Assembly: GCA_016873495.1 (NCBI GenBank)
Contig: VGXC01000010.1
Span: 1 to 64,000, forward strand
Source: Nitrospira sp.
GTDB taxonomy: Bacteria > Nitrospirota > Nitrospiria > Nitrospirales > Nitrospiraceae
Reading direction: 5' to 3'
DNA: 64,000 nt
Positions 1 to 64,000 of the stretch are shown here, piece by piece. The notes beneath the pieces were generated by a model. It was not told the DNA's origin. It saw nothing but the letters and a program-made list of their open reading frames with translations, and made no database searches. Both the position numbers and the translations under genes were made by a program. Within the stretch, counting starts at the first letter, position 1. Each line of letters starts with the position of its first letter.

Positions 1-52
1 TTCCTTCCCACTCATCGTGACTCTGTCCTCTCCGACCATCCGGCCCTCCTGG

Positions 53-127
53 TGAAAGCCGACAGTCTAGCAATGAAGAGGACATTTCTATCTTGGCGAA
101 AGCGGACATTCTCATGTTGGGATTACA
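53..127. repeat. Three direct repeats, probable right end of an IS21-type element
   Basis: Three related blocks each contain GACA followed by a T/C-rich stretch: GACAGTCT at 61, GACATTTCT at 81 and GACATTCTC at 105. Two are preceded by GAAAGC-like sequence. The GACA spacing is 20 and 24 bases. Several short terminal repeats near an end, with a terminal CA (here TTACA ending at 127), are typical of IS21-family elements. The transposase genes would lie left of the window, so this is inference; a chance repeat or another IS family is possible. Confidence 0.4.
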
Positions 128-284
128 GACTGATCCCGGTTGTGAGGCCGGAAGTCACCTGCTACTTCTTTTGGTTCGGCTGGGGCTCAAGATTTTGTTA
201 TTTCTCGCGCGGGTGGCACCACTGCACCTGTGCGAACCTTTGATTTCAGGCTGGAAATTGGCTCTCTGACGCCGTCTCCTTACC

Positions 285-314
285 TTGACAGTTTGGGGGG
301 CGGAGTGATAGCGT
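285..314 (+). promoter_or_regulatory. Possible sigma-70 promoter for the aminotransferase gene
   Basis: A perfect -35 hexamer TTGACA lies at 285-290. The matching -10 region around 307-314 is poor (GATAGC or TAGCGT depending on spacing), so only the -35 half is convincing. The site lies about 55 bases before the ribosome binding site of the gene at 369. Confidence 0.3.
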
Positions 315-368
315 ACCCCCCTTCTTGCCCGAGAAAAAGACTCATCGTTTTGTGAGGAGAATGGCACC

Positions 369-1511
369 ATGCTGAAACGGTATTTACTGGCTCCAGGGCC
401 GACGCCGGTTCCTCCCGAGGTCTTGCTGGCCATGGCAAGGCCGATGATCCATCACCGCGCCCCCGAGTTCGATCCGATTTTTCAGGAAGTTCGGGAAGGC
501 CTGAAATGGCTCTTCCAGACCAGGAACGACGTGCTGATCCTGGCGTCTTCCGGCACGGGCGGGATGGAAGGGGCCGTGTCCAATTTCCTGTCGCCCGGCG
601 ACAAGGCCCTGGTGATTAATGGCGGAAAGTTCGGCGAGCGTTGGGGCAAGCTCTGCAAGACGTTCGGCGCCCAAGTCCAGGAAATCAAGGTGGAATGGGG
701 CCACTCCGTGGACCCCAAGCAGGTGGCGGACGCCCTGAAAAAGGATCCGGCGATCAAGGCGGTCTATGTCCAGGCGAGTGAGACCTCCACCGCTGTGACC
801 CACGATGTGAAGGCACTGGGGCAGATCGTAAAGGGCGCTCCGGAGACCATCCTTGTCGTGGACGCCATCACGGCACTCGGCGTGTTCGACCTCAAGACCG
901 ATGAGTGGGGGCTGGACGTTGTGATCACCGGTTCGCAAAAGGCCCTCATGCTGCCGCCGGGGCTGGCTTTTGTGAGCGTCAGCGAGAAGGCCTGGCAGCT
1001 CGCAGAGAAGGCCAAGAACACCTCTTTCTATTTTAATTTCAAACGTGAGAAGGATAACCAGCAAAAGAACCAGACGGCCTTCACTCCGGCAGTCTCCATG
1101 ATCCTGGGGTTGCAGGAAGTGCTCAAGATGTTAAAGGCTGAGGGCTTGGAAAGCGTGTTTGCCCGGCAGACTCAGATGGCCCATGCGCTGCGCGAGGGCG
1201 TAAAGGCCGCGGGGATGGAAATCTTCGCCAAAGGTACGCCCAGTGACGCGGTGACCGCCATCAATGCGCCGGCGGGGGTGGATGGCCAGGCCATCTATAA
1301 GAACCTTCGTGTGCAATACGGTATCACCGCCGCGGGAGGACAGGACCACCTCAAAGGCAAAATCTTCCGAATCTCCCACATGGGATATTTGGACCGGTTC
1401 GACGTGATCTTGGCCCTGGCTGCGACTGAGATGGTGCTCAAGGGGCTGGGTCATCCGATTTCGCTCGGCAAGGGTGTGGCGAAGGCGCAGGAATTGTTGA
1501 TGGCCAAGTAA
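369..1511 (+). CDS. Class V aminotransferase (alanine/serine-glyoxylate or phosphoserine type)
   Basis: A 380-residue PLP-dependent aminotransferase of class V, related to serine-pyruvate, alanine-glyoxylate and soluble hydrogenase small-subunit proteins. The N-terminus has the family-typical run LLAPGPTPVPPEV. The substrate-stacking region SSGTGGMEG is near residue 60, and the PLP lysine is K191 in GSQKALMLPPG. Length is normal for the family. The start at 369 is set by GAGGAGA eight bases upstream. serA follows after 29 bases, so the pair is probably co-transcribed. That context suggests it transaminates phosphohydroxypyruvate, standing in for SerC, or acts as a serine-glyoxylate aminotransferase. 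Sequence alone does not decide the substrate. Confidence 0.9.
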   Translation: MLKRYLLAPGPTPVPPEVLLAMARPMIHHRAPEFDPIFQEVREGLKWLFQTRNDVLILASSGTGGMEGAVSNFLSPGDKALVINGGKFGERWGKLCKTFGAQVQEIKVEWGHSVDPKQVADALKKDPAIKAVYVQASETSTAVTHDVKALGQIVKGAPETILVVDAITALGVFDLKTDEWGLDVVITGSQKALMLPPGLAFVSVSEKAWQLAEKAKNTSFYFNFKREKDNQQKNQTAFTPAVSMILGLQEVLKMLKAEGLESVFARQTQMAHALREGVKAAGMEIFAKGTPSDAVTAINAPAGVDGQAIYKNLRVQYGITAAGGQDHLKGKIFRISHMGYLDRFDVILALAATEMVLKGLGHPISLGKGVAKAQELLMAK

Positions 1512-1540
1512 GGCCGGGGAAATAGGGGACGACGCGATTC

Positions 1541-3145
1541 ATGGGAGCCCAGATCAAGATTCTCGTCAGCGACAGCCTGTCGAAGCACGGCGTGGAGATA
1601 CTCCAAAAGGCCGGCTTTCAGGTGGACCTCAAGACCAAACTCACGAAAGACGAGCTGCTCAAAGAGATCAAGCAGTATGATGGCCTGATCATCCGATCAG
1701 CGACGAAAGTCACCGCCGACGTGGTCGCAGCGGCCGACCGGCTGAAGGTGGTGGGGCGGGCAGGGTCCGGGCTCGACAACGTAGATCAGACGGCCGCCAC
1801 CAAGCGCGGCATCGTCGTGATGAACACGCCCGGCGGCAACACCGTCACGACCGCCGAGCACACCATGTCCATGATCTGCTCCATGGCCCGCCGCATCCCG
1901 CAGGCCACCGGTTCCATGAAGGCCGGCAAATGGGAGAAGGAAAAGTTCATGGGCGTGGAGTTGTACGGGAAGACACTGGGCATCGTGGGCTTCGGCCAGA
2001 TCGGCGGGTACCTGTCCAAGCTGGCCCAGGGGTTCTCGATGACCGTCATCGCCTATGATCCGTATCTGGCGCCGGAAAAGGCGCAGAAGATGGGGATCGA
2101 AGTCGTGGCGCTGACCGACATCTTCCGGCGCGCGGATATCATCAGCGTGCACACCCCGCTCACGGCCGAAACCAAGTCCCTGATCAACGCCGCCACTATC
2201 GCGCAGATGAAGCCCGGGGTCATGTTGGTGAATTGCGCCCGCGGCGGGATCATCAACGAACCGGATCTCGTCGAGGCGCTCACGGCCAAGCGAGTGGCTG
2301 CGGCGGCCTTCGATGTCTTCGAGGAGGAGCCCGTCAAGCCCGACAATGCTCTACTGACGTTGGATAATTTCATCTGCACCCCGCACATCGGGGCGTCGAC
2401 GTCTGAGGCCCAGGAAAATGTGGCGATCGGGATCGCCGAACAGATCGTCGATTACTTCACCAAGGGGGTGGCCCGCGGGGCGGTGAACGTCCCGTCGGTG
2501 CCGCCGGAGTTGTTGCCGCAGCTCCAGCCCTACCTCGCGTTGGCGGAGAAAATCGGGTCGCTCCAGTCGCAGCTCTGCGAGGGTGGCATCGAACGGGTGA
2601 CCGTGGAATACAACGGCGAGGTGGCGTCGCTGTTGGTGGCGCCGCTGACGATTGCAGTCTTGAAAGGTTTATTGACGCCGATTTTGGAAGACGCGGTCAA
2701 CTATGTGAATGCGCCGGTGATCGCCAAGGATCGGGGCATCGAGGTCAAAGAAGTGAAGGGGGGCGACACAGGCGACTTTGCCAGCATGATCCGGGTCCGC
2801 GTGGAGGCGGGGAAAAAGACGCACCGGATGGCGGGGACGCTGTATAGTCGCAAGGATCCGCGCATCGTCGAGATCGACAACTTCCAGGTCGAGATGGTGC
2901 CCGAGGGACACATGTTGCTGCTTCAGAACATGGACCGACCCGGTGTCATCGGCACGGTTACCTCGACCCTTGGCCAGCACAATGTGAACATCGCCCGCAT
3001 GCAGTGCTCCCGCGAGGCGCGCGGCGGCAACGCCCTGTTGATCATCGGCTTGGACGCGCCGCTGCCGAGCGGTATACTGCAGACGATCAAGCAAGGTCCC
3101 AATATCCTGTCCGTCAAGCTCGTCGATCTTTCAAAGGGGCTCTAG
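1541..3145 (+). CDS. serA: D-3-phosphoglycerate dehydrogenase
   Basis: First enzyme of serine synthesis, oxidising 3-phosphoglycerate to 3-phosphohydroxypyruvate with NAD. The 534-residue length fits the long form of the family. The catalytic and NAD-binding half includes GIVGFGQIGGYL near residue 146, NCARGGIINEPDL, and the catalytic histidine in TPHIGAS near residue 281. An intervening allosteric domain (about 320-450) is followed by a C-terminal ACT domain (about 457-534) beginning MLLLQNMDRPGVIG, which normally senses serine. It follows the class V aminotransferase gene by 29 bases and precedes hisZ by 15 bases, consistent with an amino-acid operon. Confidence 0.96.
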   Translation: MGAQIKILVSDSLSKHGVEILQKAGFQVDLKTKLTKDELLKEIKQYDGLIIRSATKVTADVVAAADRLKVVGRAGSGLDNVDQTAATKRGIVVMNTPGGNTVTTAEHTMSMICSMARRIPQATGSMKAGKWEKEKFMGVELYGKTLGIVGFGQIGGYLSKLAQGFSMTVIAYDPYLAPEKAQKMGIEVVALTDIFRRADIISVHTPLTAETKSLINAATIAQMKPGVMLVNCARGGIINEPDLVEALTAKRVAAAAFDVFEEEPVKPDNALLTLDNFICTPHIGASTSEAQENVAIGIAEQIVDYFTKGVARGAVNVPSVPPELLPQLQPYLALAEKIGSLQSQLCEGGIERVTVEYNGEVASLLVAPLTIAVLKGLLTPILEDAVNYVNAPVIAKDRGIEVKEVKGGDTGDFASMIRVRVEAGKKTHRMAGTLYSRKDPRIVEIDNFQVEMVPEGHMLLLQNMDRPGVIGTVTSTLGQHNVNIARMQCSREARGGNALLIIGLDAPLPSGILQTIKQGPNILSVKLVDLSKGL

Positions 3146-3160
3146 CAGACCCCCGCAGAT

Positions 3161-4540
3161 ATGTCCCGCCGTCGACCATCTCCACGCACCCTCGGCTCTG
3201 CCCGCGCGCAGGCGGTTGTCCCGAACCGGCACGACCGCTCGTTGATCCCGGTCGGGATGTCCACGATCCTGCCGGAAACCGTGACGCAGGTGCGCCACCT
3301 GGAAGAGGTCCTGCTGACGACCCTCGTCGGATGGGGATACCAGGAGATCATTCCGCCCACCTTCGAATATCTCGATGTGCTGACGCCGGGACTCGAACCG
3401 GAGGTCATCGAGGCCTGCTACAAGTTCGCCGATCGGACGACAGGGCGTATTCTGCTGCTGAGGCCGGATGTCACCGCGCAGATCGCCCGCATCGTCGCCA
3501 TGGGCATGGTGGACGAACGGCTGCCGCTCCGACTGTCGTACCGTACGACTGTCTTCCGGTATGAGCCGGAGCATGCGGGGCGCGACCGGGAAATTTTTCA
3601 GGTGGGTGCCGAGCTGATCGGGGTCGACGACGCGGCGATGGACGGAGAGATCGTGGCGTTGATGGGGGATTGCCTCGGGAAGCTGGGACTGTCGGACTTT
3701 ACCATCTCGCTGGGCCATGTGGGGTTTTTCAAGGCGTTGGTGGCCCGCGCCGGGCTGTCCCAGGAAGGCCGGAAACGAGCCGAGCACGCGGCGGCCAAGA
3801 AGGATCTGCCGCGGCTCGAAGAAATCCTCGCCCGCGAGCGGATTTCGGCCAAGGCGGCGCGAGGCATTCTGGAGGCGCCGCGCCTGTATGGGCGGGACGA
3901 GGTGCTCGATCGGGGCGGCGCATTGGCCGGCCGGGACCCACAATCGCGTGCGGCGCTGGATCGCTTGACGCAGGTCTATCGACTCCTGGCTGATGCCGGC
4001 TTCAAGGACCGGCTCGTGCTGGACTTGGGAGAGTTCCGGGGGTTTGACTATTATGACGGGGTGGTGTTCGATGTCTTTGCCGATGGGGTCGGCTGCGAAC
4101 TGGGGGGCGGGGGGCGATACAATAACTTGATCGGACGATTCGGTCGGGATCTCCCTTCCACGGGGTTTGCCTTCGATGTGGACCGTCTCTTTCAGGCGCT
4201 GGAGCGGCGGGGCAACGGCGCTCCCCCTGCCCATGAGACGGTCCTGGTGTCAGCGCCGGCCAACCAGGCACGCCGGTTGTTCCAGGTATCCGGCCGGCTG
4301 AGGGAAGCGGGCCTGATCGTCGTACAAGGCTCTTTCCGCGCGAAATCCCAGAACCACCCCCGGTCGGTGGTGGCGGAGGGGCGCCGTCTCGGGGTTGCGT
4401 CGGCGGTCCTCATCGGACTTTCCGGCCGACCGCCGGACGAAGTCCTGGTGTTGACCGGACTCACCGGCGCTCGACCGGTTCAACGTCGGCGAGTCGCGCT
4501 TAAAGAGTTGGCCGGGCTTCTTTCCCAGAGTGTTCGCTAG
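3161..4540 (+). CDS. hisZ: ATP phosphoribosyltransferase regulatory subunit
   Basis: A catalytically inactive histidyl-tRNA-synthetase paralogue that activates the short form of HisG at the first step of histidine synthesis. The 459-residue protein has the family's opening LIPVGMSTILPE, the class II synthetase-like fold with RPDVTAQIARIVA, YRTTVFRYE and REIFQVGAELIG, and the later block VLDLGEFRGFDYYDGVVFDVF plus a glycine-rich GCELGGGGRYNNLIG. The C-terminal extension (about 350-459) resembles an anticodon-binding-like region. HisG is not in this window. The first 28 residues before LIPVGM are basic and poorly conserved, so the real start could be slightly further in. Confidence 0.88.
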   Translation: MSRRRPSPRTLGSARAQAVVPNRHDRSLIPVGMSTILPETVTQVRHLEEVLLTTLVGWGYQEIIPPTFEYLDVLTPGLEPEVIEACYKFADRTTGRILLLRPDVTAQIARIVAMGMVDERLPLRLSYRTTVFRYEPEHAGRDREIFQVGAELIGVDDAAMDGEIVALMGDCLGKLGLSDFTISLGHVGFFKALVARAGLSQEGRKRAEHAAAKKDLPRLEEILARERISAKAARGILEAPRLYGRDEVLDRGGALAGRDPQSRAALDRLTQVYRLLADAGFKDRLVLDLGEFRGFDYYDGVVFDVFADGVGCELGGGGRYNNLIGRFGRDLPSTGFAFDVDRLFQALERRGNGAPPAHETVLVSAPANQARRLFQVSGRLREAGLIVVQGSFRAKSQNHPRSVVAEGRRLGVASAVLIGLSGRPPDEVLVLTGLTGARPVQRRRVALKELAGLLSQSVR

Positions 4541-4585
4541 CTGTCCGACATGAATCATCCCGACCGTGCCACGAGTTGATCGATC

Positions 4586-5935
4586 ATGACTCCTTCAGAT
4601 CTCTCGGCGCCCCGGCTTCCGCCACAGAACCTCGAAGCCGAGCAATGTGTGTTGGGGGCGATCCTGCTCGAGAAAGCGGCGATGGCAAAGGCCGAGGAGC
4701 TGATTGCCGAGGAAGCGTTTTACCGCACGGCCCATCAGAAAATCTATCGCGCGATGTTGGAGCTCTCGGAGCGGGGCGAGGAGATCGATCAAATCACGCT
4801 TTCCGAGCACCTGAAGACCAAGGGCGAACTTGAGTCCGTCGGCGGATCGGCGTACTTGGCCGAGTTGGTCCAGGTGGTCCCGACCGCGGCCAACATTAAA
4901 TACCATTGCAAGATCGTGCAGGAGAAAGCCCTTTCTAGGGGTCTGATCGGCGCCGCCACCGAAGTGATTGCCCGGGGCTACGACGGGATGACCCCGGTGG
5001 ACAAGCTGCTGGACTATGCGGAAGAATCCGTCTTCCGCTTGTCGGAAGGCAAGCTGGGCCGGTCCTTCACCGAGATCAAGCATGTCATTAAGGATAGCCT
5101 GGACCTCGTCGAGCAACTCTCCAAGCGCAAGGAAAAAGTCACCGGCGTTCCCACCGGGTTCTACGACCTGGACGATCTACTGGCCGGTCTGCAAGCCTCC
5201 GATCTCATCGTGATCGCGGGACGGCCCAGCATGGGGAAAACCAGTTTGGCGTTGGGGATGGCGCAGCATGCGGCCGTCCACCACGGCAAGGTGGTCGGGG
5301 TCTTCAGCCTGGAAATGTCCAAGGCGCAGCTGGTCTTGCGCATGTTGAGTTCCGAAGCCCACGTGGATTCGCATGCGTTGCGAACCGGCCGGCTGCAAAA
5401 AGAAGATTGGTGGCGGTTGGCGGAGGCCACGGGCCGGCTCGAGCAGGCGCCGATCTTCATCGACGACACGGGGGCGCTGACCGTGCAGCAGATGCGGGGC
5501 AAGGCCCGCCGGTTGAAAATGGAGAACAAAAACAAACTGGACTTGTTGATCGTGGACTATCTGCAGCTTATGCAAGGACGCGACTCCGAGTCGCGCCAAC
5601 AGGAGATTTCCGATATCTCGCGGTCGCTCAAAGCCTTGGCCAAGGAGTTAAATGTTCCGGTGCTGGCCTTGTCCCAGTTGAGCCGGGCCGTGGAAGCCAG
5701 GAAGCCTCCCATCCCGATGCTGGCAGATTTGCGGGAGAGCGGGGCGATCGAGCAGGATGCGGACGTGGTGATCTTCATCTACCGGGAGGATGTCTACGAT
5801 CAGGCGTCCGAAAAAAAAGGGATCGCGGAGATTTTGGTTCGGAAACATCGCAACGGGCCGATCGGAGACGTGAAGCTGTTTTTTCACGACAAATTTGCCA
5901 AGTTCGAGAGCCTGGAGAACCGAGAGAGCGTTTGA
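4586..5935 (+). CDS. dnaB: Replicative DNA helicase
   Basis: Hexameric 5'-3' helicase of the replication fork. The 449-residue protein carries the N-terminal DnaB domain (PPQNLEAEQCVLGAIL from about residue 10), a linker, and the RecA-like domain with Walker A GRPSMGKTSLALG near 211-223, Walker B LLIVDYLQLM, and the family motif LSQLSRAVEARKPPIPMLADLRESG. No intein is present. Length is normal. It follows hisZ by 45 bases. Its stop codon (5933-5935) lies inside the -35 element of the next promoter, so the downstream TPR gene is probably a separate transcription unit. Confidence 0.97.
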   Translation: MTPSDLSAPRLPPQNLEAEQCVLGAILLEKAAMAKAEELIAEEAFYRTAHQKIYRAMLELSERGEEIDQITLSEHLKTKGELESVGGSAYLAELVQVVPTAANIKYHCKIVQEKALSRGLIGAATEVIARGYDGMTPVDKLLDYAEESVFRLSEGKLGRSFTEIKHVIKDSLDLVEQLSKRKEKVTGVPTGFYDLDDLLAGLQASDLIVIAGRPSMGKTSLALGMAQHAAVHHGKVVGVFSLEMSKAQLVLRMLSSEAHVDSHALRTGRLQKEDWWRLAEATGRLEQAPIFIDDTGALTVQQMRGKARRLKMENKNKLDLLIVDYLQLMQGRDSESRQQEISDISRSLKALAKELNVPVLALSQLSRAVEARKPPIPMLADLRESGAIEQDADVVIFIYREDVYDQASEKKGIAEILVRKHRNGPIGDVKLFFHDKFAKFESLENRESV

Positions 5936-5961
5936 CACCCTTTCGAGCGACTCCGTATAAT
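5932..5961 (+). promoter_or_regulatory. Strong sigma-70 promoter
   Basis: TTGACA at 5932-5937 and TATAAT at 5956-5961, both perfect, separated by 18 bases. The -35 box overlaps the dnaB stop codon. Transcription would start near 5968, which leaves almost no leader for an ATG at 5973 but fits the GTG start at 6030. Confidence 0.75.
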
Positions 5962-6029
5962 TCACTGAATGTGTGTCGGCTTATCCGCCGCCGCGTGTGC
6001 CGCCCCCATCTCCAAGCGAGGACTCGATC

Positions 6030-7901
6030 GTGACGCAGCGCCTCCACGTGTCGGTCTCTACGCCCGCGCGACCCGGCCCTGTCCGGTGTGTCCGGACGGT
6101 CATCCGCCTTGCGGTCGTTGCGCTGTTCATGGCCTCTTGCAGTACTGGTTCCCAGGGAGGAACCGGCACTGTTGCGTTGCCGGACAAGCCCCCCGGGATT
6201 CCTTCCACGCCGGCTCATTTGGTGCACGCCACCGACCCGCGGGCCTATTACCATTTCATCCTGGGATACCAGGCCGAGATCGAGAAGGATACGGAGCGGG
6301 CCATCCACGAGTATTCGACCGCCCTGCGCGGCGATCCTGGCTCGACCGTGCTCAAGGCACGGCTGGCCTCCCTCTATTTTTCAATCGGCGAGGTGGTGAA
6401 GGCCGTCAGGTTTGCCGACCGGGTGTCCGAATCCGAGGTGCAGGATGCGGCCACGTTGGTGCAAATGGCCGGGATTTTTGCGGGGGCCGGGCAGACCGAC
6501 AAGGCCCTCGTGTTGTATGACCGAGCCATTGCCCAACAACCGACCGGTACCGACGCCTATTTCTCGAAAGGCTTGCTCCTGGTGAACCTGAAGCGTCTGG
6601 ATGAAGCGGAGGCTTCGTTTAAGAAGGGCATGGGGCAAGCCAAGGACTCACCGCTGGGTTACTATTATTTGGGTCGGGTGGCGGTCGAAGCCAAGCATTA
6701 CGAACAAGCTATCAGCAGCTTCGAGCGAGCCATGGCGATCAACCAGTCGTTTGAGCCGGCCTATATTGCATTGGCGGCAGTATATGAATTGCAGCAACAG
6801 CACGGCAATGCCGTTGGGGTCTATCGCAAGTACCTGAGCGTCGTGAACCCGAACAACCGAGATGTGCGGCAGCATTTGATCCGACTCTATATCACGGATA
6901 AGGCCTATGCGGAGGCGCTGGCGGAATTGGATATCGCACTCGCCCAAGACCCGGACGACCTGGATGCGCAGTTGCGGGTCGGTTTGATCTATGGGGAGCT
7001 CAAAGATTATCCCAGAGCGATCGCTCAGCTGAACAAAATACTGGCGGTGCGCCCGGGCGAACTTCGAGTGCGGGACTATCTGGGGTTGATGTACGAAGAG
7101 ACCAAGGACTATCCGCGTGCCATCGCCGCGTATGAGCACAACCTGACTTTGCAGCCGGCCTACATCGATGGCCACATGCACATGGGTTTCTTACAGTATC
7201 GGCTGAAGCACTATCCGGAAGCCGTGGCCCATTTCTCGGAAGCGGTGAAGCTCAATCCCCGACAGCCGGATGTCCACCTTCTCTTGGGGTTGACCTACCT
7301 GCAAACCGAGCAATACGTCAAAGCTTCACAGGTCCTCGAGGAAGGCATCCGCTATAACCCCGGCAACCCGGATCTGCACTTTAACCTGGGCACCGCCTAC
7401 GATAAATTGGATCGCTTCGACGAGGTCGTGAAAGCGATGGAAGCGACGTTGCGTCTCGACCCGCACCATGCCGATGCGCTGAACTATTTGGGATACAGCT
7501 ACACCGAGCGGGGCATGAAAATCGAAGAGGCCCTGTCGCTCATCAAGCGCGCGGTGTCGCTGAAGCCCAACAACGGCTACTACGTGGATAGTCTCGGCTG
7601 GGCGTTTTTCAAGCTCGGCCAAGTTGACCATGCGCTGGCGGAAATGAAGCGGGCCGCATCGCTCGTTCACGACGATCCGGTCATTTACGAACACCTGGGA
7701 GAGATTTTTCTCAAGCAGAATCAGATGGCGGAGGCCCGCGAGGCCTGGCTGCACTCGCTTGAATTGGACCCCACTAACCTGAAGTTGATCGAGCGGTTCC
7801 GCGCACAGGGGCTGGGCGATGCCACTTCTGACGAACGCGTCCGACAGGCTAAGCGGCGCGTGTCAGCGGAACGTGCAGACACACCCAAGGCGGTGCCGTA
7901 A
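6030..7901 (+). CDS. TPR-repeat lipoprotein
   Basis: A 623-residue protein made almost entirely of tetratricopeptide repeats after a lipoprotein signal. The signal has a basic N-region, the hydrophobic run VIRLAVVALF and a lipobox ending MASC, putting the lipidated cysteine at residue 37. At least a dozen TPR units follow, with repeated A...Y..L and P-rich turns (for example YYYLGRVAVEAKHYEQAISSF). The reading frame is open from an ATG at 5973. The GTG at 6030 is preferred because GCGAGGA sits about seven bases upstream and the promoter at 5932-5961 would put 5973 almost at the transcript start. It precedes the pilin genes, so a PilF/PilW-like role in pilus assembly is possible but unproven. 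Confidence 0.82.
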   Translation: MTQRLHVSVSTPARPGPVRCVRTVIRLAVVALFMASCSTGSQGGTGTVALPDKPPGIPSTPAHLVHATDPRAYYHFILGYQAEIEKDTERAIHEYSTALRGDPGSTVLKARLASLYFSIGEVVKAVRFADRVSESEVQDAATLVQMAGIFAGAGQTDKALVLYDRAIAQQPTGTDAYFSKGLLLVNLKRLDEAEASFKKGMGQAKDSPLGYYYLGRVAVEAKHYEQAISSFERAMAINQSFEPAYIALAAVYELQQQHGNAVGVYRKYLSVVNPNNRDVRQHLIRLYITDKAYAEALAELDIALAQDPDDLDAQLRVGLIYGELKDYPRAIAQLNKILAVRPGELRVRDYLGLMYEETKDYPRAIAAYEHNLTLQPAYIDGHMHMGFLQYRLKHYPEAVAHFSEAVKLNPRQPDVHLLLGLTYLQTEQYVKASQVLEEGIRYNPGNPDLHFNLGTAYDKLDRFDEVVKAMEATLRLDPHHADALNYLGYSYTERGMKIEEALSLIKRAVSLKPNNGYYVDSLGWAFFKLGQVDHALAEMKRAASLVHDDPVIYEHLGEIFLKQNQMAEAREAWLHSLELDPTNLKLIERFRAQGLGDATSDERVRQAKRRVSAERADTPKAVP

Positions 7902-7964
7902 CAAGCTCCTGCGCAGCCACCTTCCCAATACCCGTGCCTTCCCCCGAGCGCAGCGTCTCATGGT

Positions 7965-8501
7965 ATGAAACGTGCTCTCATTGCCAGGTCCCCATCGGAA
8001 GGCAGGGTTCTCTTGAAGAGTCTGGACAAGCAACAGGGATATACCCTCATAGAACTCATGATCGCGATGGCGATCTTGGGGCTGCTGGCCGGCCTCGCCA
8101 TCCCCACATACATGCGGTACCAGGCCAAAGCGAGGCAGGCCGAGGCAGCGACGAACCTCGGGGCTATTTTCGTGACCGAGACGGCCTTCTTCGGCGAGGC
8201 CGCCCGCTATAGCAACTTCACCGAAGCCGGCTTCAGCCTTGCGGCGGCGAGCAATCGGTTCACCTATCGCGCCGAACAAACCACCTCAGCTGGTTTGGCC
8301 ACTGGAGCCGTTCAGGTGATCAGTGCCGCCATCGGTCCCGTGACGCCGGACAATACGATCGTCCCGGCCCGTTCCAACTTGCAACAGTTCACTGCCACCG
8401 CCACCGCCAATCTCGACGAGGACGCCACAATCGACCAGTGGCATGTCGACGATGTGAAGCGGGGGTTAACCACGCCCGACAATAACGACATCACCTCTTA
8501 A
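7965..8501 (+). CDS. Type IV pilin-like protein, copy 1
   Basis: A 178-residue prepilin with the class III signal KQQG followed by YTLIELMIAMAILGLL, then a hydrophobic helix and IPTYMRYQAKARQAEA. Cleavage after G25 would give a mature protein starting with tyrosine rather than the usual phenylalanine, with the conserved glutamate at +5. The rest matches the pilin at 8779 along its length, including the C-terminal WHVDDVKRGLTTPD. The leader is long; a TTG at 8013 with AAGG upstream would give a nine-residue leader and may be the true start. The paralogous pair suggests one major and one minor pilin. Confidence 0.8.
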   Translation: MKRALIARSPSEGRVLLKSLDKQQGYTLIELMIAMAILGLLAGLAIPTYMRYQAKARQAEAATNLGAIFVTETAFFGEAARYSNFTEAGFSLAAASNRFTYRAEQTTSAGLATGAVQVISAAIGPVTPDNTIVPARSNLQQFTATATANLDEDATIDQWHVDDVKRGLTTPDNNDITS

Positions 8502-8778
8502 CCCGCCAGCTCTGGCTATCACCAGGAACAATTTTTTGCGTGTAGAGCCGAAAAACGGACTTTTTTTGGCGACCAGGCGATCTCTTGCCTGTGATTAACA
8601 CGCAATATATTGGAAATATTGAAGCTAGTGGCGATTTTTCATGTCTGGTGTATCGGCATAGAAGGTGCATATTTGCATCGGGCACTTGAAATTTTCAGGG
8701 ATAAACACGGAATTACGAGTATGTATGCCGACTGCCAAGCACGCAATCAGTAACCGTGGACAACAAGGAGGATTTCGC
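8502..8778 (+). other. Leader region between the two pilin genes
   Basis: A 277-base spacer that is more AT-rich than its surroundings and has no gene. It holds the sigma-54-like site at 8654-8670, a weaker AT-rich -10-like block near 8606-8611, and a consensus-like AAGGAGG ahead of the ATG at 8779. The long separate leader suggests that the second pilin is transcribed independently, as is usual for a major pilin. Confidence 0.45.
8654..8670 (+). promoter_or_regulatory. Possible sigma-54 promoter for the pilin gene
   Basis: CGGCATA then GAAG then GTGCA: the invariant GG (8655-8656) and GC (8667-8668) are exactly 12 bases apart, as needed for -24/-12 promoters. Flanking matches to TGGCAC and TTGCA are partial. 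Major pilin genes are often sigma-54 dependent. The match is moderate and could be chance. Confidence 0.35.
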
Positions 8779-9318
8779 ATGTTGAAGACAATCCGAGATC
8801 AAAAAGGTTTCACGCTCATCGAGTTGATGATCGTGGTGGCCATCATCGGCATCCTGGCCGCCATCGCGATCCCCAACTTCCTGCAGTATCAAGCCAAGGC
8901 GCGCCAGTCCGAGGCCAAGACCAATTTGGGCGGTGTCTTTGTCTCGGAAACGGCCTTCGTTGGCGAAAATTCTCGATATGGGTCCTTTAGTGAGGTCGGG
9001 TTTCAACTCGCGGGAAGCACCAACCGGTACACGTATCGGAGCCCCGCAGTTGGTGGAGCCGCTGGAAGTGCTGCGGCACAAGGAATTGACATGTACTGCT
9101 CGCTCGCTGGTAGTTCGGCGGCGGGTGGAACCTGCCAGGACCATGTGGCTGGGCCTGGAGCCGTGGTCGCCACTGGAGGGACTGTTGGTGCTGCTGGTAC
9201 CAATGCAGCCTTTACCGCCAATGCGATCGGAAATATCGACGGGGATGCTGTGACAGACGATTGGCATGTGAACGACATCAAGCAGAATCTCCAGGTCCCT
9301 GACCAGAATGATGTCTAA
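8779..9318 (+). CDS. Type IV pilin-like protein, copy 2 (probable major pilin)
   Basis: A 179-residue prepilin with a short leader of ten residues ending DQKG, cleaved before [22 protein letters not shown]. Glutamate at +5 of the mature form is present. The start at ATG 8779 is chosen because AAGGAGG lies directly upstream; the frame is open further upstream but without a signal. The mature part aligns with the pilin at 7965 ([24 protein letters not shown]-terminal [10 protein letters not shown]) and carries an extra glycine/alanine-rich segment with two cysteines ([13 protein letters not shown]) that could form the pilin disulfide loop. A strong hairpin follows the gene. Confidence 0.87.
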
Positions 9319-9332
9319 GATATAATGATGCC

Positions 9333-9366
9333 GGGGGCAACGAGGGCATGATACCTCGTTGCTCCC
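9333..9366 (+). terminator. Hairpin after the pilin gene
   Basis: A 13-bp stem (9333-9345 with 9354-9366) contains GCAACGAGG pairing with CCTCGTTGC around an eight-base loop, with one G-T pair. It starts 15 bases after the pilin stop codon. No T-run follows, so it may be an imperfect terminator or a stabilising 3' end for pilin mRNA. Confidence 0.55.
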
Positions 9367-9416
9367 GTGGCACTCCTGACGTATGCGCCTTGTGACCCGG
9401 TTGTCTGTGTACGGAT

Positions 9417-11489
9417 GTGAGCAAGAACAGACTTTTCCCATGCGAATCGCAGCATCAAACACTCCCTTATTCTTGGCCTTCTGATCCTCCAAAGAAGAGT
9501 CCCTCTGTTATCTCGTCCGCTGCGTTGTTCATCCTGATCGGGCTATTGGCATTTTCCCCCTTGCTCGACGGCGGCACAACTCATGTCGCAACGATGGTTA
9601 TCCGACTTCTGTTGCTGGCTTTGTTGGGGATCTCTCTAACTGTCTGGGTCAGAGCCGGAATCGTTCAGATTCCAAATTTTCGGATTGGCCCAACGATCTT
9701 GGCGTATCTTGGCTTAGCCGTCATTTCTACCGTGACCTCGCCCTATACTCATCAAAGCCTGCAGTGGCTGACTGTGTTGCTCGGCTATGCGGCATTGCTC
9801 TATTGGTTGGGATGCTTCGCCACATCATGGGACCAAGTCGTGCTGTTGTCCTTGGTCCTGGTGAGCATGGGGCTATTCGAAGCCGGCTGGGCCTTGGCGC
9901 AGGCTGGATGGTTTGGCGCCACGCGTCCGACGGGGACCTTTTTCAACCCGAATTTCTTGGCTGGGTATCTCGCCGTCGTCTGGTCCATTGTCCTAGGCTC
10001 TCTCTGCTACAGCCCCATTGGCCATGGGAGGCCTCATTGGGGAGGCCTATATCGCTGGCTTGTCTGGGCTGGTATGGCTGCCGTCCTGGTCCTGCTATTG
10101 CTTGCTATTGTATGGACTGGGTCTCGTGGGGGGATGTTGGCTCTGACGGTTGGTTCGTCGTTGGTGGTCGGTCTGCGATTCGGCCGCAAGGGGCTGGCCG
10201 TGCTCTTCCTGGGACTCCTGGTATGCCTGGTGACACCGAACCCCTTTCGTGAACGGGTACAGGCTGAGCACGCGAGCCCTGTCAGCTATGCCCGTTGGCA
10301 GATGTGGCAAAGCGCAGCCCGCGAGATGGTCGAGCACCCGTTTGGGGTCGGACTCGGTCTGTACCAGTATTTTTATCCACGGTATGCGTTTCCGGTTGAG
10401 GGGCAGGTCGCTCGGTATGGCAAGGTTGCCCAGACGCCACATAGCGAATATCTGCAGATGGGGGTTGAACTCGGTTGGGGTGGAGTCCTTGTCTTTGTCT
10501 GGGGCGTGGCGCTGGTTGCCTGGGAGGCGAGAGAGGTATTGAAACAACGTCTCAGACGGTGGCAACGAGGCCTCGTCGTGGGGCTCAGTGGTGGCATAGT
10601 AGGAACGCTCACCCATGCGGCGGTGGACTCCAACTTACATGAGCCGGCCATCGCGATTCTCTTGACGCTCTGCGTGGGGATGGTCCTGGCCGCGCGGCGG
10701 TTAGGTGCGCAGGCTGTGCCGATGAGAGTGGTCGTTGTCGCACATCGGTGGCTCTGGGCGGGGGTTGCCGTGGTATTGATTGGTGCCCTGACGGTCCATG
10801 TGGTCCGGCTCGGAGTCGCCTGGCTCTTCCACGAGTCCGGGTCGCAGGCGCTGACGAAACGGGAGTTTACCTCAGCCATTGCTGATTTTCGGTCCGCAGT
10901 GAACTTGGATGCAGGAAAATCTCTGTACCATAGTTCGATGGCCGCCGCGCATTTTCAGGTGTTTGCGCAGATGCACGATACAAAAGCGGCGCAGATTGCA
11001 GTGCAAGAACTGCAGACCGCCATTGCGCTAAATCCCTTGGACGGACGGCTGCAAGGATTGCTCGGTTACGTCTATGCCTCGTTCGCCAAGTCTCGTGCTC
11101 CGTCGCAGGCGTCTCCCGACCAGCGGATCGCCTGGATGCGGGCGGCTGTGGCGGCCTATGAGCGGGCGGCGGAACTGGAACCGTTCGTGCCTTCCCATGA
11201 CTTGGAGCTCGGGCAGCTGTATCTGGCGCTGGGCGAACGCGAGCGGGCCGAGACCTGGGTTCGTCGGGCTGTGGAACTGGAGCCGAATTTCCTTCCCGGG
11301 CGCGAGTGGCTGGCGAGGCGCGCGATGGAATCAGAGCGTCGGGACGAGGCGGAGCGTGAATATCGGGAAATCGTTGAACGCCAACGGCAGTATGCCGGAG
11401 TTCCCAAGGATGAACTCGAAAAGCGGTATCTCACGGCCGATGTCCAAGGGCTGACGGTCGCACTCGATCGCCTCAGGTCGCGGGGATGA
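9417..11489 (+). CDS. O-antigen ligase-like membrane protein with C-terminal TPRs
   Basis: A 690-residue protein starting at GTG. Residues about 30-460 hold ten or more hydrophobic segments typical of the Wzy/WaaL O-antigen ligase superfamily, including the family's arginine/glycine motif WTGSRGGMLAL and the long periplasmic loop with HPFGVGLGLYQYFYP and TPHSEYLQMGVELGW. Residues about 475-680 form a soluble TPR region. Such fusions occur in ligase, polymerase and pilin-glycosyltransferase proteins, so substrates could be the O-polysaccharide made by the downstream island or the pilins next door. The stop codon overlaps the next start (ATGA at 11486-11489), so the two are translationally coupled. 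Confidence 0.8.
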   Translation: MSKNRLFPCESQHQTLPYSWPSDPPKKSPSVISSAALFILIGLLAFSPLLDGGTTHVATMVIRLLLLALLGISLTVWVRAGIVQIPNFRIGPTILAYLGLAVISTVTSPYTHQSLQWLTVLLGYAALLYWLGCFATSWDQVVLLSLVLVSMGLFEAGWALAQAGWFGATRPTGTFFNPNFLAGYLAVVWSIVLGSLCYSPIGHGRPHWGGLYRWLVWAGMAAVLVLLLLAIVWTGSRGGMLALTVGSSLVVGLRFGRKGLAVLFLGLLVCLVTPNPFRERVQAEHASPVSYARWQMWQSAAREMVEHPFGVGLGLYQYFYPRYAFPVEGQVARYGKVAQTPHSEYLQMGVELGWGGVLVFVWGVALVAWEAREVLKQRLRRWQRGLVVGLSGGIVGTLTHAAVDSNLHEPAIAILLTLCVGMVLAARRLGAQAVPMRVVVVAHRWLWAGVAVVLIGALTVHVVRLGVAWLFHESGSQALTKREFTSAIADFRSAVNLDAGKSLYHSSMAAAHFQVFAQMHDTKAAQIAVQELQTAIALNPLDGRLQGLLGYVYASFAKSRAPSQASPDQRIAWMRAAVAAYERAAELEPFVPSHDLELGQLYLALGERERAETWVRRAVELEPNFLPGREWLARRAMESERRDEAEREYREIVERQRQYAGVPKDELEKRYLTADVQGLTVALDRLRSRG

Positions 11490-12379
11490 CCATGTCGACT
11501 GGCATAGGGGTATTGAGAGAGCGCCTGCGCGTCGGCGGCTTGATAGCGCTGCTGGGGGTGGGGGCCGTCGGGGCGTTGACCACGCTGGAGCGGCAACGTC
11601 CCCCGGAAGTCAGGGCGGCGGAGTTGTCGTATTTGCCGAAGGGCGAGTACATCAGAGTCGCGGCGTTGGGCTATCACCAGATGGCCGCGGACTTGATCTG
11701 GCTCGAGGCCGTGCAGCACCTCGGCGAGTTAAAGCAGACTGGAGCCGGCTATCGCTGGGCCTACCATGCGGTGGATGTGGTGACCGACGTGGACCCGGCC
11801 TTTGCCTTCGCGTATCAGGCCGCCGGAACGATACTGGGGGTGTGGGCCGGGCTGCCGCAGGAGAGCATTGCGATCTCGACCAAGGGGATGCGCGTTTACC
11901 CGGATGTTTGGCAGCTGCCGCTGGTGGTTGGCTACGACTACTTTTACGAACTCCATGATGTGCGCGCCGCGGCACGCTATTTTCGCATGGCGGCGGTGTT
12001 GCCAGGCGCGCCTGAGTATCTGGGGAAGCTGGCCGCCAGGATGACGGTCGAAGCGGGCGATCCGGATGCGGCGTTGGAGTTTCTGCAGCGGCTGTCCATG
12101 CAGGCGCAGGACGAGCGCATTCGGGCAGGCTTGCTGAAGCGCATGAAGGAGGTTGTGGTCGAGCGGGACCTTCGCTTATTAGAGGAGGGGGTGCGCCGCT
12201 ATCGGGCTCGGTACGGCGCCTTGCCGAAGACGCTCGAGGACTTGGCGGCAGGTGGAATTGTCAATCGTATCCCTCCAGAGCCACTCGGCGGTTCATATCG
12301 TCTGAATCAGGCTGATGGCACGGTCAGCAGCACCAGCCTATCCGAGCGGATGATGGTGCATCGACACCCGGGCATGTGA
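11486..12379 (+). CDS. Membrane-anchored TPR-like protein of unknown function
   Basis: A 297-residue protein with one N-terminal membrane helix (about residues 17-35, GLIALLGVGAVGAL), likely exposing the rest to the periplasm. The body is helical with TPR-like helix pairs, for example DPAFAFAYQAAGTILGVWAG and DVRAAARYFRMAAVLPGAPEYL. The C-terminal part has a short pattern PKTLEDLAAGGIVNRIPPEPLGG, which resembles the end segment of some pilin-like or secretion proteins. It overlaps the ligase-like gene by four bases and precedes an ABC exporter pair, so it probably works in the same envelope process. No precise function can be given. Confidence 0.65.
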   Translation: MTMSTGIGVLRERLRVGGLIALLGVGAVGALTTLERQRPPEVRAAELSYLPKGEYIRVAALGYHQMAADLIWLEAVQHLGELKQTGAGYRWAYHAVDVVTDVDPAFAFAYQAAGTILGVWAGLPQESIAISTKGMRVYPDVWQLPLVVGYDYFYELHDVRAAARYFRMAAVLPGAPEYLGKLAARMTVEAGDPDAALEFLQRLSMQAQDERIRAGLLKRMKEVVVERDLRLLEEGVRRYRARYGALPKTLEDLAAGGIVNRIPPEPLGGSYRLNQADGTVSSTSLSERMMVHRHPGM

Positions 12380-12469
12380 GGGGCTCGTTCTCAGGCGGTG
12401 CTTGCATTCTCGTTGGTTCCGCTTCATCATTCTGAAATTGTCGCAAGGCTTGAGGAGAGGACGCGCGAG

Positions 12470-13444
12470 GTGAACGCCATCGTCATTGACCGTTTGACGA
12501 AAGTGTACCGATCCTCCTGGTTCGGCCGGGCCCCGATGCCGGCCTTGGATGGCCTGTCTCTTTCTGTTCAACAGGGCGAAATCTATGGTTTTCTTGGTCC
12601 GAACGGCTCCGGGAAAACCACGACGCTGAAAATTCTGATGGGGCTGATGCAGGCCACGAGCGGGGGGGCCGAGATTCTGGGCAAACCGCTCGGTGATGTG
12701 CAGGTCCTCCACCGCATCGGTTTTTTGCCGGAGTCCCCATATTTTTATGAATATTTGACCGCGGAAGAGTTCCTGACGTTCTACGGACACTTGGCGGGGC
12801 TGGAGCGGGCTGTGCTTGGCTGGAAGATCACGCAATTGCTGGACCTGGTGGGGCTGGCCGAGGCCAGGACGCGGCAGCTCCGGAAGTTTTCAAAAGGCAT
12901 GCTGCAGCGCATAGGCCTGGCCCAGGCGTTGATCCACGATCCGGATTTGATCGTCTTGGATGAGCCGATGTCCGGATTGGACCCGGTCGGCCGCAAGCAG
13001 GTGCGCGACTTGATCCTGAGCCTGCGGGATCAGGGGAAAACGGTGTTCTTCAGCACGCACATCATCCCCGATGTGGAGATGATCTGCGATCGGGTCGCGA
13101 TCGTCGTCAAAGGGAAATTGCTGGCGGAAGGCCGTGTGGACGAGTTAGTCAATCCCGGCCATGCGCAATCCGTTGAAGTCGTCTGTGAGGGCATCAAGGC
13201 CGGAGAGGTGGCGGCCATCGCGGCGGTCGCCACCCGTGTCCTGCAGCGAGGGGAGCATTCGCTGGTGGTTTTGCCCGGTCCGGAGCAAGTGGAGCCGGTG
13301 CTCTCGGCGATCAGGACCCAGGGCGGGAAACTGGTCTCGGTCGCGCCGCAGAAGGGGTCACTGGAGGAACTGTTCATGAAGCAAACGGGCGCGACGCCCA
13401 CCGGCGCGGGATGGCCGGCGACCGTCGGCGGATCGTCGGAGTGA
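12470..13444 (+). CDS. ABC transporter ATP-binding protein (ABC-2 type)
   Basis: A 324-residue nucleotide-binding subunit. Walker A is GPNGSGKTT near residues 43-51, the signature region is KFSKGMLQRIGLAQAL (a degenerate LSGGQ common in the CcmA/NatA group), and Walker B is LIVLDEPMSGLDP, followed by the H-loop FFSTHIIPD. The C-terminal extension (about 220-324) is typical of ABC-2 exporters. The frame is open from GTG 12398, but GTG 12470 has GAGGAGAGG about nine bases upstream and begins at the usual position of the domain. The permease gene follows two bases after the stop, which marks a two-gene transporter of unknown cargo. Confidence 0.88.
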   Translation: MNAIVIDRLTKVYRSSWFGRAPMPALDGLSLSVQQGEIYGFLGPNGSGKTTTLKILMGLMQATSGGAEILGKPLGDVQVLHRIGFLPESPYFYEYLTAEEFLTFYGHLAGLERAVLGWKITQLLDLVGLAEARTRQLRKFSKGMLQRIGLAQALIHDPDLIVLDEPMSGLDPVGRKQVRDLILSLRDQGKTVFFSTHIIPDVEMICDRVAIVVKGKLLAEGRVDELVNPGHAQSVEVVCEGIKAGEVAAIAAVATRVLQRGEHSLVVLPGPEQVEPVLSAIRTQGGKLVSVAPQKGSLEELFMKQTGATPTGAGWPATVGGSSE

Positions 13445-13446
13445 CC

Positions 13447-14211
13447 ATGCGACGTATTACCGTCATTGCCTTGAATACGTTCCGGGAGAATCTCCGGGAC
13501 AAGATTCTCTATAATCTCCTCTTTTTTGCCTTGTTGTTGATGGGCGGGTCCGTCTTGTTGGCGGATCTCACGATCATGGAGCATCGGCGGATCGTGACGG
13601 ATATGGGCTTGGCCACCATGAATCTCGTCGGGGTGATCATTGCCGCCTTCGTGGGAATCGGCCTGGTCGGCAAAGAAATCGAACGGCGCACCGTCTATAC
13701 AATTTTGGCCCGGCCGATCACCCGGACGCAATTCATCATCGGCAAATACCTCGGGTTGGTGCTGACCCTGCTCGTCAATGTAACGGTCATGCTGGCCGTC
13801 TTCATTGTGACGCTGTGGATGTATAGGACCCCTTTCCATGCGGCGCTCTTTCAGGCCGTGGGGTTGATCTTCATAGAACTGTTGCTGGTGACGGCGATTG
13901 CCCTGTTTTTTTCGACATTCAGCACGACCACCTTGAGCGCCATCATGACTTTAGGGTTCTATGTCATCGGGCATCTGACGACGGACTTGAAGGGGCTTGG
14001 GGAGAACAGCCAGAATGCCGCCGTGCAGAGCGTGGTCACGTGGTTGTATTACCTCTGTCCCAATCTGGACGTGCTGAACGTGAAGGGACAAGCGTCCGCC
14101 AACGGGATCGTGGACATGTCCTATGTGGCGGTGGCGTCGATGTACGGGCTGCTGTATGCCGCGCTGCTGCTGACAGCCGCCTGCGCGGTCTTTCGCCATC
14201 GAGATTTTTAG
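13447..14211 (+). CDS. ABC-2 type transporter permease
   Basis: A 254-residue integral membrane protein with six predicted helices, for example LLFFALLLMGGSVLLADL, VTVMLAVFIVTLWM and LLLVTAIALFFSTFS. It carries the conserved motif GKEIERRTVYTILARPITR between the second and third helices, which is typical of ABC-2 permeases. The ATG at 13447 lies two bases after the stop of the ATPase gene; an upstream in-frame ATG at 13411 would overlap it without a visible ribosome site. Together with the preceding gene it forms a complete exporter. Cargo is unknown; position between envelope genes suggests an envelope component. Confidence 0.87.
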   Translation: MRRITVIALNTFRENLRDKILYNLLFFALLLMGGSVLLADLTIMEHRRIVTDMGLATMNLVGVIIAAFVGIGLVGKEIERRTVYTILARPITRTQFIIGKYLGLVLTLLVNVTVMLAVFIVTLWMYRTPFHAALFQAVGLIFIELLLVTAIALFFSTFSTTTLSAIMTLGFYVIGHLTTDLKGLGENSQNAAVQSVVTWLYYLCPNLDVLNVKGQASANGIVDMSYVAVASMYGLLYAALLLTAACAVFRHRDF

Positions 14212-14249
14212 TGAGGCAACAGTCAAGGTAAAGGCAGAGGAGGCCTGGG

Positions 14250-15551
14250 ATGAGTTTGTTGGACAAGATCAAAAATCGCTCGGCCGTGGTCGGCGTGGTG
14301 GGGCTGGGGTATGTCGGGTTGCCCCTGGCAGTGTTGCAGGCCAAGACTGGTTATCGCGTGATCGGAGTGGATGAGGTCGCCGAGAAGGTGACACGAGTTT
14401 CCCGCGGCGACAACTATATCTCGGACGTGGATAGTGCCGAGCTCAAGGAGGCGGTGAAGACCGGGAAGCTTTCGGCTACGAGCGATTTTGCGGCCTTGCA
14501 GGGTTGCGACATCGTCATGATCTGCGTTCCGACCCCGTTGACCAAGAACAAGGAGCCGGACATCAGCGCGGTTGTGTCGGTCACCAAGCAACTGGCCAAG
14601 CACGTGCATTCCGACATGCTCGTGGTGCTGGAGAGCACGACCTATCCGGGGACGACCGAAGAGGTGATGCTTCCGATCCTGACCGGAGGCGGCTTGAAAG
14701 TCGGCCAGGATATCTTTGTCGCCTTCTCGCCCGAGCGCGTGGACCCGGGCAACCGGTCGTTCAAGACGCACAACACCTTCAAGCTGGTCGGAGGGGTGAC
14801 GCCGGCCTGCCTGACCGCCGCACGGACGTTCTACGAACAGTCCATCGTCAAGATTTTCCCCGTCTCCTCTCCTCGGGTGGCCGAGATGACGAAGGTGTTC
14901 GAAAACGTCTTCCGGTCCGTCAATATCGCGCTGGTGAACGAACTCGCCATCCTCTGCGACCGGATGGGCCTCAACGTCTACGAGGTGATCGACGCGGCAG
15001 CCACCAAGAACTTCGGGTTCATGCCCTTTTACCCCGGGCCCGGCGTAGGTGGCCACTGCATTCCCCTGGATCCCTATTATCTCGCCTGGAAATCCAAGGA
15101 ATACGACGTCCATGCCCGGTTCATCGAGCTGGCCGGCGAGATCAACGAGGGGATGCCCTACTACGTGCTGGCCAAGATCCAGCGGCTGCTCAACCAGCAC
15201 GGCCATTGCCTCAATGGATCGGAGGTCTTGATCCTGGGCGTGACCTACAAAGCGGATGTGGCCGATTGGCGTGAAACGCCGGCCATCAAGGTCATGGAAC
15301 TCTTGCAACGGGAGAAGGCGAAACTGGTCTATGCGGACCCCTTCACGCCGTCGGTCGAGATTGAAGGACGGTCGTATGCGGCTGTGGAGGTCACGGATGA
15401 ACAGCTCCGCCGCTGCGCCTGCGCCGTCATCCTGACGGCTCATTCGGCCTTCGACTATGAACGAATCGTTAAGCTCGCCCCGGTGGTCTTCGACACCAGG
15501 AATGGCACGAGGAACGTCAAGGGCAAGAAGAACAACGTGGTGCTGCTCTAA
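14250..15551 (+). CDS. UDP-N-acetylglucosamine 6-dehydrogenase (WbpA-like)
   Basis: A 433-residue nucleotide-sugar dehydrogenase that oxidises C6 of a UDP-HexNAc to the uronic acid with two NAD. The Rossmann motif is GVVGLGYVGLPLAV near residue 14, the central motif is FSPERVDPGN, and the catalytic cysteine is C270 in GVGGHCIPLDPYY. The NAD-side C-terminal domain ends with GVTYKADVADWRETP. GAGGAGG lies just upstream of the ATG. WbpB-like and WbpD-like genes follow directly and a WbpE-like aminotransferase lies at 38790, so the likely product is UDP-GlcNAcA on the way to a 2,3-diacetamido uronic acid. This gene opens the polysaccharide island. Confidence 0.9.
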   Translation: MSLLDKIKNRSAVVGVVGLGYVGLPLAVLQAKTGYRVIGVDEVAEKVTRVSRGDNYISDVDSAELKEAVKTGKLSATSDFAALQGCDIVMICVPTPLTKNKEPDISAVVSVTKQLAKHVHSDMLVVLESTTYPGTTEEVMLPILTGGGLKVGQDIFVAFSPERVDPGNRSFKTHNTFKLVGGVTPACLTAARTFYEQSIVKIFPVSSPRVAEMTKVFENVFRSVNIALVNELAILCDRMGLNVYEVIDAAATKNFGFMPFYPGPGVGGHCIPLDPYYLAWKSKEYDVHARFIELAGEINEGMPYYVLAKIQRLLNQHGHCLNGSEVLILGVTYKADVADWRETPAIKVMELLQREKAKLVYADPFTPSVEIEGRSYAAVEVTDEQLRRCACAVILTAHSAFDYERIVKLAPVVFDTRNGTRNVKGKKNNVVLL

Positions 15552-15580
15552 TGTAGGCGGGTGCGTGAACGAATGTATCT

Positions 15581-16612
15581 ATGAAGCCAGATCCAAGTAG
15601 AACGGTACGGGTTGCTGTGATCGGCGCCGGAGAATGGGGGAAGAACCATGTCCGGACTTTTGCCCGTCTCAGAGGTGCGACCTTGGCGACGGTCTGCGAC
15701 CTGGACCCAGACAAGCTCGCAGCGGTCCGCACCGAATATCCCGGCGTGACCACGACGTCCCGTTACGCAGACATTCTGCAGGACGCTTCGGTCGAAGCCG
15801 TGATCATCGCCTCCTTCGCTTCCCAGCATTTCGAGCAGGCATGTCTCGCGCTGGAAGCGAAGAAGCACGTGCTGGTCGAGAAGCCCATGACCCTCGGGCC
15901 GGAGGAGGCGGACGAGCTGGTCCGCCTGGCCGATCGGGCCGGCTACTGCCTCATGGTGGGGCACCTGCTGCTGTATCACCCGGCCGTGGCCAAGATGAAG
16001 GCTCTGGTGGACGGTCGGGAGATCGGCGATCTCTTCTATCTCTACAGTCAGCGTCTCAATCTGGGTCGCGTTCGGAAGGATGAAAACGCCCTTTGGAGCT
16101 TCGGGCCGCATGACGTGGCGGTCGCCGTCCATCTCTTCGGGGACGAGCCGGAGACGGTCACGGCCAAGGGAGAAGCGTTCCTTCAGAAGGGGATCGTGGA
16201 CGTGGTCTTCGTGACCTTGCATTTCCCCGAACGGAAGTTGGCCCATATTCACTTGAGCTGGCTGGACCCTCACAAAACCAGGCGGACGACCATTGTGGGG
16301 AGCAAGAAGATGGTGGTGTTCGATGATATGGAACCGACCGACAAGGTCCGCATTTACGACAAGGGAGTGGATATCAAGCCCCAAGCTGTGGCCTACGAAG
16401 ACTACCTCCACGTCCGATTCGGGGACGTGCTGATTCCCCACATCGGCTCGAGCGAACCTCTCCGCGTCGAGTGTCAGCATTTTCTCGATTGTGTCCGGAC
16501 CGGCAATAGACCGATGAGCGACGGCAGGCAGGGCTTACAGGTCATCCGGGTCCTGGCCGCGGCCCAACGGTCGCTCGACCTGGATGGAGCCCCTGTCCCG
16601 GTCAAGGGATAA
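15581..16612 (+). CDS. Gfo/Idh/MocA oxidoreductase (WbpB/WlbA-like)
   Basis: A 343-residue NAD-dependent sugar oxidoreductase. The N-terminal Rossmann fold has [17 protein letters not shown] at the start, and the family motif [14 protein letters not shown] carries the conserved lysine. The C-terminal part has the substrate-binding block [14 protein letters not shown]. In the WbpB/WlbA group this enzyme oxidises C3 of UDP-GlcNAcA to the 3-keto sugar, which an aminotransferase then aminates. The gene sits 29 bases after the WbpA-like gene and 2 bases before the acetyltransferase gene, which is the expected operon order. Confidence 0.87.
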
Positions 16613-16614
16613 CC

Positions 16615-17214
16615 ATGGAACATCAGGCCCTCTTTTGGGCGCATGAGACCGCTTGCGTCGATGATCCGGCCGGGGTCGGGGAGCGGACCAGGGTCTGGCA
16701 TTTCGCCCACATTATGAAGGGGGCGGTCGTCGGCAAGGACTGTTCGATCGGGCAGAACGTGTTCATCGGGGCCGGGGCGGTTGTCGGGGACGGAGTCAAG
16801 ATTCAAAACAATGTCTCGGTCTATGACCGCGTTACGCTGGAGGATCACGTGTTCTGCGGGCCGTCGATGGTCTTCACCAACGTCATCAACCCCCGCAGTC
16901 ACATCTCTCGCAAGCAAGAGTACCGGGCGACTTTGATTCGGCAGGGGGCGACGCTGGGCGCCAACGCAACGATCCTGTGCGGGCTGACCATCGGGCGATT
17001 TGCCTTCATCGGAGCGGGGGCGGTCGTGACCCGCGACGTATCGGACTTCGCGTTGATCACCGGCAATCCAGGTCGGCAACAGGGATGGGTGTGTCGCTGC
17101 GGCGTCAAGCTCTTGTTGCCGGTGCAGGCCGGTCGTCGGCGGGTTGCCTGCCGGGTTTGCAAGGCTACGTACCGAGGTGCTGGGTCGAAATTAATCGAAG
17201 GGGTAGGGGAATAA
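16615..17214 (+). CDS. Hexapeptide-repeat N-acetyltransferase (WbpD-like) with zinc-ribbon tail
   Basis: A 199-residue left-handed beta-helix acyltransferase, with repeats such as [20 protein letters not shown] and [11 protein letters not shown], and the subfamily motif [13 protein letters not shown]. In this subfamily the enzyme acetylates the 3-amino group of UDP-GlcNAc3NA using acetyl-CoA. After the helix, residues 160-182 contain C160-x-C162 and C179-x2-C182 in a basic context, which looks like a zinc ribbon appended to the catalytic domain. The gene starts two bases after the WbpB-like stop. The tail may aid trimer stability or partner binding; its role is unknown. Confidence 0.88.
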
Positions 17215-17264
17215 CGGATGAAGCGACCTGGTCGTTACCGGAATACAGTGGGAGAGACTAAACA

Positions 17265-18170
17265 ATGAAGATTGCCGGGCACAGATTTATGATTACGGGT
17301 GGAAACGGATTTATCGGATCGCATGTGATCGAAGGGCTGCTTCAGCAAGGAGCCGAGCGGGTCGTGGTGTTTGATCAGACGATTTGCGCGGAGGATCACG
17401 CGCGGCTGAGCCGCGATCGGCGGGTGGAAGTGGTTCAAGGGGATGTGCTGCAACTCGAGGAACTGCTTCATGCAATGACTGGCGTTCATGGGGTCTTTCA
17501 CATGGCCGTCCTGCCGCTGGGTCCCTGCGAGAGCGATCCGGCGCGGGCGTTCGAAATCAATATCCGGGGCACGTTCCAGGTCATCCAGGCAGCGGTGCAG
17601 GCCGGAGTGGGGAAACTCGTCTATTCTTCGGCCTCCTCGGTCTATGGGGATACGCTGGAGGTCATGGATGAGCAGCATCCGTTCAATCCGTGGACCATGT
17701 ACGGCGTGTCGAAGCTCTGTGGCGAATTCCTGCTCAGGCCGTTCCGGACCAAGCTGCCCTACGCCATCGTGCGGTATATGAACGTCTACGGACCCCACCA
17801 GGTGGGGGGGCTGATTCCGATCGTGTTGGGGAAAATTCGGGCCGGCCAGCCGCCCGTCATCAACGGCGACGGCTCAGCCTCCTTTGATTTCATCCATGTG
17901 CGGGATGTGGCGCGGTGTACGATCCTGGCGATGGAGAGCGAGGTCACGGCCGAAGCCTTCAACGTCGGCAGTGGGACCGAGGCCACCGTCAAACAGGTGG
18001 TGGCGGCTCTCCTAGAGCTTACGGGCTCGTCCCTGCAGCCTGTCTATAAGACCGACGGGCTGGTGCCGATGAGCCGGCGTGTCGGTAGCAGCGAGAAAGC
18101 GAAACGCTTACTGGGATTTGAAGCGGCGATTCCGTTGCGGCTGGGTCTAGAAGAATTAGCCAGGGGATAA
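17265..18170 (+). CDS. NAD-dependent sugar epimerase/dehydratase (SDR)
   Basis: A 301-residue extended short-chain dehydrogenase. It has the NAD motif ITGGNGFIGSHVIEG near residue 11, the catalytic YxxxK in MYGVSKLCGEF and the serine block YSSASSVYG. Close relatives include UDP-glucose 4-epimerases and UDP-sugar dehydratases, so the substrate is probably a nucleotide sugar of the island pathway. A purine-rich GGGAGAG precedes the ATG. It is followed after seven bases by the first asparagine-synthase-like gene. A 4-epimerase acting on the diacetamido uronic acid (giving the galacto form) is a reasonable but unproven role. Confidence 0.82.
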   Translation: MKIAGHRFMITGGNGFIGSHVIEGLLQQGAERVVVFDQTICAEDHARLSRDRRVEVVQGDVLQLEELLHAMTGVHGVFHMAVLPLGPCESDPARAFEINIRGTFQVIQAAVQAGVGKLVYSSASSVYGDTLEVMDEQHPFNPWTMYGVSKLCGEFLLRPFRTKLPYAIVRYMNVYGPHQVGGLIPIVLGKIRAGQPPVINGDGSASFDFIHVRDVARCTILAMESEVTAEAFNVGSGTEATVKQVVAALLELTGSSLQPVYKTDGLVPMSRRVGSSEKAKRLLGFEAAIPLRLGLEELARG

Positions 18171-18177
18171 ACGGCTG

Positions 18178-20160
18178 ATGTGCGGGATTGCGGGCCTCTA
18201 CAGTCTGGCCGATCGGGCGATTGAGCCGTTTGAGATCACGCGCATGTGCGAAGCGCAGGTGCATCGGGGGCCTGACGACGCGGGCTGCGTGTTGCTGGCT
18301 CCGCTCGGCCGGTCGAAGGAACATCGCTGGCAGGAGGTGACGGCGCGGGATCGCTCGCGCGCGATACCTGACCTGCAGGATCCGCATGAACTCGTCCAGA
18401 CGGCCGGTTCCTTGGCGCAGGGATCCTACCGCCTGGCGCTCGGTCATCGCCGGCTGTCCATCCTCGACCTGTCCATGGCTGGCCACCAACCGATGGCGAA
18501 TCGGGCCAAGACGGTGTGGCTAACTTACAACGGCGAGATTTACAACTATCTTGACCTCAAAAAGGAACTGGCGGGTAAGGGGCACCGGTTCGTCTCCGGC
18601 TCCGATACGGAAGTGCTCTTGCATCTGTATGAAGAATATGGACCGGCCTGTGTCGAACAATTAAACGGCATGTTTGCGTTCGCGCTCTGGGATGATCGGA
18701 GCGAAACGTTGCTGCTGGCCAGGGACCGTTATGGTATCAAGCCGCTGTATTACGCCGAGATCGGCCACAAGCTGGTGTTTGCCTCAGAAGTGAAGGCCCT
18801 TCTGACCGTGCAGGACTTTCGGCGGGAAGTCAATTTGCCGGCGCTGGCAGACTATTTCACCTTCCAGAACACCTTCGGCGACGCTACGTTATTCAAGGGC
18901 GTTCGGATGCTTGAACCCGGCCATCTGATGACGGTCAAGGCCGGTCACGTCGAGTGCCGGCGCTATTGGGATTTCAATTTTGAGCCGACGGAGGAAGCAA
19001 GCGAGGAGCGCTGCCGGGAGCGCCTCCGGTGCGTGCTCGAGGACACGATCAAGCGACAGTTGATCAGTGATGTTCCTGTCGGAGCCTACTTGAGCGGCGG
19101 CATGGATTCCGGGTCCATCACGGCGATGGCCGCAGCCAGTACCCCGCGGCTCATGACGTTCACGGGGGGATTCGATCTCACGAACGTTTCCGGGTTCGAG
19201 GCCGGGTTCGATGAGCGCCAGGACGCTGAGGTCCTCTCGGCGCTGTTCGGGAGCGAGCATTACCAGATGGTCTTTCATGCCGGCGACCTCGAGTGGGCCC
19301 TGCCGCGGGTCATCTGGGCGATCGAAGATCTTCGGGTGGGGATGTGCTACCCCTACTACTACACCGCGCGGCTGGCCAGCCGCTTCGTCAAGGTGGTGCT
19401 GGGAGGAACCGGCGGAGATGAAATCTTCGCCGGCTATCCTTGGCGGTACCGCATGGCGGAAGGCGCCCGATCGGAACAAGATTTTATGGCTTGCTACTAC
19501 CGGTACTGGAACCGGCTCGTCCCGGCGGACCAGCGGGCGAAATTTTTCTCCCCCCAAGTGTTACGCGAATCCGACGGGCACGATCCGTACGATTCCTTCC
19601 GCCGCCTGGCCGAGCCCGCGCGCTCCATCCGGGATCCGATCCGGCGCGCGCTCTACTTCGAGGCGAAGACGTTTCTGCATGGATTGCTGGTCATCGAGGA
19701 CAAGCTCAGTATGGCCCATTCTCTGGAGTCCCGCGTTCCACTGCTTGACCACGCGCTGGTGGATTTCGTGACGACACTTCCGACGCGGTACCTGATCAAC
19801 CATCAGTGGGATAAAAATCCATCCGGCGACGAGAATCTTGCCGGGAAATATCTGTTCCGGCGCGCCATGGAAGGCATCCTGCCGGACCGGATTCTCCTCA
19901 AGCGCAAACAGGGGTTCAGCGCGCCAGAACAATCGTGGTACCAGGGCCCGCTGATGAACTATGTCAAAACGATTTTGCTCGACCGCAAAACCCTGTCGCG
20001 TGGATTTTTTCAGGAGGCATTTGTGCGGCGGGTGCTGGAGGAACATCTGGGCGGCGCGGTCAATCACCGGCTGCTGATCTGGAGCCTCCTCAGCTTCGAG
20101 TTCTGGAATCGTCTCTTCATGGACGGAGACCCGATTGGAGCGGACGCGCGGGTTTTCTAG
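18178..20160 (+). CDS. Asparagine-synthase-like glutamine amidotransferase, copy 1
   Basis: A 660-residue class II amidotransferase. The N-terminal nucleophile is C2 (MCGIAGLYSL), followed by the glutaminase motifs HRGPDD (30-35) and GHRRLSILDLSMAGHQPM (from 89). The synthetase half has the ATP pyrophosphatase loop LSGGMDSGS near residue 305 and the ESRVPLLDHALVDF block. A segment of roughly 35 residues between HRGPDD and GHRRL is longer than in typical AsnB. Its place inside a polysaccharide island, and a second such gene at 31982, argue for amidation of a sugar uronic acid (as proposed for WbpS of Pseudomonas aeruginosa) rather than plain asparagine synthesis. That is inference. Confidence 0.87.
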   Translation: MCGIAGLYSLADRAIEPFEITRMCEAQVHRGPDDAGCVLLAPLGRSKEHRWQEVTARDRSRAIPDLQDPHELVQTAGSLAQGSYRLALGHRRLSILDLSMAGHQPMANRAKTVWLTYNGEIYNYLDLKKELAGKGHRFVSGSDTEVLLHLYEEYGPACVEQLNGMFAFALWDDRSETLLLARDRYGIKPLYYAEIGHKLVFASEVKALLTVQDFRREVNLPALADYFTFQNTFGDATLFKGVRMLEPGHLMTVKAGHVECRRYWDFNFEPTEEASEERCRERLRCVLEDTIKRQLISDVPVGAYLSGGMDSGSITAMAAASTPRLMTFTGGFDLTNVSGFEAGFDERQDAEVLSALFGSEHYQMVFHAGDLEWALPRVIWAIEDLRVGMCYPYYYTARLASRFVKVVLGGTGGDEIFAGYPWRYRMAEGARSEQDFMACYYRYWNRLVPADQRAKFFSPQVLRESDGHDPYDSFRRLAEPARSIRDPIRRALYFEAKTFLHGLLVIEDKLSMAHSLESRVPLLDHALVDFVTTLPTRYLINHQWDKNPSGDENLAGKYLFRRAMEGILPDRILLKRKQGFSAPEQSWYQGPLMNYVKTILLDRKTLSRGFFQEAFVRRVLEEHLGGAVNHRLLIWSLLSFEFWNRLFMDGDPIGADARVF

Positions 20161-20162
20161 CC

Positions 20163-21071
20163 ATGAGGAAGACGGTGTGCGTGGCATCAATGGCGTCTCT
20201 TCACAATACGAGCGATGCGGAGAACAAGACCGGCGTGACGGAGCTTCGAACCGCAATGGAAGTCAGGCCGAAGCGTTCGTTCTGGAATGTCCTGATCGGG
20301 ATCCCGCCGCACGCGCAGTTGATCAGGCTGCTGGCCGCCGACGAACTCCGGCGCCATTACGTCGGGTCTATGCTGGGAGCCCTCTGGCTCGTGGTGAAAC
20401 CATTGCTGGTGGTCAGCGTCTACATCGTGCTCTTCGGGGTGGTGTTTCGTGCGCGGGTCGGCCCGGCACACGCTCCCATGGAGTATGCGCTGGTGCTGCT
20501 TGCGGGACTGCTTCCGTGGCTGATTTTCGCGGAGTCTCTGACGGCCGCGACGGGTTCTGTAGCGTCTAAGGGCGGTCTGGCGACCAAGGTGCGGTTCCCC
20601 ATTGAAATCCTTCCGATCGCGACCGTGTTGGCGTCCACGCTGTCAGGACTGGTGGGACTGTGTCTGTTCCTGCTGGCCCTGGCTGTCCTGAAACCGTTCG
20701 GGGGGGCTCTGCTGCTGCTGCCGCTGCTGCTCGCGGCGCAACTGCTGTTCACGCTCGGCTTGGCCTGGACGCTCTCGGCGTTCAACGTGGTCGTGCGGGA
20801 TGTCAGCCAGATTCTGCCACTGGCGATGACCGGGTGGCTGTTTTTAAGTCCCGTGGTCTACACGGCGGAAATGGTGCCGGAACCCCTCGCGCGCGCGTTT
20901 GCGTTGAATCCGATGGCGTACTTCCTCGACAGCTATCGGGCGATACTCCTGGCCAATCAACCGCCAACGATCCACCAGTGTGGCGTGATCGGTCTCGTAG
21001 CGGTGGGGACGTTTCTGGCCGGGTGTTGGATCTTTGACCGGCTGCGGGGAACAATCGCGGAGTGTCTCTGA
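20163..21071 (+). CDS. Polysaccharide ABC transporter permease (Wzm-like)
   Basis: A 302-residue ABC-2 type membrane subunit for O-polysaccharide or teichoic-acid-like export. It begins with an amphipathic region ending PHAQLIRLLAADELRRHYVGSMLGALW, the family's conserved cytoplasmic entry segment, followed by six hydrophobic helices and the C-terminal motif LNPMAYFLDSYRAIL. The reading frame is open from 19935 inside the preceding gene, but ATG 20163, three bases after that stop, is the sensible start; internal ATGs at 20190 and 20256 are alternatives. The ATP-binding partner follows at 21114. Confidence 0.87.
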   Translation: MRKTVCVASMASLHNTSDAENKTGVTELRTAMEVRPKRSFWNVLIGIPPHAQLIRLLAADELRRHYVGSMLGALWLVVKPLLVVSVYIVLFGVVFRARVGPAHAPMEYALVLLAGLLPWLIFAESLTAATGSVASKGGLATKVRFPIEILPIATVLASTLSGLVGLCLFLLALAVLKPFGGALLLLPLLLAAQLLFTLGLAWTLSAFNVVVRDVSQILPLAMTGWLFLSPVVYTAEMVPEPLARAFALNPMAYFLDSYRAILLANQPPTIHQCGVIGLVAVGTFLAGCWIFDRLRGTIAECL

Positions 21072-21113
21072 GGATTCTTTGGACGACATGTCATCAAACA
21101 GTGAGGCGCACGG

Positions 21114-22358
21114 ATGAGCGTGACAACGGATCACGGAGTGGCGCTCCGTGTCTTGCATGTGTCGAAAACGTTCAGCGTGTACCCGAGGCCGTCGGACCGG
21201 ATCGTCGAGCTGATAACCCGGCGCGTCCGTCATCGTACGATCCAGGCGCTGTGCGACGTGTCGTTCACGATCAAGCGTGGCGAGGTGATCGGAGTCATCG
21301 GGCGCAACGGCGCCGGGAAAAGCACGCTGTTGAAGATTATCGCCGGTATTATGGACTGCGATCACGGGACCGTCGAAGCGTACGGGAGCTTGGCGTCGAT
21401 CCTGGAGTTAGGCACAGGCTTTTATCCTGATTACAGCGGCCGAGAAAATATCTACATCGGTGGCGCATGCCTGGGCATGACCCTGGACGAGATCGAGCGC
21501 AAGATCGAGTCCATCATTGAGTTCAGCGAGTTGCATGACTTCATTGACCTGCCGATTAAGACCTATTCCAGCGGAATGCAAGCCCGGCTGACGTTCTCCA
21601 CCGCCATCAGCGTTGACCCGGAGATCATGGTGGTGGATGAAGCGCTGGCCACCGGCGATCTCGCCTTTGTGGAGAAATGTATCCGACGGATCGAACGGAT
21701 CATCCAGTCCGGGCGCACCGTGCTGCTGGTCAGCCACAATATGAATTTGATCACACGATTGACTAAACGGGCGATCTGGCTTGATCAGGGCAAGCTCCTG
21801 GCCGACGATGCGTCGGAAACCGTAGCCAAACAGTACGAACTCAGCATGTATCGTCAGGCGAACGACGAGCGGGCCTTCAGCGACGAAGCTCGCCTGGGGG
21901 ATCAGAAGATACGCATTCTGAACGTCAGGATCGAAGGTCAACAGGTGCAGGATCAGGTGTTTCTCCATGGAACCGATTTGATCGTGCACATTGAAATCGA
22001 GGCGTCCATCGAAAGCGAAACGGCCTGTTTCTACCTCGCGGTTCACCGGGCCGACGGCCTCTGTGCCTGGACCGCCACCAATTATCAACACCTGGACGAG
22101 CGGTATCAGCCGATCTCGACGCCGTTCCATATCAAGCCGGGACGGAGCTGCATCAGTTTGCGGATCGCGCAGTGCCCGCTGAATGCAGGCAGCTACGGTC
22201 TTGATGTCGGCATTGAGCCCGTTTCGAACATCGCCACGGTGGGCGACTACCATGATTATTTCCCCAGGTGCCGGAAGTTTTCGATCGTCCGACAGGACAG
22301 CCTCGTCTTGAACAAGATGTGCGATTCACCTTCAACTTGGTCCCTCCGGAGCCGGTAG
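21114..22358 (+). CDS. Polysaccharide ABC transporter ATP-binding protein with cargo domain (Wzt-like)
   Basis: A 414-residue Wzt-type protein. The ATPase half has Walker A GRNGAGKST near residue 63, signature KTYSSGMQARLTFSTA and Walker B IMVVDEALATGD. Residues about 255-395 form a beta-rich domain (VEGQQVQDQVFLHGTDLIVHIEIEA type strands) matching the Wzt C-terminal domain that in E. coli O8/O9a binds the modified non-reducing end of the glycan. That domain implies chain capping before export. The neighbouring methyltransferase genes at 23516, 25593 and 26540 could supply the cap. The next gene begins at the base after the stop. Confidence 0.9.
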   Translation: MSVTTDHGVALRVLHVSKTFSVYPRPSDRIVELITRRVRHRTIQALCDVSFTIKRGEVIGVIGRNGAGKSTLLKIIAGIMDCDHGTVEAYGSLASILELGTGFYPDYSGRENIYIGGACLGMTLDEIERKIESIIEFSELHDFIDLPIKTYSSGMQARLTFSTAISVDPEIMVVDEALATGDLAFVEKCIRRIERIIQSGRTVLLVSHNMNLITRLTKRAIWLDQGKLLADDASETVAKQYELSMYRQANDERAFSDEARLGDQKIRILNVRIEGQQVQDQVFLHGTDLIVHIEIEASIESETACFYLAVHRADGLCAWTATNYQHLDERYQPISTPFHIKPGRSCISLRIAQCPLNAGSYGLDVGIEPVSNIATVGDYHDYFPRCRKFSIVRQDSLVLNKMCDSPSTWSLRSR

Positions 22359-23522
22359 ATGCTGACGACGCAGACGGCACACGCTTCGACCCGCGTTCGA
22401 CTGAGGGATTATCCGTATCCCTATCGGTCGGCGATCGCCATCTCCAACGATTGTGAATTTACGTCATGGGAAACCCAGCTGAGCCTGTATCGCTCTCTGA
22501 GCGGAAAAAACGGGCTGGGACTGGAGATCTCCAATAGTCTCTTCTTTTTCGTGACGAATTCGCTGTGCCACTCCACGTTCAGCTATTTCCAGGGCACCTC
22601 CGATGTTCCGACGGCGTATGCGCCGGTGCTCAGGGAAATGATCCGCGCGGGCTACATCGACACCGTGCATGCCTACGGAGATTTTGATGACGGGACATTT
22701 CAACGGCGCTACGCGGAGCGCATCGCCGACGAGTGCCAGCGGATGGGGCTGGCCCTGGTTGCCTGGTCCAATCATGGATCGGACCGGAACTTTCAGAATC
22801 TGGGCCATCGCCGCTTGACTCAGTACCAGCAAGGAGACAACCCCGATCACCCTTGTTATCACCTGGATCTTTTGAAAGGCATGGGGGTTTGCTACCACTG
22901 GGTGGATGACGGGTACACTCCGAAGCCCGGCGACGAGACGCCGATTCTGTACCACGAGGAGGCGCGGGATGGGAGGGGCTTGATTCTGTTCAGGCGCTAT
23001 CGAGGCCTCGTGGGGCAGTCAGCCCCCACCGCCAGCCGGCTGCCTGAGCAGGTGCTCTTGAGCGACATTGATTCCATCGTGGCAAATGGACGGGCATGCA
23101 TCGTCTATCAGCATTTCGGATGTTGGCAGAAAACTTCGGAGGGAATGTTTGAAGCCAATCAGCCGCCATATTTCTCGCCGGAGGGGATGCGGGTTCTCGA
23201 GCGCCTGGCGGAGATTTCTCGGGAAGGAAAATGTTTGGTCGCCACCGTCGGACGGCTGCTGCGTTATCTGGAGGCCAGAGATGCCGTTGCGTTCACGGTT
23301 TCGAACAACGAGATCATGGTGTCGTCAGCAAGCGTTGGAATCGGCCCGCAGGACCTGGCGGGTGTGACCTTTTACGCGCCTGATCCGGAGCGGATGCGGC
23401 TCACGTGGCGTGCCAAAGACGGGGCCACGCATGCGCTTCCGTCCAGAGTGTTCAGGGAATCGGAGACGGGGCAGCCCTGCATCGGCGTTCCCTGGAAGAA
23501 ACTTGAGGCCTTCCAATGGTAG
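22359..23522 (+). CDS. Polysaccharide-deacetylase-like protein, unassigned
   Basis: A 387-residue protein that I recognise only weakly. It begins its core with AIAISNDCEFTSWE, has HAYGDFDDGTF near residue 107, WSNHGSDRN near 146 and YQHFGCW near 250, and ends the barrel with CLVATVGRLLRYLEARD. Acidic and histidine blocks at these positions resemble the NodB/polysaccharide deacetylase fold, in which Asp and His residues bind a metal. It lacks a signal peptide, so it would act in the cytoplasm. A small beta-rich tail follows (about 310-387). The ATG directly follows the wzt-like stop, and the last seven bases overlap the next gene. Confidence 0.6.
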   Translation: MLTTQTAHASTRVRLRDYPYPYRSAIAISNDCEFTSWETQLSLYRSLSGKNGLGLEISNSLFFFVTNSLCHSTFSYFQGTSDVPTAYAPVLREMIRAGYIDTVHAYGDFDDGTFQRRYAERIADECQRMGLALVAWSNHGSDRNFQNLGHRRLTQYQQGDNPDHPCYHLDLLKGMGVCYHWVDDGYTPKPGDETPILYHEEARDGRGLILFRRYRGLVGQSAPTASRLPEQVLLSDIDSIVANGRACIVYQHFGCWQKTSEGMFEANQPPYFSPEGMRVLERLAEISREGKCLVATVGRLLRYLEARDAVAFTVSNNEIMVSSASVGIGPQDLAGVTFYAPDPERMRLTWRAKDGATHALPSRVFRESETGQPCIGVPWKKLEAFQW

Positions 23523-25501
23523 AGGTTGAACCCCAGGTTGATCTGACGCTGGTGCTGGATATGGCGAAGGAGCATCACGATGAGGGGTACGCCCGGTTCA
23601 TCTGCAAGTTTCCATTTTCGTACTATGTCGAACGGGTGAAGCGTATCGGGTTTGTCGGCAGGCAGTGCGTCATCGATGTGGGATGCGGATTTGGCCAGTG
23701 GACCACGGCGCTGGCCTTGCTGAACCACAAAGTTGTGGCGCTCGAGCAGAACCTGGCCCGTCTCTCGATCGCGCGTGAGTTGGCCAGGCGATCCGGAATT
23801 ACCAATGTGGAGTTTGTGCTTGGGGACGCGCTTTCCGTTCTGGATCGCGAGGACGAAACCTTTGATGCATTGTTTTGCTACGGCGTCTTCATGTTTTTGG
23901 ACCGGCGAAGGGCCGTGGCGGAGTTTGCCAGGATTCTCAAACCGGACGGCGAAATCTACATCTGCACCAACGCGTTCGGCTGGTGGTTGCAACTGTGGCT
24001 GAAGCACTGGTTTAGCGACCGGCAGGTCCGGCAGGCGGCCTATCGTGCAATGACCGGTGGCAACAAAGGCGGTCTCCCGAACTATACGAACAGGGGTGGT
24101 GTCGCTGACGTCTTGCCCCCGGAGGAGTGGGACGTGCTTCAGGTCGGGTACGAGGGGACGCTGTCTCGATTTTCCAACGGCGCCAATCCCGAGCCCGCCT
24201 ACCGAGGGACATTCCTTGGGTTGGATTCGGTGATCGAATTTCTTGCAAGAAAGAAGGCGGCGAATGCGGTGAATTCCGCCCATCATGCGATGCAGAACGA
24301 GCGGTGCCGTGACGAAGCCGCGGCGCTGATCCATCGCCTCGTGGAACGTACACTCGCCAGAAATACCTATGAGTACATCACTCCTCTCCCTGAACTACCC
24401 CAGCCACGGCCGGCCGACGATCTTGTGAATAACTGCTTCCGGCCCCTAGTCCATGAGGCCTTGGCTTTGTCGAGATCTCTGCGCAGGGTCGAGCAACTGC
24501 AACTGGTCTTTCAAAAGATTACGGAGGGCTGCCGGTCTCAGATCGAGCAGATTCGAGCGTGCGTGACGTTCGCCCAAATGCACTTTTTCCATCATTTTGC
24601 CGGCCAACCGATGCAAGCCGAGAACATCCCCGTCCTCGATCCGCTCGCCGCGCTGATTCTGCGGTCCGGCCGATGCGGCAATGTGGCTCGCTTCCTCGTG
24701 GACCTCTTTGAATGCAACGGGTTTCCAGCACGTCTCTTGACGGGCGGCTGCCATACCTCAGCCGAAGTGCTGTGGCAGGCACGCTGGATCCTCGCGGATG
24801 CAAGCCTGTTTCCTCCCGGAGTCTCTCCGGTGGACGATTCCGGCAATCCCGTGGGGATTGAACAGGCGGCGCGGTCTCCCGAGTTGCTGGATCGCTGCCA
24901 GTCCTACATCAACTATCACCACGAGTACGTCGAAGCTTTCCTGAAGGCCTATCCCGAAACCACCTCGGCCCTCGATCGCTATCTTCGAGCGCCGCTGCTT
25001 CCTTCTGCCGCGTTCTTTGGAGCGGAGTATTTTCCTGGAAGGCCCCCCGGCCATATTCAGCGGCTCAGGAAGCAGGGTTCTCCTACGGAATGGAATGCAG
25101 ACGAGAATTTCGGATGGTTCCTCGGCTATCAATGCGACACAATGGAAGGGCCGGCTTCCCTTTCTCGGCAACGGCCTGGGCAAGTCACGAGGTTGGACGC
25201 CAGGCAAGGCGATTTCTGCTGGGAGCGTCCCTATTGTCCGGACAAGGAGATGCGCCTCTTGTACCGCGTGATCATCAATGAACGGTCGCGCGGCTGGAGT
25301 TACAGACAGATTCCAGTGGGCTGCATGTTTGCCGTTTCAGGGACGACCATGATCATCGAAGACACCAGCGTTCCTCAAGAGACACTCCTGAACCTGGGCC
25401 GGTATCTCACGATCGTAACCCAAGTAAGAGAATGGAACGACGAGCAAATCTTTTATCTGCCTTCGAGGGAGTTTGACTTGCGCGACAGGACAAGTTGGTG
25501 A
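23516..25501 (+). CDS. SAM methyltransferase fused to a transglutaminase-like domain
   Basis: A 661-residue two-domain protein. Residues about 30-180 are a class I methyltransferase: motif I is VIDVGCGFGQWTTALAL near 52, followed by VEFVLGDAL and ALFCYGVFMFLDRR. After a linker with helical content (about 280-360), residues about 365-480 show a transglutaminase/papain-like triad: C387 in GRCGNVARFLVDLF, H413 in GCHTSAEVLW and D428 in WILADASLF, with matching secondary-structure pattern. There is no signal peptide. The start ATG overlaps the previous gene by seven bases. Known transglutaminase-like folds include peptidases and amide-forming enzymes, so it may make or break an amide on the glycan or its carrier. 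Confidence 0.75.
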   Translation: MVEVEPQVDLTLVLDMAKEHHDEGYARFICKFPFSYYVERVKRIGFVGRQCVIDVGCGFGQWTTALALLNHKVVALEQNLARLSIARELARRSGITNVEFVLGDALSVLDREDETFDALFCYGVFMFLDRRRAVAEFARILKPDGEIYICTNAFGWWLQLWLKHWFSDRQVRQAAYRAMTGGNKGGLPNYTNRGGVADVLPPEEWDVLQVGYEGTLSRFSNGANPEPAYRGTFLGLDSVIEFLARKKAANAVNSAHHAMQNERCRDEAAALIHRLVERTLARNTYEYITPLPELPQPRPADDLVNNCFRPLVHEALALSRSLRRVEQLQLVFQKITEGCRSQIEQIRACVTFAQMHFFHHFAGQPMQAENIPVLDPLAALILRSGRCGNVARFLVDLFECNGFPARLLTGGCHTSAEVLWQARWILADASLFPPGVSPVDDSGNPVGIEQAARSPELLDRCQSYINYHHEYVEAFLKAYPETTSALDRYLRAPLLPSAAFFGAEYFPGRPPGHIQRLRKQGSPTEWNADENFGWFLGYQCDTMEGPASLSRQRPGQVTRLDARQGDFCWERPYCPDKEMRLLYRVIINERSRGWSYRQIPVGCMFAVSGTTMIIEDTSVPQETLLNLGRYLTIVTQVREWNDEQIFYLPSREFDLRDRTSW

Positions 25502-25592
25502 CGGAGACGGCCGCCGGCGTTCAGGGATGGGGATCGTGAAGGCATCCAGTTAGGACCGGCCGGTGTATGAGTGAACAAGCGGAAGACTGACC

Positions 25593-26534
25593 ATGGAATC
25601 GTGGAAGCAGGCGGAAATGGCCTTCGAAAACACGATGGCTGGAAGCTATGACTTCCATTATTACAGCTCGCCCATCTCCCGGGCGCATCTGCGCGAGTTT
25701 TTCATCCTCGTCCAACGGTACGTTGTCCCAGACCAATTCGTGCTGGACATCGGCGGCGGCACCGGCGCTGTCTCGGAGCAGTTGTTAAAGCGGGGACACC
25801 GCCGCATCGTTGCCGTGGATCTATCGCTGGCCATGCTGCGGGAGGCGAAAAAAAAGATGCCCCAGCTGGCCACGATTGTCTGTGACGGAGAGCATCTCCC
25901 GTTCAAAGGCGAGGCGTTCCGGACCATCGTCTGCTCGTCGGTTCTCCATCACCTGCCGTTTCCCGACCGCATGCTCGGCGAGATCAAGCGGGCGCTGGCT
26001 CCCTACGGCGTCGTGGTCGCGCAGGAGCCCAGCCGGGACCATTATTTCAGCACGCCACGATCCGCCCAGGCGAGCGGAATCAGCATGGCCTTGATGCACT
26101 ACCTCTATCGCATCGAGCGCTATGTGCCGGTGAGCGAGCCGTCGATTCATGAATACCATCGGGCCTTTACGAGGCAGGAATTGGTCAAGCTATTCTCGGA
26201 CCAGTTCTTTATTCTCGATTTCTGGTCTCGGTTTGCGTTTTCCTGTCTCTTTTCAAAGCTACGCAGTCCTCGCATGGCCCGTTTGGTCCTGGCCATGGAC
26301 CGGTGCCTGCATCACAATGAGGGTTCGGTCTTTCACATCGTCTGCAGCAAGACAGAAGTGGGGCACCGCAACCTGTTGAAAAACTATTTTCAATATCTCG
26401 ACACCTTGCGAGCCGATCCGGACCAACGACTGTCATGGCTGTTTCTCGCGGGCCTCCTGCCCCTCATTGTGGCGGGCAGGATCTACGAACTGTACGAACG
26501 GGTCCGGTCCAAATCAGGGAAGTCTGTCTTTTAG
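25593..26534 (+). CDS. SAM-dependent methyltransferase with C-terminal hydrophobic anchor
   Basis: A 313-residue protein with a class I methyltransferase domain at about residues 40-150: motif I VLDIGGGTGAVSEQLLKRG near 50, motif II-like IVAVDLSLAMLREAKKKMP, and CSSVLHHLPFPDRMLGEIKRAL. The C-terminal 70 residues end with DQRLSWLFLAGLLPLIVAGRIYELYERV, a likely membrane-associating helix followed by basic residues. The substrate is not visible from sequence. It is the second of three methyltransferase genes after wzt, and a further zinc-ribbon methyltransferase starts five bases after its stop. Confidence 0.82.
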   Translation: MESWKQAEMAFENTMAGSYDFHYYSSPISRAHLREFFILVQRYVVPDQFVLDIGGGTGAVSEQLLKRGHRRIVAVDLSLAMLREAKKKMPQLATIVCDGEHLPFKGEAFRTIVCSSVLHHLPFPDRMLGEIKRALAPYGVVVAQEPSRDHYFSTPRSAQASGISMALMHYLYRIERYVPVSEPSIHEYHRAFTRQELVKLFSDQFFILDFWSRFAFSCLFSKLRSPRMARLVLAMDRCLHHNEGSVFHIVCSKTEVGHRNLLKNYFQYLDTLRADPDQRLSWLFLAGLLPLIVAGRIYELYERVRSKSGKSVF

Positions 26535-26539
26535 CAAAT

Positions 26540-27535
26540 ATGAATCCCCACAGGATAAAAAAACGAGCCATTCTCGCCGGTCTTCTTATCTGTCCACTCT
26601 GCCAGGGGAAGATGCAAGAAAGAGAGGAGTTGTATGAGTGCCTGAGTTGCAACAAGTCATACCCCGTTCAAGGCGGTATTCCCCGGTTCCTGCCCGATTT
26701 ATCGGGCGGGGAGCGGCAGGTCAAAAGCAGCTTCGACCTGGAACACTCGCGCTACCTGGATTCGCACTATTTGCATTTCACGCCCAAGCTGGTCCAGCAG
26801 TGGCTCGAGGAAATCCAGCTGCCGGCGGATTGGTTCAAAGGGAAGCTGGTGCTGGATGCCGGGTGTGGGTCAGGCCGGTGGACCCACGCCATGGCCCAAT
26901 TGGGCGCTACGGTGGTGGCCATCGATCTGACGGATGCCGGCGTCGAGATCACGCATCGTGCGACGGCGCAACTCGAGAATGTGGCGGTCCTGCAAGCCAG
27001 CGTCTTTCATCTTCCGTTCCGTCCCGAGAGTTTCGATCTGGTCGTCAGCTGGGGGGTGCTGCACCATACACCGGACACGAAAGCCGCTTTTGACCGGATT
27101 GCTCCTCTCGTTAAGAGAGGCGGCACTCTCTACGTGATGGTCTATGAGAAGCATAACCCCTGGAAGTTTATGTGGACCGACCTGATTCGGCGCCTCCTGC
27201 GGCTGTTTCCCGAGGAGCAACGGTACCATCTCTGTAAATGGTTCATCATTAAACCGCCGAGACTCCATGCCTTTTTGGCAAATCGGATCATTTGTGCGGG
27301 GTATCCGGTCTCCGCCGATCCTCTTGAACTCTCGACCATTCAGTTGGGGCTCTATGATGCGTATGCGCCCACCTTCAACCATTTGCATACGCGGCAGGAG
27401 GTGTTGACCTGGTTTGAGGAACACAAATTCACTCAAATGATGTTAACCAACCCCGTCCGCTTCACGGAGAAGGAAGACGTGCTTCGTAACGGTGAGTGCG
27501 GCGGCTCCGTCAATATCAGAGGAGTGCGGACGTGA
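26540..27535 (+). CDS. Zinc-ribbon-containing SAM methyltransferase
   Basis: A 331-residue protein. The N-terminus has a Trm112-like zinc ribbon (LLICPLCQGKM ... YECLSCNKSYPVQGGIPRFLP, four cysteines in two CxxC pairs). A class I methyltransferase domain follows with motif I LVLDAGCGSGRWTHAMAQLG and ATVVAIDLTDAGVEI, then VVSWGVLHHTPDT. Such ribbon-MT fusions are common in glycan-modification clusters. The frame is open from 26435, but ATG 26540 gives the normal N-terminus and lies five bases after the previous stop. The stop overlaps the GTG start of the next glycosyltransferase (GTGA at 27532-27535). Confidence 0.86.
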   Translation: MNPHRIKKRAILAGLLICPLCQGKMQEREELYECLSCNKSYPVQGGIPRFLPDLSGGERQVKSSFDLEHSRYLDSHYLHFTPKLVQQWLEEIQLPADWFKGKLVLDAGCGSGRWTHAMAQLGATVVAIDLTDAGVEITHRATAQLENVAVLQASVFHLPFRPESFDLVVSWGVLHHTPDTKAAFDRIAPLVKRGGTLYVMVYEKHNPWKFMWTDLIRRLLRLFPEEQRYHLCKWFIIKPPRLHAFLANRIICAGYPVSADPLELSTIQLGLYDAYAPTFNHLHTRQEVLTWFEEHKFTQMMLTNPVRFTEKEDVLRNGECGGSVNIRGVRT

Positions 27536-28833
27536 GGGTGCTGCATATCGGCAACATTGCCAACAACGCATACAACAACGCCAAATTCCTAAGGCGTAAG
27601 GGCGTCGAGGCCGATGTCCTGTGTTATGACTACACCCACGTCATGGGCCAGCCTGAATGGGAAGATGCGGAGTTTGAAGGCGATCCAGACGAATTTAACC
27701 CTAGGTGGGAACAGGTCGATCTGAAAGGTTTCCGGCGTCCAGCCTGGTTTTTGCAGGAGGAGCTGGCGTCTCACGTGCCGGGCCGCCGGGAACAACGGTT
27801 CAAGGGCCAATTTCGTTTGGAACGGTTGGTGCGCGATCCAGTACGCTGGCTCCATGTGTTTATTAAGTATCGCCTTGAAAGTATGCTTTCCGGCACCGAG
27901 CCCCATCCGCATGCAGTGGATTTCTTTAAAATCTATCCGGCCCGGAAGTGGTTTCAGCAGTGGTTCGAGGGATATGACCTCATCCAATCTTATGCCACCG
28001 AGCCGATCCATGCCATGCTGTTCGCGACAGGGCAGCCGTATGTGGCGTTCGAGCACGGGACGATGCGCGAGATTCCTTTTGAGGCCAGTACCACAGGCCG
28101 GCTTTTGGCGTTGGCTTACCGGAAGGCCAATAGGGTGTTGATCACCAATCCGGACGTGCTCGCGGCTGCCCAACGCCTCGGGCTCACCAACTTTCAGTTC
28201 ATCCCGCATCCGGTAGATGAATCCAAGTACCGTCCCTGTTCGTCGCCGCTACGGGGCGAGCTAATGAACCGGCACCAGACCGACCTGATCCTGTTCGCGC
28301 CGTCGCGCCACAACTGGGCCCTGAAGGGGAACGATCTGCTGCTCAAGGCGTTCGCGCGATTCACTCGGCAGGCGTCTCGCCATCGGCCGATCCTGATCCT
28401 CTCCGATTGGGGCCAAGAGGTGGATCGCTCTCGGGCGCTGATCGAATCCCTCGGAATCGGCGCGTCTATACTCTGGACGCCGCCGCAGAACAAAATGAAA
28501 CTGATCGCGTACTACAACGCGGCGGACGTCGTACTTGATCAATTCACGCTGGGCGTGTTCGGCACGGTGACGCCAGAGGCCATGGCTTGCGGTAAGCCGG
28601 TCGTGATGCATTTCGACCGGCGCGCACACGAATGGTGTTTTGCCGAGATGCCGCCAGTTGTGCCGGCCGGGACGGAGGACGAGATATTCACTCGTCTCGT
28701 GGAGCTGACCGACGATCCGGCTCGGCGGGCCGCCGTCGGGCAGACATCGCGCGAATGGGTGATCAAGCATCACGGATGGGAGCTGGTCGCCGATCGCCAG
28801 ATCGCGATCTATCGGGAGCTGCTTCAGCGATGA
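27532..28833 (+). CDS. Glycosyltransferase, GT-B fold
   Basis: A 433-residue retaining-type (GT4-like) glycosyltransferase. It starts MRVLHIGNIANNAYNNAKFL, a typical first strand and glycine-poor loop, and the C-terminal nucleotide-sugar half contains LILFAPSRHNWALKGNDLL, VVLDQFTLGVFGTVTPEAMACGKPVVMH (the E-x7-E-like block) and a helix RRAAVGQTSREWVIKHH. The start is GTG 27532, overlapping the previous stop; an upstream ATG at 27496 lies deep inside the methyltransferase gene. Donor and acceptor are unknown. Confidence 0.85.
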   Translation: MRVLHIGNIANNAYNNAKFLRRKGVEADVLCYDYTHVMGQPEWEDAEFEGDPDEFNPRWEQVDLKGFRRPAWFLQEELASHVPGRREQRFKGQFRLERLVRDPVRWLHVFIKYRLESMLSGTEPHPHAVDFFKIYPARKWFQQWFEGYDLIQSYATEPIHAMLFATGQPYVAFEHGTMREIPFEASTTGRLLALAYRKANRVLITNPDVLAAAQRLGLTNFQFIPHPVDESKYRPCSSPLRGELMNRHQTDLILFAPSRHNWALKGNDLLLKAFARFTRQASRHRPILILSDWGQEVDRSRALIESLGIGASILWTPPQNKMKLIAYYNAADVVLDQFTLGVFGTVTPEAMACGKPVVMHFDRRAHEWCFAEMPPVVPAGTEDEIFTRLVELTDDPARRAAVGQTSREWVIKHHGWELVADRQIAIYRELLQR

Positions 28834-30038
28834 TGGCGCGCGTGAAACGAGGGCTGAAGGCTGGGGGGGAGTGCGCCCTGCTGCCGTTCTTTCTCCTGCT
28901 GGTGTTCGGCATCTGCCTGCCCTGGCTGACGCTTCGGAGGGTTCTGGGGCAGCGGCCGGCGAAGCCGCGGATTATCTGGGGCCCCACGCCGATCATCAAC
29001 ATCAGCACAAACGCCGCCGCCGACCGCCGGTATGGATACCGGAGCGAGACGCTCGTCTACCGGCCGTACTATGTTACGAAGGAGTTTACCTATAACCTCG
29101 AGCGCTGGTGGCGGATCAAGCCGCTGGCGCTGGTCATTCCCTGGGCGGTCTTTCTCTGGGCCGTTCTGCGGTACGATATTTTCCAGTTCTACTTCGACGG
29201 CGGATTTCTCAACCGCACCGTCGGCAAGCGGCTGGAGTTGCCACTCCTGAAAATGCTCGGGAAGATCGTCATCGTGTCGGCCTATGGAGCCGACGTTCGC
29301 GTCGAAGCAACCACGCGGGCTCTGGGTGCCTATAATTGCTGTATGGACTGTACCCAGCGGCTTGCTGCTTGCATTTGCGACGACGCCAAGGCCAAGCGAA
29401 ACCTAGCCCATGTGCATCGCTATGCGGATCTTACGTTATCCATGGGGGACATGGTCGAGTACACGCCCGGTAGCAGAAACGACGTCTATTACTGGGCGAT
29501 TGATTTGAAGAAATGGCCGTATGTCGGGGCCTCTCCGATCAGCCGTCCGGTCAAGGTGGTCCATGCGCCGAACCACCCGCAGTTTAAGGGCACGCGATTT
29601 CTTGTCGATTGCGTGGCGCAATTGCGAGAAGAGGGCTATGCCGTCGAGCTGGTGTTGGTGCAGCGGATGACTAATGATGAAGCTATGGAGTTATACAAAC
29701 AAGCGGATATTGTGGCTGATCAGTTCCTGATCGGCTGGCACGGCAACTTCGCCGTGGAGGCGATGGCGCTCGGCAAACCTGTCGTTGCCTATATTCGTAA
29801 GCCGGATGTGTATCTGCCCTGCGGGGCAGACTGCCCCATAGTCAGCGCCGATCCCGACACGCTGAAGGCGGCGCTCATACGGCTCATCGAAAATCCCGCG
29901 CTACGGGTCGAACTGGGCATCAGGGGCCGGCGGTATGTCGAACAGGTGTTTTCGCTGGAACAGGTCGGTGCGCGGATGGATCGTGCGTACCGGGAATTGT
30001 GGGATCACAGCGTGCCGGTGGGAGAGGGTGCGTCATGA
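28830..30038 (+). CDS. Glycosyltransferase, GT-B fold, with membrane helix and Cys cluster
   Basis: A 402-residue glycosyltransferase. Residues about 12-33 (CALLPFFLLLVFGICLPWLTL) form a membrane helix. The N-domain ends with VIVSAYGADVRVE, and the C-domain has QADIVADQFLIGWHGNFAVEAMALGKPVVAYI. Between the domains is a cysteine cluster, C170, C171, C174, C181 and C183, that could bind a metal. The gene at 30924 has a parallel arrangement (C129, C132, C137) and closely similar C-terminal motifs, so the two are paralogues. ATG 28830 overlaps the previous stop (ATGA). Confidence 0.82.
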   Translation: MMARVKRGLKAGGECALLPFFLLLVFGICLPWLTLRRVLGQRPAKPRIIWGPTPIINISTNAAADRRYGYRSETLVYRPYYVTKEFTYNLERWWRIKPLALVIPWAVFLWAVLRYDIFQFYFDGGFLNRTVGKRLELPLLKMLGKIVIVSAYGADVRVEATTRALGAYNCCMDCTQRLAACICDDAKAKRNLAHVHRYADLTLSMGDMVEYTPGSRNDVYYWAIDLKKWPYVGASPISRPVKVVHAPNHPQFKGTRFLVDCVAQLREEGYAVELVLVQRMTNDEAMELYKQADIVADQFLIGWHGNFAVEAMALGKPVVAYIRKPDVYLPCGADCPIVSADPDTLKAALIRLIENPALRVELGIRGRRYVEQVFSLEQVGARMDRAYRELWDHSVPVGEGAS

Positions 30039-30919
30039 GGATTCTGGTGACCGGGGGGGCAGGGTTCGTGGGCAGCGCACTGGTGCGGAGGCTCATGCCC
30101 GATCATGAGCTGTTCTGTCTGGTTCGGAAAGACGGCGATCTGCCGGATCATCCGCACGTGCATTCCATTCTTCAGGACCTCGCCGCTCCGCTCGAGTCGA
30201 CCCGTTTGCCGGCCACGCTTGATGCGATCATCCACCTGGCGCAATCGCGACAGTTCAGGAAATTTCCGGAGCAGGCGCAGGATATTTTCAAGGTCAATGT
30301 GGATTCGACGGCGCAGTTGCTGGACTACGGTCGGCGCGCCAAGGTGCGCACGTTCATCTTTGCCTCGTCTGGCGGCGTGTGTGGGTACCAGCCGAGGCCT
30401 ATTGTGGAGACGGATTCCCCCGAGCTGAGTAATTTTTACCTTGCCTCCAAGTATGCGTCAGAATGTCTGGTCAACGCGTACAGCGATCATTTCACTGCAG
30501 TGATCCTCCGGTACTTTTTCGTCTATGGCGAGGGGCAGCGCGGCATGTTCATGCCGGGTCTGGTCGAGCGGGTGCTGAAGGGGGAGCCCGTGCTCGTCTC
30601 CGGCAAGGCCGGCCTCATGATGAATCCAGTATATGTCTCCGACGCCGTCGAGGCCATCATCCGTTCGCTGGATCTTCAGAGCCAGACGACAATCAACGTG
30701 GCCGGTGCCGAGATCACCACGATTCTGGCGTTGGCCGATCTGATCGGCCAGCTGACGGGCCGGCAACCGGTCTGTCAGCACGAGCCGGAAAAGGGACCGA
30801 TGAAGATGGTGGCCAATATCGAGAAAATGAAACTCGCGCTTGCCTTGGTGCCGGAGGTTTCGCTCAGGGAAGGCGTCTCCAGACTGGTGAACGATCTTAC
30901 GGGGAAAATCGGGAAATGA
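30035..30919 (+). CDS. NAD-dependent sugar epimerase/dehydratase (SDR), copy 2
   Basis: A 294-residue extended short-chain dehydrogenase with MRILVTGGAGFVGSALVRRL at the start, the serine block FIFASSGGVCGY and the catalytic motif YLASKYASECLV, where Y and K are four residues apart. It is related to nucleotide-sugar 4-epimerases and 4-reductases. It overlaps the previous stop by four bases and is followed four bases later by a glycosyltransferase, so it probably supplies a donor sugar for that enzyme. Which sugar cannot be read from the sequence. Confidence 0.82.
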   Translation: MRILVTGGAGFVGSALVRRLMPDHELFCLVRKDGDLPDHPHVHSILQDLAAPLESTRLPATLDAIIHLAQSRQFRKFPEQAQDIFKVNVDSTAQLLDYGRRAKVRTFIFASSGGVCGYQPRPIVETDSPELSNFYLASKYASECLVNAYSDHFTAVILRYFFVYGEGQRGMFMPGLVERVLKGEPVLVSGKAGLMMNPVYVSDAVEAIIRSLDLQSQTTINVAGAEITTILALADLIGQLTGRQPVCQHEPEKGPMKMVANIEKMKLALALVPEVSLREGVSRLVNDLTGKIGK

Positions 30920-30923
30920 CACC

Positions 30924-31982
30924 GTGAAGGTACTGCACTGCCCGACAGAGACGGGGGGCCATGCCTGGGGGCTGTCGCGGGCCGAGCGCGCGCTGGGCGT
31001 GCAGAGCGACGTGATGGTCCGGCACTCGAGCTGGCTGGAGTTCCCGTGCGATGTGGACCTCCGGCTTCGTGACCGGTCCCTGCCGGCCGGCCTGCTCCGG
31101 CTCGGCTGGTTCTTTTCCCACGCGGTCCGCAGGTACGATGTCTTCCATTTCAATTGGGGCATGTCGCTCCTGGATCATCGCGCGTGGCATGTCCACCACT
31201 GGGATTTCCCGCTGCTCAAACGGCTCGGCAAACGAATCATCGTCACGTTTCAGGGCTGCGACGCCCGCATGAAGATACTGAGCCGGGAGCGGTTGAGCAC
31301 CTCAGCCTGCGCTGAATGCGACGTGGCGTGGTGTACGCCAGCGATGGATCAACTCAGGCAGAAACGGATTCAAAAGGTCTGTGCTTATGCCGATCATGTG
31401 TTCGCCGTGAATCCCGACCTTCTGCACTATCTGCCGGGAGCGGAGTTTCTTCCTTATGCCAGCGTAAACCCGCACGAATGGATAGCCGGCGTGGCGTCTG
31501 CTTCGCCGGCGGCCCCTGCGAAACCGTTCCGGGTGTTGCACATGCCCACGAATCGAAGCATCAAAGGGACGAAATACGTGGAACAGGCCTGCACGCAATT
31601 GAGGGCCGCAGGCCTGCCCGTCGACTTGATGCTAGTGGAGGGCGTACCCCATTGGCAGGTAAAGGAGTTAATCGCCCGGGCAGACGTGGTGGTCGACCAG
31701 TTGCTGATCGGCTGGTACGGCGCGCTAGCGGTCGAGGCGATGGCGATGGGGAAGCCGGTGCTCTGCTATCTTCGCGACGACGATCTGAAGCGCTTTGTCT
31801 CCTTCCATGAACGGATTCCCATTGTCGGAACGACGAAGGGGACGCTCGTGCAAGACTTGCGCGCTCTGCTCCAGTCATCGACACGCAGGCAGGTTCTGGG
31901 CCTGGCAGGGCGGCAGTTCGTGCTGGATGTCCATGACCCGATGAAGATTGCGCAACGCACCATCGCAGCCTATCGCGGATAA
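30924..31982 (+). CDS. Glycosyltransferase, GT-B fold, with Cys cluster
   Basis: A 352-residue glycosyltransferase starting at GTG 30924. The N-domain contains DVFHFNWGMSLLDHRAWHVHH and RIIVTFQGCDARMK, and the C-domain contains ARADVVVDQLLIGWYGALAVEAMAMGKPVLCYL, nearly the same as in the gene at 28830. The interdomain cysteines C129-x2-C132-x4-C137 resemble that paralogue's cluster. It lacks the N-terminal membrane helix. The TAA stop overlaps the next ATG by one base at 31982. Confidence 0.83.
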   Translation: MKVLHCPTETGGHAWGLSRAERALGVQSDVMVRHSSWLEFPCDVDLRLRDRSLPAGLLRLGWFFSHAVRRYDVFHFNWGMSLLDHRAWHVHHWDFPLLKRLGKRIIVTFQGCDARMKILSRERLSTSACAECDVAWCTPAMDQLRQKRIQKVCAYADHVFAVNPDLLHYLPGAEFLPYASVNPHEWIAGVASASPAAPAKPFRVLHMPTNRSIKGTKYVEQACTQLRAAGLPVDLMLVEGVPHWQVKELIARADVVVDQLLIGWYGALAVEAMAMGKPVLCYLRDDDLKRFVSFHERIPIVGTTKGTLVQDLRALLQSSTRRQVLGLAGRQFVLDVHDPMKIAQRTIAAYRG

Positions 31983-33934
31983 TGTGTGGCATAGCTGGCA
32001 TTGTGCAGGTGAACGCGCAGCCGGTGGACGCGGCGGTGCTGGAAGCCCTGACCAGTTCGCTCGCCCACCGGGGGCCGGACGGGGAAGGCTACGTCTTGCT
32101 GGCCCGGGGAGGAGCCGGCAAGCCGATCGCGGCGACCGGCCCGCTGTCGGATTCCTTGCGGTCCGTCCCGCGCGAATATTCCGTCGGGTTCGGCCACCGG
32201 CGCCTGGCCATCCTGGACCGCTCACCGCTCGGCCATCAGCCTATGTCCTGCGACCGGGGAGACTTGTGGCTCACCTATAACGGAGAGATCTACAACTATC
32301 TGGAGATCAGGCAGATATTGCAGCAGCGAGGTTGGAGCTTCCGCTCCATGGGCGACGCCGAAGTGCTCCTCTATGCCTACAAAGAATGGGGCGAGGATTG
32401 TCTTCGGCAACTCAACGGCATGTTTGCCTTTGCCCTGTGGGATGCGCGGGAGCAGACGCTGTTCTGTGCGCGCGATCGGTTCGGGATCAAGCCCTTCTAC
32501 TATCGCTGGGACGGGGACCGATTCTGTTTTGCCTCCGAAATCAAGGCCCTGTTGCAGGATCCTTCCCATCGGGTCTTGCCCAATGACCGTCTAGTCTACG
32601 ACTACCTGACTCTTTCGCGGCAAGACCACAGCACGGAGACGTTTTTTCAAGGCATTCACCAACTGGCGCCGGGCGAACGGCTGACGCTGCGGCTTGGCTG
32701 GGGTGGTGGGAAGGACGGATCTGCGCGGATCGACCATGCACGTTGGTGGCGGTTTTCGGAGGGGAAACATGCGGTGTCCCTCGCCGACGCGGCGGTCCGC
32801 ACCAGGGAGCTGCTGGAAGACAGTATCAGGCTGGAGTTGCGGGCCGATGTACCTATCGGAAGCTGCCTCAGTGGGGGACTGGATTCGTCGACCATCGTTT
32901 GTCTGATGAGCCGGCTTCTCGGCGAGAAAACGGCCATCCGGACTTTCTCCTCCTGCCATCAGGACGAACGGTTCGACGAACGGCGCTACATCCGCCCGGT
33001 ACTGGAGCGGACCGGGGCGGCCAATAAACAAGTGTTCTCCGATGCCAAGCAACTGTTTGCGGAGCTTCCGAGGGTGCTGTGGCACCAGGACGAACCCTTC
33101 GCGGGCACCAGCATCTTGGCGCAGTGGGCGGTGATGAACGCGGCTAGGGGAGCCGGCATGAAAGTGCTGCTGGATGGGCAGGGGGCAGACGAACTGCTGT
33201 TCGGCTATCCAGGGTTCATGGGTTCTCACCTGGCCGACCTGGTGACCGCCGGCCACTGGTGGTCTGGTATTCGGGCCGGCCGGGATTGGCGCAGGGTTCA
33301 TGGAGGGTTCCAGCCGACCCTGCTCGCAAGCTTGGGACGAGGGTTGCTCCCGGACGCCATGGCCGCAAGCCTCAGGACCTTTATCCGGGGGGATGACCGG
33401 TGGCTGGCTCCGGCCTTTACCCGGTCCTGGCGATCGAAGAAGGAAGACGGGCTGGTTGTGAAAGGGCGAACCCTGCTGGACAGACACATGGAACGGGCGG
33501 TAACCCAAGACTTGCCCGCCTTGCTTCACTATGAAGACCGGAACGCAATGGCCTTTTCCCTCGAAGCGCGGGTGCCCTTTCTGGATCATCGCTTGGTCGA
33601 ATGGCTGGCCGGTCTGCCGCCGGAGATTAAACTCAACGGAGGTATGACCAAAGTCGTGTTGCGCGAAGCCATGGCCGGCCTGCTGCCGGAGGAGGTCCGC
33701 CTGCGCCGCGATAAGATGGGATTCGTCACGCCGGAAGATCAATGGCTGCGCGTCGATCTACGGGCGGAGATCGAGTCGGTCTTTAGGTCCGACCGGTTCC
33801 ACTCCCGTCCCTATTGGAGGGCTTCGGTCGTGCAGGACTTCTATCGGCGCTATTGCGACGGGCAGGTCTCCATTGGCTCCACCGTTTGGCGTTGGGTCAG
33901 CTTGGAATTGTGGCTCAGGAGGTTTTGTGATTGA
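31982..33934 (+). CDS. Asparagine-synthase-like glutamine amidotransferase, copy 2
   Basis: A 650-residue class II amidotransferase with C2 nucleophile (MCGIAGIVQV), HRGPDGEG at 29-36, GHRRLAILDRSPLGHQPM from 71, the ATP loop LSGGLDSSTIVCLM and ARVPFLDHRLVEWL. The insert between HRGPDG and GHRRL (about 18 extra residues) is shorter than in the copy at 18178. The two copies are clearly different in sequence and flank different parts of the island, so they probably amidate different sugars or act at different steps. It starts one base into the preceding stop codon and its stop overlaps the next GTG. Confidence 0.87.
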   Translation: MCGIAGIVQVNAQPVDAAVLEALTSSLAHRGPDGEGYVLLARGGAGKPIAATGPLSDSLRSVPREYSVGFGHRRLAILDRSPLGHQPMSCDRGDLWLTYNGEIYNYLEIRQILQQRGWSFRSMGDAEVLLYAYKEWGEDCLRQLNGMFAFALWDAREQTLFCARDRFGIKPFYYRWDGDRFCFASEIKALLQDPSHRVLPNDRLVYDYLTLSRQDHSTETFFQGIHQLAPGERLTLRLGWGGGKDGSARIDHARWWRFSEGKHAVSLADAAVRTRELLEDSIRLELRADVPIGSCLSGGLDSSTIVCLMSRLLGEKTAIRTFSSCHQDERFDERRYIRPVLERTGAANKQVFSDAKQLFAELPRVLWHQDEPFAGTSILAQWAVMNAARGAGMKVLLDGQGADELLFGYPGFMGSHLADLVTAGHWWSGIRAGRDWRRVHGGFQPTLLASLGRGLLPDAMAASLRTFIRGDDRWLAPAFTRSWRSKKEDGLVVKGRTLLDRHMERAVTQDLPALLHYEDRNAMAFSLEARVPFLDHRLVEWLAGLPPEIKLNGGMTKVVLREAMAGLLPEEVRLRRDKMGFVTPEDQWLRVDLRAEIESVFRSDRFHSRPYWRASVVQDFYRRYCDGQVSIGSTVWRWVSLELWLRRFCD

Positions 33935-35120
33935 GCCGACCGGAAAGATGGCGAAGAGCAGCGAGGCCAACTCCGCTCCCGACGTCGCATTGATTCTTTT
34001 GAACAACAGCGGGATCGGGGGGACTGAACGGCGATTTGCTCAAGTGTTTCGAGGACTCAGGGCCCGTCAGGTGTCCGTGTCGCTGGTGATCAACGAATCG
34101 TTGCAGCTGCGGCTTGTCCGGTCCAGGTTGTTGGATCCGGATGCGGCGGGGTTGGTCGTGAAGGAGCGGGTGGGCAAGGTTGCCTATGCGTTGCGCAAAA
34201 TGGACTATGCCCTCGCCTGTGTGAGCGTCGGCTGGTGGCTGTTCCGAATCAAGCCCAAGGTCATGCATCTGGTGTTGAGCGGAGCCTATGCGGCGCTGCC
34301 GGCGCAGGCGTTGGGGTGGGCGCCGCCGGCGATCCTGTCGATCGTCTGTCCGAGCTTGCGGGAACTCGTCGGGTCGGCACCGGGCTTGTGGCTGTACCGA
34401 CGGGCGCTCAAGCGCGCCGCTCTCGTGGATGCCCTGACGGAGTCGGTGGGTGCCATGGTGGAGTCGGCGGGGGTTGCTCCCGAGCGGATTCGTGTCTCGT
34501 CCGGTAGTTGCGTGGACACCAATCGTTTTCGGCCAGCTTCGACCAAGAAGCCCTGGGTCGTTTTTTCCGGACGTCTTGTCGAGGAGAAAAATCCGATTTT
34601 ATTTGTGGAGGCCTGTGCGCTCGTCCATCGGCTGATGCCGGAGGCGCGGTTCTTTCTGTTGGGGGACGGGCCCTTACGCCGCCCGGTCGAGGAATCGATC
34701 AGACGGCACAAGCTGGGAGCCTGCACCGATGTGGGCTGGCGGGACGAGGTAGAGGAGATTCTCGGACCGGCGCTGCTGTTCGCTTCCCTCCAGCGCATGG
34801 ACAATTACCCGTCCCAGGCTTTGTTGGAAGCCATGGCCTGTGGGGCCTCAGTGGTTGCGACGGACGTGGGGCTGACGGCGAAGCTAGTCGATCATACGGT
34901 CGGGCTTCGAGTCCAGGCTGATCCCATTTCTGTAGCAGACGCCTTGGTCCGGCTCTTGGCCGATCCGGAGCGAACACAGATCCTCGGCGAGCGGGGACGG
35001 GAACGAGTGCTGCGCGATCACAGTCTGGATGCCTATTTGACGCATCTCGAAGGGCTTTACGCGGCGGCGGGGGAATCGGGCGCGCAGCCGGCCTATGCTT
35101 CGGCTGAGGCGCGGCGATAA
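33927..35120 (+). CDS. Glycosyltransferase, GT4-like
   Basis: A 397-residue GT-B protein. The N-terminal half has ALILLNNSGIGGTERRFAQVFRGL, the usual donor-site glycine-rich loop, and the C-terminal half has VVFSGRLVEEKNPILFVEAC, LLGDGPLRRPVEE and DNYPSQALLEAMACGASVVATDVG (the E-x7-E motif). GTG 33927 is preferred because AGGAGG lies four bases upstream, although the spacing is tight and ATG 33948 is possible. It overlaps the end of the previous gene by eight bases and is followed after nine bases by the WecA-like gene. Confidence 0.82.
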   Translation: MIEPTGKMAKSSEANSAPDVALILLNNSGIGGTERRFAQVFRGLRARQVSVSLVINESLQLRLVRSRLLDPDAAGLVVKERVGKVAYALRKMDYALACVSVGWWLFRIKPKVMHLVLSGAYAALPAQALGWAPPAILSIVCPSLRELVGSAPGLWLYRRALKRAALVDALTESVGAMVESAGVAPERIRVSSGSCVDTNRFRPASTKKPWVVFSGRLVEEKNPILFVEACALVHRLMPEARFFLLGDGPLRRPVEESIRRHKLGACTDVGWRDEVEEILGPALLFASLQRMDNYPSQALLEAMACGASVVATDVGLTAKLVDHTVGLRVQADPISVADALVRLLADPERTQILGERGRERVLRDHSLDAYLTHLEGLYAAAGESGAQPAYASAEARR

Positions 35121-35129
35121 GGACCGACG

Positions 35130-36197
35130 ATGTTTCTGCTGATTTTGACCTTCCTCCTGGCCTTTCTTCTGGCTCTCTATGGGGTGCCCCTGGCCCGTCA
35201 GGCGGCGCTCAAGTTCGGCATCGTGGACAGTCCGGACGGGCAGCTCAAGCTTCAGCTCGAACCGGTGCCCTATTTGGGTGGGTTGGCGATCCACCTGGCC
35301 TTCCTGATCAGCCTGGCCTTCACCTTCGAGTTCCGCCACGACGTATTGGGAATCGTCCTGGCCGGAACGTTGATCCTGCTGCTGGGCTTGATCGACGATT
35401 TCGGCGTGCTCTCGCCGGGTGTCAAACTGATCGGGCAGTTCCTGGCCGTCTTCGTGTTGATCAAAAGCGGCATCCGGGTGGAGATCGCCGCATTACCCGA
35501 GTGGATGGACCTGGCTCTGACCGTAATTTGGATGTTGGGCGTCATCAATGCGTTCAATCTTCTGGATATCATGGATGGCCTGGCGGCCGGCGTCGGCTTT
35601 GTCTGTTCGGCCTGTTTGCTTACCGTGGCTCTGTTGAACGGAGACCAGACCCTGGCTTTCATGTTGACGGCCCTGGCCGGGAGCCTGCTGGGCTTCCTGC
35701 GCTACAACTTCCGCCCGGCCTTGATCTATATGGGCGATGCCGGCGCCATGTTCATCGGGTTGATGCTGGGCGCGGTCTCGATGATCGGCCAGTACCAGGG
35801 GGGCCATCCCCTGGCCCTGTTGAGCCCGGCCTTTATCCTGGGCGTCCCGCTCCTCGATACGCTCTTCGTCGTATACATGAGACTGTCGCGCGGCGTGCCG
35901 GTCTTCGTGGGCAGTCCCGATCATCTGGCCCTGCGCCTGAGACGCCACGGGTTTTCGGTGCCGGTGGTCGTGAGTCTTCTGTACGCCGTCTCGGCCCTGC
36001 TGGGCGGCGTCGGGCTGGCGCTCCTGTTCGTCGAAGTGCAACTGGCCTTGGCGCTGGTCGGGCTGACGGGACTGGGGTTCATCGCCACGATCCTTGTCAT
36101 GAAGCGCGTGGACGTGACCGTGCCGGGTCCGGCCGGCGCTACGGGAGCGGCCGTGGCGGTGCCCAGGGATGTCCGGGAAGGGCGGGTGCCGTCATGA
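35130..36197 (+). CDS. Polyprenyl-phosphate sugar-1-phosphate transferase (WecA/MraY-like)
   Basis: A 355-residue membrane enzyme that transfers a HexNAc-1-phosphate from the UDP-sugar to undecaprenyl phosphate, starting glycan assembly at the inner membrane. About ten to eleven hydrophobic segments are present. The catalytic aspartate motifs are LIDDFGVLSPGVKLIGQ, NAFNLLDIMDGLAAGVGF and LIYMGDAGAMFIG. This is likely the initiating transferase of the island. Its last four bases overlap the start of the flavoprotein gene (ATGA at 36194-36197). Confidence 0.9.
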   Translation: MFLLILTFLLAFLLALYGVPLARQAALKFGIVDSPDGQLKLQLEPVPYLGGLAIHLAFLISLAFTFEFRHDVLGIVLAGTLILLLGLIDDFGVLSPGVKLIGQFLAVFVLIKSGIRVEIAALPEWMDLALTVIWMLGVINAFNLLDIMDGLAAGVGFVCSACLLTVALLNGDQTLAFMLTALAGSLLGFLRYNFRPALIYMGDAGAMFIGLMLGAVSMIGQYQGGHPLALLSPAFILGVPLLDTLFVVYMRLSRGVPVFVGSPDHLALRLRRHGFSVPVVVSLLYAVSALLGGVGLALLFVEVQLALALVGLTGLGFIATILVMKRVDVTVPGPAGATGAAVAVPRDVREGRVPS

Positions 36198-37549
36198 TCG
36201 TGGTCGTCGGCGCTGGACTTGCCGGACTCAGCACGGCCTATCACTTGAACCGGCCATACTGGATCTGTGAACGGGACCTCGAAGCAGGAGGGCTTTGCCG
36301 CTCCTACGAGGTGAAGGGATTTACCTTCGACATGACCGGCCACCTGCTCCACTTCCGCCAGGCGGAGATCAAGACGCTGGTGGAAGGGCTACTGGAGGGC
36401 AAGTTGGAGCGGCACGTCCGCCGGTCGTTCATCTATTCCCACCGGACCTATACGGAATATCCGTTCCAGGTGAACACCTATGGGCTGCCGCCGGAGGTCG
36501 TCCGGGACTGTCTGTTGGGATTCATCGCCACGCTGGCCAAGACCCAGGCCGGTCCGCCGCAGAACCAGTCCTTCAAGGCCTGGATTCTGGACAACCTCGG
36601 AGAGGGAATTGCCAAGCATTTCATGGTGCCGTTCAATGAAAAGCTCTGGCAGGTGCCGCTGGATGAGCTGACTTCAGACTGGGTCTCCTGGCTGATTCCC
36701 AAGCCGGAGGTGAAGGATGTGATCAACGGGGCGCTGGGCATCAAGGACAAGGCCTTCGGCTACAACCCGACGTTCTTGTACCCGAAGCGGGGCGGTATCG
36801 ACGCCCTGCCGAAGGCGTTTCTGCCGCGCGTGCCGGACATTCAGTATGGGACGGAACTGGTGGAACTCGACACGCAGCGCCGGCGGGCGACCGTTCGGAC
36901 GGGTCAGAACGGCTCGCAGGTTCTGGAGTATGAGCAGCTGGTCTCCACAATCCCGATCCCGGAATTGATCCGGCGCTGCACGGACCTGCCGAAAGACATC
37001 CGGGAGGCGGCGGAAGGTCTGCGTTGCGTGTCGGTTTACAGCGTCAACCTCGGGGTGGCGCGCGAGCGGGTCACCGACATGCATTGGATCTATTTTCCGG
37101 AGCCGGACTACCCCTTCTACCGGGCCGGCTTTCCGATGAACTTCTCGCCTGGGCTGGGGCCGGCCGGCTGCAGCTCGCTGTACGTGGAGATCTCGCATCA
37201 ACCGACGGAAATCATGGCGAAGGATGATGTGCTCGAGCGGGTCAGAGCAGGCTTGGAGCGGGCGGATATCTTCAGGGCGAAAGATGAGATTATCGCAGCC
37301 GAGGTGCGCGATATCCGGTATGCCTATGTCCTCTTCGACCGGCACAGGGCCAGGGTTCTGCCGGCGATTCTTCTGGAATTGGAGCGCCGAGGCATCCATT
37401 CCATCGGCCGGTACGGCCGCTGGGAACATACATCCATGGAGGATGCGATCGGGCAAGGCAAAAAACTGGCGGAGCAACTCAACGGACAAGCCCTGGTCCA
37501 CCCTCGCTCGGCTGCCTCGGTCCTAGGCCGGGCCGGAGCCAATCCATGA
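36194..37549 (+). CDS. FAD-dependent oxidoreductase, UDP-galactopyranose-mutase-like
   Basis: A 451-residue flavoprotein. The FAD motif MIVVVGAGLAGLSTAYHL is at the very N-terminus, and the second motif GRWEHTSMEDAIGQGK is at the C-terminus. Middle blocks GHLLHFRQAEIK and NEKLWQVPLDELTSDWVSW resemble UDP-galactopyranose mutase and amine-oxidase-fold proteins of polysaccharide clusters. It probably isomerises a UDP-sugar to the furanose form, but protoporphyrinogen-oxidase-like relatives of unknown role are an alternative. The frame is open far upstream only because of high GC; ATG 36194 overlaps the WecA-like stop. Confidence 0.78.
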   Translation: MIVVVGAGLAGLSTAYHLNRPYWICERDLEAGGLCRSYEVKGFTFDMTGHLLHFRQAEIKTLVEGLLEGKLERHVRRSFIYSHRTYTEYPFQVNTYGLPPEVVRDCLLGFIATLAKTQAGPPQNQSFKAWILDNLGEGIAKHFMVPFNEKLWQVPLDELTSDWVSWLIPKPEVKDVINGALGIKDKAFGYNPTFLYPKRGGIDALPKAFLPRVPDIQYGTELVELDTQRRRATVRTGQNGSQVLEYEQLVSTIPIPELIRRCTDLPKDIREAAEGLRCVSVYSVNLGVARERVTDMHWIYFPEPDYPFYRAGFPMNFSPGLGPAGCSSLYVEISHQPTEIMAKDDVLERVRAGLERADIFRAKDEIIAAEVRDIRYAYVLFDRHRARVLPAILLELERRGIHSIGRYGRWEHTSMEDAIGQGKKLAEQLNGQALVHPRSAASVLGRAGANP

Positions 37550-38751
37550 AGGAGCCGATCACCGTTGCGCACCTGATCACCAAGCTGGAGTTGGGCGGGG
37601 CGCAGCAAAACACGCTGTTTACCGTCGAGCACCTCGACCGGTCGCGATTCCGCCCGATTCTGATTGCCGGGGAGCCGGGGCTGCTCGACCGGGAGGCAGC
37701 AGCATTGTCCGACGTTTCCTTCTATCAGGAGCCGTCGCTGGTCCGTCCGATCAATCCGCTCGCGGACCTACTGGCGCTGATCAAGCTGACTCACCTCTTG
37801 ACCAGGCTCAAGCCCACGATCGTCCATACGCATAGTTCCAAGGCGGGGATTCTGGGTCGCCTGGCGGCCAGGCTGGCGGGGGTGCCCATCATCCTCCATT
37901 CCATCCACGGCTTCGGGTTCACGCCTTCCCATCACCCGATTGCGCAGCGGCTCCTGATCGCGTTGGAACGGTTGGCGGCGCGGGTGACGACCGGGTTTAT
38001 TTCCGTGTCGGAGGCCAACCGGCGGCAGGGCATAGAGCTGGGGCTCTTTTCCGCGGATCGCTGTTCCGTCATCCGCAGCGGGATCGACCGGGCGCTGTTT
38101 CAAACGACGCGTGTGGATCGGAGCGCCAAGCGGCTTGAACTGGGCCTGGACCGAGCCCGGCCGGTTGTCGGCATGATCGCTCCGCTCAAGCCGCAAAAGG
38201 CGCCGCTGGATTTCGTGCGCATGGCGGCGCTGGTGCACGCAACCAGGCCGGATGCGCAATTCCTGCTGGTCGGGGATGGAGAGCTTCGGAGCGCCGTCGA
38301 AGCGGAGATCGTAGGGCTGGGCCTGTCTGGGGGCGTCCATCTAGCGGGCTGGCGGCGGGACATTCCGGAGATCATGCGCTGTCTGGACCTGCTGGTATTG
38401 ACGTCGCGCTGGGAAGGGTTGCCGCGGGTCTATCTGGAGGCCCTGGCGAGCGGGGTGCCGGTCGTCGGAACCGGCGTGGATGGAGCGGCGGAGGTGGTCC
38501 AGGACGGGGTGAACGGGTATTTGGTGGAGCCAGGTGACGTGCGGCGCCTGGCCGAGCGGGTCCTGTCGCTGCTGAACCGTCCGGAGGAAGCGGTCCGCAT
38601 GGGCCAGGCGGGCAGGGCGCTGTCGGACGAGTTCGATATCCATGAGATGGTCCGGCAGCAGGAGCGGGAATATGAGCGTGTCCTGGGGCGGTCGGCTGAG
38701 TGGAATCGCTTGAGAGTGGTGGCCGGCTGTGGTACACAAGCTGGGAATTAA
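37546..38751 (+). CDS. Glycosyltransferase, GT4-like
   Basis: A 401-residue GT-B protein beginning MKEPITVAHLITKLELGGAQ, a well-known N-terminal motif of GT4 enzymes. HTHSSKAGILGRLAARLAGVP and HSIHGFGF follow, and the C-terminal half has VVGMIAPLKPQKAPLDFVR, LLVGDGELRSAVE and LTSRWEGLPRVYLEALASGVPVVGTGVDG, which contains the E-x7-E motif. It overlaps the flavoprotein gene by four bases. The pattern is that of enzymes adding the second sugar to a lipid-linked primer, but acceptor and donor are unknown. Confidence 0.86.
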   Translation: MKEPITVAHLITKLELGGAQQNTLFTVEHLDRSRFRPILIAGEPGLLDREAAALSDVSFYQEPSLVRPINPLADLLALIKLTHLLTRLKPTIVHTHSSKAGILGRLAARLAGVPIILHSIHGFGFTPSHHPIAQRLLIALERLAARVTTGFISVSEANRRQGIELGLFSADRCSVIRSGIDRALFQTTRVDRSAKRLELGLDRARPVVGMIAPLKPQKAPLDFVRMAALVHATRPDAQFLLVGDGELRSAVEAEIVGLGLSGGVHLAGWRRDIPEIMRCLDLLVLTSRWEGLPRVYLEALASGVPVVGTGVDGAAEVVQDGVNGYLVEPGDVRRLAERVLSLLNRPEEAVRMGQAGRALSDEFDIHEMVRQQEREYERVLGRSAEWNRLRVVAGCGTQAGN

Positions 38752-38789
38752 GTGACCGGGCGGTGGGAGACAAGCAACCGGAGTCTTGA

Positions 38790-39908
38790 ATGAACGTTCC
38801 TTTGTTGGACTTGAAAGCGCAGTTTCGCGGGATCAAGAAAGAAGTCATGGACGCGGTTGAAACCACCTGCGAGGAGCAGGCGTTCGTCCTGGGCTCCCGC
38901 GTCGCGGAGTTGGAGCAGGCCCTGGCTTCGTACGTCGGCGCCTCCCACGCGGTGGGGGTCGCCTCCGGCAGCGATGCACTCCTTCTGTCTTTGATGGCCC
39001 TGGGGGTCGAACCGGGGGATGAAGTTATCACCGTGCCGTTCACCTTCTTTGCCACGGCCGGGGCCGTGTCCCGCCTGGGTGCCAAGCCGGTCTTCGTGGA
39101 CATCCGGCCGGACACGTTCAACATGGACCCGCAGCAGATCGAGCGGAAGATCACCGCCAAAACCAAGGCCATCATCCCGGTGCACTTGTTCGGGCAATGC
39201 GCCGAGATGGGCGCGATCAACGAGATCGCCAAGCGCAGGAAATTGGCTGTGATCGAGGATGCTTGCCAGGCCATCGGCGCCATGCAAAACGGGATCAAGG
39301 CCGGTGTGCTCGGAGATACGGGCTGCTTCAGCTTTTTCCCCTCCAAGAACCTGGGCGGATTCGGGGACGGGGGGCTGGTGACGACGAACGAAGCCAAGCT
39401 ACACGATGCCCTGGCCATGCTGCGGGTGCATGGGAGCCGGGTCCGTTATGTGCACGAGCAGATCGGGATCAACAGCCGGTTGGACGCCTTGCAGGCGGCC
39501 ATCCTGCGGGTGAAACTGAATCACCTGGACCAGTGGACCGAAGGGCGCCGGCGCAATGCGGAGCGCTATGAGCGGTTGTTCAGCGAAGCTCGGTTGCTGG
39601 ACTGCGTGACCCTGCCCGTCACCCAGCCGGGCAACTACCACGTCTTCAACCAGTACACGATCCGCGCGCAGCGGCGGGATGAATTGAAAAACTTCCTCAA
39701 GGACCGGGGCATCGGCACGGAAATTTATTATCCCATCCCCATGCACGTGCAGGACTGCTACCGGTCTCTCGGCCACAAGAAGGGCGACTTTCCCGTCTCC
39801 GAGCAGGCTGCGGCGGAGGCCCTGTCCCTGCCCATCTTCGCCGAGCTCACCGACGTGCAGCTTGGCCATGTCGTTGAGTCGATCGAGGCGTTTTACCACA
39901 AGCGCTAA
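38790..39908 (+). CDS. DegT/DnrJ/EryC1/StrS aminotransferase (WbpE-like)
   Basis: A 372-residue PLP-dependent sugar aminotransferase. It starts NVPLLDLKAQFRGIKKE, has the family block GVASGSDALLLSLMALGV, and binds PLP through the lysine in GCFSFFPSKNLGGFGDGG. The aspartate/glutamine block is VIEDACQAIGA. In the WbpA-B-E-D pathway the WbpE enzyme transfers the amino group to C3 of the 3-keto UDP-GlcNAcA using glutamate. Its position, about 23 kb from the WbpA/B/D-like trio but on the same strand, fits a split pathway. A generic DegT-family assignment is certain; the WbpE role is inference. Confidence 0.88.
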   Translation: MNVPLLDLKAQFRGIKKEVMDAVETTCEEQAFVLGSRVAELEQALASYVGASHAVGVASGSDALLLSLMALGVEPGDEVITVPFTFFATAGAVSRLGAKPVFVDIRPDTFNMDPQQIERKITAKTKAIIPVHLFGQCAEMGAINEIAKRRKLAVIEDACQAIGAMQNGIKAGVLGDTGCFSFFPSKNLGGFGDGGLVTTNEAKLHDALAMLRVHGSRVRYVHEQIGINSRLDALQAAILRVKLNHLDQWTEGRRRNAERYERLFSEARLLDCVTLPVTQPGNYHVFNQYTIRAQRRDELKNFLKDRGIGTEIYYPIPMHVQDCYRSLGHKKGDFPVSEQAAAEALSLPIFAELTDVQLGHVVESIEAFYHKR

Positions 39909-40260
39909 CTCTCGCGCATCTTCCATTCCCCACAGCGAATCAACCGGATGACGACGCCCGTGGCAGGCCGGAATAATTGGTCTTGACAAATTACTATCTA
40001 GTATTATACTAACAAGAACTTTATATGGAAGGGACGATCAGGCTTCCCCTGGGGCACGGAGACGACCATAAGGTCGGACCAGTTCCGACCGGTCGGCATT
40101 CAGATGTCGCCGGTCACGCGTATCGAGTTGCCGAAGGACATCCCCGATGTGGTGGGATTCGTGGTGCGCGAGGAGGCTGCCGGCTGACCGGATAGAGTTC
40201 CACGCCGGCGGGGGCGTGATGTGAGGGAGTCGAGGTCGGGACAAACCGAGGAGGTGCGAG
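39909..40260 (+). other. Intergenic region between the island and doxX, with promoter
   Basis: No convincing gene. It holds the promoter and palindrome at 39983-40011, a 56-codon ORF (40025-40195) without a ribosome site, and a second frame ending VTRIELPKDIPDVVGFVVREEAAG before a stop, which may be the end of a degraded gene. The doxX-like gene begins after GAGGAGGTG at the right end. The AT-rich patch near 39980-40024 differs in composition from the island genes and marks the end of the island. Confidence 0.45.
39983..40011 (+). promoter_or_regulatory. Sigma-70 promoter with palindrome over the -10 box
   Basis: TTGACA at 39983-39988 and TATACT at 40005-40010 are separated by 16 bases. A perfect 6-bp inverted repeat with a one-base centre, TAGTAT-T-ATACTA (39999-40011), covers the -10 box and could be a repressor or activator operator. 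The likely target is the doxX-like gene at 40261. Confidence 0.55.
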
Positions 40261-40719
40261 ATGAAGGAATTAGGGTGCCTGCTCAAGACGGATGAAAGTT
40301 GGGCGAGTCTGGTTCTTCGTGTCATGCTGGGGCTGGTGTTGTTTCCGCACGGCGCGCAAAAGGTCCTCGGATGGTACGGCGGGTTCGGCTTCAGCGGCAC
40401 GATGGGATTTTTCACCGACACCATGCACCTGCCCTCGATTATTGCCTTCCTGGTGATCGTCGGCGAATTCTTCGGTAGTCTGGGCCTGCTCGTCGGCTTC
40501 CTGACCCGGTTCACGGCGGCCAGCCTGGCGGTTATCATGGTGGGAGCCATTGTCACCACGCACCTGCCGAACGGATTCTTCATGAACTGGTTCGGGAAAC
40601 AGGCCGGCGAAGGCTATGAGTATCACCTGCTGGTGATCGCGATCTGCGCCGCGTTGGTGATCACGGGCGCGGGGCGCTGGTCGGTGGACGGAGTGCTGGC
40701 CAAGAAGCTCGCTCGGTAG
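40261..40719 (+). CDS. DoxX-family membrane protein
   Basis: A 152-residue protein with four hydrophobic segments. It has the family signature [25 protein letters not shown] near the N-terminus, then [15 protein letters not shown] and [12 protein letters not shown]. DoxX-type proteins occur in thiosulfate oxidation in archaea and in bacterial redox or stress settings; most are of unknown function. Start ATG 40261 has GAGGAGGTG seven bases upstream. It probably uses the promoter at 39983 and is monocistronic. Confidence 0.87.
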
Positions 40720-40827
40720 GGACGCTGACTCGGCTTGGGATGAGGAGGGTCCGGATGAGGCTTCGTTTCTTATGGGTCGGCTCCTGCTGCTTCGCGGCAT
40801 TATGCAAGAACGGAGGAGCAGGAATGC

Positions 40828-41250
40828 TCACGACTCGCCGGCTCGCGTCCCGCCGATGGAAGGCGCCAGGATTTGCTGGACCGTCTTGAGCAGCTCGTCC
40901 ATCTTGAACGGTTTCCGGAGCATGGCGAGTTCTTCCCCGGGGGCAACGCGATTCAGAAGATGGCCGTCGTCGAAGCCGGTCATGTAGAGAACCCGGATGT
41001 CCGGAATCAAGGCCCGCACCTGCGAAGCGAGTTCTCGGCCATGCATAGAGGGCATCAGGATGTCCGTAATCAGGAGATGGATCGGTCCTTGTCGGTGGGT
41101 GCACAGTTGGATCGCCTGCACAGCATGGCGGGAAGACAAGACCGTATAGTTCAGCTGAGCAAGCGCTTTACAGACCAACGCTTGAATCTGCGGCTCATCG
41201 TCGACCACCAGGATGGTCGGCGGCGTCCGTGAAGAAGGGGACGGACTCAC
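40828..41250 (-). CDS. Single-domain response regulator (CheY-like)
   Basis: A 140-residue receiver domain with no output domain. The acidic pocket is D17-D18 (VVDDEP), the phospho-acceptor is D63 (LLITDILMP), and the switch residues T91 and K113 (LYMTGFDD, LRKPF) are present. The start is GTG 41250 without a clear ribosome site. It is strikingly similar to the C-terminal receiver of the hybrid kinase at 42746 ([21 protein letters not shown]), so it may be part of the same phosphorelay or a duplicate. It is convergent with doxX. Confidence 0.88.
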   Translation of the reverse strand: MSPSPSSRTPPTILVVDDEPQIQALVCKALAQLNYTVLSSRHAVQAIQLCTHRQGPIHLLITDILMPSMHGRELASQVRALIPDIRVLYMTGFDDGHLLNRVAPGEELAMLRKPFKMDELLKTVQQILAPSIGGTRAGES

Positions 41251-41821
41251 GGCTCGGCAACCTCTCTGTGAATTCCCTGCAACATGCCAACGGGGCTTGC
41301 CGGTGAATACAGCATAGAGGATGCCAGGCCAAGGCGAGCGGCTAGGGCTCGGAAAAGATGAGTCCGAAAAGCAGAATGTCTCTTGGGAATCGTCTTAAAA
41401 TCGTTTGATCTTACGGTCTTGCAATGAAGGCCTCAGGCTAGTGTCAAAGTTAGACAGTCGCTGTATCTAAAATCACCACCAACGGCGGCAAGGCCTCGTC
41501 GGCGAAGAGAGAAATTGCCTGTTTCGAGGCGTCTTGTTCCCGGACCGCTCGGATCAGAGCTAGCTTGGCTGAGAAAAGGCGGGAAGTCCTGGCTTAGTCG
41601 TGATGAGTCGAGGTTTCTTCGCAGTCGACACCCCCCTCTCTACCGCTCGCCTCGCCGGATGAGCAGAATGGCGCGCAGCGCTCCCATGGTCATTTCTGCC
41701 ATACTCCCGCCATGGTGAAATCTCCCTGCCTAACCCTATTATCCGGGCCATAAAAACGGGGCTAGGCCCTTTGAGGGCCTGCCCCGCTCCTTAGCGCTGA
41801 CGCTAGGTGATGAGATAGGAC
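41251..41821 (-). other. Non-coding gap with terminator for the lipoprotein gene
   Basis: About 570 bases without a recognisable gene; short ORFs such as the one at 41515 show no conserved features. It contains the terminator at 41752-41786, a TTAGACAG/CTGTATCTAA imperfect inverted repeat at 41450-41470, and the upstream region of the response regulator gene. Nothing else is visible. Confidence 0.4.
41752..41786 (-). terminator. Rho-independent terminator of the lipoprotein gene
   Basis: Read on the minus strand, CGGGGCAGGCCC pairs with GGGCCTAGCCCCG around a five-base loop TCAAA, with one bulge, followed directly by TTTTT (41752-41756). It lies 36 bases downstream of the lipoprotein stop codon on the same strand. 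Confidence 0.8.
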
Positions 41822-42118
41822 TCAGCGGCCTGGCACTGCTTGGATCAATTTGCGATCGCCCTGATCCCGTCCGCAGCTTTGTTCGGCAACCATGCGTTGT
41901 CCGGCGCTGGCGTCGAAAGGAATTCTGGCCAGACAGGCGTTCAACGAATCCCCGACGGCGCCTGCCGCCATCGTGCCGGACCCGGTCCCGGTGCTGGCCA
42001 CGGCAGGCGTTGCCTTTCCCGAAGATTGTCCCACTTCCTCAGAAGACATTTCTGCACAGCCCACGCTCAGCGTCAGGACTGCGACCGTGACCATCGGTCC
42101 GATGAATTTGCTGTTCAT
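41822..42118 (-). CDS. Small lipoprotein of unknown function
   Basis: A 98-residue protein from ATG 42118, which has GGAGGAACG upstream; an earlier ATG at 42145 adds nine residues with no support. It begins MNSKFIGPMVTVAVLTLSVGC, a lipoprotein signal whose lipobox (LSVGC) puts the modified cysteine near residue 21. The mature part starts with a Ser/Gly/Thr-rich linker (TGTGSGTMAAG) and a C-terminal segment with two cysteines, CLARIPFDASAGQRMVAEQSC. No family is recognised. It is monocistronic, with its own terminator. Confidence 0.72.
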   Translation of the reverse strand: MNSKFIGPMVTVAVLTLSVGCAEMSSEEVGQSSGKATPAVASTGTGSGTMAAGAVGDSLNACLARIPFDASAGQRMVAEQSCGRDQGDRKLIQAVPGR

Positions 42119-42745
42119 TGCTCGTTCCTCCATTGTCCTGCCCATGATTGGTTGTGATGTCCGAGCTGCGGAGACCGGGAAATCGATCGCGCCAGGAAGG
42201 AATGGGAGCCGCGATGGATCAAACAGTCAGCGTGCTCACTATACTTTGTTTCATCCTGCGCCCGAAACGGTCTGGGGGTCAACCGAAATATCGACGAACG
42301 TGGAAGGGAGGAGGGCTTCGGTTGATGATCAACGGAGGCGAGAGGGCATTACCGTTCGCTCCCGCGCCTCCCGGCGCGACCCTTCCTGGATTCACCTCGC
42401 AGAAGCCTGCTGGAAATACTGAGGCTGCGGTCTTCACCCGATGTAAAATAAAGTTAGGGTTCTCGCGAGGTGTTTTGGTCGGTTCCCGCTTAGTTTCTCA
42501 TAGGACGGGGAGAAGAACGGGCATTTACCGGCAACAACGGACAAGAAGCGCCCGGCACATTGGCATGATTTGACATCGAGCACCTCTCTGCATACACTTC
42601 ATCCACACCGCTATTTACACGTACAACCCAGCCGCAGTGATTTCTATGGTGAGAGGACACCTGTCGGCACTCATGCAATCCCTCCTCAACTCTGGCTATT
42701 ATTTCCAGGGTCGGCATACCTCTTTACGTTCTGATCGGGCGATCC
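42119..42745. other. Non-coding region between divergent lipoprotein and kinase genes
   Basis: About 627 bases without a convincing gene; the overlapping ORFs at 42148 and earlier have no domain features. It holds the kinase promoter candidate at 42570-42598 and must hold the lipoprotein promoter on the opposite strand, which I could not place. The region is less GC-rich than the genes around it. Confidence 0.4.
42570..42598 (+). promoter_or_regulatory. Probable sigma-70 promoter for the hybrid kinase
   Basis: TTGACA at 42570-42575 and TACACT at 42593-42598, with a 17-base spacer. The kinase ATG is 148 bases downstream, so the leader is long. No operator is evident. Confidence 0.45.
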
Positions 42746-45679
42746 ATGCCTATGTCCAGTGAGCCGCGCATAATCGTGCAGATACTGGACGGGTCAAGCT
42801 ATGCGTTCAGTGTCCACGCGGTAGCGACCTTCACGGCGACGGCCATTCTGTTGGCCCTGGGACTGTTGGTGCTCGTCCACGAGCGGGCCTCACGCGTTAG
42901 CCGATTGTTTGCCCTTGTCACGTTCACAGTCAGTGGATGGCTGTTTGCCTTCTCGTGGATGTATTCGTCCACGAGTGAAAGCGTGGCGTACTGGTGGGCC
43001 AAGGCCGCCTATCTCTGCGTGCCTTCCATCGGCCCGGCGATCTATCACTTCACAGCGGTGGCTCTGCAAATATATCCGAGGTGCAAGAAGTTTGTCTGGA
43101 GTGGATGGACTCTTTCCGCCTTGCTCACGACTATGATTTTGTCGACCGATGCCCTCATTGCCGGGCTATATCGCTACTGGTGGGGCTATTACCCCCAGTA
43201 TGGATGGTTGAGCATTCCCTTCCTGACCTTCTTTTTTGGAACGATGATCGCGAGCTTGCGCGACTATTGGGTCGAATACCATGCATCAGGGCCGGGAACC
43301 CGAAAGCGCAGGATCAAGACGTTCATGATCGCCATCCTCTTCGCCTACCTTGCCACCATCGATTACTTGCCCAAGTTTGGGGTGCCGATCTACCCCTTCG
43401 GTTATCTCCCGGTACTCGGTTGGCTTGGGCTGGTGGCTGTCGCCATCCTTCGGCATCAGTTTGTGGACATCACCCCGGCATTCGCCGCGGAGCAAATCAC
43501 CAACACGATGACAGAGGCGCTGCTCGTATTGGATCATGAGGGCATGGTGCGATTAGCCAATCGGGCGGCCTGTACGTTGTTTGGCTATGCCGAAGCGGAT
43601 CTCCTGGGGAAGCCCATCTCCGCGGTCAGTCGGGAGTTCTATCCCCACGACAAGAGGAACATCCTGTTTCAGACAGGGACATGCCCGCGGTATGAGACGT
43701 ATCATCGCAATGGTCAGGGGCGGTCCCTGTCCCTGGAGGTTTCCGCTTCGGTTATACGAGATCGACTGGGCCAACCGGCCGCGGTGGTCTGCGTCGCACG
43801 GGACATTACAGAACGGAAACAAGCCGAACAAGCCATCCGAACGAGTGAAGAACGATTTGGCTCAGTGGCCCAATCGGCTAACGACGCCATTATTTCGGCC
43901 GATAGCCAGGGCAATATTGTGTATTGGAATCGAGGGGCCAGAGTCATGTTCGGCTATGAGGAGGAGGAGGTGCTTGGAATGCCCCTCACGACGCTCATGC
44001 CGGAGCGGTATCGAGAGAGCCATCGACAGGGTCTGGAGCGAGCACGGGCTACAGGCGAGTCCAAGCTGATCGGAAAAACCATCGACTTGCATGGACTCAA
44101 CAAATACGGAGGAGAGTTTCCCATCGAACTCTCGCTGGCCACGTGGAGGACGGACGACGCAATATTCTATAGCGGCATCATCCGAGACGTGACGGAGCGG
44201 AAGCAAGCGGAGGAAGAGCGGACTCGTCTTGCATCGTTCCCCGAACTGAACCCTCAGCCGGTCATCGAGTGTACGTTTGATGGAACGATCACGTACATCA
44301 ATCCCGCCGCAAAAACCACCTTTCCCGATCTCGCCATTCTCGGAATACGGCACCCGATTCTGCAAAACCTGCTTGTTGTCGTGGACACGCTAGAGCGGGA
44401 GGGCAAGGGGAGCCTTCAGCGGGAAATCTCGGTGACGGACAGCATCTGGGAGCAACAAATATACTGTGCCTCCGAGGGCAAATTCATTCGTATTTACGCG
44501 GTCGATATCACCGAGCGCAGACAACTCGAGGAGCAACTTCGGCAATCTCAAAAGATGGAAGCCATCGGCCAATTGGCTGGAGGAGTGGCCCACGATTTCA
44601 ACAATCTTCTGACGGTCATCTCGGGGAATAGCCAACTGGCGCTACGGCGATTGCCCGCCGAGCATCCTCAACGGCGCAACATCGAACAAATCCATCACGC
44701 CGGTCAGCGCGCCGCCGCGCTGACGCACCAGCTCCTCGCGTTCAGCCGCAAGCAGATACTCCAGCCAACGGTGCTCGACTTGAATGCGGTGGCGTACAAC
44801 CTTACGCCAATGCTCCGTCGGCTGATAGGTGAGCATATCGAGCTGAGCGTGACGCTTCGCCCGGACGCCGGACTGGTCAAGGCGGATGCTGGACAAATCG
44901 AACAGGTCATCATGAATCTCTGTGTCAATGCGCGCGACGCGATGCCGCAAGGAGGGCGACTGACGTTGGCCCTCGCTAATGTGCCGATAGACCGAGGCGA
45001 TGCGGTTCTCCCTGCGGAGGTTACTCCAGGGGAATATGTGATGCTGGCAGTGAGCGATACGGGCGTCGGTATGGATGAGAAGACCCGACACCGGATCTTT
45101 GAGCCCTTCTTCACGACCAAAGAAAAGGGGAGGGGAACCGGCTTAGGACTGTCGATGGTCTACGGGATCGTCAAACAGAGTGACGGCTTCATCTCCGTTG
45201 ACAGTGAGCTCGGACGCGGCACGACATTCCGGATCTATCTGCCCCAGGTGAGGACAGGGCTGCCGGAGGCGCCCTTCTCGCATGTCGCAGTCGAAACCCT
45301 GCGAGGTACGGAAACGATCCTCCTGGTTGAAGACGAGGAGATGGTGCGGACGTTTACGAGCGACGAGCTTCAATCGATCGGCTATTGCATACTGGAAGCG
45401 CAGAGCACGCAGGATGCTCTGCGCATTTGTCGGGAGCATCCGGATCCAATTCACCTGCTGCTCACCGATGTAGTCATGCCGGGCCTGAACGGACGCGAAT
45501 TGGCCGAACGTGTGGCACCCTTACGCCCCACCATGAAAATTCTCTACATGTCAGGCTATGCCGATGATGCCATCTTTCGCGATGGCATGTTGGACCCCAG
45601 CGTCGCCTTTCTCAAAAAGCCCTTCAGCATCGAGACGCTCGCGCAAAAGGTCCGGGAGGCACTCGCGAACCCTTCCTGA
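42746..45679 (+). CDS. Membrane hybrid sensor histidine kinase with PAS domains and receiver
   Basis: A 977-residue sensor. Residues about 1-230 hold seven hydrophobic segments resembling the N-terminal 7TM sensor of the His_kinase N-terminal family. Two PAS domains with PAC motifs follow (about 240-365 and 370-490, ending in [13 protein letters not shown] and [13 protein letters not shown]) and a third, degenerate PAS-like region. The kinase core has the phospho-acceptor H616 in [12 protein letters not shown], the N box [17 protein letters not shown] near 720 and G1/G2 boxes [12 protein letters not shown] and [19 protein letters not shown]-terminal receiver has the phospho-acceptor D in LLLTDVVMP near 907. 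It is the likely partner of the lone receiver at 40828. Confidence 0.9.
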
Positions 45680-46261
45680 GCCGACGTCGCCTGTCATCCT
45701 GATTCGGCTCCAGTGTTTCTCGCACCATTAGGCGGTATTCTAGGAATCTACGAGCCGGGGCCAGGCCGCCGATGGACCTATTCTGCATTTGCTGTCTTGG
45801 CCAGTTTCCCCTTTCCTTCCCGGTAGAGTCTCGCCGGGCTAGTTCGCTCCTCCGGCGAATTCGGATCGCGCTTCGGCACACCCGCTGGAAATAATCGCGC
45901 GTATAAATAGGAGAAAGGGGCGGGATAGGTCGCCCTCTAACCCGCCTCTAATTTCGTCTGGGAGGGGAGCGCTCATTCATTCTCTCCGCAGGTGAGGAGA
46001 GAAAAGCAAACGCGGAAACAGGTCCTTTAGCGGCCTGTCCCCGGACACTTTTTATTTTTAGAGCTGCGGCTGGAACGGATGCGCGCTGAGGTGTGCGGCA
46101 TAGCGCGAAGCTGCTCATCGCAAGCTGTGTGGCGCCGCGAGCCGTTCTTCTAATCCGATGAGGCGAGCGGCCAACAGTAAGACGGAAAAGAGGAGCCTTT
46201 CGTCAGCGCATCATGCCGCCGCCGAATGCGCGCGCCGTTCGTCAGCCGTGGCTTTTGGCTT
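45680..46261. other. Non-coding gap between the kinase and ilvD genes
   Basis: About 580 bases between convergent genes with no recognisable gene. It carries several hairpins: GGGGCGGG paired with CCCGCCTC (45917-45948), CTCTCC with GGAGAG (about 45982-46002), and ACAGGTCC with GGCCTGT followed by a T-rich stretch (46018-46060). These could end transcription from both sides. Short ORFs show no conserved features. Confidence 0.45.
46018..46060 (+). terminator. Terminator-like hairpin with T-rich tail
   Basis: ACAGGTCC (46018-46025), loop TTTAGC, then GGCCTGT (46032-46038) with one bulged base, followed after CCCCGGACAC by TTTTTATTTTTA. Its loop and stem resemble the terminator at 41752-41786. 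It could serve the kinase gene, although it is 340 bases past that stop. Confidence 0.4.
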
Positions 46262-47938
46262 CTAGCTTGTAACCGCTCCCTCGGATGCCGACGACACGTG
46301 GCGGGCGTACTTGGCCATCACGCCCATCGTGTAGCGAGGCGCCGGCGCCTTCCACTTGGAGAGCCGCGCCTTGATCTCCTTGGCCGTCAGCTCCACGTCC
46401 AGCCGGCGCTTGGCGATATCGAACACGATCATGTCGCCGTTCTTGACCGCGGCGATCGGCCCCTTCTTGGCCGCCTCGGGGGCCACGTGGCCGGCCATGA
46501 GGCCGTGCGTGGCGCCGGAGAACCGTCCGTCGGTCAGGAGCGTGACCGAATCCCCCAGCCCTTCGCCCACGATGGCGGCGGTCACGCCCAGCATCTCGCG
46601 CATGCCGGGTCCTCCCGCCGGCCCTTCGTAGCGGATCACGACCACATCGCCGGCCTTGATGCGCCCCGCTTTGACGGCGGCGAAGGCGGCTTCCTCCCGG
46701 TCATAGACCTTGGCCGGGCCGCGGAACTTCAGCATCGAGTGGCCTGCCACCTTCACTACGCAGCCTTCCGGCGCGAGGTTTCCTTTCAGGATCACCTGGC
46801 CGCCGGTAGATTTGAGCGGGTTGGACAAAGGCCGCAGGACTTGCTGCCCCGGTGTTTCGGTCGCACCCTTGGCCTCTTCCCCGATGGTCTTGCCGGTCAC
46901 GGTCGGCTGGTTGGGATGGAGAAGGCCTGCGTCCAACAAGCGCTTGGCCACGAGCGTGGTGCCGCCGGCCGCGTAGAGGTCCGAGGCCGTGAAGCGTCCG
47001 CCCGGCTTGAGATCCGCCAGCAGCGGGACCCTCCGGTTGATCTTGTCGAAATCGTCGATCGTGAGTTTCACGCCCGCTTCCCGCGCCACGGCGAGCAGGT
47101 GCAGGACGGCGTTGGTTGAGCCGCCGGTCGTGGCGACCGATGCGATGGCGTTCTCGATGGACTTGCGCGTGATGATCTTGCGCGGCCGCAGGTCCTGTTT
47201 CAACAGGTCCATGACCATCTGGCCGCAGCGAAAGGCGACGTCGTCCTTGTGGCTGTCCATGGCCGGGACCCCGTTCATGCCCATGGGGGAGATGCCCAGG
47301 AATTCGAAGGCGATGGCCATGGTGTTGGCGGTGAACTGGCCGCCGCAGGCGCCGGGGCCGGGACAGGCATGGTCTTCTAAGTCTTTCAATTCGACATTGC
47401 TCATCTTGCCGGAGGCATGTTTGCCCACCGCTTCGAAGACGTCCTGAATCGTCACGTCGTGGCCCTGGAAGGTGCCGGGCATGATGGAGCCGCCGTAGAG
47501 CATGAGCGAGGGGACGTTCAAGCGGGCCAAGGCCATGACCGTGCCGGGGATGGTCTTGTCGCAGCCGGAGAGGGCCACGACCGCATCGAAGAGGTGGCCG
47601 CGCGCGACCAGCTCGATGGAATCGGCAATGACCTCGCGGCTGATGAGCGAGGCCTTCATCCCTTCCGTGCCCATGGAAATGCCGTCGGAGACGGCGATGG
47701 TGTTGTACTCGATCGGTGTGCCGCCCGCCGCGCGAATGCCGGCCTTCACCCGCTCGGACAGTCGCCGCAGGTGATAATTGCAGGGCATGACCTCGATCCA
47801 GGTGTTGGCGATGCCCACCAGCGGTTTCGTGAGGTCCTCGTCGGTGAAGCCCACGGCCTTCAGCATGGCGCGGGCCGGGGCCCGGCCTGGGCCGTCTAAA
47901 AGGTCATGGCTCTTGTGTCGGGGGTCAATCGGCATCAT
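46262..47938 (-). CDS. ilvD: Dihydroxy-acid dehydratase
   Basis: Third shared enzyme of isoleucine and valine synthesis, dehydrating dihydroxy acids with an iron-sulfur cluster. The protein has 558 residues from ATG 47938, where GAGGAGCT lies just upstream; an open extension to 48046 overlaps the next gene and is unlikely. Cluster and active-site blocks are [39 protein letters not shown] and [19 protein letters not shown] near the C-terminus. Length is normal. The flavin reductase gene ends about 100 bases upstream on the same strand. Confidence 0.96.
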
Positions 47939-48042
47939 AGCTCCTCGGTAATAAGGCTGCTGAAAACTGGTATTGGAACTGTCGCACAGGAGAGGGGGAA
48001 GGGTCAATATCGGATCAGGGCTTCGAGGCAGGGCCCAGGCCG

Positions 48043-48777
48043 TCAATCATCCGCCTCGCCGACGTCGTCGTACCACTTCTCTTTGCGAATCGGGCAGAGG
48101 CCTTTTTGACTGATGAGCCCGTAAATCTCACCGATCATCCCACTGTTGCCGCAGAGGTAGACGGACAGGTTCGTGACAGACGAAACCCGATCCGCGACCA
48201 GCGTGGTGACGCGGCCGGTCGTCCCGGTCCAGCCCGGCTCCGGCCGGGAGAGGGTCGTGATGAAGCGGAAATTGGGACGTTGTTTGGCCAGGGCCTCAAA
48301 TTCCTTCTGGTAATAGAGGTCCTTTTGGCTGCGGAGTCCCCAATAGAGAGTTACCGAGCGGGCAAAGCCGCTTTCCAGGAGATGGTCGAGCATGGAGCGG
48401 AAAGGTGCGATGCCGGTGCCGGTGGCGACGAACAGCAGGTCGCGCTGGCCGTCCTCCTTCAAGTAGAACGAACCGGCCGGTCCCTTGAACTGCGTCTCGT
48501 CCCCTTCTTTCAACCCGAACAGGTAGGTCGAACCAGGGCCGTCGGGGATCAAGTTGAGCAGTAGGGTGATGCGGCCCTTCTGGCTGGGCGGGGAGGCGAT
48601 GGAGTATGCGCGGGTGGCGGGGCGTGGAAACTTGGGATGGGGCACGTCGAACGAAACGAATTGTCCTGCCTTAAAGTGGATCTCTGCCGGGTCAGTCAGC
48701 CTGAGGCCGATCTCTCTGACATCGTGGGTAAGGTTTCTGACTTGGTCCACCTGGGCATGATGTAACTGATGGGGCAT
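48043..48777 (-). CDS. FAD-binding ferredoxin reductase-type oxidoreductase
   Basis: A 244-residue flavoprotein of the ferredoxin-NADP reductase superfamily. The FAD-binding motif is [13 protein letters not shown] near residue 55, the NAD(P) site is [21 protein letters not shown] near 115, and the C-terminal part has the [14 protein letters not shown] block. No iron-sulfur or cytochrome domain is attached. The start at ATG 48777 is favoured by alignment to the family; an upstream in-frame ATG at 48810 adds 11 residues. It probably moves electrons between NAD(P)H and an unknown carrier. Confidence 0.85.
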
Positions 48778-48840
48778 GGTTGATATGCACACAAGGCCGG
48801 CAGGAGCCAATTCTAATGGAGCCCCTGCCGGCCTTAGGGC

Positions 48841-49221
48841 CTAGTCCTTCTTGGCTTTGCCCTTGCCTTTGGATTCCTTCTTCTCCGCGCCCTTCTCTTC
48901 TGTGTCGATCACCGCGCCGCTGTCCGCGTCGATGTGCACTTCCGTCACCTTATCGTCGGCCCCGGCGATCTCCACTTCCCAGACGGTCTTGTCGTGTTTA
49001 CGCTCCAGTTCGGCTTCGATCACTTTTCCGGGCACCTTCTCGGTGGCGGTTTTGATCGCTTGCTCGATCGTGACCTTGGCGGTCTTGGACATCTCCACCG
49101 CTTCCTTGGTTTCGTCCTTTTCCTTCTTGTCCTTGCTGCCGCTCCAGGCCGGTCCGCCATACACCAACAATGCTCCGACCAGCAGGGCCAAGCCGGTCGT
49201 CAATTTTCCAGTCGTGGTCAT
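48841..49221 (-). CDS. PepSY-domain protein with signal peptide
   Basis: A 126-residue exported protein. ATG 49221 has GAAGGAGGCGCG upstream; the open frame further upstream is not a gene. It starts MTTTGKLTTGLALLVGALLVYGGPAWSG, a signal peptide with a probable cleavage site at AWS-G. The mature domain AIKTATEKVPGKVIEAELE then WEVEIAGADDKVTEVHIDADSG fits PepSY, which modulates proteases or binds cations. It ends with a lysine-rich tail. It belongs to a run of envelope-stress-type genes with the CpxP-like gene upstream. Confidence 0.85.
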   Translation of the reverse strand: MTTTGKLTTGLALLVGALLVYGGPAWSGSKDKKEKDETKEAVEMSKTAKVTIEQAIKTATEKVPGKVIEAELERKHDKTVWEVEIAGADDKVTEVHIDADSGAVIDTEEKGAEKKESKGKGKAKKD

Positions 49222-49276
49222 GATCGCGCCTCCTTCGGTATCGGGCGAGAGCAGTCTTCTGCCCCTCATCCGGTGT

Positions 49277-49888
49277 TTAGTGTTTGGGCTCTGTTTTTTC
49301 CGTGTCCTTCTTCTCTCCCTTCGCGGCGCCATGCCCTTTCATCATGCCGCCGTCCTTATGCCCTTCTTTGGGCCCGTCCTTGTACTTCTTCATCATCGCC
49401 TCGTGGACCGCCTTGACCCGCTGGCTCTGTTCCGGCGTCAGCAGGGCCATCGCGTCCCGCCGAGCTTTGATCGCCGCGATGCGAAGGGCCACTTCCTGCA
49501 ATTCGGCCTGCTTCATCTTATCCTCGATGACGGACAATGCCGTCTTGTCGTCCTCGATCAAGGCCTGCAGTTCCCGCTCCGCGACCATGATGTCTGCCTC
49601 TGTCTTGATGCGGGTCTTGTCCAAGTCGAGCTGGATGGCTTTCAGCTTGGCGACCTGCTCGTCCGTCAGCCCCATCTCCTTCTGTGACTGGAGCAGCCCG
49701 CGAAGTAGGTGCCCGGTGCTGGCATGGTGTCCGCCCATGCCGTGGCCATAGCCGTGCCCCTCGCAACAGCCGTGCTTCCCGCCGGACTCTTTGCCGTGCC
49801 CGTAGCTGCCGTCGGCCCAGGCCGGCTGCAGGCCGACCCCCAATAGGGCCGCGACCGTCACGATTCCTTTCACGATGCGTGGCAACAT
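49277..49888 (-). CDS. Spy/CpxP-like periplasmic protein
   Basis: A 203-residue exported protein with a signal peptide (IVKGIVTVAALLGVGLQPAWA). It has a His/Gly-rich stretch (SYGHGKESGGKHGCCEGHGYGHGMGGHH), which may bind metal, then a long helical region carrying two LTxEQ motifs, LTDEQVAKLK near residue 74 and LTPEQSQRVK near 154, typical of the Spy/CpxP family of envelope-stress chaperones and metal-responsive sensors. The C-terminal tail is rich in K, G and E. GAGGAAC precedes ATG 49888. Confidence 0.84.
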   Translation of the reverse strand: MLPRIVKGIVTVAALLGVGLQPAWADGSYGHGKESGGKHGCCEGHGYGHGMGGHHASTGHLLRGLLQSQKEMGLTDEQVAKLKAIQLDLDKTRIKTEADIMVAERELQALIEDDKTALSVIEDKMKQAELQEVALRIAAIKARRDAMALLTPEQSQRVKAVHEAMMKKYKDGPKEGHKDGGMMKGHGAAKGEKKDTEKTEPKH

Positions 49889-49907
49889 ACGTTCCTCCTT
49901 CGTTGCG

Positions 49908-50132
49908 TTAGGAATGTCTCGCCGGCTCTTTGGCCCGGCAAGTGTCGATGCCCATCAGTTTCCAGGCCGGGCAGAACCCGGCGATTCCGCTTATCAGGGC
50001 GATGGCGCCTACCAGGTAGACGGCAATCACGGCGCCAGCGGAGATATCGGCCAGGTAGCCAATAGTCACCAGGGTGCCCCCTACTATAACCCGGATCGTC
50101 CGCTCGATGAGGCCCAGATTGCATGTCATCAT
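49908..50132 (-). CDS. DUF2892-type small membrane protein
   Basis: A 74-residue protein with two hydrophobic helices (TIRVIVGGTLVTIGYLA and AVIAVYLVGAIALISGIAG), joined by a short loop, and the typical ending FCPAWKLMGIDTC. That is the DUF2892 (YgaP-like without rhodanese) family, often near metal or sulfur genes. GGGAGGTG precedes the ATG pair at 50132 and 50129. It lies 20 bases from the CpxP-like gene on the same strand. Confidence 0.82.
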   Translation of the reverse strand: MMTCNLGLIERTIRVIVGGTLVTIGYLADISAGAVIAVYLVGAIALISGIAGFCPAWKLMGIDTCRAKEPARHS

Positions 50133-50162
50133 GACACCTCCCTGTGTTGGGTTCCAACGAGG

Positions 50163-50801
50163 TCAGCGGCCCAAGAGTCCGCCTTCCGCCTTGAGGGCGT
50201 TGATCATGAACTGCACGGCCAATGCCGCCAGCAACAGGCCCATGAAGCGGGTGATGATCTTTTCTGCGATCGGGCTGAGCCACCTGGCTCCATGGCTGGC
50301 CAGCGCGAAGGTGATATAGCTTGCCAGACCGACCCCGACGAGGCAAGCCAGCAAAACCATCCGCTGGCCCAAGCCCTGGGTTTGGGCATCCAAGAGAATA
50401 ATCGTCGATATGGCGCCTGGTCCGGCCAGCATCGGCATGGCCAGCGGCGTGATGGCCACGTCGGCCTTGTCGGCGCCGGCGGCGGTCTCCTCGGCGGTTT
50501 CCTGCACGGCGGACCGCTGGGCGCGCAACATGTCCAGCGCGATCAGGAGCAGGATCAGGGCGCCGGCGATCTGCAAGGCCGGCAGGGTTATGCCCATGAC
50601 TTTGAACAGGGTCTGCCCGATCAGCGCGAAGGTGCCCAGGAACCCCACCGCGGCCAGGCAGGCGACGCGCGCGATGTGTAGCCGTTGGGACACCGAATCC
50701 CTAGCGGTCATGGCCAGGAATGCCGGCACGGCGGCGATCGGGTCCACGATCACGAAGAGGGACCCGAAGGCGAAGAGGGCATATTCCATGAACTTCAGCA
50801 C
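50163..50801 (-). CDS. MarC-family membrane protein
   Basis: A 212-residue integral membrane protein with six hydrophobic segments, such as YALFAFGSLFVIVDPIAAVPAFLAM and ILLLIALDMLRAQ. The conserved TPLAMPMLAGPGAISTIILL motif near the middle identifies the MarC/UPF0056 family, whose transported substrate is unknown. It starts at GTG 50801; an in-frame ATG 12 bases later is possible. It is 31 bases from the DUF2892-like gene, probably in the same transcript. Confidence 0.87.
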   Translation of the reverse strand: MLKFMEYALFAFGSLFVIVDPIAAVPAFLAMTARDSVSQRLHIARVACLAAVGFLGTFALIGQTLFKVMGITLPALQIAGALILLLIALDMLRAQRSAVQETAEETAAGADKADVAITPLAMPMLAGPGAISTIILLDAQTQGLGQRMVLLACLVGVGLASYITFALASHGARWLSPIAEKIITRFMGLLLAALAVQFMINALKAEGGLLGR

Positions 50802-50831
50802 GGCGTCATTCCATCCTTTCGGCCTCCCGTT

Positions 50832-51869
50832 TCAATCCCGGCCTGTCTGGCGCAAGAGGTCGGCGCGCGGGTCTTGGTGGGGTCTGCGTCCAAGTTGCTC
50901 GTAGAGCTTGAGGTCCTCCTCCGAGATCGAGCCGGGCATCACAATCTGGAGCGTGAAAAACAGGTCTCCATGCCCTCCCGATGCGGCCGGAAGCCCCTTA
51001 CCCTTGAGTCGGAGCTTGCCCTCTGCCTTGCTGCCGGCCGGGACTTTGACCCGCACCGGGTCCGTGAGCGTCGGCGCCAGCACCTCCGCGCCCATGGCCG
51101 CCTCCCAAGGCCAGACGGGGAGGATCACATGCACGTCGCTGCCCTGGCGGCGGAAGATCCGATCCGACTCGACGAGCACGCGCAGATAGAGATCGCCGGG
51201 CTTGCCCCCGTTCGTGCCCTGCTGCCCCTTGCCCCCGACCCGGACACGGGTGCCGTCCTGGACGCCGGCGGGGATGCGCACCTCGATGGTTTTGGTCTCC
51301 ATGCGGCTCCCGGCCCCTCCGCAGGTCTGGCAGGGACGGCTTTTCTGCCGGCCCGTGCCGTTGCACGTGCCGCAGGGGGTCGGCTCGGAAATCTCCAGAC
51401 GCCGCGACACGCCCGTGAGCACTTCGCGCAAGGTCAGGTGGACGTCCGTTTCCAGGTCCTCGCCCTGGACGGCGAACCCGCGGAAGCCCGCTCCGCCGCG
51501 AGGCTGCGACCGGCGGCCGAAGAGGGACTCGAAAATGTCGCCGAAGTCCTGCCCGCCCCCCGTCGAGCCGGGCCTGCCGGACATTCCCGGGCCCGCGCCA
51601 GCCTGTTGCCTGGCCTTCTCGTAGGCCTCCGCTTCCTGCCAGCGATGCCCGTAGCGGTCGTATTTTTTTCTGGTCTCCGGGTCGCCGAGGACCTCGTGGG
51701 CTCCGTTCAGTTCCTTGAACTTCTTCTCCATCTCCGCCTTCCGCGCGCCCCCGTGCAGATCGGGATGATACTGGCGGGCCAGCTTGCGGTAGGCTTTCTT
51801 GATGTCGTCCTGGGTCGCGGTTCGGGCGACGCCCAGGATCTCATAATAATCACGTTCAGTAGTCGCCAT
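50832..51869 (-). CDS. DnaJ/CbpA-type co-chaperone with half a zinc finger
   Basis: A 345-residue J-domain protein: J-domain at 1-70 with HPD at 35-37, a Gly-rich linker, then the C-terminal substrate-binding region beginning EDLETDVHLTLREVLTG. Canonical DnaJ has four CxxCxGxG repeats, and CbpA none. Here two are present, C166-x2-C169 and C180-x2-C183 (CGTCNGTG and CQTCGGAG), so one zinc site at most can form. The C-terminal VRVPAGSKAEGKLRLKGKG-type block is intact. It probably partners with DnaK, perhaps with altered zinc-dependent activity. Confidence 0.88.
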   Translation of the reverse strand: MATTERDYYEILGVARTATQDDIKKAYRKLARQYHPDLHGGARKAEMEKKFKELNGAHEVLGDPETRKKYDRYGHRWQEAEAYEKARQQAGAGPGMSGRPGSTGGGQDFGDIFESLFGRRSQPRGGAGFRGFAVQGEDLETDVHLTLREVLTGVSRRLEISEPTPCGTCNGTGRQKSRPCQTCGGAGSRMETKTIEVRIPAGVQDGTRVRVGGKGQQGTNGGKPGDLYLRVLVESDRIFRRQGSDVHVILPVWPWEAAMGAEVLAPTLTDPVRVKVPAGSKAEGKLRLKGKGLPAASGGHGDLFFTLQIVMPGSISEEDLKLYEQLGRRPHQDPRADLLRQTGRD

Positions 51870-51978
51870 GAAGGACCTTTCTCATGCCGTCGCGCCTGAC
51901 TTGCAGCTTAAGTCCTTGTGCGGGGGTTTTCAAGGGCGGGGCGGCGAAATGCGCGCAGGGGCCGGAGCGAACAGGGAG

Positions 51979-52941
51979 CTACCGGGTCGAACCGGCCTTG
52001 GCCCGTGCCATCATCTTGCAATAGGAGCAGATCTCGGCGGTGGTGGGTTGGCTGCAGGTCGCACAGGGGTGGAGGGTGGCCCGATCTTTTTCGGCCATCG
52101 ACGGAGGGGCCGGTTGCGCCTGCCCTGAGCCCTGTTGAAGGGCCCTGGCCTGCTTTTCGAGGAAGCCGCAGTAGAAGGCCTGCTTGGTTCCCGGCGATTC
52201 CGTCTCCAGGCGGTTCAGCACTTCCTTGTACAACAGCATCTTGGAGCCCTTGGCCATGGGGCATTCGTCCACAATGTAGTCGATCCGGTTCAGGACCGAA
52301 TAGGCCGCGACCTCCCGTTCGGAAAGCCGGTACAGAGGCTTGACCTTTTTGGCGAATCCCTCGACCGAGGCGGGGAGGCTGGGCCCTTGCTTGTCCAGAT
52401 ATTCCTCCTGCCAGTGCAGCACGTTGCCCAGCAAGCGGGAGGCCTCGTCGTCCAGGTTGTGGCCGGTCGCCATGACGTCGTAGTGCTGCTCCACCGCGGC
52501 CCGGTTGAACTGGTACCGCTTGATCGTGCCGCAGGTCGAGCAGGTGGGCCGGTGGATCAGGTCGGCCAGCTCGCGGATGCCGGCCCCTTCCTCCTCCTCG
52601 ACCTTGTGGATCAGCAGTTTCGCCTCGTGCGTGCGGGCGACGCTGTCGGCGAATTGTTGCACTTTCTCGCGGGACTTGGTCGAGTAGCCGGGAATGCCCA
52701 GGTCTACGTAGAGGGCATCGGCCTTATAGCCCAGCTTGAGCAGGATGTCCCAGAGGGCGAGGCTGTCCTTGCCGCCGGACACGGCCACCAGGATGCGGTC
52801 GTCGCGGCCGAACATCCGCTCCCCTTTGATCGCGCGGGTGACTTGCTCCAGGACGAACTCGTTGAAGCAGGCTTTGCAGAAGGCGGCATTGTGGCGCGGC
52901 AGCCCGATCACCGCTTTGATTTTGCACTTTTTGCAGTTCAT
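51979..52941 (-). CDS. TtuA-like tRNA thiolation enzyme (PP-loop ATPase)
   Basis: A 320-residue protein of the TtuA/TtcA family. The N-terminal zinc site uses C3, C6, C22 and C25, and the PP-loop SGGKDS is at 55-60. Cysteines C134, C137 and C227 stand where TtuA of Thermus thermophilus has its 4Fe-4S ligands (C130, C133 and C222). The ATGHNLDDEA motif follows at 158. A second zinc motif is at the C-terminus (CATCSQPTTAEICSYC). The neighbour at 53028 encodes a ThiS/MoaD-like carrier ending in Gly-Gly, which is the sulfur donor type for TtuA (TtuB). Likely product is 2-thiouridine at tRNA position 54. Confidence 0.85.
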   Translation of the reverse strand: MNCKKCKIKAVIGLPRHNAAFCKACFNEFVLEQVTRAIKGERMFGRDDRILVAVSGGKDSLALWDILLKLGYKADALYVDLGIPGYSTKSREKVQQFADSVARTHEAKLLIHKVEEEEGAGIRELADLIHRPTCSTCGTIKRYQFNRAAVEQHYDVMATGHNLDDEASRLLGNVLHWQEEYLDKQGPSLPASVEGFAKKVKPLYRLSEREVAAYSVLNRIDYIVDECPMAKGSKMLLYKEVLNRLETESPGTKQAFYCGFLEKQARALQQGSGQAQPAPPSMAEKDRATLHPCATCSQPTTAEICSYCKMMARAKAGSTR

Positions 52942-52948
52942 CTTTACA

Positions 52949-53022
52949 TCAATGGTGAATGTTCAATTTTCAATGATGGGAGGCTCTTCCCATTGATCAT
53001 TCAACATTGAGCATTGAACATT
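52949..53022. repeat. Inverted repeat of TTCAATG units between ttuA-like and ttuB-like genes
   Basis: Left arm AATGTTCAATTTTCAATG (52958-52975) and right arm CATTGATCATTCAACATT (52991-53008) pair with a few mismatches, around a short G-rich centre. A further ACATTGAGCATTGAACATT copy (53004-53022) extends the right side. The arms are simple-sequence variants of ATTCAA/CATTGA and no gene uses this region. Confidence 0.6.
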
Positions 53023-53027
53023 AGGCG

Positions 53028-53222
53028 TCAGCCGCCGGAAATCACCGGCCTGATCTCCACCTGGTCCTCGTCTTTCAGCAACTCGTCTTCCGTGACCAGA
53101 TCGTCCCCGCGGATCACCAGATGGGCTTCCACGACCAGATTCAGATCGCGCAGCAGATCCTTGACGCGCTTGGGGCCCGGGATTTCAACCTGACGCTCGG
53201 GATGGCTGAGTGTGACGCGCAT
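53028..53222 (-). CDS. ThiS/MoaD-like sulfur carrier protein (TtuB-like)
   Basis: A 64-residue ubiquitin-fold protein ending in Gly-Gly (RPVISGG), the site of adenylation and thiocarboxylate formation. It has the beta-grasp pattern VTLSHPERQVEIPGPKRVKDLLRDLN, and the acidic loop DDLVTEDELLKDEDQVEIRP. It starts at ATG 53222; an upstream open frame runs through the repeat at 53228-53300 and encodes nothing sensible. The adjacent TtuA-like gene makes a tRNA-thiolation carrier role more likely than ThiS or MoaD for cofactors, though either is possible. An activating E1-like enzyme is not in the window. Confidence 0.82.
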   Translation of the reverse strand: MRVTLSHPERQVEIPGPKRVKDLLRDLNLVVEAHLVIRGDDLVTEDELLKDEDQVEIRPVISGG

Positions 53223-53227
53223 GTGAC

Positions 53228-53300
53228 TGGTGAAAGTAAAAAGTAAAAAGTGCAAACCGGACGATGCCTATTCTACACCTTTCACCTTTCACTTATCACA
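53228..53300. repeat. Inverted repeat, GTGAAAGTAAAAAG type, copy 1
   Basis: Left arm GTGAAAGTAAAAAGTAAAAAG near 53230-53250 and right arm ACCTTTCACCTTTCACTT near 53277-53294 are imperfect reverse complements with a loop of about 25 bases. It lies directly between the sulfur-carrier start and the galT stop. A second copy sits before copA at 62674-62767. Confidence 0.6.
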
Positions 53301-53303
53301 GTG

Positions 53304-54308
53304 CTATAGTTCCGCTTCCCGCAGGAACTTGGCCGCTTCCTCCGGCGTAACCGGGTTGATGTAGAAGCCGGTGCCCCATTCGAAGCCTGCTACCTGGGTC
53401 AGCTTGGGAATCAGCTCGATGTGCCAGTGGTAGAACTCGCCGGTTTTCTCGTGCAGCGGGGAGGTGTGCAGCACGAAATTGTATGCCGGATGCGTGAGAA
53501 CTTTGTCCATCCGTCGCAAGGCTTCCGACAGAATGCGCGCGAGCAGCTCGAACTGGGTTTTCTGGCTTTCCTCGAAATAGGCGGCGTGCCGCTTGGGCAG
53601 AATCCACATTTCGAACGGAAACCGGGGCGCGAAGGGCGTGAGGCAGATGAATTCCTGGTTGTCCGCCACGATCCGTTCCGCGTCGGAGAGCTCCTGCCGG
53701 ATGATGTCGCAGTAGATGCACCGTTCCTTCTGCTGGTAATGGGTGCGGCAGCCGTCGATCTCCGCCAGCACGCTGGTGGGGGTGACCGGCAGCGCGATCA
53801 GTTGCGAATGGGTATGTTCCAGCGTGGCCCCGGCCGCTTGCCCGTGGTTTTTGAACACCAGGATGTACCGGAACCGCTGGTCCCGCTTGAGGTCCACGAT
53901 CCGGTCTCGATAGGCCCAGATCACATCCTCGATCCGCTTGGGCGGCAAGTCCGCCAGCATGTCCTTGTGGTCCGGGGTCTCGATGATGACCTCGTGGGCG
54001 CCGATGCCGTTCATCCGGTCGTACATGCCGACGCCTTCCCGCCCCATCTCTCCCTCCACCTGCAGGGCGGGGAACTTGTTGGGCACGACCCGCACGGTCC
54101 AGCCCGGCAGGTTCGGCTCGCCGGCCTGCGGCCGGTAGGCGAGGATTTCCTTGGGCGTGAGACGCTCCTGGCCGGGGCAGAAGGGGCAGAGGGCCACCGA
54201 GGTCGGCCGCACCGGCGCATGGTGGACAAAATCGTGGGGCCGGCCGGCCCGGTCGGTCGAAATGATCACCCAGCGACCGACGATGGGATCACGGCGTAGA
54301 TCAGGCAT
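53304..54308 (-). CDS. galT: Galactose-1-phosphate uridylyltransferase
   Basis: A 334-residue enzyme of the Leloir pathway that swaps UMP between UDP-glucose and galactose-1-phosphate. Zinc ligands C41 and C44 are in CPFCPGQE, the active-site histidine motif is HTHSQ (165-169), and the C-terminal ligand motif is HWHIELIPKL. The opening LRRDPIVGRWVIISTDRAGRP is the family's N-terminus. Length is near the family norm. The GH57 gene lies directly upstream on the same strand, which suggests a role in storage polysaccharide or galactose use. Confidence 0.94.
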   Translation of the reverse strand: MPDLRRDPIVGRWVIISTDRAGRPHDFVHHAPVRPTSVALCPFCPGQERLTPKEILAYRPQAGEPNLPGWTVRVVPNKFPALQVEGEMGREGVGMYDRMNGIGAHEVIIETPDHKDMLADLPPKRIEDVIWAYRDRIVDLKRDQRFRYILVFKNHGQAAGATLEHTHSQLIALPVTPTSVLAEIDGCRTHYQQKERCIYCDIIRQELSDAERIVADNQEFICLTPFAPRFPFEMWILPKRHAAYFEESQKTQFELLARILSEALRRMDKVLTHPAYNFVLHTSPLHEKTGEFYHWHIELIPKLTQVAGFEWGTGFYINPVTPEEAAKFLREAEL

Positions 54309-54410
54309 CAGGCGACTCCATCCAACGATGAACGCAGCATGCGGAATGTGAAACGGCGGAGATCGATCCCATTGTACAGCGTTCCTCTGACTGCATTCAG
54401 CATTATTTTC

Positions 54411-56597
54411 TCAGACTTTCCACATGCGGGCCTCATAGTCCGCATCCGGAACGGCCAGGGTCAGGGGATGGTGGCGGGGGTACCGGTCTATTTCGAGCCC
54501 TCCTTGTGTGACGACCAGGCTCATCCGAAACTGGTTGCCTGCCTCGAGTTCCAGGGCTTTCAGGGGGACGGCCAACTCGATGATGGCGCGCCGGCAAGCC
54601 GCGCCGCAAGGGCCGGCTTCCGAGAATCCGACCCCCGGGAGCCCGGCCTCGCCGGATGACCAGAGGATGCAGGTCGTCGAGGCAGGCAGGCTCAGCGGAA
54701 AGATTAGCTTGTAGGCGTGGAATCTGGTGAGAACATGCATCTCGATGGCCGCGTCGTGCAGCTTGTCCAGGGCCTCGTCGTTCTGGTCCAACCGAAGAAA
54801 GAGCCGGTCCAGGCTGAAGCCGAATCCGAGGTAGGTGAACAGCCGGCTGGACTTCCACATGGCGCCCAGCGGCGGCGATGGGTCGATGGAGCCGGCCCCG
54901 CGCCATTCGAAAAAGTTCGTGACCAGCCCGTCGATCGTCGGCTCCAGGAGGCGCACCGGATCGTGTGAGGGGTGGGGTTCGGGCAGCCCGAAGAGGGGAT
55001 GGCTCAGATAGTCCGGGGTGGGGAGCCCGGCTCGCAGGAACACGTTGCGCAGATGGGTCCGAAACAGGCGGTCGAACTCGGCCTTGTAGTCGGTTTCGAA
55101 ATCGTCGCCGTACCACCAAAACCAATCGCTGCCTTCGGCGGCATAGAGCTCGTTCCAGGCGCCGCGCGCTGCGTCCGGCGCGAGCCGGTCGGCGACTTCG
55201 GTCAGCCGCTGGCGGGTTTCCTTGATCAGGTCCCAGCCCCGGTTGTCCTCCTGGTGCCCCAGCCAGATGCCGAAGTCGGCGTTGATCCAGGAGCCGGAGT
55301 GCAAATGGTCGAGTTTCCTGGTCGGGCGCTGCCTCGCGAGGGCGTCGCTGATCCGGTCGGTCGTCACGCGCGCTTGGCCGATGGTCCCATTGTCCAGAGC
55401 CCGGTAGAGACCGGACAGGAACTGTTCCCCGCCGTCGTAATAATGTTCCCAGGGATTTTCTCCGTCCAGGATGATCGGCAGCAGGAGGTGATCGTCGGGA
55501 GCCTGTTCGGCGATGCCGCTGATCCGGTTCAGCACGTCTTCCACGGCCGCTTCCGGCGCGGCTTTGGAGTAGATGAAGCCAAAGGCATCCGAAATCTCGC
55601 GGTCCCGGAAGACGAAGGTCAACTCGTTGCCCGCCTCTCCCGCCAGGTAGGGCTGGTACAAGTCCCGGGCCCGATCCCAGTCGCCCAGCGAGCGGGCCAG
55701 GATGCCCTCGTCCGTCGCGGTCCATTGCAAGCCGGCTCGCCGCAGGATGGGAATCAATTCCGGGCAGACCGAGCCTTCGGACGGCCAGAGGCCGGCCGGC
55801 GCCGTTCCGAACAGGTTCCGATGCAGCGCCACGGCTTGTTGGACCTGGGCTTCGGCGTCGGCCGGGGCCTGGAACCGCTGCGGTAGGACCGTGTCGGGTC
55901 TCCCGCGCCGGGCCTGATCCGTGTCGATCAGCAACGGCAGGATGGGATGGTAGAAGGGGCTCGTGGTGAGCTCGATCTGACCGGCCTCGGCCAGCTTCCG
56001 ATACAGGGGAATGATCTCGGCGACGGTCTGCAACTGGAGGCCCAGCACCTCCTGCTTCTCCTCTTCGGTGAATGCACGGTCCTTTTTGCGCAAGGCCGCC
56101 AGGCGCGGGTGGCGTTGCACCGTGCCGAACCCGAACCAGGCCAGGTTGTGCCAGACTTGCAGATCCCGCAGCTCCTGGATCGAGAACTGCCGGGCCAGGC
56201 CGGTGAGGTCCTGTCCCTGGATGTGGGTGCCGCGCTTGACCAGCAATTCGTGGTAGCGGGGAAAGGGCCGGACCATGGTGGCCCAGTTGGCGGCGAAAAA
56301 ATGGCGCACGAGAAAGGCCCGCTCCGCCTGGGTGAGGTCCGCCGTCGGTTTCTGGGCATAGTCTACAAACAGGTCCCGCACGGTACCCGACGTCAGCTCC
56401 TGCAATTGAGCCAACAGCGAAGGGGTGAAGTTGAACGTGGCCTTGATGTTCGGGAACTGCTCCAGCAGGTGGGCCATGTCGAAATAGGCTTTGATCGCGT
56501 GGAGCCGGACCCAAGGCATGGAGGCGGATCCCGCCACCGGGTCCGTGTAGTACGGTTGGTGCATGTGCCAGAGAAAACAGAGCTGGATGGTTTTCAT
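54411..56597 (-). CDS. Glycoside hydrolase family 57 (alpha-amylase/4-alpha-glucanotransferase type)
   Basis: A 728-residue GH57 enzyme. Conserved region 1 is LCFLWHMHQPYY at the start. The catalytic nucleophile region is GLWPSEGSVCPELI near residue 270, and the acid region is LDGENPWEHYYDGG near 390. A C-terminal beta-rich part (about 560-728, a DUF1925/1926-like region) follows. There is no signal peptide, so it works in the cytoplasm, probably on glycogen or maltodextrin. ATG 56597 gives the usual start; a TTG at 56612 adds five residues. It lies 102 bases from galT, with no clear terminator between. Confidence 0.9.
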   Translation of the reverse strand: MKTIQLCFLWHMHQPYYTDPVAGSASMPWVRLHAIKAYFDMAHLLEQFPNIKATFNFTPSLLAQLQELTSGTVRDLFVDYAQKPTADLTQAERAFLVRHFFAANWATMVRPFPRYHELLVKRGTHIQGQDLTGLARQFSIQELRDLQVWHNLAWFGFGTVQRHPRLAALRKKDRAFTEEEKQEVLGLQLQTVAEIIPLYRKLAEAGQIELTTSPFYHPILPLLIDTDQARRGRPDTVLPQRFQAPADAEAQVQQAVALHRNLFGTAPAGLWPSEGSVCPELIPILRRAGLQWTATDEGILARSLGDWDRARDLYQPYLAGEAGNELTFVFRDREISDAFGFIYSKAAPEAAVEDVLNRISGIAEQAPDDHLLLPIILDGENPWEHYYDGGEQFLSGLYRALDNGTIGQARVTTDRISDALARQRPTRKLDHLHSGSWINADFGIWLGHQEDNRGWDLIKETRQRLTEVADRLAPDAARGAWNELYAAEGSDWFWWYGDDFETDYKAEFDRLFRTHLRNVFLRAGLPTPDYLSHPLFGLPEPHPSHDPVRLLEPTIDGLVTNFFEWRGAGSIDPSPPLGAMWKSSRLFTYLGFGFSLDRLFLRLDQNDEALDKLHDAAIEMHVLTRFHAYKLIFPLSLPASTTCILWSSGEAGLPGVGFSEAGPCGAACRRAIIELAVPLKALELEAGNQFRMSLVVTQGGLEIDRYPRHHPLTLAVPDADYEARMWKV

Positions 56598-56714
56598 GGT
56601 GATGAGAAGCAAAGTATGTCACAGGGGGGAGGGGGTTGCAACCACTCGAGCCACAAGATGACGGGATCGGCATGGATCGGCTATAAGAAGCCTGATCCGG
56701 CGCAAGGAGCGTGT

Positions 56715-57137
56715 ATGGCAGATCAGGAGGCCGTTTCCCCGGAAGCCGCGAGTCCCGCCGGTTGGAGCTGCCGGTACTGGCGGTACTGGATTCCCGTGGC
56801 CGCCTATGCGGGGCTCATTTTCTACCTCTCCTCCCAGTCCCGCCCGCCCGGGCCGGCCCTATGGTGGCTGGAATTATTGGGAGACAAGGGGGCCCATGCC
56901 GTCGAGTTCGGCTTCTTGGGTCTGCTCTGTTATCGCGCCTTCCGCTTCGGATCAGGCCCGCGTGCGACCCGGTCCGCGCTGCTCCTGGCGATCCTCGCTT
57001 CCATTGGTTATGGGATCACCGATGAAATCCACCAAGCTTTCGTGCCATTCCGCGAGCCCAGCCTCTGGGACGTCCTGGCCGACGGGGCCGGCGCGTCGGT
57101 CGTCTCGTCGCTGTGGAATCGATTCGTCGAGCCATAG
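56715..57137 (+). CDS. VanZ-like membrane protein
   Basis: A 140-residue protein with four hydrophobic segments, including YWIPVAAYAGLIFYLSSQ near the N-terminus. The VanZ-family block KGAHAVEFGFLGLLCYRAF carries the conserved H and E, and GITDEIHQAFVPFREPSLWDVLADGAGA is the second conserved region with D, E and H. AAGGAGC precedes ATG 56715; an open frame from 55947 is antisense to the GH57 gene and is not used. VanZ-like proteins are envelope proteins of unclear activity. It is divergent from the GH57 gene. Confidence 0.88.
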   Translation: MADQEAVSPEAASPAGWSCRYWRYWIPVAAYAGLIFYLSSQSRPPGPALWWLELLGDKGAHAVEFGFLGLLCYRAFRFGSGPRATRSALLLAILASIGYGITDEIHQAFVPFREPSLWDVLADGAGASVVSSLWNRFVEP

Positions 57138-57164
57138 TCGCTACGCCCGGTCCGCCGGTCGTCC

Positions 57165-57193
57165 GTGACAAGCTTTTGCCGCCTCGGTATAAT
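57165..57193 (+). promoter_or_regulatory. Sigma-70 promoter directly before the AmgK-like gene
   Basis: GTGACA at 57165-57170 and a perfect TATAAT at 57188-57193, spaced 17 bases. Transcription would start near 57200, two bases before the ATG at 57202, so the message would be leaderless or nearly so. Confidence 0.6.
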
Positions 57194-57201
57194 GCGCCGC
57201 C

Positions 57202-58302
57202 ATGACCGCCGCCGATCCTTCTCCATCCAAGCCAGCGCAGGCTCCGCCGGACGAGGCGTTGGTCGCTGAAACCGTCCGCACCCGATTGCCCTTTCGCGCT
57301 GAGTTCAAGACGCTTGCACCGCTGGCCGGGGACGCCTCGAACCGGCGCTATTTCCGCCTCCAGCTCGGTGCCGGTTCGTTTTCCTCTTTGATCCTGATGC
57401 AACTGGCCGAGCCGGAGGCCTTTAAGCAGTCGGAAGAAGCCGTGAGCGGCAGCGTGGCACCTCCGACCGAACTGCCGTTTGTGAACGTGCATAGACATTT
57501 GATCCAGGCCCAGGTGCCGGTACCCCAGCTGTTCCATTACGATAAAGAGGCGGGGCTCTTGTACCTCGAGGACCTGGGCGACGTCACGCTTGCGCAGGCG
57601 TGCGAGAACGGAGCCGGCGCCCAGGCGCCCGGGTTCTATCGCTATGCGGTGGACGTGCTGGTGAACCTGCATCTCAAGGCGACCTTTCCCCCGGATCCCG
57701 CCTGCCTCGCGTTCGGGCGCGCCTTCGATGTGCCCTTGCTCATGTGGGAGTTCGACCACTTCATCGAATATGGGATCGAAAAGCGGAACGGGCGGCTCAT
57801 TCCCGAAGCCGATCGCCAGGCCATCCGCAACGACATGCAGAAGGTGGCCGGGCTATTGGCCGGCTTGCCGCAGGTCTTTACGCATCGGGACTACCACAGC
57901 CGGAACTTAATGATGCGGGAGGGACGTCTCCGGGTGATCGATTTCCAGGACGCGCTCATGGGGCCGGCCACCTACGACCTGGCCTCGCTGTTGCGCGACT
58001 CCTACGTCGCCTTGGACGAAGAGCTGATCAATGAACTGGTCATCCGGTATCTGGAGGGCCGGGCCAAGGCCGGCGCCCCGTTAGACCGGCTGACCTTCAT
58101 GCGCCTGTTCGACCTGACCAGCATCCAGCGCAATCTGAAAGCAGCCGGCCGTTTCGTCTACATTGATCGGGTGAAGGGCAATCCGAAATTCCTCGCCGAC
58201 ATCCCCCGCACGCTCGGCTACGTGCGCCGCAACCTGGCCAAGTACCCGGAAACGGCGGCGCTCCGCAAGAAACTGGCCGCCTATGTGCCGGAACTGCAGT
58301 GA
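57202..58302 (+). CDS. Sugar kinase of the APH superfamily (AmgK-like)
   Basis: A 366-residue aminoglycoside-phosphotransferase-fold kinase. The N-lobe contains LAPLAGDASNRRYFRLQ, and the catalytic motif is VFTHRDYHSRNLMM (HxDxxxxN), followed by VIDFQDALMGPATYDLASLL (DFG-like). This matches AmgK, the anomeric kinase of MurNAc and GlcNAc in peptidoglycan recycling. The next gene encodes a MurU-like nucleotidyltransferase, the partner that makes UDP-MurNAc directly. A generic phosphotransferase is the alternative. No ribosome binding site precedes the ATG. Confidence 0.84.
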   Translation: MTAADPSPSKPAQAPPDEALVAETVRTRLPFRAEFKTLAPLAGDASNRRYFRLQLGAGSFSSLILMQLAEPEAFKQSEEAVSGSVAPPTELPFVNVHRHLIQAQVPVPQLFHYDKEAGLLYLEDLGDVTLAQACENGAGAQAPGFYRYAVDVLVNLHLKATFPPDPACLAFGRAFDVPLLMWEFDHFIEYGIEKRNGRLIPEADRQAIRNDMQKVAGLLAGLPQVFTHRDYHSRNLMMREGRLRVIDFQDALMGPATYDLASLLRDSYVALDEELINELVIRYLEGRAKAGAPLDRLTFMRLFDLTSIQRNLKAAGRFVYIDRVKGNPKFLADIPRTLGYVRRNLAKYPETAALRKKLAAYVPELQ

Positions 58303-58329
58303 TGGATATCAGTAGGCACAAGTCAGCGA

Positions 58330-58380
58330 GCAGAAGGCAGGAGACTATGCGGTTGCTTTCTGCATCTTGCCTTCTGCCTG
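58330..58380. repeat. Inverted repeat of GCAGAAGGCAG type before the MurU-like gene
   Basis: GCAGAAGGCAGGA at 58330-58342 and TGCCTTCTGCCTGCTGC at 58368-58384 are reverse complements over about 11 bases, with a 25-base centre that itself includes GCTTTCTGCATC. It lies between the two genes of the kinase/nucleotidyltransferase pair, just before the start at 58391. Confidence 0.55.
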
Positions 58381-58390
58381 CTGCGATTCT

Positions 58391-59137
58391 ATGAAAGCGA
58401 TGATCCTCGCGGCCGGGCTCGGGACGCGCCTGCGGCCTTTGACCGAGACCATGCCCAAGCCGCTCCTACCCGTGGCCGGCACGCCCTTGATCGTCTGGAA
58501 TTTACTGCTGCTGCGCCGGTATGGCGTGACCGAGGTGCTCATCAATCTCCATCACCTGGGGCCCATGATCGAGCAGGCCCTGGGCGACGGGGCTTCGCAC
58601 GGGCTCAGCCTGACCTATTCGCGCGAGCCGGTGATTCTGGGCACCGGCGGCGGCATCAAACAGGCGGAGCCCTTCTTCGAAGGCCGGCCCTTCCTCGTGC
58701 TGAACGGTGATACGTTGTTGGAGCTGGATCTGGGCGCGCTGATGCAGGCCCATCGAGAAGGAGAGGCCCTGGCAACCATGGTGCTGCGCGAAGACCCGGA
58801 GGCGGAGCGGTGGGGGCCGGTGGAAGTGGATCAGGCCCAGCAGGTCCTGTCGATCAACGGTCGAGGCCGAACGGGGAGCGGTCCGACGCGGATGCTGATG
58901 TTTGCTGGCGTACACGTCATGCATCCCCGTTTGCTGCGCGAGGTGCCGGTCGGCCGTGAATCCTCCATCATCGAGGCCTACGTTCGGGCGATCGCCGGGG
59001 GCGAACGCATCCTGGGCTACCGTATGACCGGTTATTGGTCGGATGTCGGCACGCCGGAACGGTATGCGCAGGTCCAGCGGGATGTGGAAGCGGGCGCCGT
59101 CTCCTTGGCGGCTCGATCCGCGCCAGGGGCCGGCTGA
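58391..59137 (+). CDS. Nucleotidyltransferase (MurU-like)
   Basis: A 248-residue sugar-1-phosphate nucleotidyltransferase starting MKAMILAAGLGTRLRPLTETMPKPLLPVAG, the full Rossmann-like signature with the catalytic lysine. LGTGGGIKQAEPFF and FLVLNGDTLLELDLGAL carry the metal-binding aspartate. Length and position after the AmgK-like kinase fit MurU, which makes UDP-MurNAc from MurNAc-1-phosphate. A mannose- or glucose-1-phosphate specificity cannot be excluded. The open frame from 58367 contains a start within the repeat; ATG 58391 is right for the family. Confidence 0.86.
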   Translation: MKAMILAAGLGTRLRPLTETMPKPLLPVAGTPLIVWNLLLLRRYGVTEVLINLHHLGPMIEQALGDGASHGLSLTYSREPVILGTGGGIKQAEPFFEGRPFLVLNGDTLLELDLGALMQAHREGEALATMVLREDPEAERWGPVEVDQAQQVLSINGRGRTGSGPTRMLMFAGVHVMHPRLLREVPVGRESSIIEAYVRAIAGGERILGYRMTGYWSDVGTPERYAQVQRDVEAGAVSLAARSAPGAG

Positions 59138-59162
59138 GAGAGCGCGAATTATGGCGGCCAGA

Positions 59163-59918
59163 TTAGCGTCTGGCCGCGGCCATCAAGCGAGTCTTGCGGA
59201 GCGACATTAAGGTACGCTGGGCCTCCGTCGGCGCATGGGCCGGTGGGGGCATGCCCGGTTGGTTGCTGTAGGCGCTCAAAAATCGGTCTGCGATCGCGAG
59301 GGCGTCGGCCTGCATTCCCGTCTGCTCCAACAAATCAGCCAGTCGAAGGTAGGCGGGAACGAGCAGCGGCATGTCCCGTTCTTTTTTGGCCTGGTCCAGG
59401 ACCCTGCGGTAGGCGTCAATGGCCGCTTGGGGGTGACGGCCTTCGGCCTGGAACGCGACCAGCATGTCGACTGCGACCTGATCGGCGACGATGCCGGCGC
59501 CTTTGGCCTGAGCCTCCGCCAAGAGTTTCTCCATCTGTTCTGGCGAGAGCCGGACCCTGCCCTTGCCCGTTTTTAGGTGAGCCAGCACCCGCTCCGCCTC
59601 CGACCAGGCTCCGGAGAGTCCCACCAACAGACATCGGCAGCCGGCTGCACTCGTGCACGTTTGGGCGGAGGGCCGAAATTTCTTCGTCGCGACGATGTTC
59701 GGGAGAAAGGCCATGCCGTTGGCGGTCCGGCAGGCCGCACAAGCGTGGGTATCCATCGGGGTGACGTGCAGGAACCAGCGGATGCCGGATCGATCGATGG
59801 CGCCGGCGGCTTTGATGCGCCCCGCGCGAACTTGGATGTCGTGGAGTTGCCAGAGCAGCAAGAGGCCCAGGATGGCCAGCAGGTAGGGAAAGACGCCCGG
59901 CAGCGTAACATGCGGCAT
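59163..59918 (-). CDS. Membrane protein with Cys-rich periplasmic segment and TPR-like helices
   Basis: A 251-residue protein from ATG 59918; the frame is open to 60062, overlapping copA. One N-terminal helix (FPYLLAILGLLLLWQL, about 10-25) is followed by a short region with cysteines C60, C63, C88, C94 and C96 (HACAACRTANG and CTSAAGCRC). The C-terminal half is helical and TPR-like (AIDAYRRVLDQAKKERDMP, LVPAYLRLADLLEQTGMQADAL). The CxxC plus CxC pattern could bind a metal, heme or disulfide. The gene is downstream of copA on the same strand, so a copper-related role is conceivable. No family is recognised. Confidence 0.6.
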   Translation of the reverse strand: MPHVTLPGVFPYLLAILGLLLLWQLHDIQVRAGRIKAAGAIDRSGIRWFLHVTPMDTHACAACRTANGMAFLPNIVATKKFRPSAQTCTSAAGCRCLLVGLSGAWSEAERVLAHLKTGKGRVRLSPEQMEKLLAEAQAKGAGIVADQVAVDMLVAFQAEGRHPQAAIDAYRRVLDQAKKERDMPLLVPAYLRLADLLEQTGMQADALAIADRFLSAYSNQPGMPPPAHAPTEAQRTLMSLRKTRLMAAARR

Positions 59919-60052
59919 GCGATGACCCCTACGGAACCCGCTCTGCGATTGCCTTTTCTCTATCATGGGAAGTTCGAAAAGGAAAGGAAAAGCCGGAATC
60001 CAGATAGATGGTATCGCGGTAGCGGTGCCGGGGGCGAACAGGGGCGGGTTGG

Positions 60053-62656
60053 TCAGAGCCACGGCTCCGGCGTGAACTTGCGCAGCCGCAAGGCGTTGCT
60101 GACGACGCTGACGGAGGAGAGTCCCATGGCGGCGGCCGCCCAGATGGGACTCAGCAGGCCCAGGGCGGCGGCGGGAATCAGCAGGATATTGTAGATGAAC
60201 GCGGCAAATAGGTTCTGTTTGATGTTCCGGGTCGTGGCCCGAGACAAGGCAATGGCCGTAACGACGCCCCGTAAGTCCCCGCGCACGAGGGTGACGTCGG
60301 CCGCCGCCATGGCCACGTCCGTGCCAGTCCCGAGCGCAATTCCCACGTCGGCTTGCGCCAGGGCCGGCGCGTCGTTGATCCCGTCTCCGACCATCGCGAC
60401 GACCTTGCCGGCCGATTGGAGCTTCTGGATCTCGCGGGCCTTTTGATCGGGCAGGACCTCCGCGAGTACGCGGTCGATGCCGGCCTGGTAGGCGATGGAT
60501 TTGGCGGTAAGCTGACTGTCCCCGGTCAGCATGATGACTTCCAGGCCCATCCTGCGCAAGGCTTCCACGGCCTGACTGGCATTGTCTTTGAGCGTGTCGG
60601 ATACGGCGATGAGGCCGAGGACCTTGCCGGTCTCGTTCGTCTGTGCGGCCCCGGATGGCCGGCTCTGGTCGTGTATGCCCCTGGCGGCGAGGTACATGGG
60701 GGTCAATCCGGCGGCGGCCAAGCGGTCGAAGGCCTGCTCCGCTTCTTCACCCACGGAAATTCCATCCGTCTCCATCAGACGCAGATTGCCCAGAGACAGG
60801 GCCTGGTGGCGGGCCGGTCCGGCCACGGTGGCGCGAATCCCGTGTCCGGGAACGGCGGTGAAGTCCAGGGCCTCTTCCAAGGCGAGTCCCTTGGCGCGCG
60901 CGTGGCGGACGATAGCCTGTCCGACCGGATGCTCCGAGTCGCGCTCCACCGTGGCCGCCAGGGCGATGATTTGTTCGGCAGTCCAGCCGTCGTTCAGCGG
61001 GACCACGGCCGTGACGGACGGTTCTCCCCGTGTCAGCGTCCCGGTCTTGTCCAGCACCACCGTGGTGAGTTGGTGCGCCCGCTCCAAGGCCTCGCCGCCG
61101 CGCAGCAGGATGCCGAATTCGGCGCCTTTACCCAGGCCCACCATGATGGAGGTCGGCGTGGCGAGCCCCAGCGCGCAGGGACAGGCGACGATCAGCACCG
61201 CGACAAAGTTGACGAGCGCATGGGTGAGGGCGGGCGGCGGCCCGCTGATGAGCCAGAGCATGAAGGTAATGCCGGCCAGCAGGATGACCGCCGGCACGAA
61301 AAAGGCGGCGATCTGGTCGGCCAGCTTGGCCAGCGGGGGTTTGGCCGCCTGGGCTTCTTCCACGATCCGGATGATTTGAGCCAGCGCCGTGTCCCGGCCG
61401 ACTTTAATGGCTTCCACCCGCAGGCTGCCGCTCCGGTTGACTGTGGCGCCGACGACGGAGTCGCCCGGCTGTTTGTCCACTGGCAGGCTTTCCCCGGTAA
61501 TCATGGATTCGTCGACGGCCGAGGCTCCCTGGCGCACGATCCCGTCCACCGGAATCTTCTCGCCCGGCCGCACGACGACCAGGTCGCCGACTTGCACGTG
61601 CTCGATGGCAATGTCGTCTTCGCGTCCGTTCCGGATGATCCTGGCCCGCCTGGGCTGGAGGCCAGCGAGCTTACGGATGGCTTCCGAGGCGCGGCCTTTG
61701 GCCCGCATCTCCAGCAAGCGCCCGAGCAGGATCAAGACAATGATCGTGGCCGACGTGTCGAAATAGACGGTAGGCGTAAGGCCGCCGGCCGTGAAGAATG
61801 CGGGGTTGAGGGTTGCGGCCAGGCTGTACAGATAGGCCGCCGAAGTCCCCACCGCGATCAAGGTATTCATATCGGTGGACCCGTGCCGCGCCGCCGCAAA
61901 GGCCCCTCGGTAGAACTGCCACCCGGCCCAGAATTGTACCGGCGTGGCCAGCAGCAGTTGCAGCCAAAAGGAGGTGGAGAGGGAAAGAGGCAGCCCGAGA
62001 TGTTCCGACATGCCCAGCAGCATGACCGGTCCAGCCAGCGCGGCGGCGATGATGCAGCGCTGCTTGAGCGCTTGGTAGGCCGCCTGTTTGCGGTCTTCCG
62101 CCGAGTCGGTCCGCCCGGCCCGGTTGGCCCGCTCGAATGAACCTGCCGGCTCCGGCCTCTCCGCCGCTGCCGGCGTGCCCGGTGTGTAGCCCAGGCTGCG
62201 AATCGTCTGGTGAATGCCGGCCGGACCGACGACGGCAGGAAGGTAGTCCACGGTGGCCTGCTCCATGGCCAGGTTGACCGAGGCCCGCGTGACTCCTTGC
62301 ACGGCGGTGAGCCCTTGTTCGATCTTGGCGACGCAGGAGGCGCAGGACATCCCCTCGATGGGAATTGTCAGGGTCTGAGTGGACGCCTTGGCCTCCACCG
62401 GCCGATGGCCGATGGCTGACGGCTGATAGTCGGAAACCGGCTCCGGCTTGGGGCGCCGCGGCGTCAAGGTGACCAGCTGGGCCAGTTGGCCGGGGACCAT
62501 CTCCTTGGGCTTGCGGGCGAGCACCGCCTTGGCATCGGCTTCGAACGTCCGCTTGCACCCAGGCGCGCAGAAATAATAGGTCGTGCCCTCATGGGCGGCC
62601 TTCGCCGGCGCTGTCTGTTCATCCACGGTCATGCCGCAGACGGGATCGATGGCCAT
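60053..62656 (-). CDS. copA: Copper-translocating P1B-type ATPase
   Basis: An 867-residue P-type ATPase. A YHS domain (DPVCGMTV at 4-11, C30 and C34) is at the N-terminus, followed by an HMA domain with C105-x2-C108 (GMSCASC), eight membrane helices, the CPC metal-transport motif at 492-494, the phosphorylation site D536 in [13 protein letters not shown] and [15 protein letters not shown]. These features fit Cu(I) export. Residues about 75-86 of the linker between YHS and HMA are encoded by a simple repeat (see the repeat at 62398). The frame continues upstream to 62752 through another repeat, but ATG 62656 matches the domain. The Cys-rich gene follows downstream. Confidence 0.94.
62398..62432. 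repeat. GGCCGATGGCTGA-type simple repeat inside copA
   Basis: The sequence GGCCGATGGCCGATGGCTGA continued by CGGCTGATAG consists of near-identical 7- to 9-base units. It is in frame in copA and encodes [11 protein letters not shown] in the YHS-HMA linker. Units of this kind look like insertion of an intergenic-type repeat into a tolerant linker. Confidence 0.55.
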
Positions 62657-62673
62657 TCGCTCGCTCCAAAGCG

Positions 62674-62767
62674 TAAAAGGTGAAAAGTAAAAAGTGAAAG
62701 GCTTTCGGTGTGGCCGCCCTTCATTCAAGAGGCCGCACATCTCACCTTTCACTTCTAACTTTTTACT
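62674..62767. repeat. Inverted repeat, GTAAAAAGTGAAAGG type, copy 2
   Basis: Left arm GTGAAAAGTAAAAAGTGAAA (within 62674-62701) and right arm CTCACCTTTCACTTCTAACTTTTTAC (62741-62766) are imperfect reverse complements around a 40-base centre. It stands directly before the copA start and after the regulator gene, and resembles the element at 53228-53300. Confidence 0.6.
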
Positions 62768-62804
62768 AGGCCGTATCGTACCAGATAAGTCAAGCGGGTA
62801 GAAA

Positions 62805-64000
62805 TCACCTTGTGGACGGCTTGGAGTCGGAAATGCCCTTCTGTTTGATCAGGCGCGCGAGGTAGGTGCGCTGCAGCTTCAACCGCTCCGCCGCCTTGGT
62901 TTGGCTGCCGTTGGTCTGGCGGAGGGCGCGGAGGATGATGAACCGGCTGTGTTGCTCCATGGATTCATGGTAAGGGAGGCCGTCGTCGTCGGCCGGCCGG
63001 CCCTCTCCGTCCGATGCCGGCGGCCCGTCGGAGACGGAGAGGCCCAGGTATCGGGGAGGAATCACTTCCTGCGGACTCAGCACCACGGCCCGCGCCACGG
63101 CATTTTCCAGCTCGCGGATGTTGCCCGGCCAGGCGTATCGGGTGATGGCCTCCAGGGCTTCAGCCGACAGCCGCAAGTGCGGCCGTTTGGCTTCGCGCGC
63201 GTGCCGCGCAAGGAAGAAGTCCGCCAGCAGCGGAATGTCCTCCGGCCGGTTCCGCAGCGGGGGCAGGGTGAGCGTCACGACGTTGAGGCGGAAAAAGAGG
63301 TCTTCCCGGAACGTGCCGGCCCGAACGGCTTGTCTGAGGTCCTTGTTGGTGGCGGCGATCACCCGGATGTTGACGCGGACGAGGCGGGTGCCTCCGACCC
63401 GGTGAAACTCATGGTCCTGCAGAAAGCGCAGCAGCTTGGCTTGGAGCGAGAGCGGCATGTCGCCGATCTCGTCCAGAAAGACCGTGCCCCCGTCGGCCAT
63501 CTCCAATTTGCCTTTCTGTTGGCGATCGGCGCCGGTGAAGGCGCCCCGCTCGTGGCCGAACAGTTCGTTTTCCAGAAGGGTCTCGGTCAGGGCCACACAG
63601 TTGATGACCACGAACGGCGTGGCGCGGCGTGGGCTCCACTGGTGGATGGAACGGGCGAAGAGTTCTTTGCCGGTGCCGCTCTCGCCCAGCAGCAGGACGC
63701 TGGCATCCGAGTTGGCGGCCCGCTGGGCCAGTTCCATGACCTCCTTGGTCACTTGGCTGGTGCCGATGATGCTGGCGTAGCGGCTGTCCACTTCGGTCCT
63801 GAGGCAGGCCACCTGCCGCTTGAGCAAATCCCGCTCCAGGACTTTTCGGAGCACGACGGACAAGTGATCCACTTCGATGGGTTTGGCGAGAAAGTCATAG
63901 GCCCCCTCCTTCATGGCCTCGACGGCCTTCGTGATGGTGCCATGGGCGGTCATGACGATGACCGGCGCATCGGAGTCGCGGCCGCTCGGCCGAGCCTGGG
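62805..64000 (-). CDS. NtrC-family sigma-54 response regulator (partial, N-terminus outside window)
   Basis: The 3' part of a gene that enters from the right edge. At the edge lies the end of a receiver domain ([29 protein letters not shown]). The sigma-54 AAA+ domain follows with Walker [16 protein letters not shown], the GAFTGA loop, [17 protein letters not shown] and the arginine-finger region [23 protein letters not shown] Fis-type HTH ([22 protein letters not shown]) ends it. It activates sigma-54 promoters after phosphorylation. An in-frame ATG at 63953 is internal, not the start. Its kinase partner is not in the window. Confidence 0.93.

Follow-up and report, generated by a model that had tools for sequence, protein, structure and literature searches.

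A methyltransferase joined to a transglutaminase-like domain in a Wzm/Wzt polysaccharide export island of Nitrospira

Gene content of the export island

The stretch of DNA analysed here (the window; 64,000 nucleotides from Nitrospira sp.) carries a polysaccharide export island, in which a Wzm-type permease and a Wzt-type ATPase are followed by an uncharacterised barrel-like protein and by a single protein that combines a methyltransferase with a transglutaminase-like domain. The genes are given below, where G009 denotes another genome of the same family that carries the same fusion.

14250..15551, + strand: nucleotide-sugar dehydrogenase, WbpA-like (TIGR03026 above cut-off; 81% identical in G009)
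15581..16612, + strand: GFO/IDH/MocA oxidoreductase, WbpB-like (3-dehydrogenase-like; family profile matches)
16615..17214, + strand: hexapeptide acyltransferase in WbpD-like position (Hexapep, 8.7e-21)
18178..20160, + strand: glutamine-dependent asparagine-synthase-like amidotransferase 1 (Asn_synthase, GATase_7; TIGR01536 above cut-off)
19935..21071, + strand: Wzm-type ABC-2 permease (ORF limits, true start probably later; ABC2_membrane, 2e-15)
21114..22358, + strand: Wzt-type ABC ATPase with Wzt_C glycan-binding domain (ABC_tran, Wzt_C)
22359..23522, + strand: uncharacterised barrel-like partner protein (adjoins or lies near the fusion gene in relatives)
23516..25501, + strand: methyltransferase–transglutaminase-like–FN3 protein, 661 aa (single intact ORF; same domain order in homologues)
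25593..26534, + strand: second class I methyltransferase (Pfam)
26435..27535, + strand: third class I methyltransferase (ORF limits, true start probably near 26540; Pfam; 63% identical copy in G009)
31982..33934, + strand: asparagine-synthase-like amidotransferase 2 (family profile matches)
35130..36197, + strand: WecA/MraY-type polyprenyl sugar-phosphate transferase (Glycos_transf_4, 8.5e-32)
38790..39908, + strand: DegT-type sugar aminotransferase, WbpE-like (PF01041, 4e-120)

An initial sequence-only reading had placed the fusion gene in an O-antigen island, soon after Wzt, and a setting in a polysaccharide island of the ABC-exporter (Wzm/Wzt) type is supported. Glycosyltransferases are also found in the island, as are WbpA-, WbpB- and WbpE-type families and a hexapeptide transferase, these Wbp sugar enzymes being identified by family only. 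For the first amidotransferase (18178-20160) the best NCBIfam match is TIGR03108 (eps_aminotran_1), at 467 bits against a cut-off of 817, and the asparagine synthases of the island score below that cut-off. WbpS has been assigned to this same family (PMC7468200).

The partner gene starts directly after the TAG stop codon of Wzt (22356-22358), in the same frame, and overlaps the fusion gene by 7 bases. The Wzt upstream and the further methyltransferases downstream had been read correctly, but the neighbour between Wzt and the fusion gene had been called deacetylase-like, and this identity is not supported: the protein has no Pfam or NCBIfam family and no PDB sequence match, and hhalign against the NodB proteins of its own genome is not significant. 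Its AF2 model (pLDDT 80.5, pTM 0.86) has its best fold matches among GH164, GH57 and other TIM-type barrels, all of them weak (TM ~0.3), and the reading as a NodB/CE4 deacetylase thus lacks support. Residues D31, H104, H139, H168, D170, D183 and H252 are invariant, which suggests a metal- or acid-base-dependent barrel enzyme.

The fusion protein and its Cys-His-Asp triad

The coordinates and length previously assigned to the fusion ORF are correct. Within the protein the following features can be distinguished.

23603..24055, + strand: class I SAM methyltransferase domain, ~residues 30-180 (Pfam core 53-149; Methyltransf_11, E=7.9e-19)
24512..24799, + strand: transglutaminase-like core, residues 333-428 (PF01841, Transglut_core)
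24674..24676, + strand: putative nucleophile Cys387 (invariant in 9 transglutaminase-like domains; aligns with the catalytic Cys of PNGase)
24752..24754, + strand: putative catalytic His413 (invariant in 9 transglutaminase-like domains)
24797..24799, + strand: putative catalytic Asp428 (conserved in all methyltransferase-linked copies)
25160..25498 (approximate limits), + strand: fibronectin-III-like C-terminal domain with SRGW(S/T)Y signature (profile of nine relatives)

The methyltransferase, already recognised from the sequence, is clear: besides the Methyltransf_11 domain it has the glycine-rich SAM motif DVGCGFG, which is conserved in the relatives. The transglutaminase-like part scores close to the curated Pfam cut-off of PF01841 (23 bits). 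In a scan of the whole protein Transglut_core is found at residues 333-428 with 22.4 bits (E=1.5e-4), whereas the C-terminal part on its own passes the cut-off (23.4 bits), as does the match in the genome-wide family search (24.5 bits at 24512-24799), so that the proposed transglutaminase-like context stands and the protein belongs to the PF01841 superfamily by profile. The region C-terminal to this core matches fibronectin FN3 repeats (E=8e-7, using a profile of nine relatives); this third domain was absent from the earlier account. Neither a hydrophobic N-terminal signal (signal peptide) nor a membrane helix is apparent in the fusion protein, and both domains should therefore be cytoplasmic. 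SAM enzymes are expected in this compartment.

The residues proposed earlier as a catalytic triad (C387, H413 and D428) were numbered correctly and represent the ordered Cys-His-Asp triad expected for the Pfam/PNGase type of the transglutaminase-like superfamily. When nine transglutaminase-like domains are aligned, the Cys and His are present in 9/9 and the Asp in every methyltransferase-linked copy; a Glu takes the Asp position in one fragment (L033) that is not linked to a methyltransferase. The spacing (26 + 15 residues) is identical in every methyltransferase-linked homologue found, with equivalents at 389/415/430 and 472/498/513 in two relatives (G037 and G009, respectively). Since the copies bearing the triad are only ~24-52% identical to the window segment, its retention argues for catalysis.

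Profiles of the C-terminal half, run against the PDB, match peptide:N-glycanases (E=0.0038 when built from three sequences and 0.00053 from nine); the match covers only the active-site segment (~55 residues), where Cys, His and Asp are in register. By index count, and assuming a seven-residue construct offset, the triad corresponds to yeast Png1 Cys191/His218/Asp235, residues that proved essential by crystallography and biochemistry in an enzyme that hydrolyses an amide (PMC2791212). A single-sequence model of residues 300-475 is too low in confidence to be informative on fold or triad geometry (pLDDT 44.5, pTM 0.27).

Occurrence of the fusion and of its partner

Though rare, the fusion recurs: copies occur in two phyla, with the same barrel-like partner beside them or near them. 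Counted by profile or protein searches, it is present in 3/175 genomes of the same family (window genome included), in 2/396 genomes of a phylum-wide sample (the same genomes as in the family search) and in 2/197 genomes of a planctomycete order. Among the three genomes of the same genus that were searched no other carries it, and among 200 genomes of the order Burkholderiales there is neither a fusion (0/200) nor a transglutaminase match. No relatives were found in the viral contigs searched, and a plasmid search returned matches to the methyltransferase part only. Further transglutaminase-like relatives exist in Planctomycetota, without a glycan-island methyltransferase and mostly with a secretion-like N-terminus. 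In line with the earlier statement that no described enzyme of this exact architecture is known in O-antigen synthesis, our searches of open-licence papers yielded no methyltransferase–transglutaminase fusion in glycan synthesis.

Both relatives from the same family have the fusion as one unbroken ORF (628 aa in G037, on a single 4.6-Mb contig, and 720 aa in G009), with Transglut_core scores of 34.0 and 30.7 bits, respectively. In the planctomycete G588 an unbroken ORF of 604 aa runs from mid-methyltransferase at the contig end to the end of the protein. The other planctomycete copy (G461) is split over two contig ends, the N-terminal 293 residues ending contig L001 and the matching C-terminal 363 residues opening contig L032. 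The observation itself is real, and stronger than could be known from the window alone.

Wherever the contig of a relative extends far enough, partner and fusion gene lie next to each other, separated in G009 and G588 by a radical SAM gene. The partner is a separate gene beside the fusion in G037 and is fused to a glycosyltransferase in G588, on whose contig Wzt is not visible. On contigs L001 and L006, Wzt and partner form one ORF with ABC_tran, Wzt_C and partner domain, which supports a role at the export step; L006, from a Burkholderiales MAG, holds this Wzt–partner fusion and the start of a methyltransferase, after which the contig ends. Loci of Helicobacter and Ekhidna show the partner followed by a methyltransferase without the transglutaminase-like domain. 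Because Helicobacter also has an asparagine synthase, amidotransferase and transglutaminase-like domain are not strictly coupled. Trees of the methyltransferase and of the partner are too poorly resolved to separate gain from loss of the transglutaminase-like domain.

A possible role in glycan tailoring

The domains, the conserved triad, the gene linkage and the rarity of the fusion are established, whereas catalysis, substrate, direction of the reaction and a capping role are inferred. It is probable that the protein modifies or caps a surface glycan ahead of its export, and we consider this interpretation plausible. Our more specific proposal, offered tentatively and with chances that we put slightly below even, is a cytoplasmic bifunctional glycan-tailoring enzyme of the Wzm/Wzt pathway, whose methyl transfer and transglutaminase-type amide chemistry would modify the chain end and thereby license export. 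In this scheme the N-terminal domain would move a methyl group from SAM onto the growing or finished chain, and Cys387, assisted by His413 and Asp428, would be acylated as a thioester by a carboxamide or another acyl donor. The uronamide on a Wbp-type diamino-uronic acid would be the likeliest such donor, presumably supplied by the asparagine-synthase-type amidotransferases nearby. The FN3 domain probably serves to place the chain or partner proteins, and fusion and barrel partner would together act on the chain end, much as WbdD licenses export in E. coli O9a. That an amide is formed on an amino sugar or a uronic acid, as suggested from the sequence at the outset, would fit the neighbours (dehydrogenases, aminotransferase, hexapeptide transferase and two amidotransferases). 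A bolder possibility, which we regard as rather unlikely, is a new type of end-cap: through an ATP-free thioester exchange the uronamide might become a substituted amide or be cross-linked to an amino sugar, which would mark the chain for Wzt.

WbdD combines a methyltransferase with a second catalytic domain and caps the chain so that the glycan-binding module of Wzt accepts it for export (PMC3482155). The window protein shares with this kinase–methyltransferase chain terminator the N-terminal methyltransferase and the presence of a second catalytic domain, and the window locus likewise encodes a Wzm/Wzt exporter with a glycan-binding domain at the C-terminus of Wzt. Nonetheless, the second domain of WbdD is a kinase whereas that of the window protein is transglutaminase-like (no kinase family appears in the Pfam scan), and the coiled coil at the C-terminus of WbdD is replaced by an FN3-like domain; the terminator role is proposed by analogy. 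There are no WbdD structures among the PDB sequence matches of the window protein.

For the sugar itself the best comparison is the Wbp/Vim system of Porphyromonas gingivalis, where the uronamide of a Wbp sugar is the product of an AsnB-type enzyme (PMC7468200). Wbp-type sugar genes and an AsnB-type amidotransferase are common to both, and the amide-bearing amino-uronic sugar of that system can be likened to the one we infer for the window island (PMC7468200). The Wbp/Vim system differs in using VimE (carbohydrate esterase 4) and VimA (GNAT/FemAB-like), without a transglutaminase-like domain (PMC7468200), and the partner in the window is not recognisable as a CE4 enzyme such as VimE.

A transglutaminase-type triad can either pass an acyl group from a carboxamide on to an amine or catalyse hydrolysis. 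It might therefore be argued that the domain is a PNGase-like hydrolase (amidase) that strips the glycan of an amide or N-acyl group or splits a glycosylamide, a reading that we consider somewhat unlikely yet the most serious of the alternatives. Among solved structures, peptide N-glycanases are indeed the sole catalytic relatives found, and they use the same triad to hydrolyse an amide (PMC2791212); PNGase/Png1 is at once the closest catalytic PDB sequence match and, like the chemistry predicted here, acts on an amide at a sugar. It is however a eukaryotic deglycosylation enzyme with another domain set, and a likeness confined to the active-site surroundings (~55 residues) cannot tell a hydrolase from a transferase; the biosynthetic setting with amidotransferases and acyltransferases favours transfer, though weakly. 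Quite improbable, in our view, is that the domain links the glycan to a protein or amino acid through an amide, comparable to linking-sugar systems. Wbp/Vim linking sugars do bring together Wbp sugars, uronamide formation of the AsnB type and amino-acid amides (PMC7468200), and secreted transglutaminase–FN3 proteins occur in the same planctomycete genome as a copy of the fusion, but no VimE-like deacetylase is confirmed beside the gene and the enzyme looks cytoplasmic.

We give an equally small chance to a catalytically dead domain that serves the methyltransferase as glycan-binding or scaffold unit. The score at the Pfam cut-off (22.4-24.5 bits against 23) would agree with it, as would the relatives in which the partner–methyltransferase pair lacks the transglutaminase-like domain; a dead domain would nevertheless be expected to lose the triad, whereas Cys and His are invariant and triad and spacing are kept at ~24-52% identity. 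That the fusion is an artefact of assembly or reading frame, as the planctomycete copy spanning two contig ends might indicate, has a negligible probability: the ORF is unbroken in the window genome, in G009 and in G037 (within its one long contig), and in G588 it is unbroken from mid-methyltransferase onwards, and these independent copies rule an assembly artefact out.

Returning to the proposed cytoplasmic tailoring enzyme, HvyA comes closest among transglutaminase-like proteins associated with a capsule locus; it is a bacterial transglutaminase-like cysteine protease that controls the Caulobacter capsule and needs its triad in vivo (PMC4241560). Both are transglutaminase-like Cys-His-Asp proteins encoded in a polysaccharide export locus, but they are of different families: HvyA is a periplasmic member of BTLCP and has a signal sequence, whereas the window protein is fused to a methyltransferase and matches, among peptidase-type families in the Pfam scans, only PF01841.

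Amide-linked groups occur on many bacterial O-polysaccharides, and to our knowledge few of the enzymes responsible for attaching them have been identified. If the proposal is correct, there would be an ATP-independent route to such amides, through a transglutaminase-type domain carried by a cytoplasmic glycan-tailoring enzyme, and the few chain terminators known to be read by Wzt would be joined by one with a new chemistry. This question can be tested directly, given that Wzt, barrel protein and fusion enzyme form a conserved trio. In some species, the Wzt that would read the chain is itself fused to the partner protein.

The barrel partner and its boundary with Wzt

The family of the barrel partner, which carries no name in Pfam or NCBIfam, has members in the phylum to which the window belongs and also in loci from planctomycetes, Burkholderiales, Helicobacter and Ekhidna (cited here: window 22359-23522, L002, L003 and L015), and seven His/Asp residues are invariant in it. 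Only a TAG separates the partner from Wzt in the window, both lying in the same frame, whereas two relatives (L001 and L006) encode them as one ORF. The gene may have split recently, the stop codon may be read through, or the TAG may be a sequencing error.

window 22356-22358 (+), in-frame TAG
L040:3441-6311, single ORF of 956 aa in planctomycete G588, partner joined to a GT4-type glycosyltransferase

Genes beside the partner–methyltransferase module

A formyltransferase gene goes along with the partner–methyltransferase pair in G037 (same family), Helicobacter and Ekhidna, which hints at a free sugar amine; no such gene was noticed in the window. Several relatives have radical SAM proteins (SPASM or B12-binding) next to this module; the window does not.

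L041:11305-12321, L002:612-1175, L003:3956-4738, formyltransferases (confirmed by Pfam for G037; the other two identified by eye)
L042:8891-10282, L002:3480-6577, L040:6188-7696, radical SAM proteins

Fusion copies and large TG–FN3 proteins

In two copies of the fusion, the methyltransferase core is separated from the transglutaminase-like (TG) domain by an inserted stretch of about 130 residues.

L042:10358-12520, G009 (same family)
L040:7683-9497, G588

Planctomycete G461 encodes three proteins of about 1050 aa each, without any Pfam family over most of their length, with a C-terminal pair of TG and fibronectin-III-like (FN3) domains. All share an N-terminal LE-x-RxLLA motif, and two are encoded in tandem (L035).

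L034:4263-7481
L035:3515-6646
L035:6960-10133
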